Source of the DNA: an uncultured Planctomycetota bacterium
GTDB lineage: Bacteria > Planctomycetota > UBA1135 > GCA-002686595
Direction of reading: 5' to 3'
Length of the DNA: 48,565 nt
Assembly (NCBI GenBank): GCA_903892045.1
Contig: CAITGX010000159.1
Location: 1 to 48,565, forward strand
Positions 1 through 48,565 of this stretch are shown in pieces; the first letter of the stretch is position 1, and each line of letters starts with the position of its first letter. The translations under genes and the position numbers were made by a program. The notes beneath the pieces are model-generated. The model saw nothing but the letters and a program-made list of their open reading frames with translations, ran no database searches and was not told the origin of the DNA.

Positions 1-1216
1 CGGTGAGTGCGTCGCAGGCGTACATCGCCAGCGGATCGTCGAGGCGCTCGCCGAGCCGGAAGGCCGGCTCCGCGACGGTCGGCCCAACGAGCACATCGAA
101 GTGCTCGAAGCACGCGACGAGCTCGTCGCGCAACAGCCTGCGCACGCGCGCCGCCTGCTCGAGCCATCGCTCCCGCTCGCCGTGCGACAGCGCGAGGGTT
201 CCGAGCAGCACGCGTCGCTGCGCCTCGCGGCCGAGGCCTGCGCCGCGCGTCGCGGCGATCGAGCCCTGCAGGCTCCCGTCACCGGATTCTCGCGTGCCGT
301 AGCGCAGGCCGTCGTAGCGCGCGAGGTTGCTGGCAGCTTCGCACGAGGAAATCAGCTGGTAGGCAGCGACGGCGTGGCGCGTGAGCGGGAGCTTCACGGG
401 CACGAGCTCGGCCCCGAGGACGCGCAGTCGGTCGAGTGCCGCCTCGATGCGCTCGCGCGTGCCGGCGTGCGTGACGAGCTCGAGCGCGTCGGACGAGATG
501 CCGACTCGCAGGCCGCGCAGGTGCTCGCGCGTCGGCTCTGCGGCGAGCGCCGGGAGCACGAGCGAAGTGGCGTCGCGAGTGTCGACGCCGCTGATGGCCG
601 CGAGCACGTGCTCGATGCGCTCGATCGAGTCGGCGATCACGCCGACCGTGTCGAGCGAGGACGCGAACGCGACCAGCCCATGGCGCGAGATGCGGCCGTA
701 GCTCGGCTTGAAGCCGCTCACGCCGCACAGCGCGGCAGGCTGGCGCACGGAACCGCCCGTGTCGGAGGCGAGTGCGAACGGGACGAAACGCGCGGCGACA
801 GCGGCGGCGCAGCCGCTCGACGAGCCTCCGGGGGTGCGCGAGAGGTCCCAAGGATTGCGCGTCGAGCCGAAGCTCGAGTGCTCTCCCGACGAGCCGAAGC
901 CGAACTCGTCCATGTTGCAGCTGCCGAGCGGGATCCCGCCCGCTTCGACGAGGCGTGCGAGCGCCGTCGCGTCGTAGGGTGGGCGATAGCCTTCGAGCGC
1001 GCGGCTCCCGGCGCTGGTCGCGCGCCCGCGCCAGCACAGGTTCGCCTTGACGAAGAACGGCACGCCGTGGAGCGGACCGCGCGGATGGCTCTCGCGATCG
1101 AGCAGGTCCGCGCGCTCGCGCGCACCGTCTTCGTCGACGTCGAGCAGGGAGCCCAGCTCCGCTTCGAGGGCCTCGATGTGCGCGAGCGCCGCCTCGACCG
1201 CCGCGCGCGCGCTCAC
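1..1216 (-). CDS. gatA: Asp-tRNA(Asn)/Glu-tRNA(Gln) amidotransferase subunit A (3' end outside window)
   Basis: This is the catalytic amidase subunit of GatCAB, which hydrolyses glutamine and supplies ammonia to amidate misacylated Glu-tRNA(Gln) or Asp-tRNA(Asn). My translation of the minus strand gives the amidase-signature landmarks: the catalytic Lys in 'FVKANL', the 'MDEFGFGSS' block, the Gly/Ser stretch 'GGSSSGCAA' holding the cis-Ser, the nucleophile Ser in 'DTGGSVRQPA', and 'YGRISRHGLVAFASSLD'. About 405 residues are present and the gene runs off the left edge, still in frame at 'MYACDALT'. It starts at a GTG that overlaps the gatC stop by 4 bases (GTGA), so the two are translationally coupled. 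The usual 'VKD' after the Lys reads 'VKA', and 'GGSSGGS' reads 'GGSSSGC'; both changes are mild. The track ORF at 279-1235 is an out-of-frame shadow of this gene. Confidence 0.95.
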   Translation of the reverse strand, partial: MSARAAVEAALAHIEALEAELGSLLDVDEDGARERADLLDRESHPRGPLHGVPFFVKANLCWRGRATSAGSRALEGYRPPYDATALARLVEAGGIPLGSCNMDEFGFGSSGEHSSFGSTRNPWDLSRTPGGSSSGCAAAVAARFVPFALASDTGGSVRQPAALCGVSGFKPSYGRISRHGLVAFASSLDTVGVIADSIERIEHVLAAISGVDTRDATSLVLPALAAEPTREHLRGLRVGISSDALELVTHAGTRERIEAALDRLRVLGAELVPVKLPLTRHAVAAYQLISSCEAASNLARYDGLRYGTRESGDGSLQGSIAATRGAGLGREAQRRVLLGTLALSHGERERWLEQAARVRRLLRDELVACFEHFDVLVGPTVAEPAFRLGERLDDPLAMYACDALT

Positions 1217-1518
1217 CGGGCGCCTCCCAGCGCATCCGGAGCGCGGATCAGCCCGTCCAGCGCCGTGGCGGAGTTCGCGAGCAGCTCGCCGCGCTCGAGC
1301 GAGGGCGCCACGCGGTCGGCGCGCTCCGGGCCGGCTTCCACGGCGACGCTCCAGAGCGGCTCGACACCGCGGGTGTCGACGGTCCGCAGGCTCGACCAGG
1401 CGGCGAGCGCGCGCTCGAGGTCGCGGGCGAGCGCGGGCGCCTCGAACGGGTCGAGCGCGATGCGCGCGAGGGCGGCAGCGCGCTGCAGGCGCTCCTGCGA
1501 AGGGTCCGGCGGGGGCAT
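1213..1518 (-). CDS. gatC: Asp-tRNA(Asn)/Glu-tRNA(Gln) amidotransferase subunit C
   Basis: This is the small GatC subunit (101 aa, normal for the family), a scaffold that wraps around GatA and stabilises its contact with GatB. The N-terminal pattern 'QRAAALARIALDPFEAPALARDLERALA' matches the GatC helical segment, followed by 'VDTRGVEPLWSV', equivalent to the family's 'vdtegvePt.hv'. It lies directly upstream of gatA with a 4-base GTGA overlap, as in classic gatCA(B) operons. No gatB is visible in the window; it may lie beyond the left edge. A TACGCT -10-like element sits 10 bases before the ATG and I see no Shine-Dalgarno sequence. Confidence 0.9.
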   Translation of the reverse strand: MPPPDPSQERLQRAAALARIALDPFEAPALARDLERALAAWSSLRTVDTRGVEPLWSVAVEAGPERADRVAPSLERGELLANSATALDGLIRAPDALGGAR

Positions 1519-1528
1519 GGAAGCGCGG

Positions 1529-1534
1529 AGCGTA
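1529..1534 (-). promoter_or_regulatory. Candidate -10 element (TACGCT) of gatC
   Basis: Read on the minus strand, 'gcTACGCT' lies 10 bases before the gatC ATG. It fits the TANNNT pattern found before many genes here and would give a leaderless or nearly leaderless mRNA. No good -35 is visible. Confidence 0.4.
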
Positions 1535-1600
1535 GCAGTCGCACGGCGCGATCGCAGGAGCCCGTGGCTGCGCCGCGCTTGCTCGCGCGGCAGCGCACGC

Positions 1601-1606
1601 TACCTT
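1601..1606 (+). promoter_or_regulatory. Candidate -10 element (TACCTT) for the membrane-protein gene
   Basis: 'gcTACCTT' lies 7 bases before the ATG at 1614. A TTG-starting hexamer (TTGCTC) occurs 16 bases upstream. The spacing implies a leaderless transcript. Confidence 0.4.
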
Positions 1607-1613
1607 CCACGGC

Positions 1614-2228
1614 ATGGCATGCACGCTCGGCGCGGCGGAGCCCATCTCCCCGGACTGGACCACCCTCGGCTACGTGCTCGCGATCGTGGGCTGCGTGCTG
1701 CTCGCCAACGGCGTGCTGTTCCGCAACCCGCGCGCGCTGGTCGCCGAGCGTCTCGGACGCGGCCCCCAGCCCCTGCGGCGCATCCGCGACTTCGTGTTCC
1801 ACCGCGTACAGGTGGGCCTCGGTTTCCTGTACCTCGTCGCGGCCTTCGGGAGCCTCCTGTACGGTCGACTCGCGCCGACCGAGCTGCCCGGCGGCAGCGC
1901 GATGATGTGGGCCGGGGTCGTGCTCGTCGCGACGGTCGCGCTCGAGGTCGCGGGCTGGCTGTGGTCGGCGCACTCGCTGCGGATGCACGTGCGGCAGGTG
2001 CTGCGCGAGTCGCCCCCGGATTTCGAGACGGATCCGACGCTCGCGCGCGAGATCGGCGAGCTGTTCGGAGTCGAGTCGCGCGCGGACGAGACCGTGCAGT
2101 CCTATGCAGCGCGCCTGCGGCAGTCGCTGGGGATCGCGGCCGGAGCCCGGCCGACGGCGGGTGCGCGCGGCGAGCGGCTCGGTCGGCCCGTGGCCGGCTT
2201 CGGCGACGACGGCGACGACGAGAGCTGA
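1614..2228 (+). CDS. Small integral membrane protein of unknown function
   Basis: This is a 204-aa protein that I cannot assign to a family. Three hydrophobic segments are visible: about residues 18-38 ('LGYVLAIVGCVLLANGVLF'), 66-86 ('VGLGFLYLVAAFGSLLYG') and 96-116 ('MMWAGVVLVATVALEVAG'). A charged cytoplasmic-type tail of about 90 residues follows and ends in acidic 'GDDGDDES'. A short basic loop ('RNPRALVAERLGRG') separates the first two segments. It has its own TANNNT element 7 bases upstream and is followed at once by a U-tract terminator, so it is probably monocistronic. It is divergent from gatC. The codon pattern agrees with the neighbours and the reading is well supported as coding, but the function is unknown. 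Confidence 0.75.
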   Translation: MACTLGAAEPISPDWTTLGYVLAIVGCVLLANGVLFRNPRALVAERLGRGPQPLRRIRDFVFHRVQVGLGFLYLVAAFGSLLYGRLAPTELPGGSAMMWAGVVLVATVALEVAGWLWSAHSLRMHVRQVLRESPPDFETDPTLAREIGELFGVESRADETVQSYAARLRQSLGIAAGARPTAGARGERLGRPVAGFGDDGDDES

Positions 2229-2239
2229 GCTCGCACCGT

Positions 2240-2269
2240 GGGGACGCCGGGCCAGCGGCGCCCTTTTTT
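2240..2269 (+). terminator. Rho-independent terminator after the membrane-protein gene
   Basis: The stem is GGG(A)CGCCG with CGGCGCCC, one bulged A and a GGCCAG loop, followed directly by six T residues (2264-2269). It lies 12 bases after the stop at 2228. This is one of the clearest intrinsic terminators in the window. Confidence 0.8.
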
Positions 2270-2305
2270 CCCGCGACCAGCGCGTGCGCCGCACGACAGG
2301 GAGGT

Positions 2306-3199
2306 GTGGGACTGTCCTCCGGCGTCTTGGAACTCGGACGAGCGGCACTCGACGTGCTGTATCCGCCCCTGTGCTGGCTGTGCGGTCAGGATGCCCTGCG
2401 CTGCGACTTCGGACACGCGAGCGGCTGCGAGACGCACGTCCTGCCGGACGGGCCGCCGGGCGTCCGCTGTCCGATCTGCGCGCTGGAGATGGCGCCGTCG
2501 CTCGCGGGTGCGGAGCGCTGCGCGGCCTGCCGGCGAGAGAGCTTCGGTCTCGAGCGACTGATCGTGCTCGGCGACTACCGCAGGCAGCCGCAGCTGCGCG
2601 AGTGGGTGCTGGCGTTCAAGCACGGAGGACGGCCGGAGCTGGCGCGGCCGCTGGCAGCGGCGCTGGCGCGACGCGTGCGCACGCTGCTGCCCGAGGCGGG
2701 CCGCGGGAACCTGCTCGTCCCCGTGCCGCTGCATCGCTGGCGGCGCGTCGAGCGCGGCTATGACCAGTCCGCGCGGCTGGGGAGCGAGCTCGCGGAGGCG
2801 CTCGGGTGGAACTGCGCTCGCGCGCTGGCCCGCACGCGTCCCACGGTGGTGCAGGGAACCGCAGGTGCGACCTCGCGTTCCGCCAACGTGCGCGGGGCCT
2901 TCGGTCCGGAGCGCTGGCGCCCGCTCGCGCGTCGCGCGGTCGCCGAGGCCGAGCGCGTGTGGATCGTCGATGACGTCGTGACTAGCGGAGCCACGCTGCG
3001 CGAGTGTGCACGCGCGTTGCGGCGCTTGGGGGCCCGGCACGTGTCGGCCCTAGCCCTTGCTCGCGCCTCGTCCCGTTCCGCGGGAGGCGACGCCTTGGAG
3101 ACGACGGAACTCGAAGACGAGCCCGCTCTCTCGATCGAGACGTCGAGTCGCGAGGCCCTGTCGTCGAGAGGTGCATCGCTGGCGTCGGGTGGCGGTTAG
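2306..3199 (+). CDS. comF: ComF-family phosphoribosyltransferase with N-terminal zinc-finger cysteines
   Basis: This is a ComF/GntX-type protein: an N-terminal cysteine cluster followed by a type I phosphoribosyltransferase fold. Relatives act in DNA uptake (ComFC) or are of unknown substrate. Visible features are 'LYPPLCWLCG', 'CPICALEM' and 'CAACRRE' (three Cys pairs), 'LVLAFKHGG'-like 'WVLAFKHGG', 'PVPLHRWRRVERGYDQSA' (typical of ComF), and the PRPP loop 'VWIVDDVVTSGAT' near the C-terminus. About 40 polar residues beyond the usual end form an extra tail. The start is uncertain. GTG 2306 is only one base from the AGGGAGG Shine-Dalgarno, CTG 2312 has better spacing, and TTG 2327 is also possible. 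The larger track ORF (101-3199) is mostly a spurious upstream extension. It ends 10 bases before larC. Confidence 0.85.
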   Translation: MGLSSGVLELGRAALDVLYPPLCWLCGQDALRCDFGHASGCETHVLPDGPPGVRCPICALEMAPSLAGAERCAACRRESFGLERLIVLGDYRRQPQLREWVLAFKHGGRPELARPLAAALARRVRTLLPEAGRGNLLVPVPLHRWRRVERGYDQSARLGSELAEALGWNCARALARTRPTVVQGTAGATSRSANVRGAFGPERWRPLARRAVAEAERVWIVDDVVTSGATLRECARALRRLGARHVSALALARASSRSAGGDALETTELEDEPALSIETSSREALSSRGASLASGGG

Positions 3200-3202
3200 G
3201 CT
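3197..3202 (+). promoter_or_regulatory. Candidate -10 element (TAGGCT) of larC
   Basis: TAGGCT begins inside the comF stop codon (TAG) and ends 7 bases before the larC ATG. It is the same hexamer and spacing as at ruvB and ubiE. Part of the match is contributed by the stop codon. Confidence 0.3.
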
Positions 3203-3209
3203 CTCGGCG

Positions 3210-4430
3210 ATGAAGCCTGTGGAGACCTGCGACACCCTGTTCGTCGAACCGTTCGCCGGCATGGCCGGGGACATGTTCCTCGGCGCCCTGCTCGACCTCG
3301 GGGACCCGCGCTTCTCGCTCGAGCACCTGCGGGCCCTCGCGGCGGACCTTGTGCCCGGGGAAGCGCAGGTCGCGACGGAAAAGGTCTGGCGCGGGTCGCT
3401 GTCCGGGCTCGCGCTGGATGTGCGCACTCCGGAGCGGGGCACCCTGCCGCACCGCGGGATCGCCGACCTCGAGGCGCTGCTGGCGCGTTCCGCGCTGCTA
3501 TCGCCCGCCTCGAAGGAGCGCGCTCGCGCCGTGCTCTGGCGGATTGCCGTCGCCGAGGGGCGCGTGCACGGCTGCGCTCCCGAGGAGATCCACTTTCACG
3601 AGATCGGCGCTGTCGACACGCTCGTCGATGTCTGTGGGGCCGTGGATGCGCTCGAGCGCCTCGGCGTGCGGCGCGTGCTCGCCACGCCGCCGCTCGTGGG
3701 GTCTGGGACGGTGCGCTGTGCTCACGGCGACATGCCCGTGCCGGTTCCCGCGGTGGCCGAGCTCCTGCGCGGCCGCGCCCATCACATCGGAGGCGGCGGG
3801 GAGCGCCTGACGCCGACGGGTGCGGCGCTGCTCGTCGAGCTGGTTGCGGAGTTCGGCGATCCGGGCCCGTTCGTGGCGAGCGCGATCGGCTACGGCGCCG
3901 GCCAGCGCGACCCGCGCGAGGGTCCGCCCAACGTCGTGCGCGTGCAGCTCGGGCGCTCGGGAGCTGGAACCCCGCGGCCCGAGGTCTGGACCCTCGAGTG
4001 CAACCTCGACGACATGACGGGCGAGGAGCTGGGATTTCTCGTGCAGGAGCTGCGCGCCGCCGGTGCGCTCGAGGTCTGGACGAGCGCGGTCGCGATGAAG
4101 AAGGACCGCCCGGGAGTGGTCGTGGCGGCGCTCGCCCGCGCCAGCGCGCGCCCGGCGCTCGAGAGCGCGCTGTTCGCGCACTCGACGGCGCTCGGACTGC
4201 GCTGGACACGCAGCGAGCGCACCGAGTGCGAGCGCATCGATCTCGAAGTTCGCGTGGGGGAGCTCCGTGTGCGCGGCCAGCGACGGGTGCGACCCGGCGC
4301 CGATCCGCGCTCGCTCGACACGCGCGACATCGCGTTCGAGTATGACGATCTCGCGGCCCTGGCTCGCGCGCGCGGGATCGCGCTGCGCGCCGCCGAGCAG
4401 CTCGCGCGCGCGGCGTTCGCCAAGGCGTAG
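3210..4430 (+). CDS. larC: Nickel insertion protein LarC
   Basis: LarC inserts nickel into the pyridinium-dithio-mononucleotide (NPN) cofactor of lactate racemase-type enzymes in a CTP-dependent cyclometallation. The protein is 406 aa in a single frame, so it is not split into LarC1/LarC2. The start 'FVEPFAGMAGDMFLGALLDLG' is the classic LarC N-terminus. 'HFHEIGAVDTLVDVCGA' (about 128-144) and 'LTPTGAALL' are conserved blocks. The C-terminal half contains 'WTLECNLDDMTGEELGF' and 'AVAMKKDRPG'. I chose ATG 3210 because the conserved N-terminus begins there; the track start 51 codons upstream lies within comF. No larA, larB or larE lies nearby, so the client enzyme must be elsewhere. Confidence 0.93.
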   Translation: MKPVETCDTLFVEPFAGMAGDMFLGALLDLGDPRFSLEHLRALAADLVPGEAQVATEKVWRGSLSGLALDVRTPERGTLPHRGIADLEALLARSALLSPASKERARAVLWRIAVAEGRVHGCAPEEIHFHEIGAVDTLVDVCGAVDALERLGVRRVLATPPLVGSGTVRCAHGDMPVPVPAVAELLRGRAHHIGGGGERLTPTGAALLVELVAEFGDPGPFVASAIGYGAGQRDPREGPPNVVRVQLGRSGAGTPRPEVWTLECNLDDMTGEELGFLVQELRAAGALEVWTSAVAMKKDRPGVVVAALARASARPALESALFAHSTALGLRWTRSERTECERIDLEVRVGELRVRGQRRVRPGADPRSLDTRDIAFEYDDLAALARARGIALRAAEQLARAAFAKA

Positions 4431-4451
4431 CTGCGAGTCGGAGCCGACTTC

Positions 4452-4480
4452 GGCGCCGCGGGTGCGTCGCTCGCGGCGCC
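4452..4480. terminator. Hairpin downstream of larC
   Basis: A perfect 9-bp inverted repeat, GGCGCCGCG / CGCGGCGCC, has an 11-base loop and lies 21 bases after the larC stop in the convergent larC-panD gap. There is no T-tract, so a terminator role is only suggested. The rest of the 4431-4638 gap holds no ORF I can support. Confidence 0.4.
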
Positions 4481-4600
4481 GGCCGTCGATCGCGCTCGTG
4501 CGCTCCCGGGCGTCGAACCATCCGGCGAGGGAGCTGGCTGCGCCGTCCACCGCGATGCGAGCCGTCGCTCGGACCCGCGGGGCCCCCGAAACAGGACGGA

Positions 4601-4632
4601 CCGCCCGCTCGAGACGAGCCCCTCGTCGGCGG
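4601..4632 (-). terminator. Nested hairpin downstream of panD
   Basis: GACGAG-CCC-CTCGTC (4613-4627) is enclosed by CCGCC (4601-4605) and GGCGG (4628-4632). It begins just past the panD stop on the minus strand. No U-tract is present. Confidence 0.35.
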
Positions 4633-4638
4633 GTCGGC

Positions 4639-5028
4639 CTAGAGGTACAGCTCGCCCTCGAGCGCCCGTTCCTGCTCTTCGGGATCGTCGAGCTTGCGCA
4701 CGACCCGGTTACCTTCGCCGATCAGGAGCACGGTCGGCGTGCGCGGACGGTCGGTGGCCTCGAAGGTCATGATGATGACCTCGTCGCCCGGGCGGACGAG
4801 GTGCGCCGCGGCACCGTTGATGCAGATGCAGCCCGAGCCGCGCTCGCCGGGGATCGTGTAGGTCTCGAGCCGCGCACCGTTGGTGTTGTCGACGATCAGC
4901 ACCTTCTCGAACGGCAGCACGTCCGCCGCGTCCATCAGGTCGCGGTCGATGGTGATCGAGCCGACGTAGTCGAGGCGCGCCTCGGTGACCGTGGCCTTGT
5001 GGATCTTGGAGCGGAGGAAGAAGCGCAT
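4639..5028 (-). CDS. panD: Aspartate 1-decarboxylase (pyruvoyl enzyme)
   Basis: PanD makes beta-alanine from aspartate for pantothenate and CoA synthesis. It is made as a proenzyme and cleaves itself between Gly23 and Ser24 in 'DYVGSITID', leaving a pyruvoyl group on the new Ser. The 129-aa length is normal. '[17 protein letters not shown]' is the usual N-terminus, and '[19 protein letters not shown]' and 'NGAAAHLV' (family 'NGAAARL') are conserved active-site segments. I took ATG 5028 and not the long in-frame track ORF, whose upstream part is a shadow of the aminotransferase. It lies 44 bases downstream of the aminotransferase gene, with its own promoter-like sequence in between. Confidence 0.95.
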
Positions 5029-5041
5029 CGCGGGGCGAAGA

Positions 5042-5070
5042 GGGATACGACATCCGACCGGATCGGTAAA
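5042..5070 (-). promoter_or_regulatory. Candidate promoter of panD
   Basis: On the minus strand, TTTACC and TATCCC are separated by 17 bases. The -10 ends 13 bases before the panD ATG. The match to consensus is partial. Confidence 0.35.
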
Positions 5071-5072
5071 GC

Positions 5073-6203
5073 TCAGCGCGGCGGATCCTCGTGGGCCGCA
5101 TGGCTGCGCAGGCCGCGGGAGAGCCGCGCCAGTCCGTCCGCGAGGGCCCCCGGGTCCATGCCGTAGCCCAACCGCAGGTGGCCCGGAGCGCCGAAGTGCT
5201 CGCCGGGGACCACGCCGAGGCCCTCGGTCGCGGCGAGGTGGCGAGCGAGGGTGCGGGTGTCCGCGACCCCGCGGATGCGAGCGCAGGCGATGATGCCGTG
5301 CTCGGGCACGAGCGCCTCGACGCGCGGCTCCGACGCCAGCCAGCGCTCGAACACGGGGCGGCTCTCGGCCAGCACTTGCCGGTAGGGGGCGAGTAGAGCC
5401 TCGCGGCGGCGCAGGGCCAGCGTCGCCGCCCGCAGGCTGCTGGTCGGCAGGTCGACGTACTGCAGGAAGGTGGCGTCCTCGACGGCCTCGCGCTCGGCCA
5501 TGGCGGCCTCCCCGAGGACCACCCAGCCCACGCGCAGGGCGCCGAGCCCGTAGGCCTTGGTCAGGCTGCCGAGCGAGATCCCATGGCGCAGCTCGGACGC
5601 GGCGTGGAACGCTTCCCGGGCCGGCACGAACTCCTCGTAGATCTCGTTGCAGACGAGGTAGCCCCCGGCGCGTGCCGCGAGCTCGGCGAGCTCGGCCAGG
5701 TCGGCGGGGGAGGTGCGGACGCCGCTGGGGTTGTGGGGGCTCGAGAGGAACACGTGTCCGCGGCCCTCTCCGGCCAGAGCCTCCGCGACGGCCGCAGGCT
5801 CGAGCCTCCAGCCCTGCTCCAGGGTGCGACGGACCTCGATGACCTGCGCTCCCTCGCGGCGCGGCAGCACACGCAGCGGCTCGTAGGAGGGCACCTCGAC
5901 CGCGACCCGGTTGCCCGCTCCGAAGAGCGCCGCCGCGGCCACGCTCATCGCGCCGGTCGCGCCCGGCGTGACGAAGACCTGCTCCGGGTGCACGCGGAAA
6001 CGCCGCGCGAGCTCCGCCGCGAGCTCGGGCAGCGCGCGCGCGCCGCCCCACTCGAGCTCGAGCGCCGCGAGCTCGGCGAAGTGCCGCGGGTCGGCGGCCG
6101 CCATGCCCGACTGGGTCAGGCTCGCGGGCTGCGCCATGGCGTCCGTGCGCGCGAAGCGCATGTAGGGGAAGCCCGGTCGGCGCGGGGGAGTGAAGTCGCT
6201 CAC
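5073..6203 (-). CDS. Pyridoxal-phosphate aminotransferase, class I/II
   Basis: This is a fold-type I PLP enzyme of 376 aa, within the usual 370-420. '[22 protein letters not shown]' is the cofactor phosphate-binding turn and 'SSPHNPSG' holds the conserved Asn. '[10 protein letters not shown]' contains the Asp/Glu-x-x-Tyr segment, but with Asn-Glu where most relatives have Asp-Glu. '[15 protein letters not shown]' carries the Schiff-base lysine (about 216), and 'LRLGYG' near the C-terminus has the substrate-carboxylate Arg. The substrate cannot be read from sequence; its position upstream of panD would suit aspartate/alanine-type chemistry, but that is only an inference. I kept the track ATG. 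No Shine-Dalgarno or TANNNT element is obvious upstream. Confidence 0.88.
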
Positions 6204-6281
6204 GGCAGGTGGTCACGAGCCCTTGGGAAGCGCGTTCGAGAAGTGCGAAAAAGCGCTGTGGAACACGCCTCTTCCGATGGC

Positions 6282-6287
6282 TAGGAT
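6282..6287 (+). promoter_or_regulatory. Candidate -10 (TAGGAT) upstream of the SH3-repeat gene
   Basis: 'ggcTAGGAT' lies in the 241-base divergent gap 6204-6444, with TGGAAC 17 bases upstream as a weak -35. It would give a leader of about 150 bases before the ATG at 6445. Nothing else in this gap looks like a gene or RNA. Confidence 0.3.
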
Positions 6288-6444
6288 CGCGCCCGTTCTA
6301 GCACATTCGCCGCGCTCGCGGAGGTTGCTGGGACCCGCGGGAGCTCGAGCGATGCGCGCGCCGCGTCGCGAAGGATCCTGTCGATGTCCGAGGGGCTCTC
6401 CCGCGCGGGGAGTCGGGCACAACAAGCACTGGGATTGGCACCAC

Positions 6445-7791
6445 ATGAAGATCCACGGATCGCAGGTCCGAGGCTGGACCTCGTCGTTCTCGTTCGTCCT
6501 CTGCGCCACGGGCCTCGCGCTCGCGCAGCAGGGTTCTCCGCTCCCGAATCCCGCGAACACCGGCACGGCGAAGACGCCGACTGCGAGCAGCGCGACTGGC
6601 GCGAGTGCCTCGGGCACCGCGAGCGCCACCGCGACGCAGGAGACGCCGAAGTTCCTGCGCTACGTGCGCGCAGCGAGCGGTGGCGCGAAGGTGCGCAACA
6701 TCTACGACGCGCAGGGCGTCTCGATCGCCGAGCTCGAGGCCGGCACCGTGCTCGCCGTCTACGGCGAGCGCGCTGGCTGGCTCGAAGTCGAGTCGCCGGC
6801 GGGCTACTCGGTGTGGGTCTACGGCGAGTACCTGACGCCGACCACCGAGTCGGGCGTGCTGTCGGTCTCGGGCAACGACGTGCGCATGCGTCCGCTGCCG
6901 TCGTCCGGCGCGGAGAGCCTGCCGCTGCGTCAGCTGCTCCAGAAGGGCCAGAAGTTGCGCATGCTCGGCCGCAAGGACATGTCGAAGCCGCTGGCGGAAG
7001 ACTGGGTCAACGTCGGCTCGCCCGTCGGCACGCGCGGCTGGGTGGCGACGACCCAGACCGAGACGCTGCCTGCCGATCAGGACGGCGCGACCCTGTGGGG
7101 TGCGGCGGTGAGCGAGGCGCGCAAGCCGCTCACGGGCACTCCGATCACCGGCGCGACCGGAGCGGACACCGAGGCCACGACGGCGCCGTCGAACGCGAGC
7201 GTCACGACGGACTCGAAGAAGATCAGCGCCGCGCTCGCGGACGCCGACAAGCAGCTCGCCGCGGCCCGCAGCGCGCAGGAGCAGGGCGGCACGGCCGACT
7301 ACGACTCGGTCAAGGCCGCCTACGAGGCCGTGCTGGCCATGGGGCCGGGCGAGGCGACGACGAAGCTCGTCAAGGATCGCATCGAGCTGTGCAGCGCCTA
7401 CGCCGACGGCATCAAGCTCAGCGCGGAGCTCGAGCAGCAGAAGCAGTCGATCGACGCGGCCATGCGCAAGCGCCAGACGGAGATGGCCCGCGCGGCCCGC
7501 AGCCAGCCCTTCGACGGTCGCTTCGATGGCCGCGGCCGCATCGAGAAGGCCACGCTGCCCGGCGAGAGCCGTCCGGTGTACTTCCTGCGCTTCGGCGGCG
7601 AGCTCGTCGCCGAGCTCGGCTGCGCGAGCGGTCGCCTGAACTTCGCCGACTACCTCGGCTGCGAGGTCGGCTTCAACGGCACCGAGACGCGCGGCCCGAT
7701 CCGCAGCACGACGGCGGAGCTCAACCGCCCGCGCGCCTTCGAGGTCACGCGCCTCGAGGTGATCGCGGCGCCCGCGAAGGCCCAGCGCTAG
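6445..7791 (+). CDS. Exported protein with two bacterial SH3-type domains
   Basis: This is a 448-aa protein with an N-terminal signal peptide ('WTSSFSFVLCATGLALAQ', cut near residue 28). A Ser/Thr/Ala/Pro-rich linker follows (about 30-68). Two SH3-like repeats come next: about 72-130 ('AKVRNIYDAQGVSIAELEAGTV', 'GWLEV', 'SVWVYGEYL') and about 138-203 ('GNDVRMRPLPSSG', 'DWVNVGSPVGTRGWVA'). The middle has helical, coiled-coil-like stretches rich in Ala, Lys and Gln. The C-terminal part ('DGRGRIEKATLPGESRPVYFLRFGGE') is a beta-rich region I do not recognise. SH3_3 domains usually bind cell-wall or protein ligands, so a periplasmic or surface role is likely. I chose ATG 6445 because it begins a credible signal peptide; the track start is far upstream in the intergenic region. 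Confidence 0.85.
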   Translation: MKIHGSQVRGWTSSFSFVLCATGLALAQQGSPLPNPANTGTAKTPTASSATGASASGTASATATQETPKFLRYVRAASGGAKVRNIYDAQGVSIAELEAGTVLAVYGERAGWLEVESPAGYSVWVYGEYLTPTTESGVLSVSGNDVRMRPLPSSGAESLPLRQLLQKGQKLRMLGRKDMSKPLAEDWVNVGSPVGTRGWVATTQTETLPADQDGATLWGAAVSEARKPLTGTPITGATGADTEATTAPSNASVTTDSKKISAALADADKQLAAARSAQEQGGTADYDSVKAAYEAVLAMGPGEATTKLVKDRIELCSAYADGIKLSAELEQQKQSIDAAMRKRQTEMARAARSQPFDGRFDGRGRIEKATLPGESRPVYFLRFGGELVAELGCASGRLNFADYLGCEVGFNGTETRGPIRSTTAELNRPRAFEVTRLEVIAAPAKAQR

Positions 7792-7850
7792 TTCGCTCGC
7801 GCGCGGGAGGATCGCTCCGCTCCTCCCGCGCCGCACTTCCCGCTCCTCCC

Positions 7851-8003
7851 ATGTGGCGCGCGATCGTCGACTTCTTCCGCCGCCTCGCGGCGCTCGGGCC
7901 CGCGGCCCCGCTGTGCGACTCGTGCAAGTGGGACTACGGCAGCGTGTGCAAGCGCCCCGAGCGTCCCAACGCCACGCGCTGCCCCGACTACCAGAAGCGC
8001 TAG
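7851..8003 (+). CDS. 50-residue four-cysteine protein
   Basis: This small ORF begins at ATG 7851 and ends at TAG 8003; the track shows it only as the tail of a longer spurious ORF. The protein has an amphipathic or hydrophobic N-terminus ('MWRAIVDFFRRLAALG') followed by a cysteine-rich core, 'CDSCKWDYGSVCKRP', then 'ERPNATRCPDYQKR'. The spacing is C-x2-C-x7-C-x10-C, which would suit zinc or an iron-sulfur cluster. The reading is supported by its Cys pattern and by a stop just before the convergent tgt gene. I cannot name the family. Confidence 0.65.
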   Translation: MWRAIVDFFRRLAALGPAAPLCDSCKWDYGSVCKRPERPNATRCPDYQKR

Positions 8004-8025
8004 GGCCCGGCGCGGACGCGCTCGC

Positions 8026-10393
<2,368 letters not shown>

Positions 10394-10397
<4 letters not shown>

Positions 10398-11479
10398 GGC
10401 GCGCTCTCGCCCTCGGCGCGCAGGATCGCGGCGTCGACGCCGATCGCTGCGCAGCCCTCGGCGGTGATCATGCGACCGCGGCTGGTGCGCTCGAGGAAGC
10501 CGCAGCGCAGGAGGTGCGGCTCGAAGACTTCTTCGACCGTGTCCTCGGCCTCGCCGATCGCGGCCGCGAGCGTCTTGAGGCCGACGGGGCGGGCACCGTT
10601 GCGCGCGAGCACGGCGAGGATGCGGCGGTCCGTGTCCTCGAGCCCGAACTCGTCGACGCCCATGCGACGCAGCGCCTCGACGGCGTGCGCGGGCTCGGCG
10701 CGCGCGGCACCGGAGACCTGCACGAGGTCGCGTACGCGGCGCAGGAAGCGGTTGGCGATGCGCGGGGTGCCGCGGCTGCGCTCGGCGATCGCGCGCGCGG
10801 CCGCGGGCGAGATCGGCACCTCGAGGATGCGCGCCGAGCGCTCGAGGATGGCGACGAGGTCCTCGGCCGGGTAGGGCGAGAGGCGCTCGAGCAAGCCGAA
10901 GCGGCCGCGGAACGGCGCGGAGAGCAGGCCTTCGCGCGTCGTGGCGCCGACGAGCACGAAGCGCTCGAGCTTGAGCGGCAGGACGCGCGCGTTGGGGCCC
11001 TGGTCGAGGGTCAGGTCGACCGCGTAGTCCTCCATCGCGGAGTACAGGTACTCCTCGACGGCGGCGGGCACGCGGTGGATCTCGTCGATGAAGAGCACGT
11101 CGCCGCGCTTCAGCTGGGTGAGGATGCCGACGAGGTCGCGCGCGCGCTCGAGCGCCGGGCCGGTGGTGGAATGCAAGGTCGTGCCGAGCTCGATCGCGAC
11201 GAGCTTGGCGAGGCTGGTCTTGCCGAGGCCCGGGGGCCCGGACAGGAGCACGTGGTCGGGGGTGTCCTTGCGTGCCCGCGCGGCGGCGATGGCCACGCGC
11301 AGGTTCTCGAGCGTCTGGCGCTGGCCCACGAACTCGTCGAAGCGCTGGGGGCGCAGGGTGTTCTCGAACTCGAGCTCGGCTGCGCCCGGGGCGGTGCCGA
11401 GCAGGGCCTCGAGGCTCTCCGTGCGCAGCCCGTGGAACACGGACCCGCGGCCAGCCTCCGGACGCCCCTCTTCGCTCAT
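10394..11479 (-). CDS. ruvB: Holliday junction branch migration helicase RuvB
   Basis: RuvB is the AAA+ ring motor that, with RuvA, drives branch migration of Holliday junctions. The protein is 361 aa. The Walker A motif is 'GPPGLGKTS' (about 81-89), Walker B is 'LFIDEIHR', sensor 1 is 'LVGATTREG', and 'SRGTPRIANRFLRRVRD' carries the sensor-2 arginine. A C-terminal winged helix contains 'FLERTSRGR'. ATG 11479 gives the best N-terminus, with a TAGGCT element 8 bases upstream. It is the first gene of the ruvB-SpoIID-tgt operon. In many genomes ruvB sits with ruvA, ruvC or queA/tgt; here only tgt is retained, and no ruvA or ruvC is visible. Confidence 0.96.
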
Positions 11480-11880
11480 GGGGCATGAGCCTAGCGGTCG
11501 CCGGGCCCGGGTCGAAGGGCGATCCGAGGCCTTCCAGGCGGGGGCCGAGTGGGGTGTGCCCAGAGAATCTTGGGACGGGAGGGTGTCCGACCGGCCCTGC
11601 TTCGGTACAACCTGCACCTTGCAGAACTGCCTCCCCCCGCCCCGGCGGGGCTCCGGGGCCGGCGCTCCCCCTCGTTCCGCGCGTCGGAACGTCGCGGGAG
11701 AGCAAGACTGCCCTCCTCGGCCGCGCGCCGCGGGATGGCGAGCTTGTCGCCGGTCCGCTCGGCGCCCCCGCCCGTGACGGAGAGGAGCGGCGGAGCGCTG
11801 CTCGTGCGGCCGGCCTTCGGGGCTCGGGCGCAGCGGGCGGGCTCCGTTCCCGTCTCGTCCACCGATCTCACCGAACCTCG
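11480..11880. other. Divergent intergenic region, ruvB / giant lipoprotein 1
   Basis: These 401 bases contain no ORF I support; the track ORFs here are shadows. Apart from the ruvB -10 element they hold a hairpin CCCCGC-CCCG-GCGGGG (11635-11650) and a perfect 7-bp hairpin CGTTCCG-CGCGT-CGGAACG (11673-11691). No convincing promoter for lipoprotein 1 was found; 'TACAAC' near 11606 is a weak possibility. The lipoprotein 1 leader may therefore be long and structured. Confidence 0.5.
11488..11493 (-). promoter_or_regulatory. Candidate -10 element (TAGGCT) of ruvB
   Basis: On the minus strand 'gcTAGGCT' lies 8 bases before the ruvB ATG. A TTCGAC hexamer is 17 bases further upstream (11511-11516). 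The arrangement implies a leaderless operon mRNA. Confidence 0.45.
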
Positions 11881-14800
11881 ATGCGTCGTCCCCTCCACTG
11901 GTCGATTGCCCTCGCACCGTTCGTGCTCGTCGCTTGCAGCGGCGGCTCTGGCTCCTCGTCGGGGGGGAACCTCGACCTGCGCGAGGTCTCCAACGGCTTC
12001 GGCCTGATGCTGCCCTACCAGGTACGCAAGGCCGATGCCCTCGGCAACCCGGGCACCGAAGTGGTGCTGATCCGCTCGATGGCGGACCTGACGGGCAACG
12101 TCACGCCGCTCAACCCGGTGCTGCCGGTCACCGAGTGGCCGGTCGAGGCGCGCCTGCCCAACGGCGACTCGGGCAACCACTACCTGTACGCCGAGTTCAG
12201 CCAGCCGATCGATGTCGCGAGCGTGCTCGACTCGGCCTCGACGGGCCAGTCGAACTACGGCCTCGTCGGAACGATCACGGTGCTCGCGCTCGACCCGGGC
12301 ACGGGCCTCTCGGTGCCGGTCGCCGGCCGGGCCTTCATCGACGGTCAGAGCTACGCGCGCCCGGACCCCAACAATCCGGCGCAGCTCGTGTTCGAGCGCT
12401 GGGTGCAGCTCGACGCCCAAGGCACGCCGCGCGCCACCGCGCTCGACATCGACGGCGATGGCCAGCCCGAGGGCCTCGGCTTCCCCGGTACCCAGACGGC
12501 CGTGGGCTTCGCGGGCGCCTCGAAGCTCGTGAGCCCGAACACGTTCGTGTTCGTCGTCGACAGCGACAACGACCTCTCGACCCACGAGCAGTTCCCGGCC
12601 AACCGCCAGATCAAGCTGCGCGCGACGCGCGCGGTGAAGTCCCAGAACGGCAAGCTGCTCGCCCAGCAGGTGGTCGCAAGCTGCACCGTCGGCAGCGACG
12701 CGATTGCGCCCGAAGTCGCGACGACGCCGCCGCCCAACGCGATCCCGGTCACGAGCCCGAGCCTCGGCGACGACCAGATCGATCCGCAGACGCCGATCCT
12801 CGTCGAGTTCACCGAGCCGCTGCAGCCCACCAGCGTCGGTTCGTTCCCGACCGTCGTCCCGCCGATCGTGAGCCCTGCGATCACGCTCGTCTTCGGACCC
12901 ACGAACCAGCAGACGCAGGTGCCCTACACCTGCGTGCCCGAGTCGGTCTACGACTTCTCGCGCTGGATCCTGACGCCCGCGTTCCCCTTCCCCGGCAACG
13001 GTCCCGCGACGCAGGCCTGCGGCACGTTCAATCGCGTCACGGTCAATTTCGTGGCCCAGCAGGTGCTCGACCTCGCGGGCAACACCAACTCGCTGGCGGC
13101 CACCACCGATTTCACCACGGGTGAGGGACCGGGCCTCGTCAACGCGCCAGTCGCCCCCGAGGCCGTCGTCGTCGGCCGCGTCGGCGCGTCACCGGGCCTG
13201 TCCGTGCTCGACCTCAACGGCTTCGGCCAGTCCACGGGTGACCCGCAGTTCGACTTCAGCTACCAGACCTTCCCCAAGGGCTGGTCGAACTTCCCCAACA
13301 ACCCGAACCTGATCCAGTACGGGCCGACGATGTACCCGCCGCTGTTCCCCGGCACCTGCACGGTGGACGGTGGTTCGGCGGGCGCGTTCACGCTGACCAA
13401 GGACTCGTCCCTCGACGACCTGCTGGTGCGTCCGCCGGTGATCACGTCGGTGGGGGAGATGGCCCTCGGCCAGTCGCTCGACCTCGTCTACCACAACGGC
13501 AAGGACTCGACGGGCTGCCGCTTCAACGGCGGCAACTTCTGTTCGATCAACGGCAAGAAGGTCATCCGCACGTCGTTCCAGACCAGCCAGACGATCGGAC
13601 CGCCGCTGCCCAACCAGGCCCCGGCCGCGATCGTCCCCGGCGGCGCCAATCCGATCTCGTTCGCTCCGCACCCCAACCCGCCGCCGCTGCGCTTCCCGCC
13701 CCTGTGCCTGCAGCCCTTCATCGGCGGCGAGGAGCCGACCTCGATCTACACCGCCACCGCGCCGCCCGCGGGCCTGGGCTTCGCCAACCTGCTCGTGCCC
13801 GGCAACCCGCTGCGCGAGTTCGACCGTCCGCCGACGGGCATCGGGGCCCAGTTCCAGAACGCCTTCTTCGAGGGACCGGACCGCGTGACGCTGACGAGCT
13901 CGGGCCCGTGCCTCGAGCACCAGTACCGCCAGCAGATCGGTCACTTCCTCTACATGCTCGACCGCGCGCGCCGCGAGGTCGTGGTGTTCAACTCCAACCG
14001 CATGACCGTGCTCGATCGCATCCCCTGCGCGGATCCGACCGACATCACGATGGCGCCGAACCTCGACTTCATCGCCATCTCGAACCAGAACGCGGACACG
14101 GTCACGTTCATCGACACCAACCCTGCCTCGGCGACGTTCCACAAGGTCGTCAAGGTCACGCAGGTCGGCCGTGGACCGCGCGGCATCGAGTGGGATCCGG
14201 GCAACGAGGACATCCTCGTGTGCAACGAGGAAGACGGCTCGGTCTCGATCCTCTCCGCGTTCACGTTCGACGTGCGCAAGACGATCTTCGGCAACCTCGA
14301 GCGTCCGTTCGACGTCGTGATCCTCCAGCGCCAGATCGGCTTCGGCTACAACCGCGCCGTCTACTTCGCGTGGATCCTCAACCGCAACGGCGACTTGACG
14401 ATCTTCGAGTCGGGTCCCAACGGCGTGAACGGCTGGGGCTACGACGACACGGTCGGCGTCGCGCCCTTCAACTTCGAGAACCCGAAGAAGCTCGCGCTCA
14501 ACTACGAGTTCGTCGGCGGGTCGGTGTGGATCCTCCACGAGAACCCGCTGAGCGAGACCGGCACGCCGACGGGCCAGATCGGCGGCGCGGTCACGCGCGT
14601 CGACATCGACAGCGGCGCCTTCGGCCTGCTGCCCCTCAACGGCTTCCAAGGTCAGGTCAACCCGCAGTTCCGCAACATGAGCCTCAAGGTCCGCACCTCG
14701 ATCGGGCCCAACGAGCTCACCGGCGTGCCTGTCGACCTGTGCTTCGACGAGCTCAACAACCTCGGGGCGTCCCAGAACACGCAGTCGAACTTCGGCGTGG

Positions 14801-15033
14801 GTCAGGGCATCCTGATCAACGGCAAGTCCGTGATCCGCAACGCCACCACGGCGGCGATCTTCCCCGACTACATGTTCCTCGCGGTTCCGACCTCGAGCGA
14901 AGGTCCGGGGGTGATCGACGTGATCTCGATGACGAGCGGCTACACCCGCTTCGACACGGACAAGTACCTGACGGGGGTGCAGTCGGTGCCGTGCTCCGGC
15001 GCGCGCTTCCTGTGCACGTTCTTCCGCCACTAG
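11881..15033 (+). CDS. Giant secreted lipoprotein 1 (Ig-like and beta-propeller-like regions)
   Basis: This is a 1050-aa lipoprotein. Its signal 'WSIALAPFVLVAC' has the lipidated Cys at 19, followed by a Gly/Ser linker. The N-terminal domain opens with 'EVSNGFGLMLPYQVRKAD'. Acidic loops such as 'DIDGDGQPEG' and 'DSDNDLSTHEQ' look calcium-binding. Around 270-420 a segment ('PEVATTPPPNAIPV', 'ILVEFTEPLQPTSVGS') resembles bacterial Ig-like Big_5 domains. From about 685 on, repeated blades ('NLDFIAISNQNADTVTFIDTN', 'GRGPRGIEWDPGNEDILVC', 'RNGDLTIFESG') resemble a YVTN-type beta-propeller. It is a close paralogue of the next gene over its whole length. I took ATG 11881 for the signal peptide; the track start runs 200 codons too far upstream. 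A surface-exposed binding or structural role is likely, but the function is unknown. Confidence 0.85.
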   Translation: MRRPLHWSIALAPFVLVACSGGSGSSSGGNLDLREVSNGFGLMLPYQVRKADALGNPGTEVVLIRSMADLTGNVTPLNPVLPVTEWPVEARLPNGDSGNHYLYAEFSQPIDVASVLDSASTGQSNYGLVGTITVLALDPGTGLSVPVAGRAFIDGQSYARPDPNNPAQLVFERWVQLDAQGTPRATALDIDGDGQPEGLGFPGTQTAVGFAGASKLVSPNTFVFVVDSDNDLSTHEQFPANRQIKLRATRAVKSQNGKLLAQQVVASCTVGSDAIAPEVATTPPPNAIPVTSPSLGDDQIDPQTPILVEFTEPLQPTSVGSFPTVVPPIVSPAITLVFGPTNQQTQVPYTCVPESVYDFSRWILTPAFPFPGNGPATQACGTFNRVTVNFVAQQVLDLAGNTNSLAATTDFTTGEGPGLVNAPVAPEAVVVGRVGASPGLSVLDLNGFGQSTGDPQFDFSYQTFPKGWSNFPNNPNLIQYGPTMYPPLFPGTCTVDGGSAGAFTLTKDSSLDDLLVRPPVITSVGEMALGQSLDLVYHNGKDSTGCRFNGGNFCSINGKKVIRTSFQTSQTIGPPLPNQAPAAIVPGGANPISFAPHPNPPPLRFPPLCLQPFIGGEEPTSIYTATAPPAGLGFANLLVPGNPLREFDRPPTGIGAQFQNAFFEGPDRVTLTSSGPCLEHQYRQQIGHFLYMLDRARREVVVFNSNRMTVLDRIPCADPTDITMAPNLDFIAISNQNADTVTFIDTNPASATFHKVVKVTQVGRGPRGIEWDPGNEDILVCNEEDGSVSILSAFTFDVRKTIFGNLERPFDVVILQRQIGFGYNRAVYFAWILNRNGDLTIFESGPNGVNGWGYDDTVGVAPFNFENPKKLALNYEFVGGSVWILHENPLSETGTPTGQIGGAVTRVDIDSGAFGLLPLNGFQGQVNPQFRNMSLKVRTSIGPNELTGVPVDLCFDELNNLGASQNTQSNFGVGQGILINGKSVIRNATTAAIFPDYMFLAVPTSSEGPGVIDVISMTSGYTRFDTDKYLTGVQSVPCSGARFLCTFFRH

Positions 15034-15374
15034 AGCGCACGCTCGGCTGCTCGAAAGCGCACAGCGAGCCGCGCTCGGCTCTCGTTCTCCGGGCCCTGCC
15101 CTCCGCCCCACACCGGGTGGGGGCGGGGCCCGGGTCCTTGGGACTTGCTCGCCCGGGAATGCGGCTTGGCCGTCAGGGCTGGCACGGTGCTTGAGGGACG
15201 TGGATCGGCACGGCGTCTGTCGCGCTCCGGAGCCCCGCGGGGCAGGGGGCGCCGCGCCGCAGTCGGATGGAAAATTTGCGTGCATCCTCGGCGGGGTGGC
15301 TGACTAGACTACGCACCCCTTTTCGTGCGCGGCCGCGAGCGGCCCCCCTACAGACAGCGAGCGAACCTGATCCC
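15034..15374. other. Intergenic region between the paired giant lipoproteins
   Basis: These 341 bases have no supported ORF. After the first stop come hairpins GAGCCG-CGCT-CGGCTC (15066-15081) and CCGCCCC/GGGGCGG (15103-15126). Closer to the second gene lie an AT-richer patch ('GGAAAATTT' near 15269), a possible -10 'TAGACT' (15304-15309), and two small leader hairpins: CGCAC/GTGCG around the 'CCCTTTTC' loop, and GGCCGC-GA-GCGGCC (15331-15344). The second gene therefore probably has its own promoter and a structured leader of about 60 bases. Confidence 0.45.
15103..15126 (+). terminator. Hairpin downstream of giant lipoprotein 1
   Basis: A perfect 7-bp stem, CCGCCCC / GGGGCGG, has a 10-base loop and lies 70 bases after the stop, preceded by a second hairpin at 15066-15081. 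No T-tract follows, so efficiency is uncertain. Confidence 0.35.
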
Positions 15375-18300
15375 ATGAAGCGACAGCTGGCATGGACCTT
15401 GGCGGCGTCCCCGGTGGTGTTCCTCTTTGCCTCCTGCTCTGGCGGAGGCAGTGGATCCTCGGGCTCGGCCTCCCAGATGGACCTCCTTGAGGTGTCCAAC
15501 GGCTTCGGCCTGATGCTGCCCCATCAGGTGCGCAAGGCGGACGCCAACGGCAACCCGACGGCCGAGCTGGTGCTGATCCGCAGCTTCGATGACCTGACGG
15601 GCAACGTGACCCCGCAGAACCCGATTCTGCCGGTCACCGAATGGCCCACCGAGGCGCGCCTGCCCAACGGCGATACGGGCAACCACTTCATCTACGCCGA
15701 GTTCTCCCAGCCGCTGGACATCGACTCCGTCCTCGATCCCTCGCCCGCGGGTCAGGCCAACTCGGGCCTGATCGGTCCGATCACGGTGCTGGCGCTCGAT
15801 CCGACCTCCGGCGAGTCGACTCCGATCCCCGGTCGCGCGTTCATCGGTGGCCGCACCTACGCGGGCATCGATCCCAATACGCCGGGGCGCCTGCTGTTCG
15901 AGCGCTGGGTCGAGCTCGACGTCAATGGCAAGCCCATCGCGGGCTCCGTCGACCTCGATGGCAACGGCGTCCCGGATGGCAAGGGCTTCCCCGGCACGGA
16001 GAGCACGATCGGCTTCACCGGCGCTTCGAAGCTCGTCAGCGACACCACCTTCGTGTTCGTCGTGGACTCCGACGGCGACCTCTCGACCCACGAACGCTTC
16101 CCGTCCGATCGTCAGGTGCGCCTGCGCGCCACGACGGCGCTTCGCGCGGTGAACCAGAACCAGCTGCAGCGTCAGGTCGTCGCGAGCGCGACGGTCGGGG
16201 CCGACGGGATCGCGCCGGAAGTGCTCACGACTCCGGCCCCCAACTCGATTCCGCTCACCAGCCCGAGCTTCGGCGACGTCGACGTCGATCCGCTGACCAC
16301 CATCCAGGTCGAGTTCACCGAGCCCGTCCAGCCGACGAGCGTCGGCTCCTTCCCGACCGTCCGCCTGCCGATCGTCAGCCCGGCGATCACGCTCGTGTTC
16401 GGGCCGGCGAACCAGCAGACGCAGGTGCCGTACACCTGCATGCCGCTCTCGGTCTTCGACCTCTCGAAGTGGGTGCTGACGACCCAGTTCGGCTTCCCCG
16501 GCAACGGTCCGGCCTCCCAGGGCTGCGGCACCTTCAACCGCGTCACGATGACGTTCGTGCCGGCGCAGGTGCGCGACTTCTCGGCCAATCGGAACACGCT
16601 CGGCGCGACGACCGACTTCACCACGGGTGAGGGGCCGGGCCTCGTCAACGCGCCGGTCGCCCCCGAGGCGATCCTCGTCGGTCGCGTGGGCGCGGTCCCC
16701 GGCATCTCGGTGATCGACCTCAACGGCTTCGGCCAGTCGACGGGCGATCCGCAGTTCGACTTCAGCTACCAGACCTTCCCCAAGGGCTGGTCGAACTTCC
16801 CCAACAACCCGAACCTGATCCAGTACGGACCGACGATGTTCCCGCCGCTCTTCCCCGGCACCTGCACGGTGGACGGCGGCTCGGCGGGCGCGTTCTCGCT
16901 GACGCGGGACTCGTCGCTCAACGACCTGCTCGTGCGCGCCCCTCTGATCACGTCCGTGGGCGAGATGGCGCTCGGCAACCCGCTCGACACCGTGTACCAC
17001 AACGGCAAGGACTCGACCGGTTGCCGCTCGGGCGGCGGCAGCTTCTGCGCCGTGACGGGCAAGAAGCTGGTGCAGACGGCGTTCCAGACCAACCAGACCC
17101 TCGGCCCGCCGACCGGCAACCAGCTCCCGGCCGCCCAGGTGCCCGGCGGTGCCAACCCGATCTCCTTCGCCCCGCACCCCAACCCGCCGGTGCTGCGCTT
17201 CCCGCCGCTGTGCCTGCAGCCCTTCATCGGCGGCGAGGAGCCGACCTCGAAGTTCACCATCGACCCGCCGCCGCCGGCTGGCAAGGGTCTGGGCTTCGGC
17301 AACCTGCTCGTGCCCGGCGACGCCCTGCGCGAGTTCTCCAACCCGCCCTCGGGCACGCTGGCCCAGTTCCAGAACGCCTTCTTCGAGGGCCCGGACCGTC
17401 CGATCGAGCTGACCTCGGGCGCCTGCCTCTCGTACATGTACCGCCAGCAGATCGGGCACTTCCTGTACATGCTCGACCGCGCGCGCCGCGAGGTCGTGGT
17501 GTTCAACTCCAACCGCATGACGGTCATCGAACGCATCCCCTGCGCCGACCCGACCGACATGACGATGGCGCCCAACCTCGACTTCATCGCGATCTCGAAC
17601 CAGAACGCCGACACGGTCACGTTCATCGACATCGACCCCTCGTCGTCGACCTTCCACCAGATCGTCAAGGTCACGCCGGTCGGTCGCGGCCCGCGCGGTC
17701 TCGAGTGGGATCCGGGCAACGAGGACATCCTCGTCTGCAACGAAGAGGACGGGTCGCTCTCGATCATCTCGGCGTTCACGTTCAATGTCCGCAAGACGGT
17801 CTTCGGCAACCTCAACGCGCCGTTCGACGTCGTGATCTCCCAGCGCCAGCAGGGCTTCGGCTTCCAGCGCAACGTGTACTTCGGCTGGATCCTCAACCGC
17901 AACGGCGACCTGACCCTGTTCGAGTCCGGTCCCAACGGCGTCAACGGTTGGGGTTACGACGACACGATCGGCGTCTCGCCGTTCTCGTTCGCGAACCCCA
18001 AGAAGATCGCGCTGAACTACGACTACCTCGGTGGTTCGGTGTGGATCGTGCACGAGAACCCGCTCACGATCGAGGGCGCTCCGAGCGGCCAGATCGGTGG
18101 CGCGATCACGCGCATCGACGCGGCCAGCGGCTCCTTCGGCGTCCAGCCGCTGGGTGGCTTTGCCGGCTTCATCAACCCGCAGTTCCGCGACCTGAGCCTC
18201 AAGGTCAAGACCTCGATCGGTCCCAACCAGCTGACGGGCGTGCCGGTCGACATCGTCTTCGACGAGCTCAACAACCTCGGTGCCTCGGCCAACTTCACCA

Positions 18301-18557
18301 CGCCCTACGGCGTCGGCTCGCCGATCCTCATCAACGGCAAGGCCGCGGTCCGTACGGGTGGTGGCGGTGCGACGCAGACCGTGTTCCCCGACTACATGTT
18401 CGCGGCCATCCCCAACTCGAGCGAGGGCCCGGGGGTCATCGACGTGATCGCGCTCACGAGCGGCTTCACGCGCTTCGACACGGACAAGTACCTGTCGGGC
18501 ACGCAGTCGATCCCCTGCGCCGGTGCGCGCTTCCTCGGCTCGTACTTCCGTCACTAG
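15375..18557 (+). CDS. Giant secreted lipoprotein 2 (paralogue of lipoprotein 1)
   Basis: This is a 1060-aa lipoprotein with the signal 'AASPVVFLFASC' (lipid Cys21) and a Gly/Ser linker. It aligns with the preceding gene from 'EVSNGFGLMLPHQVRKAD' to the last residues ('RFDTDKYLSGTQSIPCAGARFL'), with long identical blocks such as 'GQSTGDPQFDFSYQTFPKGW' and 'GGANPISFAPHPNPP'. It shares the acidic loops ('DLDGNGVPDGKG', 'DSDGDLSTHERF'), the Ig-like segment ('TIQVEFTEPVQPTSVGS') and the propeller-like blades. Conserved cysteines across both copies suggest disulfides and extracytoplasmic folding. The strong C/G-ending codon choice is typical of a highly expressed gene in this genome and creates a long antisense ORF. 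A strong terminator follows. The function is unknown. Confidence 0.85.
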   Translation: MKRQLAWTLAASPVVFLFASCSGGGSGSSGSASQMDLLEVSNGFGLMLPHQVRKADANGNPTAELVLIRSFDDLTGNVTPQNPILPVTEWPTEARLPNGDTGNHFIYAEFSQPLDIDSVLDPSPAGQANSGLIGPITVLALDPTSGESTPIPGRAFIGGRTYAGIDPNTPGRLLFERWVELDVNGKPIAGSVDLDGNGVPDGKGFPGTESTIGFTGASKLVSDTTFVFVVDSDGDLSTHERFPSDRQVRLRATTALRAVNQNQLQRQVVASATVGADGIAPEVLTTPAPNSIPLTSPSFGDVDVDPLTTIQVEFTEPVQPTSVGSFPTVRLPIVSPAITLVFGPANQQTQVPYTCMPLSVFDLSKWVLTTQFGFPGNGPASQGCGTFNRVTMTFVPAQVRDFSANRNTLGATTDFTTGEGPGLVNAPVAPEAILVGRVGAVPGISVIDLNGFGQSTGDPQFDFSYQTFPKGWSNFPNNPNLIQYGPTMFPPLFPGTCTVDGGSAGAFSLTRDSSLNDLLVRAPLITSVGEMALGNPLDTVYHNGKDSTGCRSGGGSFCAVTGKKLVQTAFQTNQTLGPPTGNQLPAAQVPGGANPISFAPHPNPPVLRFPPLCLQPFIGGEEPTSKFTIDPPPPAGKGLGFGNLLVPGDALREFSNPPSGTLAQFQNAFFEGPDRPIELTSGACLSYMYRQQIGHFLYMLDRARREVVVFNSNRMTVIERIPCADPTDMTMAPNLDFIAISNQNADTVTFIDIDPSSSTFHQIVKVTPVGRGPRGLEWDPGNEDILVCNEEDGSLSIISAFTFNVRKTVFGNLNAPFDVVISQRQQGFGFQRNVYFGWILNRNGDLTLFESGPNGVNGWGYDDTIGVSPFSFANPKKIALNYDYLGGSVWIVHENPLTIEGAPSGQIGGAITRIDAASGSFGVQPLGGFAGFINPQFRDLSLKVKTSIGPNQLTGVPVDIVFDELNNLGASANFTTPYGVGSPILINGKAAVRTGGGGATQTVFPDYMFAAIPNSSEGPGVIDVIALTSGFTRFDTDKYLSGTQSIPCAGARFLGSYFRH

Positions 18558-18594
18558 CAGTCGATTCCGGCGGCCCGCGCCGGAGTGTCGCTCT

Positions 18595-18636
18595 CCGCGC
18601 CCGTCTGGCCCCGCGTCAGGCGGGCGCGGTCTCTTT
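18595..18636 (+). terminator. Strong intrinsic terminator after the lipoprotein pair
   Basis: The stem is 13 bp, CCGCGCCCGTCTG with CAGGCGGGCGCGG (one G-U pair), with a 9-base loop, followed by 'TCTCTTT'. A smaller perfect hairpin CCGGCG-GCCCG-CGCCGG (18567-18583) precedes it. It insulates the menaquinone cluster from the lipoprotein genes. Confidence 0.75.
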
Positions 18637-18677
18637 CGGGCTCTGCGTGGGGGCGTGAGTCGGCTCCGGCGATGCGC

Positions 18678-18683
18678 TAGGCT
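18678..18683 (+). promoter_or_regulatory. Candidate -10 element (TAGGCT) of ubiE
   Basis: 'gcTAGGCT' lies 9 bases before the ubiE ATG and is not part of any upstream stop codon. It lies directly after the lipoprotein terminator, as expected for the promoter of a new operon. No clear -35 is visible. Confidence 0.45.
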
Positions 18684-18692
18684 CCTCTTCCC

Positions 18693-19379
18693 ATGCCCGA
18701 CCCGCGCGAAGTGCGCTCGATGTTCAGCCGCATTGCCGGTCGCTATGACCTGCTCAACCGGCTCCTGTCCGCCGGAATCGACCGTCGCTGGCGAGACCGC
18801 ACCGTGCGCCGCGCGGGGCCTCTGCAGGGGCGCCTGGTCGTGGATGCGTGCTGCGGCACTGGCGACCTGGCGCTCGAGTTTGCGGCTGCGGGCGCACGCG
18901 TCGTCGGCGTCGACTTCACGCCCGAGATGCTGCGGCACGCGGGCCCCAAGGCGAGCGCGCGCTCGCTTCCGGGCGTGTTCGTGCACGGTGACGCGATGCG
19001 CTTGCCGGTCGCCACGGGCGCTGCCGACGTGTGCAGCGTGGCGTTCGGCGTTCGCAACTTGGCTGACCCGGACCTGGGCCTGCGCGAGTTGGCGCGGGTG
19101 CTGAAGCCGGGAGGAACGCTGTTCGTGCTCGAGTTCAGCCCGCCGCCGCCGGGCCTGCTCGGCACGCTGTATCGCTTCTACTTCCTGAAGGTGCTGCCTT
19201 GGATCGGAGGCTTCATCTCCGGGGACCGCGAGGCCTATCGCTACTTGCCGCGCACCGTGTCCGCCTGGCCGGAGCCCGACGCGTTCCGGCGCCAGCTCGA
19301 AGGTGCGGGTCTCGTCAACTGCGGCTACGAGCGACTGACCTTCGGCATCGCGAGCCTGCACTGGGGAACGCGACCGTGA
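18693..19379 (+). CDS. ubiE: UbiE/MenG-type quinone C-methyltransferase
   Basis: This is a SAM-dependent methyltransferase (228 aa) that carries out the last C-methylation of menaquinone or ubiquinone. 'MFSRIAGRYDLLNRLLSAGIDRRWR' is the UbiE N-terminal signature. 'VVDACCGTGDLALEFA' is the SAM-binding motif I. 'SVAFGVRNLADPDLGLRELARVLKPGG' and 'FYFLKVLPWIGGFISGDREAYRYLP' are the two classic UbiE blocks. It heads an operon with a CPBP protease, ubiX and ubiA. With UbiX- and UbiA-like partners but no menA-F genes in view, demethylmenaquinone from the futalosine route is the likely substrate; this is an inference. Confidence 0.92.
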   Translation: MPDPREVRSMFSRIAGRYDLLNRLLSAGIDRRWRDRTVRRAGPLQGRLVVDACCGTGDLALEFAAAGARVVGVDFTPEMLRHAGPKASARSLPGVFVHGDAMRLPVATGAADVCSVAFGVRNLADPDLGLRELARVLKPGGTLFVLEFSPPPPGLLGTLYRFYFLKVLPWIGGFISGDREAYRYLPRTVSAWPEPDAFRRQLEGAGLVNCGYERLTFGIASLHWGTRP

Positions 19380-20191
19380 GCGCCGCGGCTGCGAGCGCGC
19401 GCGCACGCGCGGAGGTTGCGACGCCCACGCTCGCACCGACACGCAGCCTCTCGGTGGGGCTCGTGGCGATGGTGCCGCTGTTCGCGTGCTACGAGTTCGC
19501 GTTGCTCGCCGAGCCTCGCTCCGCCCGCAACTTCGGCGAGCTGTCCCTCGGGCTGCTGTTGCGTCCGTTTGGAACGCACGCGGACGCCGCACGCGCGATC
19601 GTGCTGCTGCTCGGCAGTCTCGTCGCGTTCCTCGTCGCGTCTCGCCGCAGCCGCGCGAGCCTTGGCTCCGACGTGGCGCGCGTGTTTCTCGAGGGTGTGC
19701 TCGCGGCGTGCGTGCTCGGGCCGCTGATGGTGATCGTCCTGCGCTCGCTGTCCGGTTACCTGCCGGTGCTCGATGCGTCGTGGGATCCGGGGCAGCCGGG
19801 GCCGGGGCTGGTCGACACGGCGCTCGTGTTCGGTGCGGGCGCATGGGAAGAACTCGTGTTCCGCGTGGGGCTGTACTCGTTCGTGTACTGGCTCGCGCTG
19901 CGCTTCCTCGCGGCCTTCGACGTCGGCGAACGCGTGGCGCGCGCGAGCGCCGAGGTGCTCGGCCTGTCGCTGTCGTCGCTGCTGTTCGCTGCAGCGCACT
20001 TCCAGCCCGTGCTGCGCCACTTCGGGCCCGGCGGTCGGCCCTTCGACCCAGCGCTCTTCACCTGGCTCGCGCTCGGCGGCGTGGCCATGGGACTGCTCTT
20101 TCGCCTGCGCGGTCCGGGCGTCGCTGCCTGGACCCACGGGCTCTTCAATGTCGCCCTGTGGATCGGTCTCGATCCGGACGTGATCTGGTGA
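19376..20191 (+). CDS. CPBP-family (Abi/CAAX-type) intramembrane metalloprotease
   Basis: This is a 271-aa polytopic membrane protein of the CPBP family, related to Rce1-type prenyl-protein proteases. The catalytic pattern is intact: EExxxR as 'WEELVFRVGLY' (E158, E159, R163), 'LFAAAHF' (H208), and the third histidine in 'AWTHGLFNVAL' (H254). Several hydrophobic segments surround them. The GTG start overlaps the ubiE stop by 4 bases (GTGA), and the stop overlaps the ubiX start in the same way. Its tight coupling inside a quinone cluster is unusual; the family is better known for protein processing, bacteriocin immunity and signalling. The substrate is unknown. The track start at 19199 would run back into ubiE. 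Confidence 0.85.
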   Translation: MSAAAASARARAEVATPTLAPTRSLSVGLVAMVPLFACYEFALLAEPRSARNFGELSLGLLLRPFGTHADAARAIVLLLGSLVAFLVASRRSRASLGSDVARVFLEGVLAACVLGPLMVIVLRSLSGYLPVLDASWDPGQPGPGLVDTALVFGAGAWEELVFRVGLYSFVYWLALRFLAAFDVGERVARASAEVLGLSLSSLLFAAAHFQPVLRHFGPGGRPFDPALFTWLALGGVAMGLLFRLRGPGVAAWTHGLFNVALWIGLDPDVIW

Positions 20192-20865
20192 GTCGCTACT
20201 TCGTCGGAATCACGGGTGGCAGCGGCCATCCCTACGCGATCGCGCTGATCCGCGCGCTGCTCGAGAACGGTCAGGACGTCGACACGTCGGTGACCGAGGC
20301 GGGCATCAAGGTGCTGCGGCACGAGGTCGGGATCGACCCCGGCGCGGAAGGGGCGAACCTCGGGCCCGCGCTCGCCGCCCACTTCCGCAAGGACTGGGGC
20401 GAGCGCCTGCGCGCGTTCCCGACCAAGGCGATCGAGGCGCCGCCTTCCTCGGGCACGGCGCTGACCGGAGGCGTGATCGTCTGCCCGTGCAGCATGGGCA
20501 CGCTGGCGCGCGTGTCGGTCGGCTTCAGCTCGAACCTGGTCGAGCGCGCGGTCGATGTGGCGCTCAAGGAGCGGCGCACGCTCGTGCTCGTCACGCGCGA
20601 GGCGCCCTATTCGCCGATCCACCTCGAGAACATGCTGCGCATGGCGCGCCTCGGCGCGGTGATCCTGCCGGCGAGCCCGGGCTTCTACCACCGGCCGCGC
20701 TCCCTCGAGGACCTCGTCGATCACGTGGTCGGCAAGATCCTCGACACGCTGCGCGTGCCGCACTCGGTCGGGGCGCGCTGGAAGGGCTTGCCGCCGCCGG
20801 ACGAGGACGCCGGCACGGGCGTGCCGCCGCCGCGCGATCCGCTCGCTCCGGGGGAACGCGCGTGA
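20188..20865 (+). CDS. ubiX: Flavin prenyltransferase UbiX
   Basis: UbiX attaches a dimethylallyl group to FMN to make prenyl-FMN, the cofactor of UbiD-type decarboxylases. The protein is 225 aa. 'VGITGGSGHPYAIALI' is the flavin-binding N-terminus, and 'VCPCSMGTLARVSVGFSSNLVERA' and 'LVTREAPYSPIHLENML' form the active site. 'LPASPGFYHRP' and 'VGKILDTL' are family landmarks. An extra Pro-rich tail of about 25 residues ('PPPDEDAGTGVPPPRD') follows. GTG 20188 overlaps the CPBP stop. The partner UbiD is not in the window. In futalosine-route bacteria the UbiX/UbiD/UbiA-like set acts on dihydroxy-naphthoate intermediates. Confidence 0.93.
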   Translation: MSRYFVGITGGSGHPYAIALIRALLENGQDVDTSVTEAGIKVLRHEVGIDPGAEGANLGPALAAHFRKDWGERLRAFPTKAIEAPPSSGTALTGGVIVCPCSMGTLARVSVGFSSNLVERAVDVALKERRTLVLVTREAPYSPIHLENMLRMARLGAVILPASPGFYHRPRSLEDLVDHVVGKILDTLRVPHSVGARWKGLPPPDEDAGTGVPPPRDPLAPGERA

Positions 20866-21728
20866 GCGGGGGCGTGGCGGCGTGGGGCCGCCTCGTCGCA
20901 TTCCGGCACTCGATCTTCGCGTTGCCCTTCGCGCTGCAGGGTGCTTGGCTCGCCGCGAACGGCGTGCCGGCGTGGACGAGCCTCGCGTGGATCGTGGTGT
21001 GTGCCGTCGCGGCGCGCACAGCCGCCATGGGCTTCAATCGTTGGCTCGATCGTCGCATCGATGCGCGCAATCCGCGCACGAAGGGGCGCGAGCTGCCCGC
21101 GGGCGTGCTTTCGGCGTCGGCTGTGCTCGCGCTCGTCGTGCTCTCGAGCGCCGTGTTCGTCGCCGCCGCATGGGCGCTCTCGCCCTTGTGCGGCAAGCTC
21201 GCGCTGCCCGTACTCGCGATCCTGTTCTTCTACAGCTTCACCAAGCGCTTCACGTGGCTCGCGCACGGCTTCCTCGGTCTCGCGCTGGGCATTGCGCCGC
21301 CAGCCGCGTGGCTCGCGATCGCCGGCGGCTTCGAGGGCGACTGGCGCACGCCGCTGGTGCTCGGCAGTGCGGTGCTGTGCTGGGTCGCGGGCTTCGACCT
21401 CATCTACGCCTGTCAGGACCGCGAGTTCGATGCCGCCGAGGGCCTGCACTCGATCCCGGCGCGCTTTGGAGCCGCGCGGGCGCTCGCGATGGCGCGCGTG
21501 CTGCACATCGTGACCGTGCTGCTCCTGTTCGTCGTCTGGCAGCGCGCGGACCTCGGCTGGATCTACCTCGCCGCGATCGCGCTCGCCGCGCTCCTGCTCG
21601 TCTGGGAGCATCGGCTGGTCTCGGCCGATGACCTCAGCCGCGTGGACATGGCATTTTTCACGCTCAACGGCTGGGTGGGGGTCGGATTGTTCGCCGGGCT
21701 GGCGCTGGACCGGGCCCTTCTGGCGTAA
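20862..21728 (+). CDS. ubiA: UbiA-family prenyltransferase (4-hydroxybenzoate / menaquinone type)
   Basis: This is an integral membrane aromatic prenyltransferase (288 aa, about eight or nine hydrophobic helices). The first Asp-rich motif is 'FNRWLDRRIDARNPRTKGRELP' (NxxxDxxxD) and the second is 'FDLIYACQDREFDAAEGLHSIP'. Both bind the Mg-diphosphate of the prenyl donor. The sequence is of the subgroup seen with UbiX- and UbiD-like proteins in futalosine (MqnP) clusters. GTG 20862 overlaps the ubiX stop by 4 bases, with 'GGGGGAA' just upstream as a possible Shine-Dalgarno. It is the last gene of the coupled quinone block; holA follows after 12 bases. Confidence 0.92.
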   Translation: MSGGVAAWGRLVAFRHSIFALPFALQGAWLAANGVPAWTSLAWIVVCAVAARTAAMGFNRWLDRRIDARNPRTKGRELPAGVLSASAVLALVVLSSAVFVAAAWALSPLCGKLALPVLAILFFYSFTKRFTWLAHGFLGLALGIAPPAAWLAIAGGFEGDWRTPLVLGSAVLCWVAGFDLIYACQDREFDAAEGLHSIPARFGAARALAMARVLHIVTVLLLFVVWQRADLGWIYLAAIALAALLLVWEHRLVSADDLSRVDMAFFTLNGWVGVGLFAGLALDRALLA

Positions 21729-21731
21729 AGT
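21726..21731 (+). promoter_or_regulatory. Candidate -10 element (TAAAGT) of holA
   Basis: TAAAGT begins with the ubiA stop codon and ends 9 bases before the holA ATG. It could start a separate leaderless holA-mutL transcript. Part of the match is the stop codon. Confidence 0.3.
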
Positions 21732-21740
21732 CTGCGCAGG

Positions 21741-22847
21741 ATGGCGAAGGAAGCGGATCCGCGCGCGGAGTGGTCGGGCTTCGTGACCGCGCTGCGCGGC
21801 TCGAAGGGGCTGGCGCCTGGCTACATGCTGCGCGGCGCGGAGCGCTGGTTCCGCGATCGCGCGGTGGACGCGCTGATCGAGCGGGCACGAGCGCTCGAGC
21901 ACGAGATCTGCCGTCATGACTCGAAGGATCCCGAGTTCAAGGCACAGTCGCTGCTCGACGACCTGTCGAGCACGGCGATGTTCGCCTCGCTGCGCCTCGT
22001 CGTGATCAGCGAGCCCGATGCGCTGCTCAAGAAGTCGGGCAGCTCCGAGTCCGCGCTCGCGCGCGCCATCCGTGGCTTCGTCGCGCGCCGTGGCGGCACG
22101 GTCGTGCTCGTCGGCGATGGACTGCGCGCGGACCTTGCCGTCGTGAAGGAACTCCAGTCTGCAGGTGGCGAAATGCGTTCCTTCCGCAAGCTGTACGAGC
22201 GGCCGCCGCCGTGGGCGCGCAACGCCGACCCGCGCAGCACGGAGCTGGTCGAGTGGCTGCTCGCTCGCTCGCGCGAGCGCGAGGTCAAGCTCTCCACGGA
22301 CCAGGCCGTGCTGCTGGCGCACGCACAAGGCAACGACCTCTCGGCGCTCGACGACCAGCTGGCGGCGCTCGCTGTGGGAGGCGCGGAAGCGCTCGCGCGC
22401 CTCTCGTCCACCGCGGCAGGCTCTCCCGGCGATGTCTGCGACGCGTTGCTCGCGGGCGAGACACCGCGCACGGTGCAGGCCGTCGAGACGCTCTTTTCGG
22501 GCGGCATGCGGCGCGAGAAGGACGGCGGGCGCGAGACGGACCAGAACGCGCTCGTGGCGATCCTGCTCGGCTACCTGCGGCCCAAGGTGCGTTCAGGACT
22601 CGCTGCGGCGGAGTTCGTGCGCGGCGGCATGACGCCGGAGGACGCGGCGGGGGAAGTCGGGATCACCGCCTTCGACAAGACGTTGCGCGCGGCGATCGCC
22701 AGCCGGCCGCCGGAGCAGTGGCGCAGCATGCTCGACGACCTGCTCGAGATCGAGCGGCGCTCGCGACAGGGCGGCGAGGTCGACGGCACCGACTTCGTGC
22801 GCCTCGCGTTGCGCTGGTCGCGCAAGGCCGCGGCCCGCGCGCGCTAG
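21741..22847 (+). CDS. holA: DNA polymerase III subunit delta
   Basis: HolA is the subunit of the clamp loader that opens the beta sliding clamp. At 368 aa it has the usual length. It has the expected layout of a diverged AAA+ fold. 'GYMLRGAERWFRDRAVDALI' is the delta N-terminal 'yll.GeE.fl...a.d.l' segment, 'LLDDLSSTAMFASLRLVVIS' is the 'l...l.t.slF..rrlV.i' block, and 'LSTDQAVLLAHAQGNDLSALDDQLAAL' is the conserved 'lGnDl..l..eleKL' segment. The C-terminal helical collar contains 'ALVAILLGYLRPKV'. Identification rests on the order of these blocks and not on a single diagnostic motif. mutL follows 11 bases later. Confidence 0.82.
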   Translation: MAKEADPRAEWSGFVTALRGSKGLAPGYMLRGAERWFRDRAVDALIERARALEHEICRHDSKDPEFKAQSLLDDLSSTAMFASLRLVVISEPDALLKKSGSSESALARAIRGFVARRGGTVVLVGDGLRADLAVVKELQSAGGEMRSFRKLYERPPPWARNADPRSTELVEWLLARSREREVKLSTDQAVLLAHAQGNDLSALDDQLAALAVGGAEALARLSSTAAGSPGDVCDALLAGETPRTVQAVETLFSGGMRREKDGGRETDQNALVAILLGYLRPKVRSGLAAAEFVRGGMTPEDAAGEVGITAFDKTLRAAIASRPPEQWRSMLDDLLEIERRSRQGGEVDGTDFVRLALRWSRKAAARAR

Positions 22848-22850
22848 GAT
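22845..22850 (+). promoter_or_regulatory. Candidate -10 element (TAGGAT) of mutL
   Basis: 'gcTAGGAT' includes the holA stop codon and lies 8 bases before the mutL ATG. Same hexamer as before nrdR and the first M14-like gene. Confidence 0.35.
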
Positions 22851-22858
22851 CTGCGCCG

Positions 22859-24676
22859 ATGTCGCACGAAGTCCCGTCCCGGCCCGCGATCGCCCAGCTG
22901 CCGGAGCTCGTCAAGAATCAGATCGCCGCCGGCGAGGTGATCGAGCGCCCGGCCTCGGTGGTGAAGGAGCTCGTCGAGAACGCGCTCGACGCTGGCGCCG
23001 CGCGCATTCACCTCGACCTCGAGGAAGGCGGCGTGGCGCTGATCCGCATCGTCGACGACGGCTGCGGCATTCCGCCAGCCGAGATCCCGCTCGCGTTCGC
23101 GTCGCACGCCACCAGCAAGCTCTCGGACGTCGCCGACCTCGACCACATCGCGACGCTGGGCTTTCGCGGCGAGGCGCTCGCCTCGATCGCCTCGGTCGCG
23201 CGCTGCCGCATGTTCTCGCGCGTGCGCGGCACGCCGCTCGGCGCTTCCGTCGAGGTCGAGGGCGGGCGCCTCGGCGAGATCCGCGAGAGCGGCGGCCCCG
23301 AAGGCACGCGCATCGAGGTGCGCGACCTGTTCTTCAACACGCCCGCGCGCCGGCGCTTCCTGAAGGCGACCGCGACGGAGCTTGGTCGCTGCCTCGACGT
23401 CGTGCAGCGCCTCGCGCTCGCGCAGCCGGGCGTCGGCTTCGTCGTCACGCACGACGGGCGCCGCGCGTTCGAGGTCGAGCCCGCGATGGACCTGCGCGCG
23501 CGCGTGCGTCGCACGTTCGGTGCCGAGCTCGCCGACGCGCTCGCGCCTGTCGAGGTCCGCGACGGCGACACAGTGCTCTCTGGCTTCGTGGCCCCACCGC
23601 GCTTCGCGCGCAACGACACCACGCGCCAGATGTGGTTCCTCAACGGCCGTCCGCTGCGCGACAAGATCCTCTCGCGCGTGCTCAAGGACGCCTACCGCGG
23701 CTTCATCGTCGACGGTCGGCAGTCGGTGGCGTTCCTGTCGCTCTCGATGGACCCCGCCAAGGTCGACGTCAACGTGCACCCGGCCAAGGCGGAGGTGCGC
23801 TTCCGCGACGAGCGGCGCATGTTCGGGTTCCTCGTCGCCAGCTTGCGCGCCGCGGTGTCGACGATCGACATGGCGACGCCGGGCGAGCGCATGATCGACG
23901 CGGCCCTGCGCCGCGAGCCCTCCGCGCCGGTCGCGCGACAGTTCACGCTGCCCGCGCCCGCCTGGGAGCCCCGGCCCGAGCCGCGGGAACGCGAGCTCCC
24001 CGTGCTCGTGCGCGAGCCGGCGCCGAGCCCTGCGTCCGCTCCCACGGCTCTCACGGCCAGTCCGGATCTGACGGTCGCGCCCGCTGCCACCCGCGCGCAG
24101 TCCGTGCGCGGACCGCTGCTGCAGGTGGGGCGCACCTACATCCTGCAGGCCACCGAGGACGGCTTCGAGATCGTCGACCAGCACGCGCTGCACGAGCGCC
24201 TGACGCTCGAGGACCTGAAGGCCGAGCTCGCGCGGGGAGCCGTCGAGGTCCAGCGTCGCCTCGTGCCGGAGCTCGTCGAGGTCGGCGGTGCTGCGGCTGA
24301 GCTCGTCGAGCCGCACCTCGAGGCGCTCGCGCGCATCGGGCTCCTGCTCGCGCGCTTTGGCAGCGGCACGATCGCCGTGCATGGCGTGCCCGCTCGCTTC
24401 CGCCGCGCGGATCCTGCCGCGCTCGTGCACGAAGTGATCGCGGCCGTCGAGCGCACGGGGGCTGCGCCGGGCGCGGAGGACCTGCTCGAGGAGATCCTGC
24501 ACCGCACCGCGTGCCGTTCGTCGGTGATGGCGGGCGACGAACTCTCGGAACTCGAGATGCGCTCCCTGCTGTCGCGGGCGCGCGAGGAGAGCAACTCGCA
24601 GACCTGCGCGCACGGACGACCGACGCGCGTGCGCTTCACGCTCGCCGATCTGGAGAAGGCCTTCTACCGCCGCTGA
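22859..24676 (+). CDS. mutL: DNA mismatch repair protein MutL (endonuclease type)
   Basis: This is a GHKL ATPase and mismatch-repair mediator of 605 aa. The N-terminal ATPase motifs are 'VVKELVENALDAGA', 'DDGCGIP', 'HATSKL', 'TLGFRGEALASIASV' and 'GTRIEVRDLFFNTPARRRFL'. A Pro-rich linker (about 355-415) leads to the C-terminal dimerisation/endonuclease domain. There 'DQHALHERLTLE' (about 440-451) is the DQHA(x)2E(x)4E nuclease motif, with 'ACRSS' and 'CAHGRPT' as the remaining metal-site motifs. So this MutL should nick DNA itself, as in bacteria without MutH. I took ATG 22859 for the conserved start 'IAQLPELVKNQIAAGEVIERP'. No mutS is in the window. Confidence 0.96.
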   Translation: MSHEVPSRPAIAQLPELVKNQIAAGEVIERPASVVKELVENALDAGAARIHLDLEEGGVALIRIVDDGCGIPPAEIPLAFASHATSKLSDVADLDHIATLGFRGEALASIASVARCRMFSRVRGTPLGASVEVEGGRLGEIRESGGPEGTRIEVRDLFFNTPARRRFLKATATELGRCLDVVQRLALAQPGVGFVVTHDGRRAFEVEPAMDLRARVRRTFGAELADALAPVEVRDGDTVLSGFVAPPRFARNDTTRQMWFLNGRPLRDKILSRVLKDAYRGFIVDGRQSVAFLSLSMDPAKVDVNVHPAKAEVRFRDERRMFGFLVASLRAAVSTIDMATPGERMIDAALRREPSAPVARQFTLPAPAWEPRPEPRERELPVLVREPAPSPASAPTALTASPDLTVAPAATRAQSVRGPLLQVGRTYILQATEDGFEIVDQHALHERLTLEDLKAELARGAVEVQRRLVPELVEVGGAAAELVEPHLEALARIGLLLARFGSGTIAVHGVPARFRRADPAALVHEVIAAVERTGAAPGAEDLLEEILHRTACRSSVMAGDELSELEMRSLLSRAREESNSQTCAHGRPTRVRFTLADLEKAFYRR

Positions 24677-24690
24677 GCGCGCACGCTCAG
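24673..24690. terminator. Palindromic hairpin shared by two convergent stop codons
   Basis: CTGAGCG-CGCA-CGCTCAG is a perfect 7-bp stem with a 4-base loop. The mutL TGA lies in the left arm and the TGA of the opposing gene in the right arm. It could act as a bidirectional terminator, although no T-tract is present. Confidence 0.5.
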
Positions 24691-25619
24691 GGCTTGAAGG
24701 TGTCCGGGACGAACGGGGCGCGCAGGCTGGCCGTCTTGAGGTACAGCCGCAGCTTGGCCTTCTCGGCGAACTGCCACGGCGAGCGCGTCAGGTCCGGCGG
24801 GAAGGTCTGCACATCGAACGGCACTTGGAAGCCGTCGATGGCCTTGTACTTGTCGAAGGCGAGCAGCGTCGCGCTCTCGTGCACCAGCGTGCCCTTGTCG
24901 TCCTCGGCCACGACGGCGAGACGCGGCAGCTTGGTGGTGGCGTCGAGCCCGATCCACGCGCGCACCTCGCGGCCCGTGCTGGACCCGTCCTTGCGCGCGA
25001 TGGCGAAGTCGGGGCTCACGAGGTCGAGCCACGCGAGGCCCTTGGCGCGCTCGAGCATCGACTTCGGCAAGGGGAACGGCGGGGCGTCGAGTACCGCGAG
25101 CGAGCGCAGCCGCAGGTTGCCGGCGTCGACGAGGTTCGCGAAGGTGCGCGCGATGTGCACGATCTGGTCGAGCTCCGCTCGGTCCTGCTCGTAGTCGATG
25201 CCCTGCAGGCGCACCTTGCGGCCCTCGCCGTCGACGAGCCAGTCTCCGTCGGGCCCGCGCAGGCGCCGGCGACCCTTGACCTCGAGGGAGGAGTCGACGA
25301 AGCCGGGCGCAAGGAAGCGGATGCGGCCGTCGTTGAAGTCGGCCTCGCCGCGTCCGCCGGCCTCCCAGCCGCGGGCGTCGAAGGTGAGCTCAAAGGTGCT
25401 GACCTTGGGCTGCGGCGTGGCCCCGCCGGTCGCGGCGCGCAGCGCGGCCCACAGCTCGCGCGCCTTCGGACTCGCGCTCTCCGGAACGGCACCCGGGACG
25501 AGCTCGGGGGGCTGCGCGGGCGCGACCTGCGGCGGCTGCGGCGCGGGCGCGGGGGCCGGGGCGGGATCCTGGGGCACGGCGAACGCGAGACTGAGGGCGA
25601 GCGACAGGAACTGGGTCAT
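24687..25619 (-). CDS. Exported protein of unknown function
   Basis: This is a 310-aa protein starting 'MTQFLSLALSLAFAVPQ', a short signal peptide, followed by a Pro/Ala-rich linker (about 18-50). The mature part is beta-rich with alternating segments ('FELTFDARGWEAGGRGEADF', 'RIRFLAPGFVDSSLEVKGRR', 'WIGLDATTKLPRLAVVAEDD', 'FDVQTFPPDL'). This resembles LolA/outer-membrane-lipoprotein-sorting-like folds only in general character; I do not assign it. Start ATG 25619 is chosen over the track's upstream codon because it begins the signal peptide. A TAGGCT element lies 14 bases upstream. It is divergent from miaA and convergent with mutL. Confidence 0.75.
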   Translation of the reverse strand: MTQFLSLALSLAFAVPQDPAPAPAPAPQPPQVAPAQPPELVPGAVPESASPKARELWAALRAATGGATPQPKVSTFELTFDARGWEAGGRGEADFNDGRIRFLAPGFVDSSLEVKGRRRLRGPDGDWLVDGEGRKVRLQGIDYEQDRAELDQIVHIARTFANLVDAGNLRLRSLAVLDAPPFPLPKSMLERAKGLAWLDLVSPDFAIARKDGSSTGREVRAWIGLDATTKLPRLAVVAEDDKGTLVHESATLLAFDKYKAIDGFQVPFDVQTFPPDLTRSPWQFAEKAKLRLYLKTASLRAPFVPDTFKP

Positions 25620-25633
25620 GGTGGGTGGGGCAG

Positions 25634-25639
25634 AGCCTA
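25634..25639 (-). promoter_or_regulatory. Candidate -10 element (TAGGCT) of the exported-protein gene
   Basis: On the minus strand 'gcTAGGCT' lies 14 bases before the ATG at 25619. It overlaps no stop codon. Confidence 0.35.
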
Positions 25640-25708
25640 GCAACCGCGGCCCGCTCCGGCGCCGTGGGGGCTGCGCCGGAGCACCGCTACGTGCGAAGAT
25701 CCGCCGCG

Positions 25709-26653
25709 GTGGAAGGAAAACAAGAATTGCGCGTGCTGCTCGGCGTGACCGCGAGCGGCAAGAGTGCGCTGGCGCTCGAGCTCGCCGAGCGCGCCGGGGC
25801 CGAGGTCGTGTCGATGGACTCGATGCTCGTCTACCGCGGCATGGACATCGGCACCGCCAAGCCGACCGCCGCTGAGCGCGCCCGCATACGCCATCACGGC
25901 CTCGATCTAGCGGCTCCGAGCGACGTCTTCACGGTCCAGCACTGGCTCTCGGCGACCGAGGTCGCGCTCGCGGACATCGCGGCCCGCGGCCGTCGCGCGC
26001 TGCTCGTCGGCGGCACGGCGTTCTACTACAAGGCGCTCGTCCACGGCCTGTTCGAGGGCCCCGAGGTCGATCCGGCGCTGCGTGCGAGCCTCGAAGAGCG
26101 CTATGAGCGCGAGGGCGCGCCGGTGCTGCACGCGGAGCTCGCGCGCGTCGATGCGCCTGCGGCCGCGCGCATCCACGCCAACGATCGCAAGCGCGTCGTG
26201 CGCGCGCTCGAGGTCTGGCACCAGAGCGGGCGTCCCCTGAGCGACTGGCAGCGCGAGTGGGGCTGGGACGGCTCGGGCGCGAACGAGCGGCCGCGGCGCG
26301 TGGTCGAGCTCGTGCCGGAACCCGAGCGGCTCGAGCAGCGCATCGTCGCTCGCACGGGCGCGATGCTCGACGCCGGTTGGGCCGCAGAGGCCGCCGTCGT
26401 GCGCGCGAGCGGAGGCTTCAGCTCGACGGCATCCCAAGCGCTCGGCTACGCCATCGCGCTCGAGCTGCACGACGGCCTCGTCACGCGCGAGCTCGCGCAG
26501 GAGCGCATCGCGCTCGCCACGCGCCAGTTCGCGCGCCGCCAGCGCACGTGGTTCCGCAAGTTCCGCGAGGCGCGCGCGGTCGCGGCTCCGGAAAGGCCGC
26601 AGGACCTCGCCGAGCGTGTCGACGAGGTCCTGCGCTGGTTCGATTGGGCCTAG
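25709..26653 (+). CDS. miaA: tRNA dimethylallyltransferase MiaA
   Basis: MiaA prenylates A37 of tRNAs that read UNN codons. The P-loop is 'LLGVTASGKSALALELAER', and 'VVSMDSMLVYRGMDIGTAKP' is the tRNA/DMAPP-binding block with the catalytic Asp. 'LVGGTAFYYKALVHGL' (family 'GGTglY.ral..G') and 'NDRKRVVRALEV' follow, and 'RQFARRQRTWFRKF' is the typical C-terminal motif. The start is uncertain among three in-frame GTG codons (25625, 25691 and 25709). I prefer 25709, which puts 10 residues before 'LLGVTASGKS' and leaves about 90 bases for a divergent promoter region. Length is then 314 aa, normal for MiaA. Confidence 0.93.
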   Translation: MEGKQELRVLLGVTASGKSALALELAERAGAEVVSMDSMLVYRGMDIGTAKPTAAERARIRHHGLDLAAPSDVFTVQHWLSATEVALADIAARGRRALLVGGTAFYYKALVHGLFEGPEVDPALRASLEERYEREGAPVLHAELARVDAPAAARIHANDRKRVVRALEVWHQSGRPLSDWQREWGWDGSGANERPRRVVELVPEPERLEQRIVARTGAMLDAGWAAEAAVVRASGGFSSTASQALGYAIALELHDGLVTRELAQERIALATRQFARRQRTWFRKFREARAVAAPERPQDLAERVDEVLRWFDWA

Positions 26654-26676
26654 AGGCCCGCGGCGATCACTCGCCG
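26646..26676. terminator. Two hairpins between convergent miaA and lipoprotein genes
   Basis: GGGCC-TAGA-GGCCC (26646-26659) has the miaA stop TAG in its loop. It is followed by CGGCGA-TCAC-TCGCCG (26661-26676). Both stems are perfect. A bidirectional terminator is likely, though no T-tract is present. Confidence 0.45.
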
Positions 26677-26680
26677 GGCT

Positions 26681-26992
26681 TCACTCGCCGATCTTGAACT
26701 CGACCTGCGGCGGTTCCGGGCGGTAGGGCTTGAGCGGCGCCTGGGGCAGGAGCGGGTTGCTCTCGTTGGCGTTGATCAGGTGGCGGCGCAGGGTGGTCCC
26801 GATGCTGCCCATGTCCGAGCTGAGCTTCTGGAGGTAGGGACCATCCTTGCTCTGGCTGTAGCCCGCGAACTGGTAGCTCATCCGCGCCGGCACGCTGTTC
26901 AGGTGCCAGTGGTTGTTCTCGTAGGCGGGGGACGAGCAGCTGGCACCGAGGAGGCCGAGGAGCGCGAGGGCGCCGAGGGACAGACGCTTCAT
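26681..26992 (-). CDS. Small lipoprotein of unknown function
   Basis: This is a 103-aa lipoprotein with the signal 'MKRLSLGALALLGLLGASC' (lipid Cys19). The mature part is short and polar ('NNHWHLNSVPARMSYQFAGYS', 'NESNPLLPQAPLKPYRP'), with several Tyr, Pro and Asn residues and no recognisable domain. ATG 26992 is chosen for the signal peptide; the track start lies 37 codons upstream in Pro/Arg-rich noncoding sequence. A good promoter-like sequence lies about 100 bases upstream. It is divergent from hisS and convergent with miaA. Confidence 0.75.
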   Translation of the reverse strand: MKRLSLGALALLGLLGASCSSPAYENNHWHLNSVPARMSYQFAGYSQSKDGPYLQKLSSDMGSIGTTLRRHLINANESNPLLPQAPLKPYRPEPPQVEFKIGE

Positions 26993-27092
26993 GGGGCGGT
27001 GAGGTGGGGGTTGAGGTCGCTCTTGGGGAGTGGCCCGAGGGGGCGCGCTTCCAAGGGGGCTCGGGCGGCCGGGGGGCCGCCGAAGGGGACGC

Positions 27093-27122
27093 AGTATGGA
27101 CATGGCCGCTCCCGCCCGTCAA
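27093..27122 (-). promoter_or_regulatory. Candidate sigma-70-type promoter of the small lipoprotein gene
   Basis: On the minus strand, TTGACG and CATACT are separated by 18 bases. The -35 matches consensus in five of six positions and the -10 in four of six. It implies a leader of about 90 bases before 26992. The 26993-27213 gap otherwise holds only a small AGCCCC/GGGGCT hairpin (27161-27178) before hisS. Confidence 0.5.
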
Positions 27123-27213
27123 GTTGAGACCCCCGGGGTGTCCTCGCCGGGACAGTCGGGAGCCCCTCCTCGGGGGCTGCGAGCGGGCCAGAGCCACTTT
27201 CCAGAAGCCAAAG

Positions 27214-28479
27214 ATGCAGTACCAAGCCGTGCGCGGCATGCGCGACGTCCTCCCGGCCGAGATTCCCTTGTGGGAGCGGCTGGAGCACGAGGCCCGGCGC
27301 CTCGCTCGCGCCCATGGCTTCCGGGAGATCCGGCCGCCCTTGGTGGAGGAGACGGCCCTCTTTATCCGCTCCGTGGGCGAGGTTACCGACATCGTCGAGA
27401 AGGAGATGTTCTCGATGCAGAAGGGGGACGCGCACCTCACCCTGCGGCCCGAGGCCACGGCCGGCATCGCCCGGGCCTACCTCGAGGCGGGCTTCGACAA
27501 GAACGCGCCCCTGCAGCGGCTCTTCACCATCGGGCCGATGTTCCGCGGCGAGCGCCCGACCAAGGGCCGCGAGCGCCAGTTCACGCAGTTCGACGTCGAG
27601 TGCCTGGGCAGCCTCGATCCGCGCCTCGACGCGGAGTGCATCCACATGGCCGCGAGCTTCTTCGAGGCGCTCGGCATCGAGGGCATCGAGGTGCGCGTCA
27701 ACTCGATGGGCGACGGCGAGGACCGCGAGCGCTTCCGCGAGGCGGTCAAGGCCTTCGTCGCCGGACAGCTGGCGGAGCGCTGCGAGCTGTGCCGCTCGCG
27801 CTTCGAGCGCAACGTGCTGCGCGTGCTCGACTGCAAGACTCCGGCCTGCGTGGAGCTCAACAAGAAGGCGCCGGTGCTCGTCGATTTCCTCACGGACGCC
27901 AATCGTGCGCACTTCGACGCGGTGCGCTCGAGCCTCGTGGCGCTCGGTCGCAAGTCGGAGGTCGACACCGGCATCGTGCGCGGCCTCGACTACTACACGC
28001 GCACGATCTTCGAGCTGCACTACCCGCGCTTTGGCGCGCGCAGCGCGATGTGCGGCGGCGGCCGCTACGACCACCTGCTGCGCGACCTCGGCGGCAGTGA
28101 CCTGCCGGCGATCGGCTTCGCGATCGGCTTCACCGGCACGCTGATCCTGATGCAGGAGCTCGGGCTCGCGAAGGCCGTCGCTCCCGCGCCGATCGACGTC
28201 TACGTGGTGGCCGCGGGCGGCGGACTCGAGGCGCGCGTGCTCGCGCTGGCGCAGGCGCTGCGCGCGGGCGGACTGTCGGCGATCTACGACGTCGAGTCGC
28301 GCAGCGTGAAGTCGCAGTTCAAGGCGGCCAACTCGGGCGGGCACCCGCTCGTCGTCGTGCTCGGCGACGCCGAGCAGGCGGCCGGGACGGCGCAGCTCAA
28401 GGACATGCGCAACGGCACGCAGGAGCTCGTGCCGCAGGCCGAACTCGCGGCGCGCGCGCGCGCGCTGCTCGGGCGCTAG
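27214..28479 (+). CDS. hisS: Histidine-tRNA ligase
   Basis: This is a class II aminoacyl-tRNA synthetase for histidine, 421 aa. Motif 1 is in 'REIRPPLVEETALF', motif 2 is 'LFTIGPMFRGERPTKGRERQFTQFDVE', and the histidine-specific blocks are 'GLDYYTRTIFE' and 'GGGRYDHLLRDLGG'. An insertion with 'CELC' and 'LDCKTPAC' resembles the cysteine-bearing insertion domain of many bacterial HisRS. The anticodon-binding domain ends with 'VVVLGDAEQAAGTAQLKDM'. ATG 27214 gives the standard N-terminus 'AVRGMRDVLPAE'. nadD follows after 4 bases, so hisS-nadD are probably co-transcribed. Confidence 0.96.
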   Translation: MQYQAVRGMRDVLPAEIPLWERLEHEARRLARAHGFREIRPPLVEETALFIRSVGEVTDIVEKEMFSMQKGDAHLTLRPEATAGIARAYLEAGFDKNAPLQRLFTIGPMFRGERPTKGRERQFTQFDVECLGSLDPRLDAECIHMAASFFEALGIEGIEVRVNSMGDGEDRERFREAVKAFVAGQLAERCELCRSRFERNVLRVLDCKTPACVELNKKAPVLVDFLTDANRAHFDAVRSSLVALGRKSEVDTGIVRGLDYYTRTIFELHYPRFGARSAMCGGGRYDHLLRDLGGSDLPAIGFAIGFTGTLILMQELGLAKAVAPAPIDVYVVAAGGGLEARVLALAQALRAGGLSAIYDVESRSVKSQFKAANSGGHPLVVVLGDAEQAAGTAQLKDMRNGTQELVPQAELAARARALLGR

Positions 28480-28483
28480 ACGC

Positions 28484-29152
28484 GTGGCCGAGTCCCGCCG
28501 AGAGGCCCGCTCGCTCGCGCACCTCGCGCGCGTCGGCGTCTACGGCGGCTCGTTCGATCCCGTCCACAACGGGCACCTGCACGTGGCGCGGGTCGCGCGC
28601 GAGCGCTGCGCACTCGACGCGATCCTGTGGGTGCCGGCCGCGCGCCCGCCGCACAAGCCGCACAAGCGCCTCGCGAGCGAGGCGGACCGGGTCGCGATGC
28701 TCGAGCTCGCGCTGGCGGGTGACGAGAGCGCGTGGATCTCGACGCTCGAGTACGAGCGCAGCGGCCCGTCGTACACCTTCGACACGCTGCGGGAGCTGCC
28801 CGCGCGCGCCGGACTGCGCCCCGACTGCCAGCTGTTCCTGCTGCTCGGGTGGGACAACTTGCGCGGGCTCGAGCGCTGGCACCGCGCCGCCGACGTGCTC
28901 GCGCTGGCGCAGCCGGTCGTGGTGTGGCGCGAGGGCGGCGACGAGGCCGTGCTCGCGCACCTGCGTGCCACGCTGCCGCCGCAGGCCTTCGCGCGGCTCG
29001 AGAGCGGTCTCGTGCGCGTCTCGCCGTCGCCAGAGTCCTCGACCGACGTGCGCGCGCGGCTCGAGCGCGGCGAGTGGCCTGTCGAGGCCGTGCCGGCGGC
29101 GGTGCTGGAATACATCCGCTCGCAGCGCGTCTATGGCGGCGGAGACGAGTAG
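28484..29152 (+). CDS. nadD: Nicotinate-nucleotide adenylyltransferase
   Basis: NadD joins ATP to nicotinate mononucleotide to make deamido-NAD. The protein is 222 aa. The nucleotidyltransferase signature is 'VGVYGGSFDPVHNGHLHVAR', 'VPAARPPHKP' binds the nicotinate side, and 'SSTDVRARLERG' is the C-terminal ATP-binding ISSTxIR-type motif. In 'LLGWDNLRGLERWHRAADVL' the usual 'GaDsl..l..W' reads 'GWDNL'. The start GTG 28484 lies 4 bases after hisS; the first 15 residues are basic and not conserved. A transferase of the WecA/MraY family starts 5 bases later. Confidence 0.93.
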   Translation: MAESRREARSLAHLARVGVYGGSFDPVHNGHLHVARVARERCALDAILWVPAARPPHKPHKRLASEADRVAMLELALAGDESAWISTLEYERSGPSYTFDTLRELPARAGLRPDCQLFLLLGWDNLRGLERWHRAADVLALAQPVVVWREGGDEAVLAHLRATLPPQAFARLESGLVRVSPSPESSTDVRARLERGEWPVEAVPAAVLEYIRSQRVYGGGDE

Positions 29153-29157
29153 GGGAG

Positions 29158-30174
29158 ATGGACGCGACGAACGCAGTTCCGACACTGGTGGCGCTCGGCG
29201 CGAGCTTGCTCGCGGCGCTCGCGCTGGTCCCGTTCGCGCGCCGCGCGGGCTGGGTCGACGGCGGCGCGAGCGAGCGCAAGCGCGCTGTGGAGCCGCTGCC
29301 CCTGTGCGGTGGCGCGATCGTGCTCGCAGGCGTGCTCGCGGGCTGGGTCGCGATGGAGCTCGGCGGTCGAGCGCAGGCGGGCTTCGTGCCCGGCCGCGAG
29401 CTGCGCGAGTTCGTGTCCGCCGCGCTCGGGCGCGAGGTCACGCTCTGGCCGCTCGGAGCGTTGCTGCTCGCCTTCGCGATCGGAACGCTCGACGACCTGC
29501 TCGAGGACGGACTGCGTCCGGCGCAGAAGCTCGCGGGGCAGGCCGCGGTCGGCGTGGTGCTCGCGCTGCCCGTGGTGATGGCCGCGCCGCAGGATCCGCG
29601 CGCGTGGGCCGTGCTGGCGCTCGCGGTGCTCGCCGCGTGCGTGGCCCTCAACCTCGTCAACACGTTCGACAATGCCGACGGCGCCGCGAGCGGGCTCGGT
29701 TGCGCGGCCGCGCTCGGCAGCGCGCCCTTCTTCGCCGCCGCGCTCGCGGCCTTCCTGCCTTTCAACCTCGCGCGCCGCGGTCGCGCGCCGCGTGCGATCC
29801 TCGGCGATGCCGGCAGCCATGCGCTCGGCCTGCTGCTCTTGCTCGAGCCCGCCGCCTGGCCCGCGCTGGCGCTGCCGGCGCTCGACCTCGGCCGGTTGGT
29901 GCTCGTCCGCGCGCGCCTTGGCCGCGCGCCGTGGCAGGGCGACCGCCGGCACCTCGCCCATCGCCTGCAGGCGCGAGGTCTCGCGCCCGTGCAGGTCGCG
30001 CTGGTGCTCCTCGCCCTCTCCCTGCCCGCCCTGCTCCTCGGCTGGCCCGGAGTGCCGCTCGTCGCCGTCGGCTTCGCGCTGGCCCTGCGCTTCGCCCCCG
30101 CGCCTCTCGAAGCGCGTCCCGTTGCGTCCCCGGTGAGGCTCGGCCCCGCCTCGACCGCCGACGAGCGCGGCTAG
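29158..30174 (+). CDS. WecA/MraY-type polyprenyl-phosphate sugar-1-phosphate transferase
   Basis: This is a polytopic membrane protein (338 aa) of the family that transfers a sugar-1-phosphate from a UDP-sugar to undecaprenyl phosphate. 'GTLDDLLEDGLRPAQKLAGQ' contains the Mg-binding DD motif. 'NLVNTFDNADGAASGLG' corresponds to 'N..N..DG.DGLa.G', but with an Asn in place of the first Gly. 'ILGDAGSHALGLLL' is the 'GDsGS' block, and 'GDRRHLAHRL' is the HxH-type loop near the C-terminus. About ten hydrophobic segments are visible. It may start surface polysaccharide or O-antigen synthesis; the exact sugar cannot be inferred. 'AGGGGAG' lies directly before the ATG. It sits in the hisS-nadD unit. 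Confidence 0.85.
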   Translation: MDATNAVPTLVALGASLLAALALVPFARRAGWVDGGASERKRAVEPLPLCGGAIVLAGVLAGWVAMELGGRAQAGFVPGRELREFVSAALGREVTLWPLGALLLAFAIGTLDDLLEDGLRPAQKLAGQAAVGVVLALPVVMAAPQDPRAWAVLALAVLAACVALNLVNTFDNADGAASGLGCAAALGSAPFFAAALAAFLPFNLARRGRAPRAILGDAGSHALGLLLLLEPAAWPALALPALDLGRLVLVRARLGRAPWQGDRRHLAHRLQARGLAPVQVALVLLALSLPALLLGWPGVPLVAVGFALALRFAPAPLEARPVASPVRLGPASTADERG

Positions 30175-30177
30175 AGC

Positions 30178-30207
30178 TTGCCCGGGTGGGGGGGTGCTCC
30201 GGATAAT
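30178..30207 (+). promoter_or_regulatory. Candidate sigma-70-type promoter of the metallophosphoesterase gene
   Basis: TTGCCC and GATAAT are separated by 18 bases and lie just past the stop of the transferase gene. The -10 matches consensus in five of six positions. Transcription would begin about 50 bases before GTG 30267 and could include the downstream yidC unit. Confidence 0.5.
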
Positions 30208-30266
30208 CCCCGCCCCTGTTGGAGCGGGCGCTGGAGCCTGGGCCGACCCTTGGGAACCGGCGCCCC

Positions 30267-31085
30267 GTGACGTACCCGCTGACTGCCCTCATCTCGGACC
30301 TGCACAGCAACCTGCCGGCGCTCACGCTCGCGATGCGGGATGCGCGCGAGCGGGGCGCGGCGCGCTTCGTGTGCCTCGGGGACGTGGTCGGCTATGGCGC
30401 GCGGCCGACGGAGTGCCTCGAGCTCGTGATCGAGGCCTGTGCGCCGCGCGAGGGTGCGCCCCGCGGACTGTGCCTGCAGGGCAACCACGAGGCGGCCGTG
30501 CTCTCCTCGGGCGAGGACTTCAACCCCAACGCCCGGCGCGCGATCGACTGGACGCGCGACCAGATCAACGCCGGCGGGTCGAGCGGGGAGCGGGCGCTCG
30601 AGTACTGGGACTTCCTCGGCGGGCTCGAGCCGCTCGTGGTCGAGGACGGCGCGATGTACGCCCACGGCAGCCCGCGCGATCCGGTGCGCGAGTACCTGTT
30701 GCCGCGCGACGCGCGCGACGGGGCCAAGATGCAGGCCAACTTCGACCGCATGCGCGCGCTCGATCCGGATGGGCGCTCGGGCGTGTGCTTCGTCGGTCAC
30801 AGCCACGTGCCCGGGATCTTCTACGAGGATGGTCGCTACTACCGTCCGCGCGGGACCGAAGGCCCCTACGAGCTCGGCAACCTCGCGCGCTGCCGCGCGA
30901 TCGTCAACGTCGGCTCGGTCGGCCAGCCGCGCGACGGCGACCGGCGGCTCTCCTACGCGCTCTTCGACGGCCACAACCTGACCTTCGTGCGGCTCGAGTA
31001 CGACGTCGCCACGGCGCAGGAGCACATCCGCGCCGTCCCGGAGCTGCCCGTGCACCTTGCCGATCGCCTCGCGCTGGGCCAGTAG
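30267..31085 (+). CDS. Calcineurin-like metallophosphoesterase (YfcE/PP2A-related)
   Basis: This is a 272-aa binuclear metallophosphoesterase. The motifs appear in order: 'ISDLHSNLPAL' (D-x-H), 'CLGDVVGYGARP' (G-D-x-x-G), 'LQGNHEAAV' (G-N-H-E), 'YAHGSPRDP' and 'FVGHSHVP' (G-H-x-H), then 'IVNVGSVGQPRDGD'. The 'GDVVGYG...NVGSVGQPRDGD' pattern marks the group of soluble bacterial enzymes close to YfcE and to diadenosine tetraphosphatase-like proteins; the substrate is unknown. GTG 30267 is preferred because the conserved fold begins at once. TTG 30219, 11 bases after the GATAAT element, is an alternative that would add 16 non-conserved residues. Confidence 0.87.
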   Translation: MTYPLTALISDLHSNLPALTLAMRDARERGAARFVCLGDVVGYGARPTECLELVIEACAPREGAPRGLCLQGNHEAAVLSSGEDFNPNARRAIDWTRDQINAGGSSGERALEYWDFLGGLEPLVVEDGAMYAHGSPRDPVREYLLPRDARDGAKMQANFDRMRALDPDGRSGVCFVGHSHVPGIFYEDGRYYRPRGTEGPYELGNLARCRAIVNVGSVGQPRDGDRRLSYALFDGHNLTFVRLEYDVATAQEHIRAVPELPVHLADRLALGQ

Positions 31086-31138
31086 CGCGCTCCCGTCTCC
31101 CGAACAGCTTCCCCCCCTCGGAATCACCGCGAATCACC

Positions 31139-33106
31139 TTGGAAAAGCGCCTGCTCACTGCCCTCGTGCTCTCGACCGTCGTGCTGGTCGTGTGGCAGTT
31201 CTTCGCCCCCAAGCCGCCGGAACCTCCCCGTCCGCCGCTGCCGATCGAGGCCCCCGTCGACGCGGCGCGCGCGATCGAGGCGAAGGAGCCCAAGCCCGTC
31301 GACGACCGGCCGGTGCTGGGCGAGAAGGTGGGCGAGGAAAGCGAGCGCGCCCTGACGCTCGTGTTCGGTACGCCGGGCACCGCGGGCAGCTACCGCGCGA
31401 CGTTCTCGAACCGCGGCGCGCGCCTCACGGAGCTCAAGCTCGCGAACTTCTACGACCAGATCGGTCTCGACGCGGCCGCGCGAGCGGACGCGGCGCACTG
31501 GGTGACGCTGCTCGACTCCAAGCTCTCCGGCGGCAGCGCGACCGGCTCGCTGGCGTGGAAGAGCGAGCCTTCGAGCGTCGATCTCGAGCGCGAGCCGCTC
31601 GAGCGCGCGCTGTGGCGCATGCGCGAGATCGAGAACGGCGTCGAGTTCGACCTCGCGCAGGGCAGTGGCGTGCGCTGGATCAAGCGCGTGCGCTTCAACC
31701 CGGGCACGTACCGCGTCGACGTCGAGCTCGCGATCGAGAACCAGACGCTCGACGGCGCGCGGCGGCTCGGCTACGCGTTCACCCCGGCGGAAATCCTGCC
31801 GCAGGACTCGGCCGACAAGTTCTACGTCGATCCGCAGGCGATCGCCGCCGGTCGCACCAGCGAGGACCTGCCGCGGCGCGCGATGCTGCCCATCGCCCAG
31901 AGCGTGCCGCGCGACGACGCCGGGCGCGAGCGCGGCAACACCTTCGAGGTGCCGTTCGACGAGCTCTCGTTCGTCGGCGTGCACAACCACTACTTCGCCG
32001 TGCTCCTGCGCGGCGCGAACGACGTCACGCGCGCCTCGATGACGAGCGCGCGCTGGCGGCGCATGTACGACGACGCAGCCGGCCGCGCGAATCCGGAGAC
32101 GGCCCAGGAGCAGTGGAAGTTCGTGGTCACCGACGTGGTGATCGAGCTCGACCTGCCGCCGAAGGGCGAGACGCGCAGCTATCCCTACGCGCTGTACGCC
32201 GGCCCGAAGGACACGCAGGCGATGTACGCCGAGCACAAGGACTTCGAGGCGCTCGTCGACGGCGACATCGGCAGCTTCTGCGGCCTGTTCTCGCTCGCGG
32301 GCCTCGGCGCGGTGCTGGTCGGGATCCTGCGCTTCTTCCACGGGCTCGTCGGCAACTGGGGCGTGGCGATCATCCTGCTGACGCTCGCGGTGCGCCTCGT
32401 GCTGTATCCGGTCAACCGTCGCTCGCAGACGGCGATGGCGCGCTTCCAGAAGAAGATGAAGCGCTTCCAGCCCGAGCTCGACGCGATCAAGAAGCGTCAC
32501 GAGGACGACCCCGCCAAGATGCGCAAGCTGCAGCAGGAGCTGTTCGCGCGCGAGGGCCTCACCCCGCCGCTCGGCGGCTGCCTCCCGATGTTCATCCAGA
32601 TGCCGATCTTCTTCGGCCTCTACGCCTGCCTGCGGACGGCGTTCGAGCTGCGCCACGCGCCCTTCGCGCTGTGGATCGAGGACCTCTCCAAGCCCGACGC
32701 CCTGCTCACGATCTCGCTCGATACGCACCTGCCGCTCATCGGCGTGATCGAGTACTTCAACCTGCTGCCGATCCTGATGATCGTGCTGTGGATCTGGCAG
32801 CAGAAGCTGATGCCGGTCCCGACCGACGAGCAGGCGGCCAAGATGCAGAAGATGATGATGTGGATGCCCGCGATCATGGGCATCTTCCTCTACAACTACG
32901 CGTCGGGCCTCTCGCTCTACATGATCGTGCAGTCGGGCCTCGGCATCCTCGAGATGACCGTCGTCAAGAAGATCTGGCCGATCGACGACTCGCTCCCGCC
33001 CCCGGGTCAGGAGAAGAAGTCGTGGATGCAGAAGATGATGGCGCGCGCCGAGGAAGCGCAGCGCGCGGCCGAGGCCTCGCGCGGCAAGGGCGGCAAGCGC
33101 AAGTAG
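31139..33106 (+). CDS. yidC: Membrane protein insertase YidC
   Basis: YidC/Oxa1 folds and inserts inner-membrane proteins. The protein is 655 aa, of the long Gram-negative type. TM1 is at the start ('LLTALVLSTVVLVVWQFF') and a large periplasmic beta domain covers about 60-370. The conserved core begins with 'GNWGVAIILLTLAVRLVLYPVNRRSQTAM' (about 403-431, holding the hydrophilic-groove Arg) and continues with 'GGCLPMFIQMPIFFGLYACL' and 'MMMWMPAIMGIFLYNYASGLSLY'. A basic C-terminal tail ends in 'GKGGKRK'. There is no ATG or GTG at the conserved start, so TTG 31139 ('MEKRLLTAL') is the likely initiator. mnmE follows after 4 bases, as in the widely conserved yidC-mnmE order. Confidence 0.95.
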   Translation: MEKRLLTALVLSTVVLVVWQFFAPKPPEPPRPPLPIEAPVDAARAIEAKEPKPVDDRPVLGEKVGEESERALTLVFGTPGTAGSYRATFSNRGARLTELKLANFYDQIGLDAAARADAAHWVTLLDSKLSGGSATGSLAWKSEPSSVDLEREPLERALWRMREIENGVEFDLAQGSGVRWIKRVRFNPGTYRVDVELAIENQTLDGARRLGYAFTPAEILPQDSADKFYVDPQAIAAGRTSEDLPRRAMLPIAQSVPRDDAGRERGNTFEVPFDELSFVGVHNHYFAVLLRGANDVTRASMTSARWRRMYDDAAGRANPETAQEQWKFVVTDVVIELDLPPKGETRSYPYALYAGPKDTQAMYAEHKDFEALVDGDIGSFCGLFSLAGLGAVLVGILRFFHGLVGNWGVAIILLTLAVRLVLYPVNRRSQTAMARFQKKMKRFQPELDAIKKRHEDDPAKMRKLQQELFAREGLTPPLGGCLPMFIQMPIFFGLYACLRTAFELRHAPFALWIEDLSKPDALLTISLDTHLPLIGVIEYFNLLPILMIVLWIWQQKLMPVPTDEQAAKMQKMMMWMPAIMGIFLYNYASGLSLYMIVQSGLGILEMTVVKKIWPIDDSLPPPGQEKKSWMQKMMARAEEAQRAAEASRGKGGKRK

Positions 33107-33110
33107 CACC

Positions 33111-34427
33111 ATGGCGCGCCGGAGCACCATCGCGGCGATCGCATCGCCGCCGGGGCCCGGCGCGCGCGGCGTGATCCGGCTCTCGGGCCCGCGCGCATTC
33201 GAGTTCGTGCGCGCCTGCGCGCGTTTCGATGCGCCGGGCGCGCTCGAGGCGCGGGGAGCGTGGCGCGGTCGCCTGCACGACGGCGAGGGCGAGCAGCCTC
33301 TGATCGCGCTGGCGATGCCCGGGCCGCGCTCGTTCACGCGCGAGGACGTGTGCGAGCTGCACCTCCCGGGCTCGCCACCGCTGCTCTCGGCCGCTCTCGC
33401 GCGCCTCGTGGCGCTGGGCGCGGAGCTCGCGGCGCCGGGAGAGTTCACGCGCCGCGCGTTCGAGTCTGGGCGCATCGACCTGTCGCAGGCCGAGGGCGTG
33501 CTCGAGCTCGTGATGGCTCACGATGAGGCCGAGCGTCGCGCCGCGACCGCGCTGCTCTTCGGCGGGCTCTCGCAGCGGCTTGCGTCGCTGCGCGCGCGCC
33601 TGCTCGACGTGCGCGTCCTGTGCGAGGCGAGCCTCGACTTCGACGAGGCGGACACGGGCCACGTGCCGCACGAGGAGCTGCGCGAGCGGGCGGCGATCGT
33701 GGCGCAGGAACTCGAGGCCGCGCTCGGCTGGGAGCGCAGCCGGACGCGTCGTGCGCAGCGGCCGCGGGTGGTCCTCGTCGGCCAGCCCAATGCGGGCAAG
33801 AGCACCCTGTTCAACGCGCTCGTCGGCGGCGAGGCGCTCGTCAGCGAGCGCGCCGGGACCACCCGGGACGCGCTGCGCGGCATCTGGCGCTTGCCGACGC
33901 TGGACTGCGAGCTCGTCGACACGGCGGGCGAGAGCGAGGCGTTCCTCGCGCTGGCGGACGACCATCCCGATCGCGTGGCCCAGCGCATGGCGCAGCACGA
34001 GCGGCTCGCGGCCGACCTCGTCTTGCGGGTCTACGATGCGCGGGAAGCTGCGCCGCAGCGAGCGGAGGGCGAGCTGCTCGTGCGCGCCCAGAGCGACCGC
34101 GCGCAGGGCCCCGGCGACGGCCTCGCCACGAGCGCGCTCACGGGCGCAGGGCTCGGGGAACTCGGGACCGCGGTCGAGCGGGCGCTCTCCGAGCGACAGG
34201 CTGCCGCCGGCAGTGGTCGGGAGCTCTCCGAGCGGCACGGGGAGGCCCTGCGGCGCTCCCGGGAGCGGGTCCTCGAGGCGCTCGCCCTGCTCGACGCGCG
34301 GGGGCCGCTCGACCTCGTGGCGGAGTCCCTGCGGGCGGGGCTCGACGCCCTCGACGCGATCGAGGGCCACACCAGTCCGGAGGACGTGCTCGACGCCCTG
34401 TTCGCGCGCTTCTGCCTCGGAAAGTGA
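33111..34427 (+). CDS. mnmE: tRNA modification GTPase MnmE
   Basis: With MnmG, MnmE makes the cmnm5 modification of wobble uridines. The protein is 438 aa. The N-terminal folate-binding domain starts 'TIAAIASPPGPGARGVIRLSG' and contains 'PGEFTRRAFESGRIDLSQAE'. The inserted G domain has G1 'GQPNAGKST' (about 224-232, with the K-loop Asn), G2 'AGTTRD' and G3 'VDTAGE'. The C-terminal 'FCLGK' keeps the functional Cys (435). G4 is altered: where 'NKxD' is expected, the sequence reads 'VRAQSDRA', keeping only the Asp. The G domain also has a longer stretch after G3 ('ALADDHPDRVAQRMAQHE'). It lies 4 bases after yidC. Confidence 0.93.
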   Translation: MARRSTIAAIASPPGPGARGVIRLSGPRAFEFVRACARFDAPGALEARGAWRGRLHDGEGEQPLIALAMPGPRSFTREDVCELHLPGSPPLLSAALARLVALGAELAAPGEFTRRAFESGRIDLSQAEGVLELVMAHDEAERRAATALLFGGLSQRLASLRARLLDVRVLCEASLDFDEADTGHVPHEELRERAAIVAQELEAALGWERSRTRRAQRPRVVLVGQPNAGKSTLFNALVGGEALVSERAGTTRDALRGIWRLPTLDCELVDTAGESEAFLALADDHPDRVAQRMAQHERLAADLVLRVYDAREAAPQRAEGELLVRAQSDRAQGPGDGLATSALTGAGLGELGTAVERALSERQAAAGSGRELSERHGEALRRSRERVLEALALLDARGPLDLVAESLRAGLDALDAIEGHTSPEDVLDALFARFCLGK

Positions 34428-34472
34428 GCCCGGAGCGGGGGCGCAGCCGGTCGGACGGGGCTCCCCGCCCAG

Positions 34473-34488
34473 ACACAAGATGTTGTAG
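34473..34488 (+). promoter_or_regulatory. Candidate NrdR box upstream of nrdR
   Basis: 'ACACAAGATGTTGTAG' matches the published NrdR-box pattern ACACWATATATWGTGT at 12 of 16 positions, with symmetrical ACAA/TTGT arms. It lies 35 bases before the nrdR ATG and overlaps a TAGGAT -10. Only one box is visible; many NrdR operators have two. Confidence 0.6.
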
Positions 34489-34491
34489 GAT
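34486..34491 (+). promoter_or_regulatory. Candidate -10 element (TAGGAT) of the nrdR operon
   Basis: TAGGAT overlaps the 3' end of the NrdR box and lies 32 bases before the nrdR ATG. No clear -35 is found. Overlap of operator and -10 fits simple repression. Confidence 0.4.
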
Positions 34492-34523
34492 GGCCGCCCC
34501 CGAGGCCCCGCCGCCCTCCCCCG

Positions 34524-34994
34524 ATGAAGTGCCCGCGCTGCAAGCAGGACAACGACCGAGTCGTCGACTCGCGCGCCGCCCTCGAGGGAGCCTCGATCCG
34601 GCGCCGCCGCGAGTGCCTCGAGTGCTACCTGCGCTACACCACCTACGAGCGCGTCGAGGAGACGCCGCTGCGGGTGATCAAGAAGAACGGCGAGCGCGTG
34701 CGCTTCGAGCGCGATCGCGTGCTGCAGGGGATGATGCGCGCCTGCGAGAAGCTCCCGGTCTCGACCGAGGAGCTCGAGAAGGCCGCCGCGCGCATCGAGG
34801 CCCGCTGCCAGGAGGAGTACGACCGCGAGCTCCCGAGCTCCGTGATCGGCAACCTCGTGATGGAGGAGCTCAAGGGCCTGAATCAGGTCGCCTACGTGCG
34901 CTTCGCCAGCGTCTATCGCGAGTTCAAGGACGTGGCGCAGTTCCTCGACGAGTTGAAGCCGATCCTCGAGCAGCGCCGTCCGGAGGGCTCGTAG
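34524..34994 (+). CDS. nrdR: Transcriptional repressor NrdR
   Basis: NrdR represses ribonucleotide reductase genes in response to ATP/dATP. The protein is 156 aa, normal for the family. The zinc ribbon is 'MKCPRCKQDNDRVVDSR' with 'RRRRECLECYLRYTTYERVE' (Cys3, Cys6, Cys31, Cys34). The ATP-cone domain covers about 47-137 ('RVIKKNGERVRFERDRVLQGMMRACEK', 'VAYVRFASVYREFKD'). It is followed after 1 base by a gene for an ATP-cone, class III reductase-like protein. The candidate NrdR box upstream suggests autoregulation of both genes. Confidence 0.97.
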   Translation: MKCPRCKQDNDRVVDSRAALEGASIRRRRECLECYLRYTTYERVEETPLRVIKKNGERVRFERDRVLQGMMRACEKLPVSTEELEKAAARIEARCQEEYDRELPSSVIGNLVMEELKGLNQVAYVRFASVYREFKDVAQFLDELKPILEQRRPEGS

Positions 34995-34995
34995 G

Positions 34996-37071
34996 GTGCC
35001 GACGCGCGTGCGCAAGCGCGACGGTCGGGAGGTGCCCTTCGACGCGCGCAAGATCGATGCGGCCGTCTGCAAGGCCCTCGACGCGGTCGGGGAGGTCGAC
35101 CCCGGCTTCGCCGGTGAGATCGCCGGCGTGGTCACGCTCACGCTCGAGGGCCGTTACGGGGCGGACTCGCCGCCGGGCGCGGCGGTGCCGGGCATCGAGG
35201 AGATCCAGGATCTCGTCGAGCAGGCGCTGATCGAGCTCGGCCGTGCCAACGTCGCCAAGGCCTACATCCTCTACCGCGACCGCCGCGCGCGCGCGCGCGA
35301 GGCGCTGTCGGTGCACGACGGCGACGCGGTCGGCAAGCAGCGTGTCGAGGTGCAGGCCAAGGATCGCACCCAGCCGTGGAGCAAGGTGCGCATCGTGGCG
35401 GCGCTCATCAACGAGGCGCAGCTGCCGCGGGAGCTCGCGGAGAAGGTCGCCACGCGCGTCGAGGAGCGCGTGTTCGCCGCGCGCTGGCGGCAGGTCTCGA
35501 CGGCGCTCGTGCGCGAGCTCGTCGACAACGAGCTCCTCGACCTCGGGCTGTCGGCGGCGTTGCGGCGCCAGGTTTCCTACGGCCTGCCGAGCTTCGACCT
35601 GCGCAACGCGCTCGCGCACGAGGACGCGCCGCTCGATCCCGCGCGCGCGGCGCAGGGCGAGGAGCTCGCCGAGCGCGGGATCCACCAGCGCATCGCCGGC
35701 GACGTGCTGCGGCGCTTCGCCCTCAACGAGGTGCTCGGCGAGGAGAGCGCGCGCGCCCATCTCGCGGGCGACCTGCATGTGCTCGACCTCGGCCGCCCGC
35801 AGCAGGCGCTGTGGTGCTCGGTGCCGGCGACGCTGCTGCAGGCCGGCGGGGCGCAGGCCGACGCGCCCTACGACGTCCTCGACGAGCTCGCGCTCGTGGC
35901 GCGCGATGTCGCGCACGGGGTCGTGCTCGAGGATGCCTCGGCGCTGCTCGCGCCGCTGTGCGCGAGCTCGCGCGGGTCGGCGCTCGAGACGTGGTTGCGG
36001 GCGCTGTGCGCGTGCGCCGGTGCGGCCGGTCGCTCGCTCGACCTGCAGGTCGGCGGCGGTGGCGCGCGCTCGCAGGCGGCGACGGATCGCCTGATCGAGG
36101 CCCTCGCGGCGTTGCCGCACGTGGCGCTTCCGCCGCGGCTCTTCATCGATCACTCCGACCTCGCGCGCCGGCTCGAGGACCGTGGGGGGGATCCGGCTTA
36201 TCTCGCTGCGGTGGAAGCGCTGCTGCTCGCCGGGCGGCTGGTCCCGACCTGGGGCACCGACGCGGTGCAGTGCGTCGGGCCGGGCCTGCACCGCCACGCT
36301 CACGAGCGCGCGACGCTCGCCTGCGGCGGCGCGGTCGCGATCAACCTGCCGCGCATCGCGCTGCGCGCGGGACCGTGGCGCGAGGATCGCGTGCTCGAGC
36401 TGCTCTCGGGGGCCGCGACAGCGGCCGTGGATGCGCTCGCGGAGCTGGCGGCCTTCCAGCGGCGCACGCGCGGCTCGCGGCCGGGCGACCTGCGCGGGCG
36501 GCTCGCCTACGCGGTGACGCCCGTCGGCCTGCGCGAGGCGCTCGCGACGCTCGGTGACGGCGACGTGCGACCGGATCAGGGCGCGCGGCTGGTCGGTTTC
36601 CTCGCCGAGGCATTGCAGCGCGCGGGCGATGCCAAGCGGCTCGCCGTCGTGCTCACGCCCTACTTTGGCGAGCAGGCGCGCGCGCGCTTCGCGGAGCTCG
36701 ACGCCGCCTTGCCGCAGCACGCTCAGCGGCTGCTGTTCGGCGAGGCTGCGCCGGCGGCGTCGCGCGCTCCCTACGTCGTCGGTTATCGGCTCTCGCCCGT
36801 GCACGGGCGGACGCCGTGGTCGGCGGAGTCCGTGCTGCTGTCGACTGTCGAGGTCGGAGCGCTGCATCCCCTGCCCGAGGACACTTCGCGCGGCGGTCCG
36901 CTGTCGCTCGTCGAGTCCTGGCGGCGCTTCGATCGCCTGCGCGAGGATTCCGGCGAGCGCGAGCTCGCTCCGCAGTCCTCCGTCGTCACCCAAGAGTCCC
37001 ACCTGTTCGACCCCGAGATCCGCACCCCGGAACCGTCCGCGCGCGAGCGCGCGAGCGGCCCCACCCGCTGA
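34996..37071 (+). CDS. NrdD-like ATP-cone protein lacking the glycyl-radical domain
   Basis: This is a 691-aa protein starting at GTG with a good Shine-Dalgarno (GGAGGG, 8 bases). Residues 1-100 form an ATP cone ('RVRKRDGREVPFDARKIDAAV', 'AKAYILYRDRR'); a second cone-like segment follows (about 115-210, 'STALVRELVDNELLDLGL'). The middle resembles class III reductase: 'ARAHLAGDLHVLDL' (about 252-265; NrdD has 'AHleGdihIHDL'), a lone Cys in 'VQCVGPGLH' (426), and 'INLPRIALRA' (about 449). Near the end, 'STVEVGALHPLPEDTSRGG' resembles the NrdD segment before the C-terminal zinc domain. The protein then stops after a short polar tail. There is no CxxC zinc ribbon and no RVxGY glycyl-radical motif. 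It could be a non-catalytic nucleotide sensor, or half of a split enzyme. It abuts nrdR and smc. Confidence 0.7.
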   Translation: MPTRVRKRDGREVPFDARKIDAAVCKALDAVGEVDPGFAGEIAGVVTLTLEGRYGADSPPGAAVPGIEEIQDLVEQALIELGRANVAKAYILYRDRRARAREALSVHDGDAVGKQRVEVQAKDRTQPWSKVRIVAALINEAQLPRELAEKVATRVEERVFAARWRQVSTALVRELVDNELLDLGLSAALRRQVSYGLPSFDLRNALAHEDAPLDPARAAQGEELAERGIHQRIAGDVLRRFALNEVLGEESARAHLAGDLHVLDLGRPQQALWCSVPATLLQAGGAQADAPYDVLDELALVARDVAHGVVLEDASALLAPLCASSRGSALETWLRALCACAGAAGRSLDLQVGGGGARSQAATDRLIEALAALPHVALPPRLFIDHSDLARRLEDRGGDPAYLAAVEALLLAGRLVPTWGTDAVQCVGPGLHRHAHERATLACGGAVAINLPRIALRAGPWREDRVLELLSGAATAAVDALAELAAFQRRTRGSRPGDLRGRLAYAVTPVGLREALATLGDGDVRPDQGARLVGFLAEALQRAGDAKRLAVVLTPYFGEQARARFAELDAALPQHAQRLLFGEAAPAASRAPYVVGYRLSPVHGRTPWSAESVLLSTVEVGALHPLPEDTSRGGPLSLVESWRRFDRLREDSGERELAPQSSVVTQESHLFDPEIRTPEPSARERASGPTR

Positions 37072-37073
37072 CC

Positions 37074-40000
37074 ATGCGACTGCAACGCCTCGAACTGTTC
37101 GGCTTCAAGTCCTTCGCCGATCGCACGACGCTCAACTTCAACGACGCCTTCACGGGCATCGTCGGACCCAACGGCTGCGGCAAGTCGAACGTGGTCGACG
37201 CCGTGCGCTGGGTGCTCGGCGAGACGCGTCCGACGTCGATGCGCGGCGGCGAGATGACGGACGTGATCTTCAAGGGCTCGGTCTCGCGCCCGCCGATGAA
37301 CGTGGCCGAGGTCACGCTCGTGCTCGACAACACCTGCGGCACGATCGCGCAGCAGGGCTCGGAAGTGGCGATCACGCGCCGCGTGTACCGCTCGGGCGAA
37401 GGCGAGTACCTGATCAACGGCGAGCGCGCGCGCCTGAAGGACGTGCGCGACATGCTGTTCGACACCGGCCTCGGGAGCCGCGGCTACTCGGTGCTCGAGC
37501 AGGGCAAGATCGACGCCGCGCTCTCGGCCAACTCGCTCGACCGCCGCGCGATCTTCGAGGAGGCGGCCGGCATCAGCCGCTACAAGGTCAAGCGCAAGGA
37601 GACGGACGTCAAGCTCAAGCGCGTCGAGGCGGACCTCGTGCGCCTCGACGACGTGCTCAAGGAGCTCGGCAGCCGCGTGCGCTCGCTCAAGATCCAGGCC
37701 GGCAAGGCCGAGCGCTTCGTCGCCGCGCGCGACCTGTGGAAGGGCCAGCGCTCGCGCTACCTGAAGCACCGCCTGCACGAGGGGCGAAGCGCGCTCGCGA
37801 GCCTCTCGGAGCAGATCACGGCGCTCGAGGCGCGCTGCGAGTCGCTCAAGACCTTGCGCGCCGACGGCGAGTCGGACGTCAGCACCCGCGAGCGCGAGCA
37901 GGAGACCATCTCGGCCGAGATCGACCGTCTCTCGGGCGAGATCCGCCGACTCGTCGGCGAGGACAGCGAGTGCGCGGAACGCCAGCGCCAGCTCGAGTCG
38001 CGCGCCGCGGACCTGCGACGCAACTCCGAGGGCGAGGCGCGACGCGCCGAGGAGCTCGGGCGCGTCGTCGAGACGCGCAGCGCGGAGATCGAGGACGTGC
38101 GCACGCGCAAGGCCGCGATCGAGGAGCAGCTCTCGCAGTCGCGCAGCACCGCCGACGGCGAGCAGGTGACCCTGCGCGAAGCCCGCAACACCCAGCGCGA
38201 GCTGCGCGCCAACTGCGAGCGCCAGAACCAGATCGTGCTCTCGCACCTGAACGAGCGCACCGCCGCGCAGAACCTCGAGCGCACGATCGAGCTCTCGCGC
38301 CCGAGCTTGTCGGAGCGCCTGCAGCGCGCGCAGCTGCGCATGGAGGAGTCCGGCCGCGAGGTCGAGGTCCTGCACGGCGACCAGTCGGCCGCCGAAGGTC
38401 GCGTGATCGACGCGCAGAACGACCTCGGCGTGGCCGAGACGACGCTGCGCGACCTGCAGGCCGGCCAGCAGGCGCTCGAGCGCGAGGAGCAGGAGCGTCG
38501 CGCCGCGCGTTCCAAGCACGAGGTCGAGCGCGCGCGCCTCACCAGCCGCATCGACACGCTCAAGGACATGGAGCACGAGCGCTCGAGCCTCGAGGCGGGC
38601 GCGCGCGCGCTGCTCGAGGGCACGCGCCGCGGCCAGGGCCCGTGCGAACCCGCGCAGCTCAAGGGCCTCGTCGCCGACCACCTGCGCACGTCGACGCGCC
38701 TCGCGCGCGCCCTCGACGCGGCGCTCGGACCGGCGGCGCTCGGCCTCGTCACGGAGGATCCCGAGCTCGCCGGTCGCATGCTGCGCTGGCTCTCGGAGCG
38801 CAAGTCCGGCCAGGTGCGCGTGTACGTGCCCGGCGGCATCGGTGTGCGCGAGCAGGGCAAGCGCGACGCCGCGCTCGCGCCCTTCCCGCGTCTGCTCGAC
38901 GAGCTCGAATGCAGCGGCGGCTTCGAGCCGCTGGCGGCGCTGCTCGTCGGCGACGTGCTGGTGGTCGAGGAGCTCGAGCTGGCGATCGCGCTCGTGCGCG
39001 AGCACCCGCAGTGGCGCTTCGTCACGCCCGCGGGCGACCTCGTCAGCGCGGCCGGCGTGTTTGGCGGTCACCGCGAGGTGACGCAGGGTGCCGTCGGTCG
39101 TCGCGCGACCGCCGCGGAGTTCGCGCGCGAGCTCGAGGGCATCGAGAAGGCGATCCGCGAGGAGACGGCCGAGCTCGAGCGCATCGCGGGCGAGCGTCGC
39201 GTGGTGGCCGAGCGCCGCGCGCACGCGCAGTCGGAGTGCGACCGCCGTCGTCAGCAGCTGACGGACGCGCGGGCGCAGGCCCAGACGGCCAAGGCGCGCA
39301 TCGCGGACCTCAGCCGCGTCGCGGGGCAGCTCGCGCGCGAGCACGAGGCGATCCTCGCCGACCAGCGCCGCCTCGACTCGGAGCTCGCTGGCGCGCAGAA
39401 GCGGCATGCGACGGCCCAAGCCAACTTCACGCGCGAGAACGAGAAGCTCGCGGTGCTCGATGCCGAGCGCGTGGCGCTCGAGGCGCGCATCGAGACGCTG
39501 CAGTCGAGCGCCTCTTCGGCGGAGAGCATCGTGATCCGCCAGAACGCCGAGCTCAGCACGCTGCACGCGCGCGTGCGCGACCTCGATCGCGGCCTGTCGG
39601 AGGCCCGTGCCGAGCTCGAGCGCTCGACGCGGCTGTCGCGCGAACATGCGGAGGCCGCCGAGGCCGCGGTCGCCGAGGCCGCGCGCGTGCGCGTGCGCGG
39701 GGACGAGGTGCTCGTCGAGCGCGCGGCGGCCGAGGCGCGCTTCAAGGAACTGCGCGAGGCGGAGTCCGCCGGTCGCGAGGCCGTCAGCGTGTTCCGCGCG
39801 CGCGTCGATGCGGTGACGCGCGAGCTCGAGAGCCTCGCCGGCGAGCTGTCCGAGCGTCGCATGGACGCGCAGAAGATCGAACTCGTCGCCGCGGAGCTCG
39901 TCGTGCGCACGCGCGAGGACCTCGGCATCTCCGAGGCCGAGCTGCTCGAGGGCTTCGAGCCCGAGGCCGAGCTCGCGGAGGCCGGCGCCCTCGACGGGCT

Positions 40001-40835
40001 CGAGCAGGAAGTGGCCGAACTCAAGCGCGCGCTCGACGCCATCGGTCCGGTCAACACCGACGCCGTGGCCGAGCTCTCGGAGTCGCAGGCGCGCTTCGAC
40101 TTCCTCACGGGTCAGCGCAAGGACATCGAGGAATCCCGCAAGGTCCTCGCCGATGCGCTCGCGCACCTGAACCTCGAGAGCCAGCGGCTCTTCGAGCAGA
40201 CCTTCGAGGAAGTGCGCAAGCACTTCAACGACCTGTTCCGCCTGCTGTTCCAGGGCGGCAAGGCCGACCTCGCGATCGAGCAGGGCGTCGACCCGCTCGA
40301 GGCCGGCGTCGAGATCTCCGCGCGCCCGCCGGGCCGCGAGATGCTCCCGATCCGCATGCTCTCCGGCGGCCAGCGCACCATGACGGCGCTCGCGCTCCTG
40401 TTCGCGGTCTTCCGCGCCCGTCCGAGCCCGTTCTGCGTGCTCGACGAAGTCGACGCGGCGCTCGACGAGACCAATGTCGGTCGCTTCCTGAGCATGGTGT
40501 CGAGCTTCCGCGCCCAGTCGCAGTTCGTCGTCGTGACCCACAACAAGGGCACGATGGGGGCCTGCGACCGCCTGTACGGCATCACCATGGAGACCAAGGG
40601 CGTCTCGTCGTGGGTGTCCGTGCAGTTCCAGGACGTCGAGAAGTTCGTGCCGGAGATCACGAGCGGCGTGGCTCCGGACCCGACCGAGGCCGAGGAGCGC
40701 GGACCCGCGGTCGTGCCGCTCGCCGAGGAGGCGCTGCCGGAGTACGTGATCCATCCGGTGGCGGGCACGTCGGTCGCGGCCGAGCCGGAGCCCGCGCTCG
40801 AGCCGCTGCCCGAGACGATCGAGCCCGGAACCTAG
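37074..40835 (+). CDS. smc: Chromosome segregation ATPase SMC
   Basis: SMC is the condensin core of 1253 aa. The N-terminal head has 'MRLQRLELFGFKSFADRT', Walker A 'GPNGCGKSN' (about 31-39), and 'QGKIDAALSANSLDRRAIFEEAAGISRYK'. Two long coiled coils, rich in Glu, Arg, Ala and Leu, flank a hinge near the middle (about 520-650, 'GLVADHLRTSTRLARALDAALG'). The C-terminal head has the ABC signature 'LSGGQRTMTALALLFA', Walker B 'FCVLDEVDAALDE' and 'FVVVTHNKGTM'. A non-conserved acidic, Pro-rich tail of about 50 residues follows. ATG 37074 is 2 bases after the NrdD-like gene; the track ORF extends spuriously upstream. Confidence 0.96.
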   Translation: MRLQRLELFGFKSFADRTTLNFNDAFTGIVGPNGCGKSNVVDAVRWVLGETRPTSMRGGEMTDVIFKGSVSRPPMNVAEVTLVLDNTCGTIAQQGSEVAITRRVYRSGEGEYLINGERARLKDVRDMLFDTGLGSRGYSVLEQGKIDAALSANSLDRRAIFEEAAGISRYKVKRKETDVKLKRVEADLVRLDDVLKELGSRVRSLKIQAGKAERFVAARDLWKGQRSRYLKHRLHEGRSALASLSEQITALEARCESLKTLRADGESDVSTREREQETISAEIDRLSGEIRRLVGEDSECAERQRQLESRAADLRRNSEGEARRAEELGRVVETRSAEIEDVRTRKAAIEEQLSQSRSTADGEQVTLREARNTQRELRANCERQNQIVLSHLNERTAAQNLERTIELSRPSLSERLQRAQLRMEESGREVEVLHGDQSAAEGRVIDAQNDLGVAETTLRDLQAGQQALEREEQERRAARSKHEVERARLTSRIDTLKDMEHERSSLEAGARALLEGTRRGQGPCEPAQLKGLVADHLRTSTRLARALDAALGPAALGLVTEDPELAGRMLRWLSERKSGQVRVYVPGGIGVREQGKRDAALAPFPRLLDELECSGGFEPLAALLVGDVLVVEELELAIALVREHPQWRFVTPAGDLVSAAGVFGGHREVTQGAVGRRATAAEFARELEGIEKAIREETAELERIAGERRVVAERRAHAQSECDRRRQQLTDARAQAQTAKARIADLSRVAGQLAREHEAILADQRRLDSELAGAQKRHATAQANFTRENEKLAVLDAERVALEARIETLQSSASSAESIVIRQNAELSTLHARVRDLDRGLSEARAELERSTRLSREHAEAAEAAVAEAARVRVRGDEVLVERAAAEARFKELREAESAGREAVSVFRARVDAVTRELESLAGELSERRMDAQKIELVAAELVVRTREDLGISEAELLEGFEPEAELAEAGALDGLEQEVAELKRALDAIGPVNTDAVAELSESQARFDFLTGQRKDIEESRKVLADALAHLNLESQRLFEQTFEEVRKHFNDLFRLLFQGGKADLAIEQGVDPLEAGVEISARPPGREMLPIRMLSGGQRTMTALALLFAVFRARPSPFCVLDEVDAALDETNVGRFLSMVSSFRAQSQFVVVTHNKGTMGACDRLYGITMETKGVSSWVSVQFQDVEKFVPEITSGVAPDPTEAEERGPAVVPLAEEALPEYVIHPVAGTSVAAEPEPALEPLPETIEPGT

Positions 40836-40923
40836 ACGATTCGCTCGCCCGAGGCGGGGGGCGGACCCTCGCCCGGGCGCGGTTCGGACCGGCGCCATGG
40901 ATTCGGCCGGCCACGTGCGCCGA

Positions 40924-40929
40924 TAGGAT
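40924..40929 (+). promoter_or_regulatory. Candidate -10 element (TAGGAT) of the M14-like pair
   Basis: 'gaTAGGAT' lies 10 bases before an in-frame ATG at 40940 and overlaps the first possible ATG at 40928. If it is the true -10, translation would start at 40940. Confidence 0.35.
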
Positions 40930-42604
40930 GGCGATTCGCATGGCCTCGCCGCGCCCGTTCCCGAGCCTCGCTGCGCTCGCCCTCGCCCTTGCGCCGGCTG
41001 CTCCCGCCGCTGTAGCGGTCCAGGAGCCTCGCTACCGCTCGTGCGAAGAGCTCGAGCGTGCCTTGGACGAAGCCGCCGTGCTCGAGGGCTCCCGGCTGCG
41101 CCGGCTCGAGCATGCAGGACTCGTCGCGGCGGGCGTGCGCGCCTTCGAGATCGCGACCCCCGGGCCGATCGAGGCTTCGCAGCGACCGACCCTGCTCGTG
41201 CTCGGAGGCTTCGACGGCATCTCGCTCGCCGGGTCCGAGGCCGCCGCGGCCTGCGCGCGCGCGCTCGGTGCGCCCGCAAGCCCGCTCGGGCCTGAGGTGA
41301 GCGTGGTGATCGTGCCCTGCGCCGCACGCGCCGCGCTCGTGCGCTATCTCGCGGACCAGCGTGGCGACGGCGGCGACGACACGCCGGTCGATCTCGACCG
41401 CGACGGCAGCGTCGACGAGGACGGCCCGGAGGACCTCGACGGCGACGGGCTGGTGCTCTCGATGCTGGTCGAGGATCCCGCCGGCGCGTGGGTGCTCTCC
41501 GACGACGACCGCTTCCTCGTGCCCGCGGGGCCGCTCGACGCGCCGCGGCTGTCGCTGCGTCCGGAGGGGCGCGACGACGACGGCGACGGGCGCTTCAACG
41601 AAGACGGGCCCGGCGGGGTGGCGCTCGAGCGCAGCTTCCCGCTCGAGCGACCGGCGGCGGACCCGAGCACGGGAGCGCTGCCGCTCTCGCAGCCGGCTGC
41701 GCGCGCGCTGGCGGATCTCGTGCTCGAGCGTCGTGTGTTCGCGGTGCTCTCGCTGCAGGGCTCGCACGGCCAGCTCGCCGGCCCCGGGGGCACGGCTTCG
41801 ATCGAGAGCTGGGCGGCACCCGACCGGGCGCTGTACGAGCTGTGCGTGCGCGAGTTCCGTGCGGCCACCTCGCGCGTGCAGGAGCAGCCGCTGTCGCGGC
41901 GCGCCGCGCGCCTGCGCGACGAGGGCGGCAGTGCGCAAGACTGGTTCGCGGTGGTCGGTGGCGCGCTCTCGCTCGAGCTCGCACCGTGGGGGCCGCGGGT
42001 GGCGCTCGCCGCGCGCGGTGCGGCCCTCGACGCGCGCTTCGTGCGCGAGACCGGCTCGGGGCCGCGGGCTCCGCTCGAGCGCGACCTGCGCTGGCGTCCG
42101 TACCTCGACGACGTCACGGGCGGCTCGGCGTTCGTGCCGTGGACCCCGCACCTGCTGGGCGGGACGCGCGTGCGGATCGGAGGCTGGAAGCCGTGGACCA
42201 TCGAGAATCCGCCGGCTGCGGACCTGCCGCGCGCGCTCGCGGGGATCGAGCGCTTCGCGCTCTCGCTCGCGGAAGGTGCGCCGAAGCTCGAGCTCGAGGT
42301 TCGGGCGGAGCGCGACGGGCGGATCGCGACGCTCCGCGCGCGCGTGCGCAACGTGGGGCGCCTGCCGACGTCGCTGGCGGCGCGTTCCGCCGTGCGCTCG
42401 ACGGGGGGCGTGACGCTCGAGCTCGCTCTCGAGGAGGGCCACGAGCTGCTCGCGGGCCGCGAGCTCGACACGCTGGGCACCCTGGCGGGCGGCGAGAGCT
42501 CCGTGGAGCGCGAGTGGATCGTGCTCGCACCCGAGGGCTCGGCGCTCGCGCTGCGCGCGACGGCCCCGTGGTGCAATCCCGTGCGCGTCGAGGTGCGACC
42601 GTGA
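40928..42604 (+). CDS. Exported M14-carboxypeptidase-like protein with altered zinc site (first of pair)
   Basis: This is a 558-aa exported protein (signal 'LAALALALAPAAPAAVAVQ') with an M14-like fold. Where M14 enzymes have the zinc HxxE in 'GG-H-GxE', this one reads 'VLGGFDGISLAGSEAAAA' (about 92-109), with no His or Glu at the metal positions. The family's DxDxDG loops are present: 'DLDRDGSVDEDGPEDLDGDG' (about 155-175, usual 'DvDnDGriDED.peDlnGDG') and 'GRDDDGDGRFNEDGPGG', next to 'SMLVEDPAGAW'. The C-terminal third is beta-rich ('LELEVRAERDGRIATLRARV'). ATG 40928 or 40940 may be the start; 40940 fits the upstream TAGGAT better. The stop overlaps the next gene by 4 bases. Confidence 0.78.
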   Translation: MAIRMASPRPFPSLAALALALAPAAPAAVAVQEPRYRSCEELERALDEAAVLEGSRLRRLEHAGLVAAGVRAFEIATPGPIEASQRPTLLVLGGFDGISLAGSEAAAACARALGAPASPLGPEVSVVIVPCAARAALVRYLADQRGDGGDDTPVDLDRDGSVDEDGPEDLDGDGLVLSMLVEDPAGAWVLSDDDRFLVPAGPLDAPRLSLRPEGRDDDGDGRFNEDGPGGVALERSFPLERPAADPSTGALPLSQPAARALADLVLERRVFAVLSLQGSHGQLAGPGGTASIESWAAPDRALYELCVREFRAATSRVQEQPLSRRAARLRDEGGSAQDWFAVVGGALSLELAPWGPRVALAARGAALDARFVRETGSGPRAPLERDLRWRPYLDDVTGGSAFVPWTPHLLGGTRVRIGGWKPWTIENPPAADLPRALAGIERFALSLAEGAPKLELEVRAERDGRIATLRARVRNVGRLPTSLAARSAVRSTGGVTLELALEEGHELLAGRELDTLGTLAGGESSVEREWIVLAPEGSALALRATAPWCNPVRVEVRP

Positions 42605-43869
42605 GCCTGCTGCTCGCCGCGCTCCTCGCGCTGGCGCAGGATCCCGCGCCGGCACCGCTGCCCGAGGAGGTGTCTGCGCCCGCGCCCGAGTCCGAAGGCT
42701 ACTGCACGCCCCGTCGGCTCGCGCTGCTGCTCGAGGAGCTCTCGACCAAGCATCCCGATCTCGTGCGGGTCGAGTCGCTCGGTCGCAGCGCGTCCGGGCT
42801 CGAGCTTCCGGTGGTCACCTTGGCGCGGCTCGAGGGCGATTCCCCGCGCTCCCGACCGGCTGTGCTGCTCGTGGCGGCCATCGGCCCCGAGGATCTCTTC
42901 GGCACGGAGCTCGCGCTCGCGCTGGTGCGCCAGATCGTGTCCGACGCGCGTCGCGAGGGAGCGGTGCGCGAGCTCCTTGGGCGGGTCGTCGTGCACATCG
43001 TGCCGTGCCTGAACCCCGACCTGCGCTCGCAGGCCATCGCGGCGCTCGACTCCGGCTCGCTGGCGCTGGCGCCGCGGCGAGTCGAGCTCGACTGCAACTT
43101 TCCCTCGGGCTGGGATCCCGTCGCGGAGGCGGGAGCGGGCCCCTATCCGCTGTCCGAACCCGAGTCGCGCGCACTGGCGGAGTTCCTGGTCGCGCGTCCC
43201 AACGTGTCGGCCTGTCTGCGACTGGTGCTGCCGGCGCCCGAGCAGGCCGTGGCGCACTCGTGGCCCGATGCGGACGTGCAGGTGCAGGGCGAGCTGTGTG
43301 GCGCGCTCGATGCCGGCGGGCTCGAGCGAATCGAGCGCGCGCCCGGCTCCTTCCTCAGGTTTGCCTACGGCGAGCGCGGCGCGTTCGTCGCCGCGCTGCA
43401 GTTTCCGTTCGAGCGCGGCAGCCCGCTCTCCTTGCCGCGCGTGTCGGAGATTCCGCGCCTCGCGCGCGGTGCGGTCGGTGGCGTCCTGCACGTCGCGCGT
43501 GCCTTGCCGCAAGTCGAGCTCACCGCTCCGGCGGTGGCCTCGCTGGCGCCTTCCCAGTGGAGCGTCGACCTCGAGCTCCACAATCGCGGCACCCTGCCGA
43601 GCGCGAGCGCCCGCGCGCGGGAGGTCGGGGTCGTCGGCGCGCCGGAGCTCGAGGTCATGGGCGCGCGGCTTGTGGCGGCGGCCGCGCTGTCCGCGGGCGA
43701 GGCGCGCTCGCTGCCGGTGCGCGGTGCACGCATCGCGCTGCCAGAACTCGGCGGCAGCGAGCGACTGGGGCTGCGCATCTTCCTGTCCGCGGACGCGGGC
43801 AGCGACGTGCGCATCGAGGTGCGTGCCCCGCGGGCCGGGAGCGCACGCGCCGACGCGCGGCTCGAGTAG
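42601..43869 (+). CDS. Exported M14-carboxypeptidase-like protein with altered zinc site (second of pair)
   Basis: This is a 422-aa exported protein starting at GTG (signal 'SLLLAALLALAQ'), coupled to the previous gene by a GTGA overlap. The M14 fold is suggested by 'YCTPRRLALLLEELSTKHPDLVRVESLGRSASG', typical of 'y....e....l..l...yP.l......G.S..gr'. 'VVVHIVPCLNPDLRS' (family 'i.PmlNPDG') and 'VELDCNFPSGWDP' (family 'vDLNRNFp..w') follow. At the zinc site 'HxxE' is replaced by 'AAIGPEDLFGTE', with no His. The C-terminus is a beta-sandwich-like region. It converges on the M28 gene with a 15-base gap. Confidence 0.78.
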   Translation: MSLLLAALLALAQDPAPAPLPEEVSAPAPESEGYCTPRRLALLLEELSTKHPDLVRVESLGRSASGLELPVVTLARLEGDSPRSRPAVLLVAAIGPEDLFGTELALALVRQIVSDARREGAVRELLGRVVVHIVPCLNPDLRSQAIAALDSGSLALAPRRVELDCNFPSGWDPVAEAGAGPYPLSEPESRALAEFLVARPNVSACLRLVLPAPEQAVAHSWPDADVQVQGELCGALDAGGLERIERAPGSFLRFAYGERGAFVAALQFPFERGSPLSLPRVSEIPRLARGAVGGVLHVARALPQVELTAPAVASLAPSQWSVDLELHNRGTLPSASARAREVGVVGAPELEVMGARLVAAAALSAGEARSLPVRGARIALPELGGSERLGLRIFLSADAGSDVRIEVRAPRAGSARADARLE

Positions 43870-43884
43870 GGCCCGAGAGGACGT

Positions 43885-44874
43885 TCAGCGTCGCGGCGCG
43901 AGGCGCTTCTCGAGCTCGGGCAGGGCTGCGAGAACGATGCGCGCGGTGATGGCGAGGCTCTGCTCGCTGCACTTGTCGAGCGTGTCCTCGTGCGTGTGCC
44001 ACCACGAATTTTCGGGGCCGTAGCTGAAGTCGATCAGGTCGAGCGCCGGGATGCCGACCTCGAGAAACGAGAGGTGATCGTCGGCGATCGCGTCGCGCGG
44101 ACCGTCGACGTGCGCAGCGAGTCCCTCGCGTCGCGCCGCGGCGAAGACGAGCTCGGACAGCCAGGCGGTCGAGTACGGGTCGCGGTGGAAGCGCAGGTCG
44201 CGGTCGCCGCACATGTCGAGCACGATGACCGCCTTGGTGCGCTCGCGCTCGTCGCGGACCTTGAGCTGCGCGGCGTGGTGTTTGCTCCCGTAGCGATTGT
44301 CGGGATCGATCCACTGCGGGCGCACGGCTTCCTCGCCGTCGACGAAGAGGAAGCGCAGCGCGATCGTGCGCGGGCCGGCGGCGGCGAGCCCGCGGGCGAG
44401 CTCGAGCAGCGTCGCCGTGCTCGAGCCTGCGTCGTTGGCGCCGACGAACGGGAAGTCCATGCGCTTCGTGTCGAAGTGCGACACGAAGATCACGAGCGGA
44501 GCCTGCGCGTCGCCGCCCTTGGCGTCGAGGTCCGCGTAGATGTTGGCGAAGTCCACCTCACCACGCGGGGTCGGTGCGCGGAATGGCTCGCGACGCGGCT
44601 CGAGGCCGGCCTTCTTCAGCTCGTCCTCGAGCCAGGCGCGCGTGGCGTCGAGAGCGGCGCTGCCGGCCGGGCGCGGGCCGAAGCTCAGCTGCTTCTCGAG
44701 GTCGCGCCACGCCCGGGCGGAGTCGAAGGTCACCGCCGGTGCGCCCGCCTGCTCCGAAGGAGCCGAGCTGGGAGCGGGCGCCGGTGCAACCGCCGGGTCG
44801 GGGCACGACGCGAGGCACGCGGCGAGGAGCGGAGCGAGGAGGAACGGCGCGAGGCCGCTGCGGCGGGGCGACAT
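43885..44874 (-). CDS. M28-family metallopeptidase / glutaminyl cyclase-like lipoprotein
   Basis: This is a 329-aa exported protein with a lipoprotein-type signal ('LAPFLLAPLLAACLASC'). The M28 metal ligands appear in order: His in 'FVSHFDTKR', Asp in 'VGANDAGSSTATLLELA', Glu-Glu in 'LFVDGEEAV', Asp in 'VLDMCGDRD', and the last His in 'WWHTHEDTLDKCS'. The segment 'DGEEAVRPQWIDPDNRYGSKH' is especially like glutaminyl-peptide cyclotransferases (secreted enzymes that make N-terminal pyroglutamate), so that activity is possible besides aminopeptidase. ATG 44874 is used for the signal peptide. A TACCCT element lies 9 bases upstream. All visible metal ligands are intact. Confidence 0.85.
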   Translation of the reverse strand: MSPRRSGLAPFLLAPLLAACLASCPDPAVAPAPAPSSAPSEQAGAPAVTFDSARAWRDLEKQLSFGPRPAGSAALDATRAWLEDELKKAGLEPRREPFRAPTPRGEVDFANIYADLDAKGGDAQAPLVIFVSHFDTKRMDFPFVGANDAGSSTATLLELARGLAAAGPRTIALRFLFVDGEEAVRPQWIDPDNRYGSKHHAAQLKVRDERERTKAVIVLDMCGDRDLRFHRDPYSTAWLSELVFAAARREGLAAHVDGPRDAIADDHLSFLEVGIPALDLIDFSYGPENSWWHTHEDTLDKCSEQSLAITARIVLAALPELEKRLAPRR

Positions 44875-44883
44875 GGGGCAGGC

Positions 44884-44913
44884 AGGGTAGCCCGCCTCGC
44901 CCCCGCGCTCCAA
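44884..44913 (-). promoter_or_regulatory. Candidate promoter of the M28 gene
   Basis: On the minus strand, TTGGAG and 'gcTACCCT' are separated by 18 bases, and the -10 ends 9 bases before the ATG at 44874. It implies a leaderless mRNA. Confidence 0.42.
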
Positions 44914-45029
44914 GGGGCTCGATGCGGAACGCATTTCCGGGCCCGCGACGCAAGACGGCGCGCTCCGGCGCCCGAAGAGACGTCCCGAAAGTCCCGCCGC
45001 GCCGACCCCGCGCGCGGGCCCACTGACCC

Positions 45030-47072
45030 ATGCACGAGCCCCGACCGTCCCTGATGGACTTGGCCCTGCGCGCGCAGGACGCCGAGCAGCGCCGCAAGCT
45101 CAGCTACGAAGGCAGCTTCGCGGACTACCTCGCCCTGCTCGAGCAGCGACCCGCGCTCGCGCGCAATGCGTTCCAGCGCATGGTCGACATGCTGGAGCAC
45201 TTTGGCTGCGAGCCGTCGCGCGAGCGCGGCGCGCGCCGGCGCTGGAAGCTGTTCGACGACCCGCTCGGTGGCGGGCGCGATGCCGTGTACGGGCTCGACG
45301 CGCGTCTCGAGGAGCTGGTGGCGACCCTGCGCGCCGCGGCGCGTGGGCTCGGTCCGGAGCGCCGCGTGATCCTCCTGCACGGTCCGGTGGGCTCCGCCAA
45401 GAGCACCATCGTGCGCCTGCTCAAGCGTGGCCTCGAGCACCACTCGCGCACGGACGACGGCGCGCTCTACACGTTTGACTGGGAGATCGACGGGGCCCGC
45501 ATCCCTTCGGCGATGCGTCAGGAGCCGCTGCTGCTCCTGCCGCGCGAGGCGCGTGCGGAGGTCGAGCGTCGCCTCAATCGCGACCTCGGCCGCGAATGGA
45601 CCCTGCGCATCGAGGGTGAGCTCGATCCAGTCTCGCGCTACTGGATGGGAGAGCTGATGCGCCGTCACTGTGGCGACTGGTCGCGCGTGATCGAGCACGT
45701 GCGCGTACGGCGCGTGGTGCTCTCGGAGGAAGAGCGCCTTGGCATCGGCACGTTCCAGCCGAAGGACGAAAAGAACCAAGACTCGACCGAGCTCACGGGC
45801 GACGTCAACTATCGCCAGCTCGCGGAGTACGGCAGCGACTCCGATCCGCGCGCCTTCAGCTTCGACGGCGAGTTCAACGTCGCGAATCGCGGGCTGCTCG
45901 AGTTCATCGAGGTGCTCAAGCTCGACGTGGCCTTCCTGTACGACCTGCTCGGCGCCTCGCAGGAGCACGCGATCAAGCCGCGCAAGTTCGCGCAGACCTC
46001 GATCGACGAGGTGATCCTCGGTCACACCAACGAGCCCGAGTACCGCAAGCTCGCGTCCAACGAGTTGATGGAGGCGTTCCGCGATCGCACGATCAAGATC
46101 GACGTTCCGTACAACCTCTCGGTCAAGGACGAGGCGCGCATCTACGAGCGCACGTTCCACGCCTCGCGCCTCAACGGACGCACGCTCGCGCCGCACGCGC
46201 TCGAGATGGCGGCACTGTGGGCCGTGCTCACGCGGCTCGAGGAGCCGCGACAGGGCGGCCTGAGCCTCGTCCGCAAGGCGCGGCTGTACGACGGCGAGAG
46301 CGTACCCGGTCACGGTCCCGAGATGGTCGCGGAGCTGCGTCGACAGGCCCCGCGCGAGGGACTCGGCGGCGTCTCGCCGCGCTACGTGCAGGATCGCATC
46401 GCGGCTGCGCTCGTCGGGGAGCGCACGACCGTGACGGCGCTCGACATTCTCGCCAGCCTCGAGAGCGGACTGTCGCACTCGAGCCTCGTCTCGAACGAGG
46501 AAACGCGTCGTCGCTACGCGCAGCTCGTCGGGCTCGTCCGCGAGGAGCACGAGCAGCTCGCGCGCGACGAAGTGCAGGCGGCGCTCGCGGCGGACGGCGA
46601 GGCGCTCGACCGGCTGTGCGCCAAGTACGTCGAGAACGTCCGGGCTCATGCCACGCGCGAGAAGGTGCCCGATGCGTTCGGACGGCCACTGGCCCCCGAC
46701 GAGCGCCTGATGCGCTCGATCGAGGAGAAGCTCGAGATCGCCGAGGCGCGGCGCGATGACTTCCGCATCGAGCTGCTCAACTTCGTCTCGCAGCTGCAGC
46801 GCGACGGTCGCACCTTCGAGTGGCGCTCGAACCGCAGGCTGCTGCGCGCGCTGGAGCAGAAGTCCTTCGAGGACGCGCGCGACTCGATCCAGCTCGTCAC
46901 CGGCGGTGCGGACGTGGTCGATCCCGAGGCGCGCGAGAAGCTCGCGCGGCTCCGGACGCGCCTGATGCGGCAGTTCGGCTACGACGAGCTCGCCGCGGAC
47001 GAGCTGCTCGCCTTGGTCTCGAGCCTGCTCGCGCGCATCGCGCCGCGAGCCCGCGGGCTGGAGGCCGCCTAG
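45030..47072 (+). CDS. prkA: PrkA/YeaG-family serine protein kinase
   Basis: This is a 680-aa protein of the PrkA family: an AAA+-like N-terminal domain fused to a C-terminal kinase-related domain. The P-loop is '[20 protein letters not shown]' (about 115-134), followed by 'LYTFDWEID'. The family block '[42 protein letters not shown]' is almost textbook, and '[36 protein letters not shown]' follows. The C-terminal half includes '[18 protein letters not shown]'. In enterobacteria yeaG-yeaH respond to starvation and in Bacillus prkA affects sporulation; the role outside these groups is open. A DUF444 gene and spoVR follow at once, giving the conserved triad. Confidence 0.95.
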
Positions 47073-47075
47073 GCC

Positions 47076-48182
47076 ATGGATCGCATCGAGGCCGACCGCG
47101 CGCGCTTCCGCGAGATCGTTCGCGGGCGCATCCGCACCGACCTCGGGCGCTACCTATCGACGACGGAACTGCTGGCGCGCGTCGGCGAGCAGGCCGTCAG
47201 CGTGCCGATCCCGCAGGTGGAGCTGCCGCGCTTCGAGTTCGCTCCGTCGGGAGAGGAAGGCCCGGGCCAGGGCGGTGGAGCCCGCAACGAGAGCTCGTCG
47301 CCCCGCGGGGATGGCAAGGCCGGCGAAGGTGCCGCGGGCGACGTGCTCGGGCAGCACGCGCTCGAGGTCGAAGTCGAGCTCGACGAACTGGCGGATATGC
47401 TCGGCCGGGAGCTCGGCTTGCCGCACATCCAGCCGCGCGGGCGTCGTGAGCTCGAGAGCGAGGGTGCGCGTTACTCGGGCCTGCGCTCGCGCGGTCCGGA
47501 TTCGCTGCGCCATGCGCGCCGAACGTTCTCGGCGGCACTGCGACGGACCATCGCCTCGGGAGCATGGGACCCTGCGCAGCCGCGCGTCGTGCCCGAGAGA
47601 GACGACCTGCGCTTCCGTGCTCCTCGTCCGGCCCTGCGCCCCCAGAGCTCGGCGGTCGTGTTCCACATGATGGATGTGTCCGGCTCGATGGGGCGGGAGC
47701 AGAAGGAGATCGTGCGTCTCGAGGCGTTCTGGATCGACACGTGGCTGCGCAGCCAGTACCGGAACCTCGAGGTCGTGTACATCGTCCACGACGCTGCGGC
47801 GAAGCTCGTCGATCACGACACCTTCTTCCACCTGCGCGAGTCCGGTGGGACGCGCATCAGCTCGGCCTACGAGCTGTGCCTGCAAGTGATGCGGGAGCGC
47901 TATCCTCAGGAGCAGTGGAACGTGTATCCGTTTCACTACTCCGATGGCGACAACTGGTCGGCGCGTGACACCGAGCGCTGTGTCGAGCTGCTGGGCACGG
48001 AGCTGCTTCCGCGCGTCAACCAGTTCTGTTACGGGCAGGTGCGCAGCGCATACGGCTCGGGGCAGTTCAAGAAGGACCTCGATCTCGCGTTCGGCGCGGA
48101 TCCGCGGCTCGTGACGACGAACGTCGCCGAGCGCGGCGAGGTGATGTCCGCGATACGGGCCTTCCTCGGGAGTGGCCGCTGA
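47076..48182 (+). CDS. DUF444 (YeaH/YhbH, UPF0229) von Willebrand factor A-like protein
   Basis: This is a 368-aa protein of the YeaH/YhbH family. The N-terminus has 'DRARFREIVRGRIRTDLGRYLS' followed by a low-complexity Gly/Ser segment (about 60-90). The C-terminal half is a VWA-type domain with a MIDAS motif 'MMDVSGSMGREQKEIV' (Asp200) and 'SGGTRISSAYELC'. Other family blocks are 'VYIVHDAAAKLVDHDTFFH' and 'YPFHYSDGDNWSARDT'. It lies 3 bases after prkA, and its stop overlaps the spoVR start (TGATG). The three gene products are thought to work together, but the mechanism is not established. Confidence 0.95.
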   Translation: MDRIEADRARFREIVRGRIRTDLGRYLSTTELLARVGEQAVSVPIPQVELPRFEFAPSGEEGPGQGGGARNESSSPRGDGKAGEGAAGDVLGQHALEVEVELDELADMLGRELGLPHIQPRGRRELESEGARYSGLRSRGPDSLRHARRTFSAALRRTIASGAWDPAQPRVVPERDDLRFRAPRPALRPQSSAVVFHMMDVSGSMGREQKEIVRLEAFWIDTWLRSQYRNLEVVYIVHDAAAKLVDHDTFFHLRESGGTRISSAYELCLQVMRERYPQEQWNVYPFHYSDGDNWSARDTERCVELLGTELLPRVNQFCYGQVRSAYGSGQFKKDLDLAFGADPRLVTTNVAERGEVMSAIRAFLGSGR

Positions 48183-48565
48183 TGGGCGCGAAGCCGCAGC
48201 TCGCGCAGGCGCTTCCTCCGCACCTCTCGGGGTGGGCACGGCACATCGAGGAGGTGGCGCGTGGCCACGGTCTCGATTTCTATCCGCTCGAGTTCCACCT
48301 CGTCGACGCGTGCGACGTGAATGCACTCGCCGCGCTCGGTGGCTTTCCGGTGCGCTATCCGTCGTGGCGCTTTGGCATGGAGTACGAGCGCATCGAGAAG
48401 GCGCACGGCTGGGGCCTGAGCCGCATCTACGAGCTGGTGATCAACACCGATCCCGTGATCGCGTGGCTCGTGCGCTCCAACGCGGAGAGCGAGCAGAAGC
48501 TCGTCATGGCGCACGTCTGCGGACACGCCGACTTCTTCCGCCACAACACGTGGTTCGCCGATACG
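48182..48565 (+). CDS. spoVR: SpoVR-family protein (5' part; 3' end outside window)
   Basis: This gene is not in the ORF track because it has no stop in the window. Translation from ATG 48182, which overlaps the DUF444 stop as TGATG, gives 128 residues that match the SpoVR/YcgB N-terminus closely. 'HGLDFYPLEFHLVDACDVNALAALGGFPVRYPSWRFGMEYE' and 'GLSRIYELVINTDPVIAWLVRSN' are followed by 'QKLVMAHVCGHADFFRHN'. SpoVR was first linked to spore cortex formation in Bacillus, but the family is widespread in non-sporulating bacteria next to prkA and yeaH. The invariant 'MAHV.GHADFF' segment is intact, so the gene looks functional. Confidence 0.93.
   Translation, partial: MGAKPQLAQALPPHLSGWARHIEEVARGHGLDFYPLEFHLVDACDVNALAALGGFPVRYPSWRFGMEYERIEKAHGWGLSRIYELVINTDPVIAWLVRSNAESEQKLVMAHVCGHADFFRHNTWFADT

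Follow-up and report, generated by a model that had tools for sequence, protein, structure and literature searches.

Tandem propeller lipoproteins at a conserved ruvB-ubiE site in a class of Planctomycetota

By profile comparison and predicted structure, the closest solved structures to the two lipoproteins described here are YVTN propellers, namely an archaeal S-layer protein (1l0q), hydrazine synthase beta, Lp49 and BtuG. Lp49 (LIC10793) of Leptospira (3bws) carries a lipobox, an Ig-like domain and a YVTN propeller in the same order as our proteins. We take its Ig-like domain to be N-terminal and its propeller C-terminal; the solved chain presumably comprises about 400 aa with a single Ig-like domain and without a long insert. 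Lp49 has been detected on the surface of live Leptospira cells (PMC2889836). BtuG of Bacteroides (8ptf, 8blw, 8bmx) is a surface lipoprotein for B12 capture with a ligand-binding propeller which partners a TonB-dependent transporter, and BtuB-BtuG complexes have been described (PMC10404256). The archaeal 1l0q is a propeller with a PKD domain. Hydrazine synthase beta (5c2v chain B) has YVTN-type repeats and is also a planctomycete protein.

The window analyzed here is a stretch of 48,565 nucleotides and represents one entire contig of a 4.4-Mb draft genome of an uncultured Planctomycetota bacterium. Two lipoprotein genes, here named copy A (11881..15033, 1050 aa) and copy B (15375..18557, 1060 aa), lie in tandem on the forward strand, and both frames are open throughout. 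Each starts with a type II signal peptide ending in a lipobox cysteine as in bacterial lipoproteins (A: 11881..11937, LVAC at residues 16-19; B: 15375..15437, FASC at residues 18-21; both followed by S). This cysteine was nearly invariant in a 30-member alignment of the phylum (A3). In a global alignment 778 of 1050 aligned positions were identical (74%) from end to end; the nucleotide identity was 79% and reached 98% in the best block of 50 columns. All 11 cysteines of B were also found in A, which has three additional ones. A preliminary description of the sequence had proposed two large lipoproteins, paralogous and in tandem, with shared cysteines, and the comparison bears this out. No further full-length member was found in the genome; a third, weak match consisted of a single YVTN stretch on a different contig. 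Five other genomes of the genus carry the same pair in intact form (six species in all), which rules out an assembly artefact, as the preliminary description had expected. In a sixth further genome, G001, a copy was cut by the contig end, and the parts missing from copies in G001 and G025 were all located at contig ends.

A Foldseek search with the C-terminal model returned 5c2v_B, 1l0q_A, Lp49 (3bws_A) and BtuG2 (8ptf). Lp49 was found at rank 5-6 with an identity of only 11-14% in the alignment and belongs to a different phylum; A and B carry one more Ig-like part plus an insert. The BtuG structures were matched with 11-15% identity. However, their solved chains have no known Ig-like stalk, and no TonB-dependent transporter was recognised among the conserved neighbours of A and B. 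The best profile match was 1l0q (E 1.9e-41), but it was confined to three YVTN-repeat stretches; the FESGP signature, the insert and the Ig-like part of A and B lay outside it. The match to hydrazine synthase beta (profile E 6.8e-22) was confined to a few repeats, and membership was rejected since the scores for NF052340 (22.5 and 17 bits) were far below its cut-off of 560. Lactonase-type N2O reductase (NF052460) was rejected as well: B scored 13.6 bits against a cut-off of 700, and none of its histidines was invariant across the 66 sequences of the phylum alignment, whereas NosZ has conserved His copper ligands. The Pfam family Lactonase (PF10282) exceeded its gathering cut-off of 21.7 with 27.4 and 30.2 bits. 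The match spanned about 85-115 of 344 profile positions and thus not a whole seven-bladed propeller. Only ~100 of 1050 residues resemble these 6-phosphogluconolactonase-type propellers, and A and B differ from them by their lipid anchor and Ig-like stalk. A full-length match to a described family was not obtained, in line with the earlier remark that no such family was recognised for the complete architecture. Literature searches, with most subscription papers outside their scope, did not turn up any account of the family or the locus.

The domain composition is given here for copy B. AlphaFold models built from 18 sequences were of moderate confidence (mean pLDDT 54.6 and 56.9) and recovered two beta-sandwich parts (residues 35-280 and 300-415) and a propeller (~690-1050); the stretch of ~450-690 was not resolved in either model. 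The first part (residues 35-280, 15477..16214; strands with pLDDT mostly 60-86) may be Ig-like, judging from its modelled fold. It contains the acidic loop DSDxDLSTHE, of calcium type, with D231-x-D233-x-D235 conserved throughout the phylum. Loops of this kind had been reported and two are present; conservation of the other one, DIDGDGQPE/DLDGNGVPD, is restricted to the level of lineages. The second Ig-like domain (residues 290-415, 16242..16619) is of the Big_5 type. Pfam Big_5 (PF13205) was detected in 12 of 30 members with a best E of 2.7e-9, while A and B themselves remained below the threshold; the Ig-like segment of the preliminary description thereby gains support from the relatives.

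The propeller module comprises residues 424-1060 (16644..18554), its boundary being placed according to stand-alone relatives that start at ~420. Pfam Lactonase was found in 20/30 members and YncE-like in 12/30; together with the passing Lactonase scores of A and B and the Foldseek matches to YVTN propellers this agrees with the propeller-like blades seen earlier. As the first propeller strands were modelled at residues 431-448, the Cys-rich region of ~240 residues that follows (~450-690, 16722..17444) seems to be inserted into the first blade. Its cysteines C497, C550, C558, C613 and C684 were invariant in the near set (alignment A1) and absent in other classes. The residues E783, R824 and E850 were identical in 66/66 sequences and lie within a signature R..Y..N..FESGP, of which FESGPNG occupies residues 849-855 (17919..17939). 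R824 and the FESGP part are located outside the region matched by profile to solved structures.

The pair had been attributed to a recent or strongly constrained duplication, and only the second half of this alternative holds. Within the genus, orthologues shared 75-92% (A) and 82-93% (B) identity, compared with 71-75% between A and B. Trees built from the whole protein and from the C-terminal half both separated a clade of all A copies from a clade of all B copies, and the single-copy relative G010 branched outside them; the branching was not settled in the fast-evolving N-terminal part. At four-fold degenerate sites the identical fraction was 0.67 between A and B and 0.70-0.71 between orthologues of different species. 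A and B are therefore two old orthologous lines, which had split by duplication no later than the origin of the sampled genus. Since the four-fold divergence of A and B is about equal to that of species orthologues, the long identical blocks reflect constraint and not recency. For the same reason a Nei-Gojobori dS of 0.45 between A and B was discarded as a clock.

The family is core to this planctomycete class and extends to further classes of Planctomycetota. It was present in 60/61 relatives and in 148/154 genomes of the class (52/53 of the high-quality ones). Those relatives that have a name are MAGs, and almost all carry the label Planctomycetota or planctomycete. Outside the class, 29 of the sampled phylum genomes contained the family at E 1e-20, counted with the narrower of two profiles; at this threshold it was not detected in most other families of the phylum. 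Most out-of-class proteins retained lipobox, Ig-like part and propeller at 24-34% identity. Furthermore, several genomes carried short, propeller-only relatives at other sites, whose match begins at residue ~420. Four of them that were placed in the tree formed one clade. Propeller-only relatives at unrelated sites were seen in G010, G030, G015 and G020 (L094, L095, L096 and L097).

The family nearly always occupies one and the same site. In 48 loci its copies are flanked on one side by a divergently oriented ruvB, which is backed by spoIID and tgt, and on the other by ubiE in the same direction as the copies. Within the window the upstream flank on the reverse strand consists of ruvB (10394..11377; Pfam RuvB_N/RuvB_C), a spoIID-like gene (9189..10520; Pfam SpoIID) and tgt (8026..9582; Pfam TGT 1.8e-149, the ORF exceeding the gene), the former two also identified by synteny. 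Downstream, on the forward strand, a ubiE-type methyltransferase gene (18693..19379; Pfam 2.3e-57, synteny) is followed, as in most of these loci, by a CAAX-protease-like gene (19199..20191; Pfam Rce1-like, true start probably further in), a ubiX-type flavoprotein gene (20185..20865; Pfam Flavoprotein) and a ubiA-type prenyltransferase gene (20871..21728; Pfam UbiA), the starts of the latter two being approximate. Of the syntenic loci, 38 belong to the class; the other ten come from outside it, and their ubiE was only 38-51% identical. Many of the remaining loci were cut by contig ends. Copies truly at other sites were G022b, G033b and the short forms, among others, and in G079/G246 the flanks were rearranged. 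An extra copy downstream of ubiE was present in G176, G220, G276 and G256 (L113-L116), placing ubiE between family members.

For comparison, the positions of ruvB and ubiE were determined in 13 genomes of the phylum that have no detectable copy. They were adjacent only in G073 (L132, G073:C20, 3438-10165). Here the order is tgt-spoIID-ruvB|ubiE-ubiX-ubiA with a gap of about 370 bp and no family copy in between. G073 is thus an empty-site control, and the gene order exists without the lipoprotein.

Some further ORFs of the window were noted. A conserved ORF after ubiA (21741-22847), which may be holA-like, was recognisable in many syntenic loci and had no Pfam match. An open frame of 2016 codons (36554-42604) was likewise without a Pfam match, and Pfam identified a PrkA-type kinase gene with a DUF444 gene after it at 45030-48182.

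The number of copies at the ruvB|ubiE site ranged from one to three, and single-copy genomes were common. In the trees, tandem copies were mutual closest relatives in g1, G011/G017/G090, G013, G030, G043, G047, the families f7, f27 and f71, and others. A tree with all first copies constrained together was rejected (AU p 1.3e-43, in a set including two long-branched outgroup pairs), and with it the model of one ancestral duplication free of conversion. The copy position changed at least nine times over a tree of 11 pairs. The trees thus point either to repeated tandem duplication at this site or to copies homogenised by gene conversion. The latter, that is one ancestral duplication with copies kept alike within genomes, concerns the history only and would be compatible with any functional reading. 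We regard it as somewhat unlikely: grouping of copies by genome or genus in many lineages and the nearly identical copies of G043 would fit, but no A/B exchange was visible in the C-terminal half within the genus of the window, and the relatives just outside the genus as well as many other genomes have just one copy at the site. Very similar copies were observed in G043 (L069, 4734-8027 and 10649-14032) and G154 (L126, 5006-8017 and 9757-12681) and may stem from either recent duplication or gene conversion.

The sequences between the genes suggest that A, B and ubiE are separate transcription units. Copy A is followed by a GC-rich hairpin (15088..15134) which resembles a terminator or 3' end and has no U run, and copy B by a terminator-like GC-rich hairpin with a 15-pair stem (18595..18629). 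A strong hairpin 3' of each copy was found in six of six species with differing stem sequences, after copy A at about the same place. Conserved promoter-like blocks precede both B and ubiE; the block upstream of B (15270..15319, TGCATCC ... ACTAGACTACGCACCCC), derived from the six-species alignment, would be a putative promoter. Both hairpins and the block upstream of B lie on the forward strand. An operon with ubiE was unsupported in the genus, a hairpin and a promoter-like block being located between B and ubiE.

As many functions are built on propeller folds, resemblance in fold does not give the role of A and B. We lean towards outer-membrane lipoproteins whose propeller head serves as a binding or scaffold platform, with specialised copies. 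After export and attachment of the lipid at the lipobox cysteine, the proteins would most likely be carried to the outer membrane; this placement we infer, since Lol sorting is not established in these bacteria. The two Ig-like parts, the first with the calcium-type loop, would form the stalk, whereas the propeller with the Cys-rich insert and R824...FESGP would be the working head, a platform for binding or scaffolding rather than a classical enzyme. The manner of working may be similar to that of Lp49 or BtuG. Repeated tandem duplication would have led to one to three copies at ruvB|ubiE. Because single-copy genomes exist, the pair is not obligatory and the copies have most likely become specialised, be it for ligand, partner or expression.

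The invariant, charged E783, R824 and E850 would equally suit an active site, and the head could then be a lipid-anchored enzyme, either lactonase-like or a redox protein akin to hydrazine synthase beta or lactonase-type N2O reductase. The passing Pfam Lactonase score and weak NCBIfam matches to hydrazine synthase beta (28/30) and L-NosZ (17/30) point the same way. However, the name Lactonase does not imply activity, the matches span just one or two YVTN repeats, and A and B score under the curated NCBIfam cut-offs, for the enzyme models by far. Additionally, B has no phylum-invariant His, so that the conserved seven-His copper site is absent, and we consider an enzyme quite improbable. A part of an envelope-assembly machine, like BamB or the accessory BAM lipoproteins, would be universal, vertically inherited and duplicated for diverse clients. 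BamB is an eight-bladed propeller lipoprotein bound to BamA; the Ig-like stalk is, to our knowledge, foreign to it. The near-universal presence in the class, the combination of lipoprotein and propeller and the conserved site would suit such a part. A passage of one report gives as many as 28 paralogous genes of T. immobilis under BamB (PMC8567305), which may be a precedent in the phylum for expanded propeller lipoproteins. Since no bamA was recognised in the examined neighbourhood and most other families of the phylum gave no match at the E 1e-20 threshold, a role of this kind also appears rather improbable.

Finally, A and B, suggested in the preliminary description as possible major surface proteins, might be two subunits of one lattice in an S-layer-like coat, that is major structural surface proteins. 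The archaeal S-layer propeller as best profile match and the calcium-type loop are consistent with this. A and B also match the ribosomal-protein set in codon usage, but ruvB falls into the same range and scores even higher, so that codon usage is not discriminating and high expression could not be derived from it. Single-copy genomes are common, and a lipid anchor on all subunits would, as far as we know, be unusual in a lattice. We therefore hold a coat to be unlikely.

Planctomycete envelopes are unusual and few components of their outer surface are known. A wider reading, tentative and on balance unlikely, would be an undescribed core component of the envelope in this class, an Ig-stalk/propeller lipoprotein which different classes have kept at a single ruvB|ubiE site. 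Parallel tandem duplications of its locus would have built surface complexes of two or three subunits independently from one ancestral protein in different lineages. A class-wide core family, one conserved site and recurrent duplication become visible only from comparison. With its parallel duplications and an empty site as control, the locus is a natural system for asking why one locus keeps doubling, and genomes with one, two or three copies allow the function of the duplicates to be tested by comparison. Near-universal in its class, held at one fixed site and repeatedly duplicated, the family is a strong candidate for a central part of the envelope.
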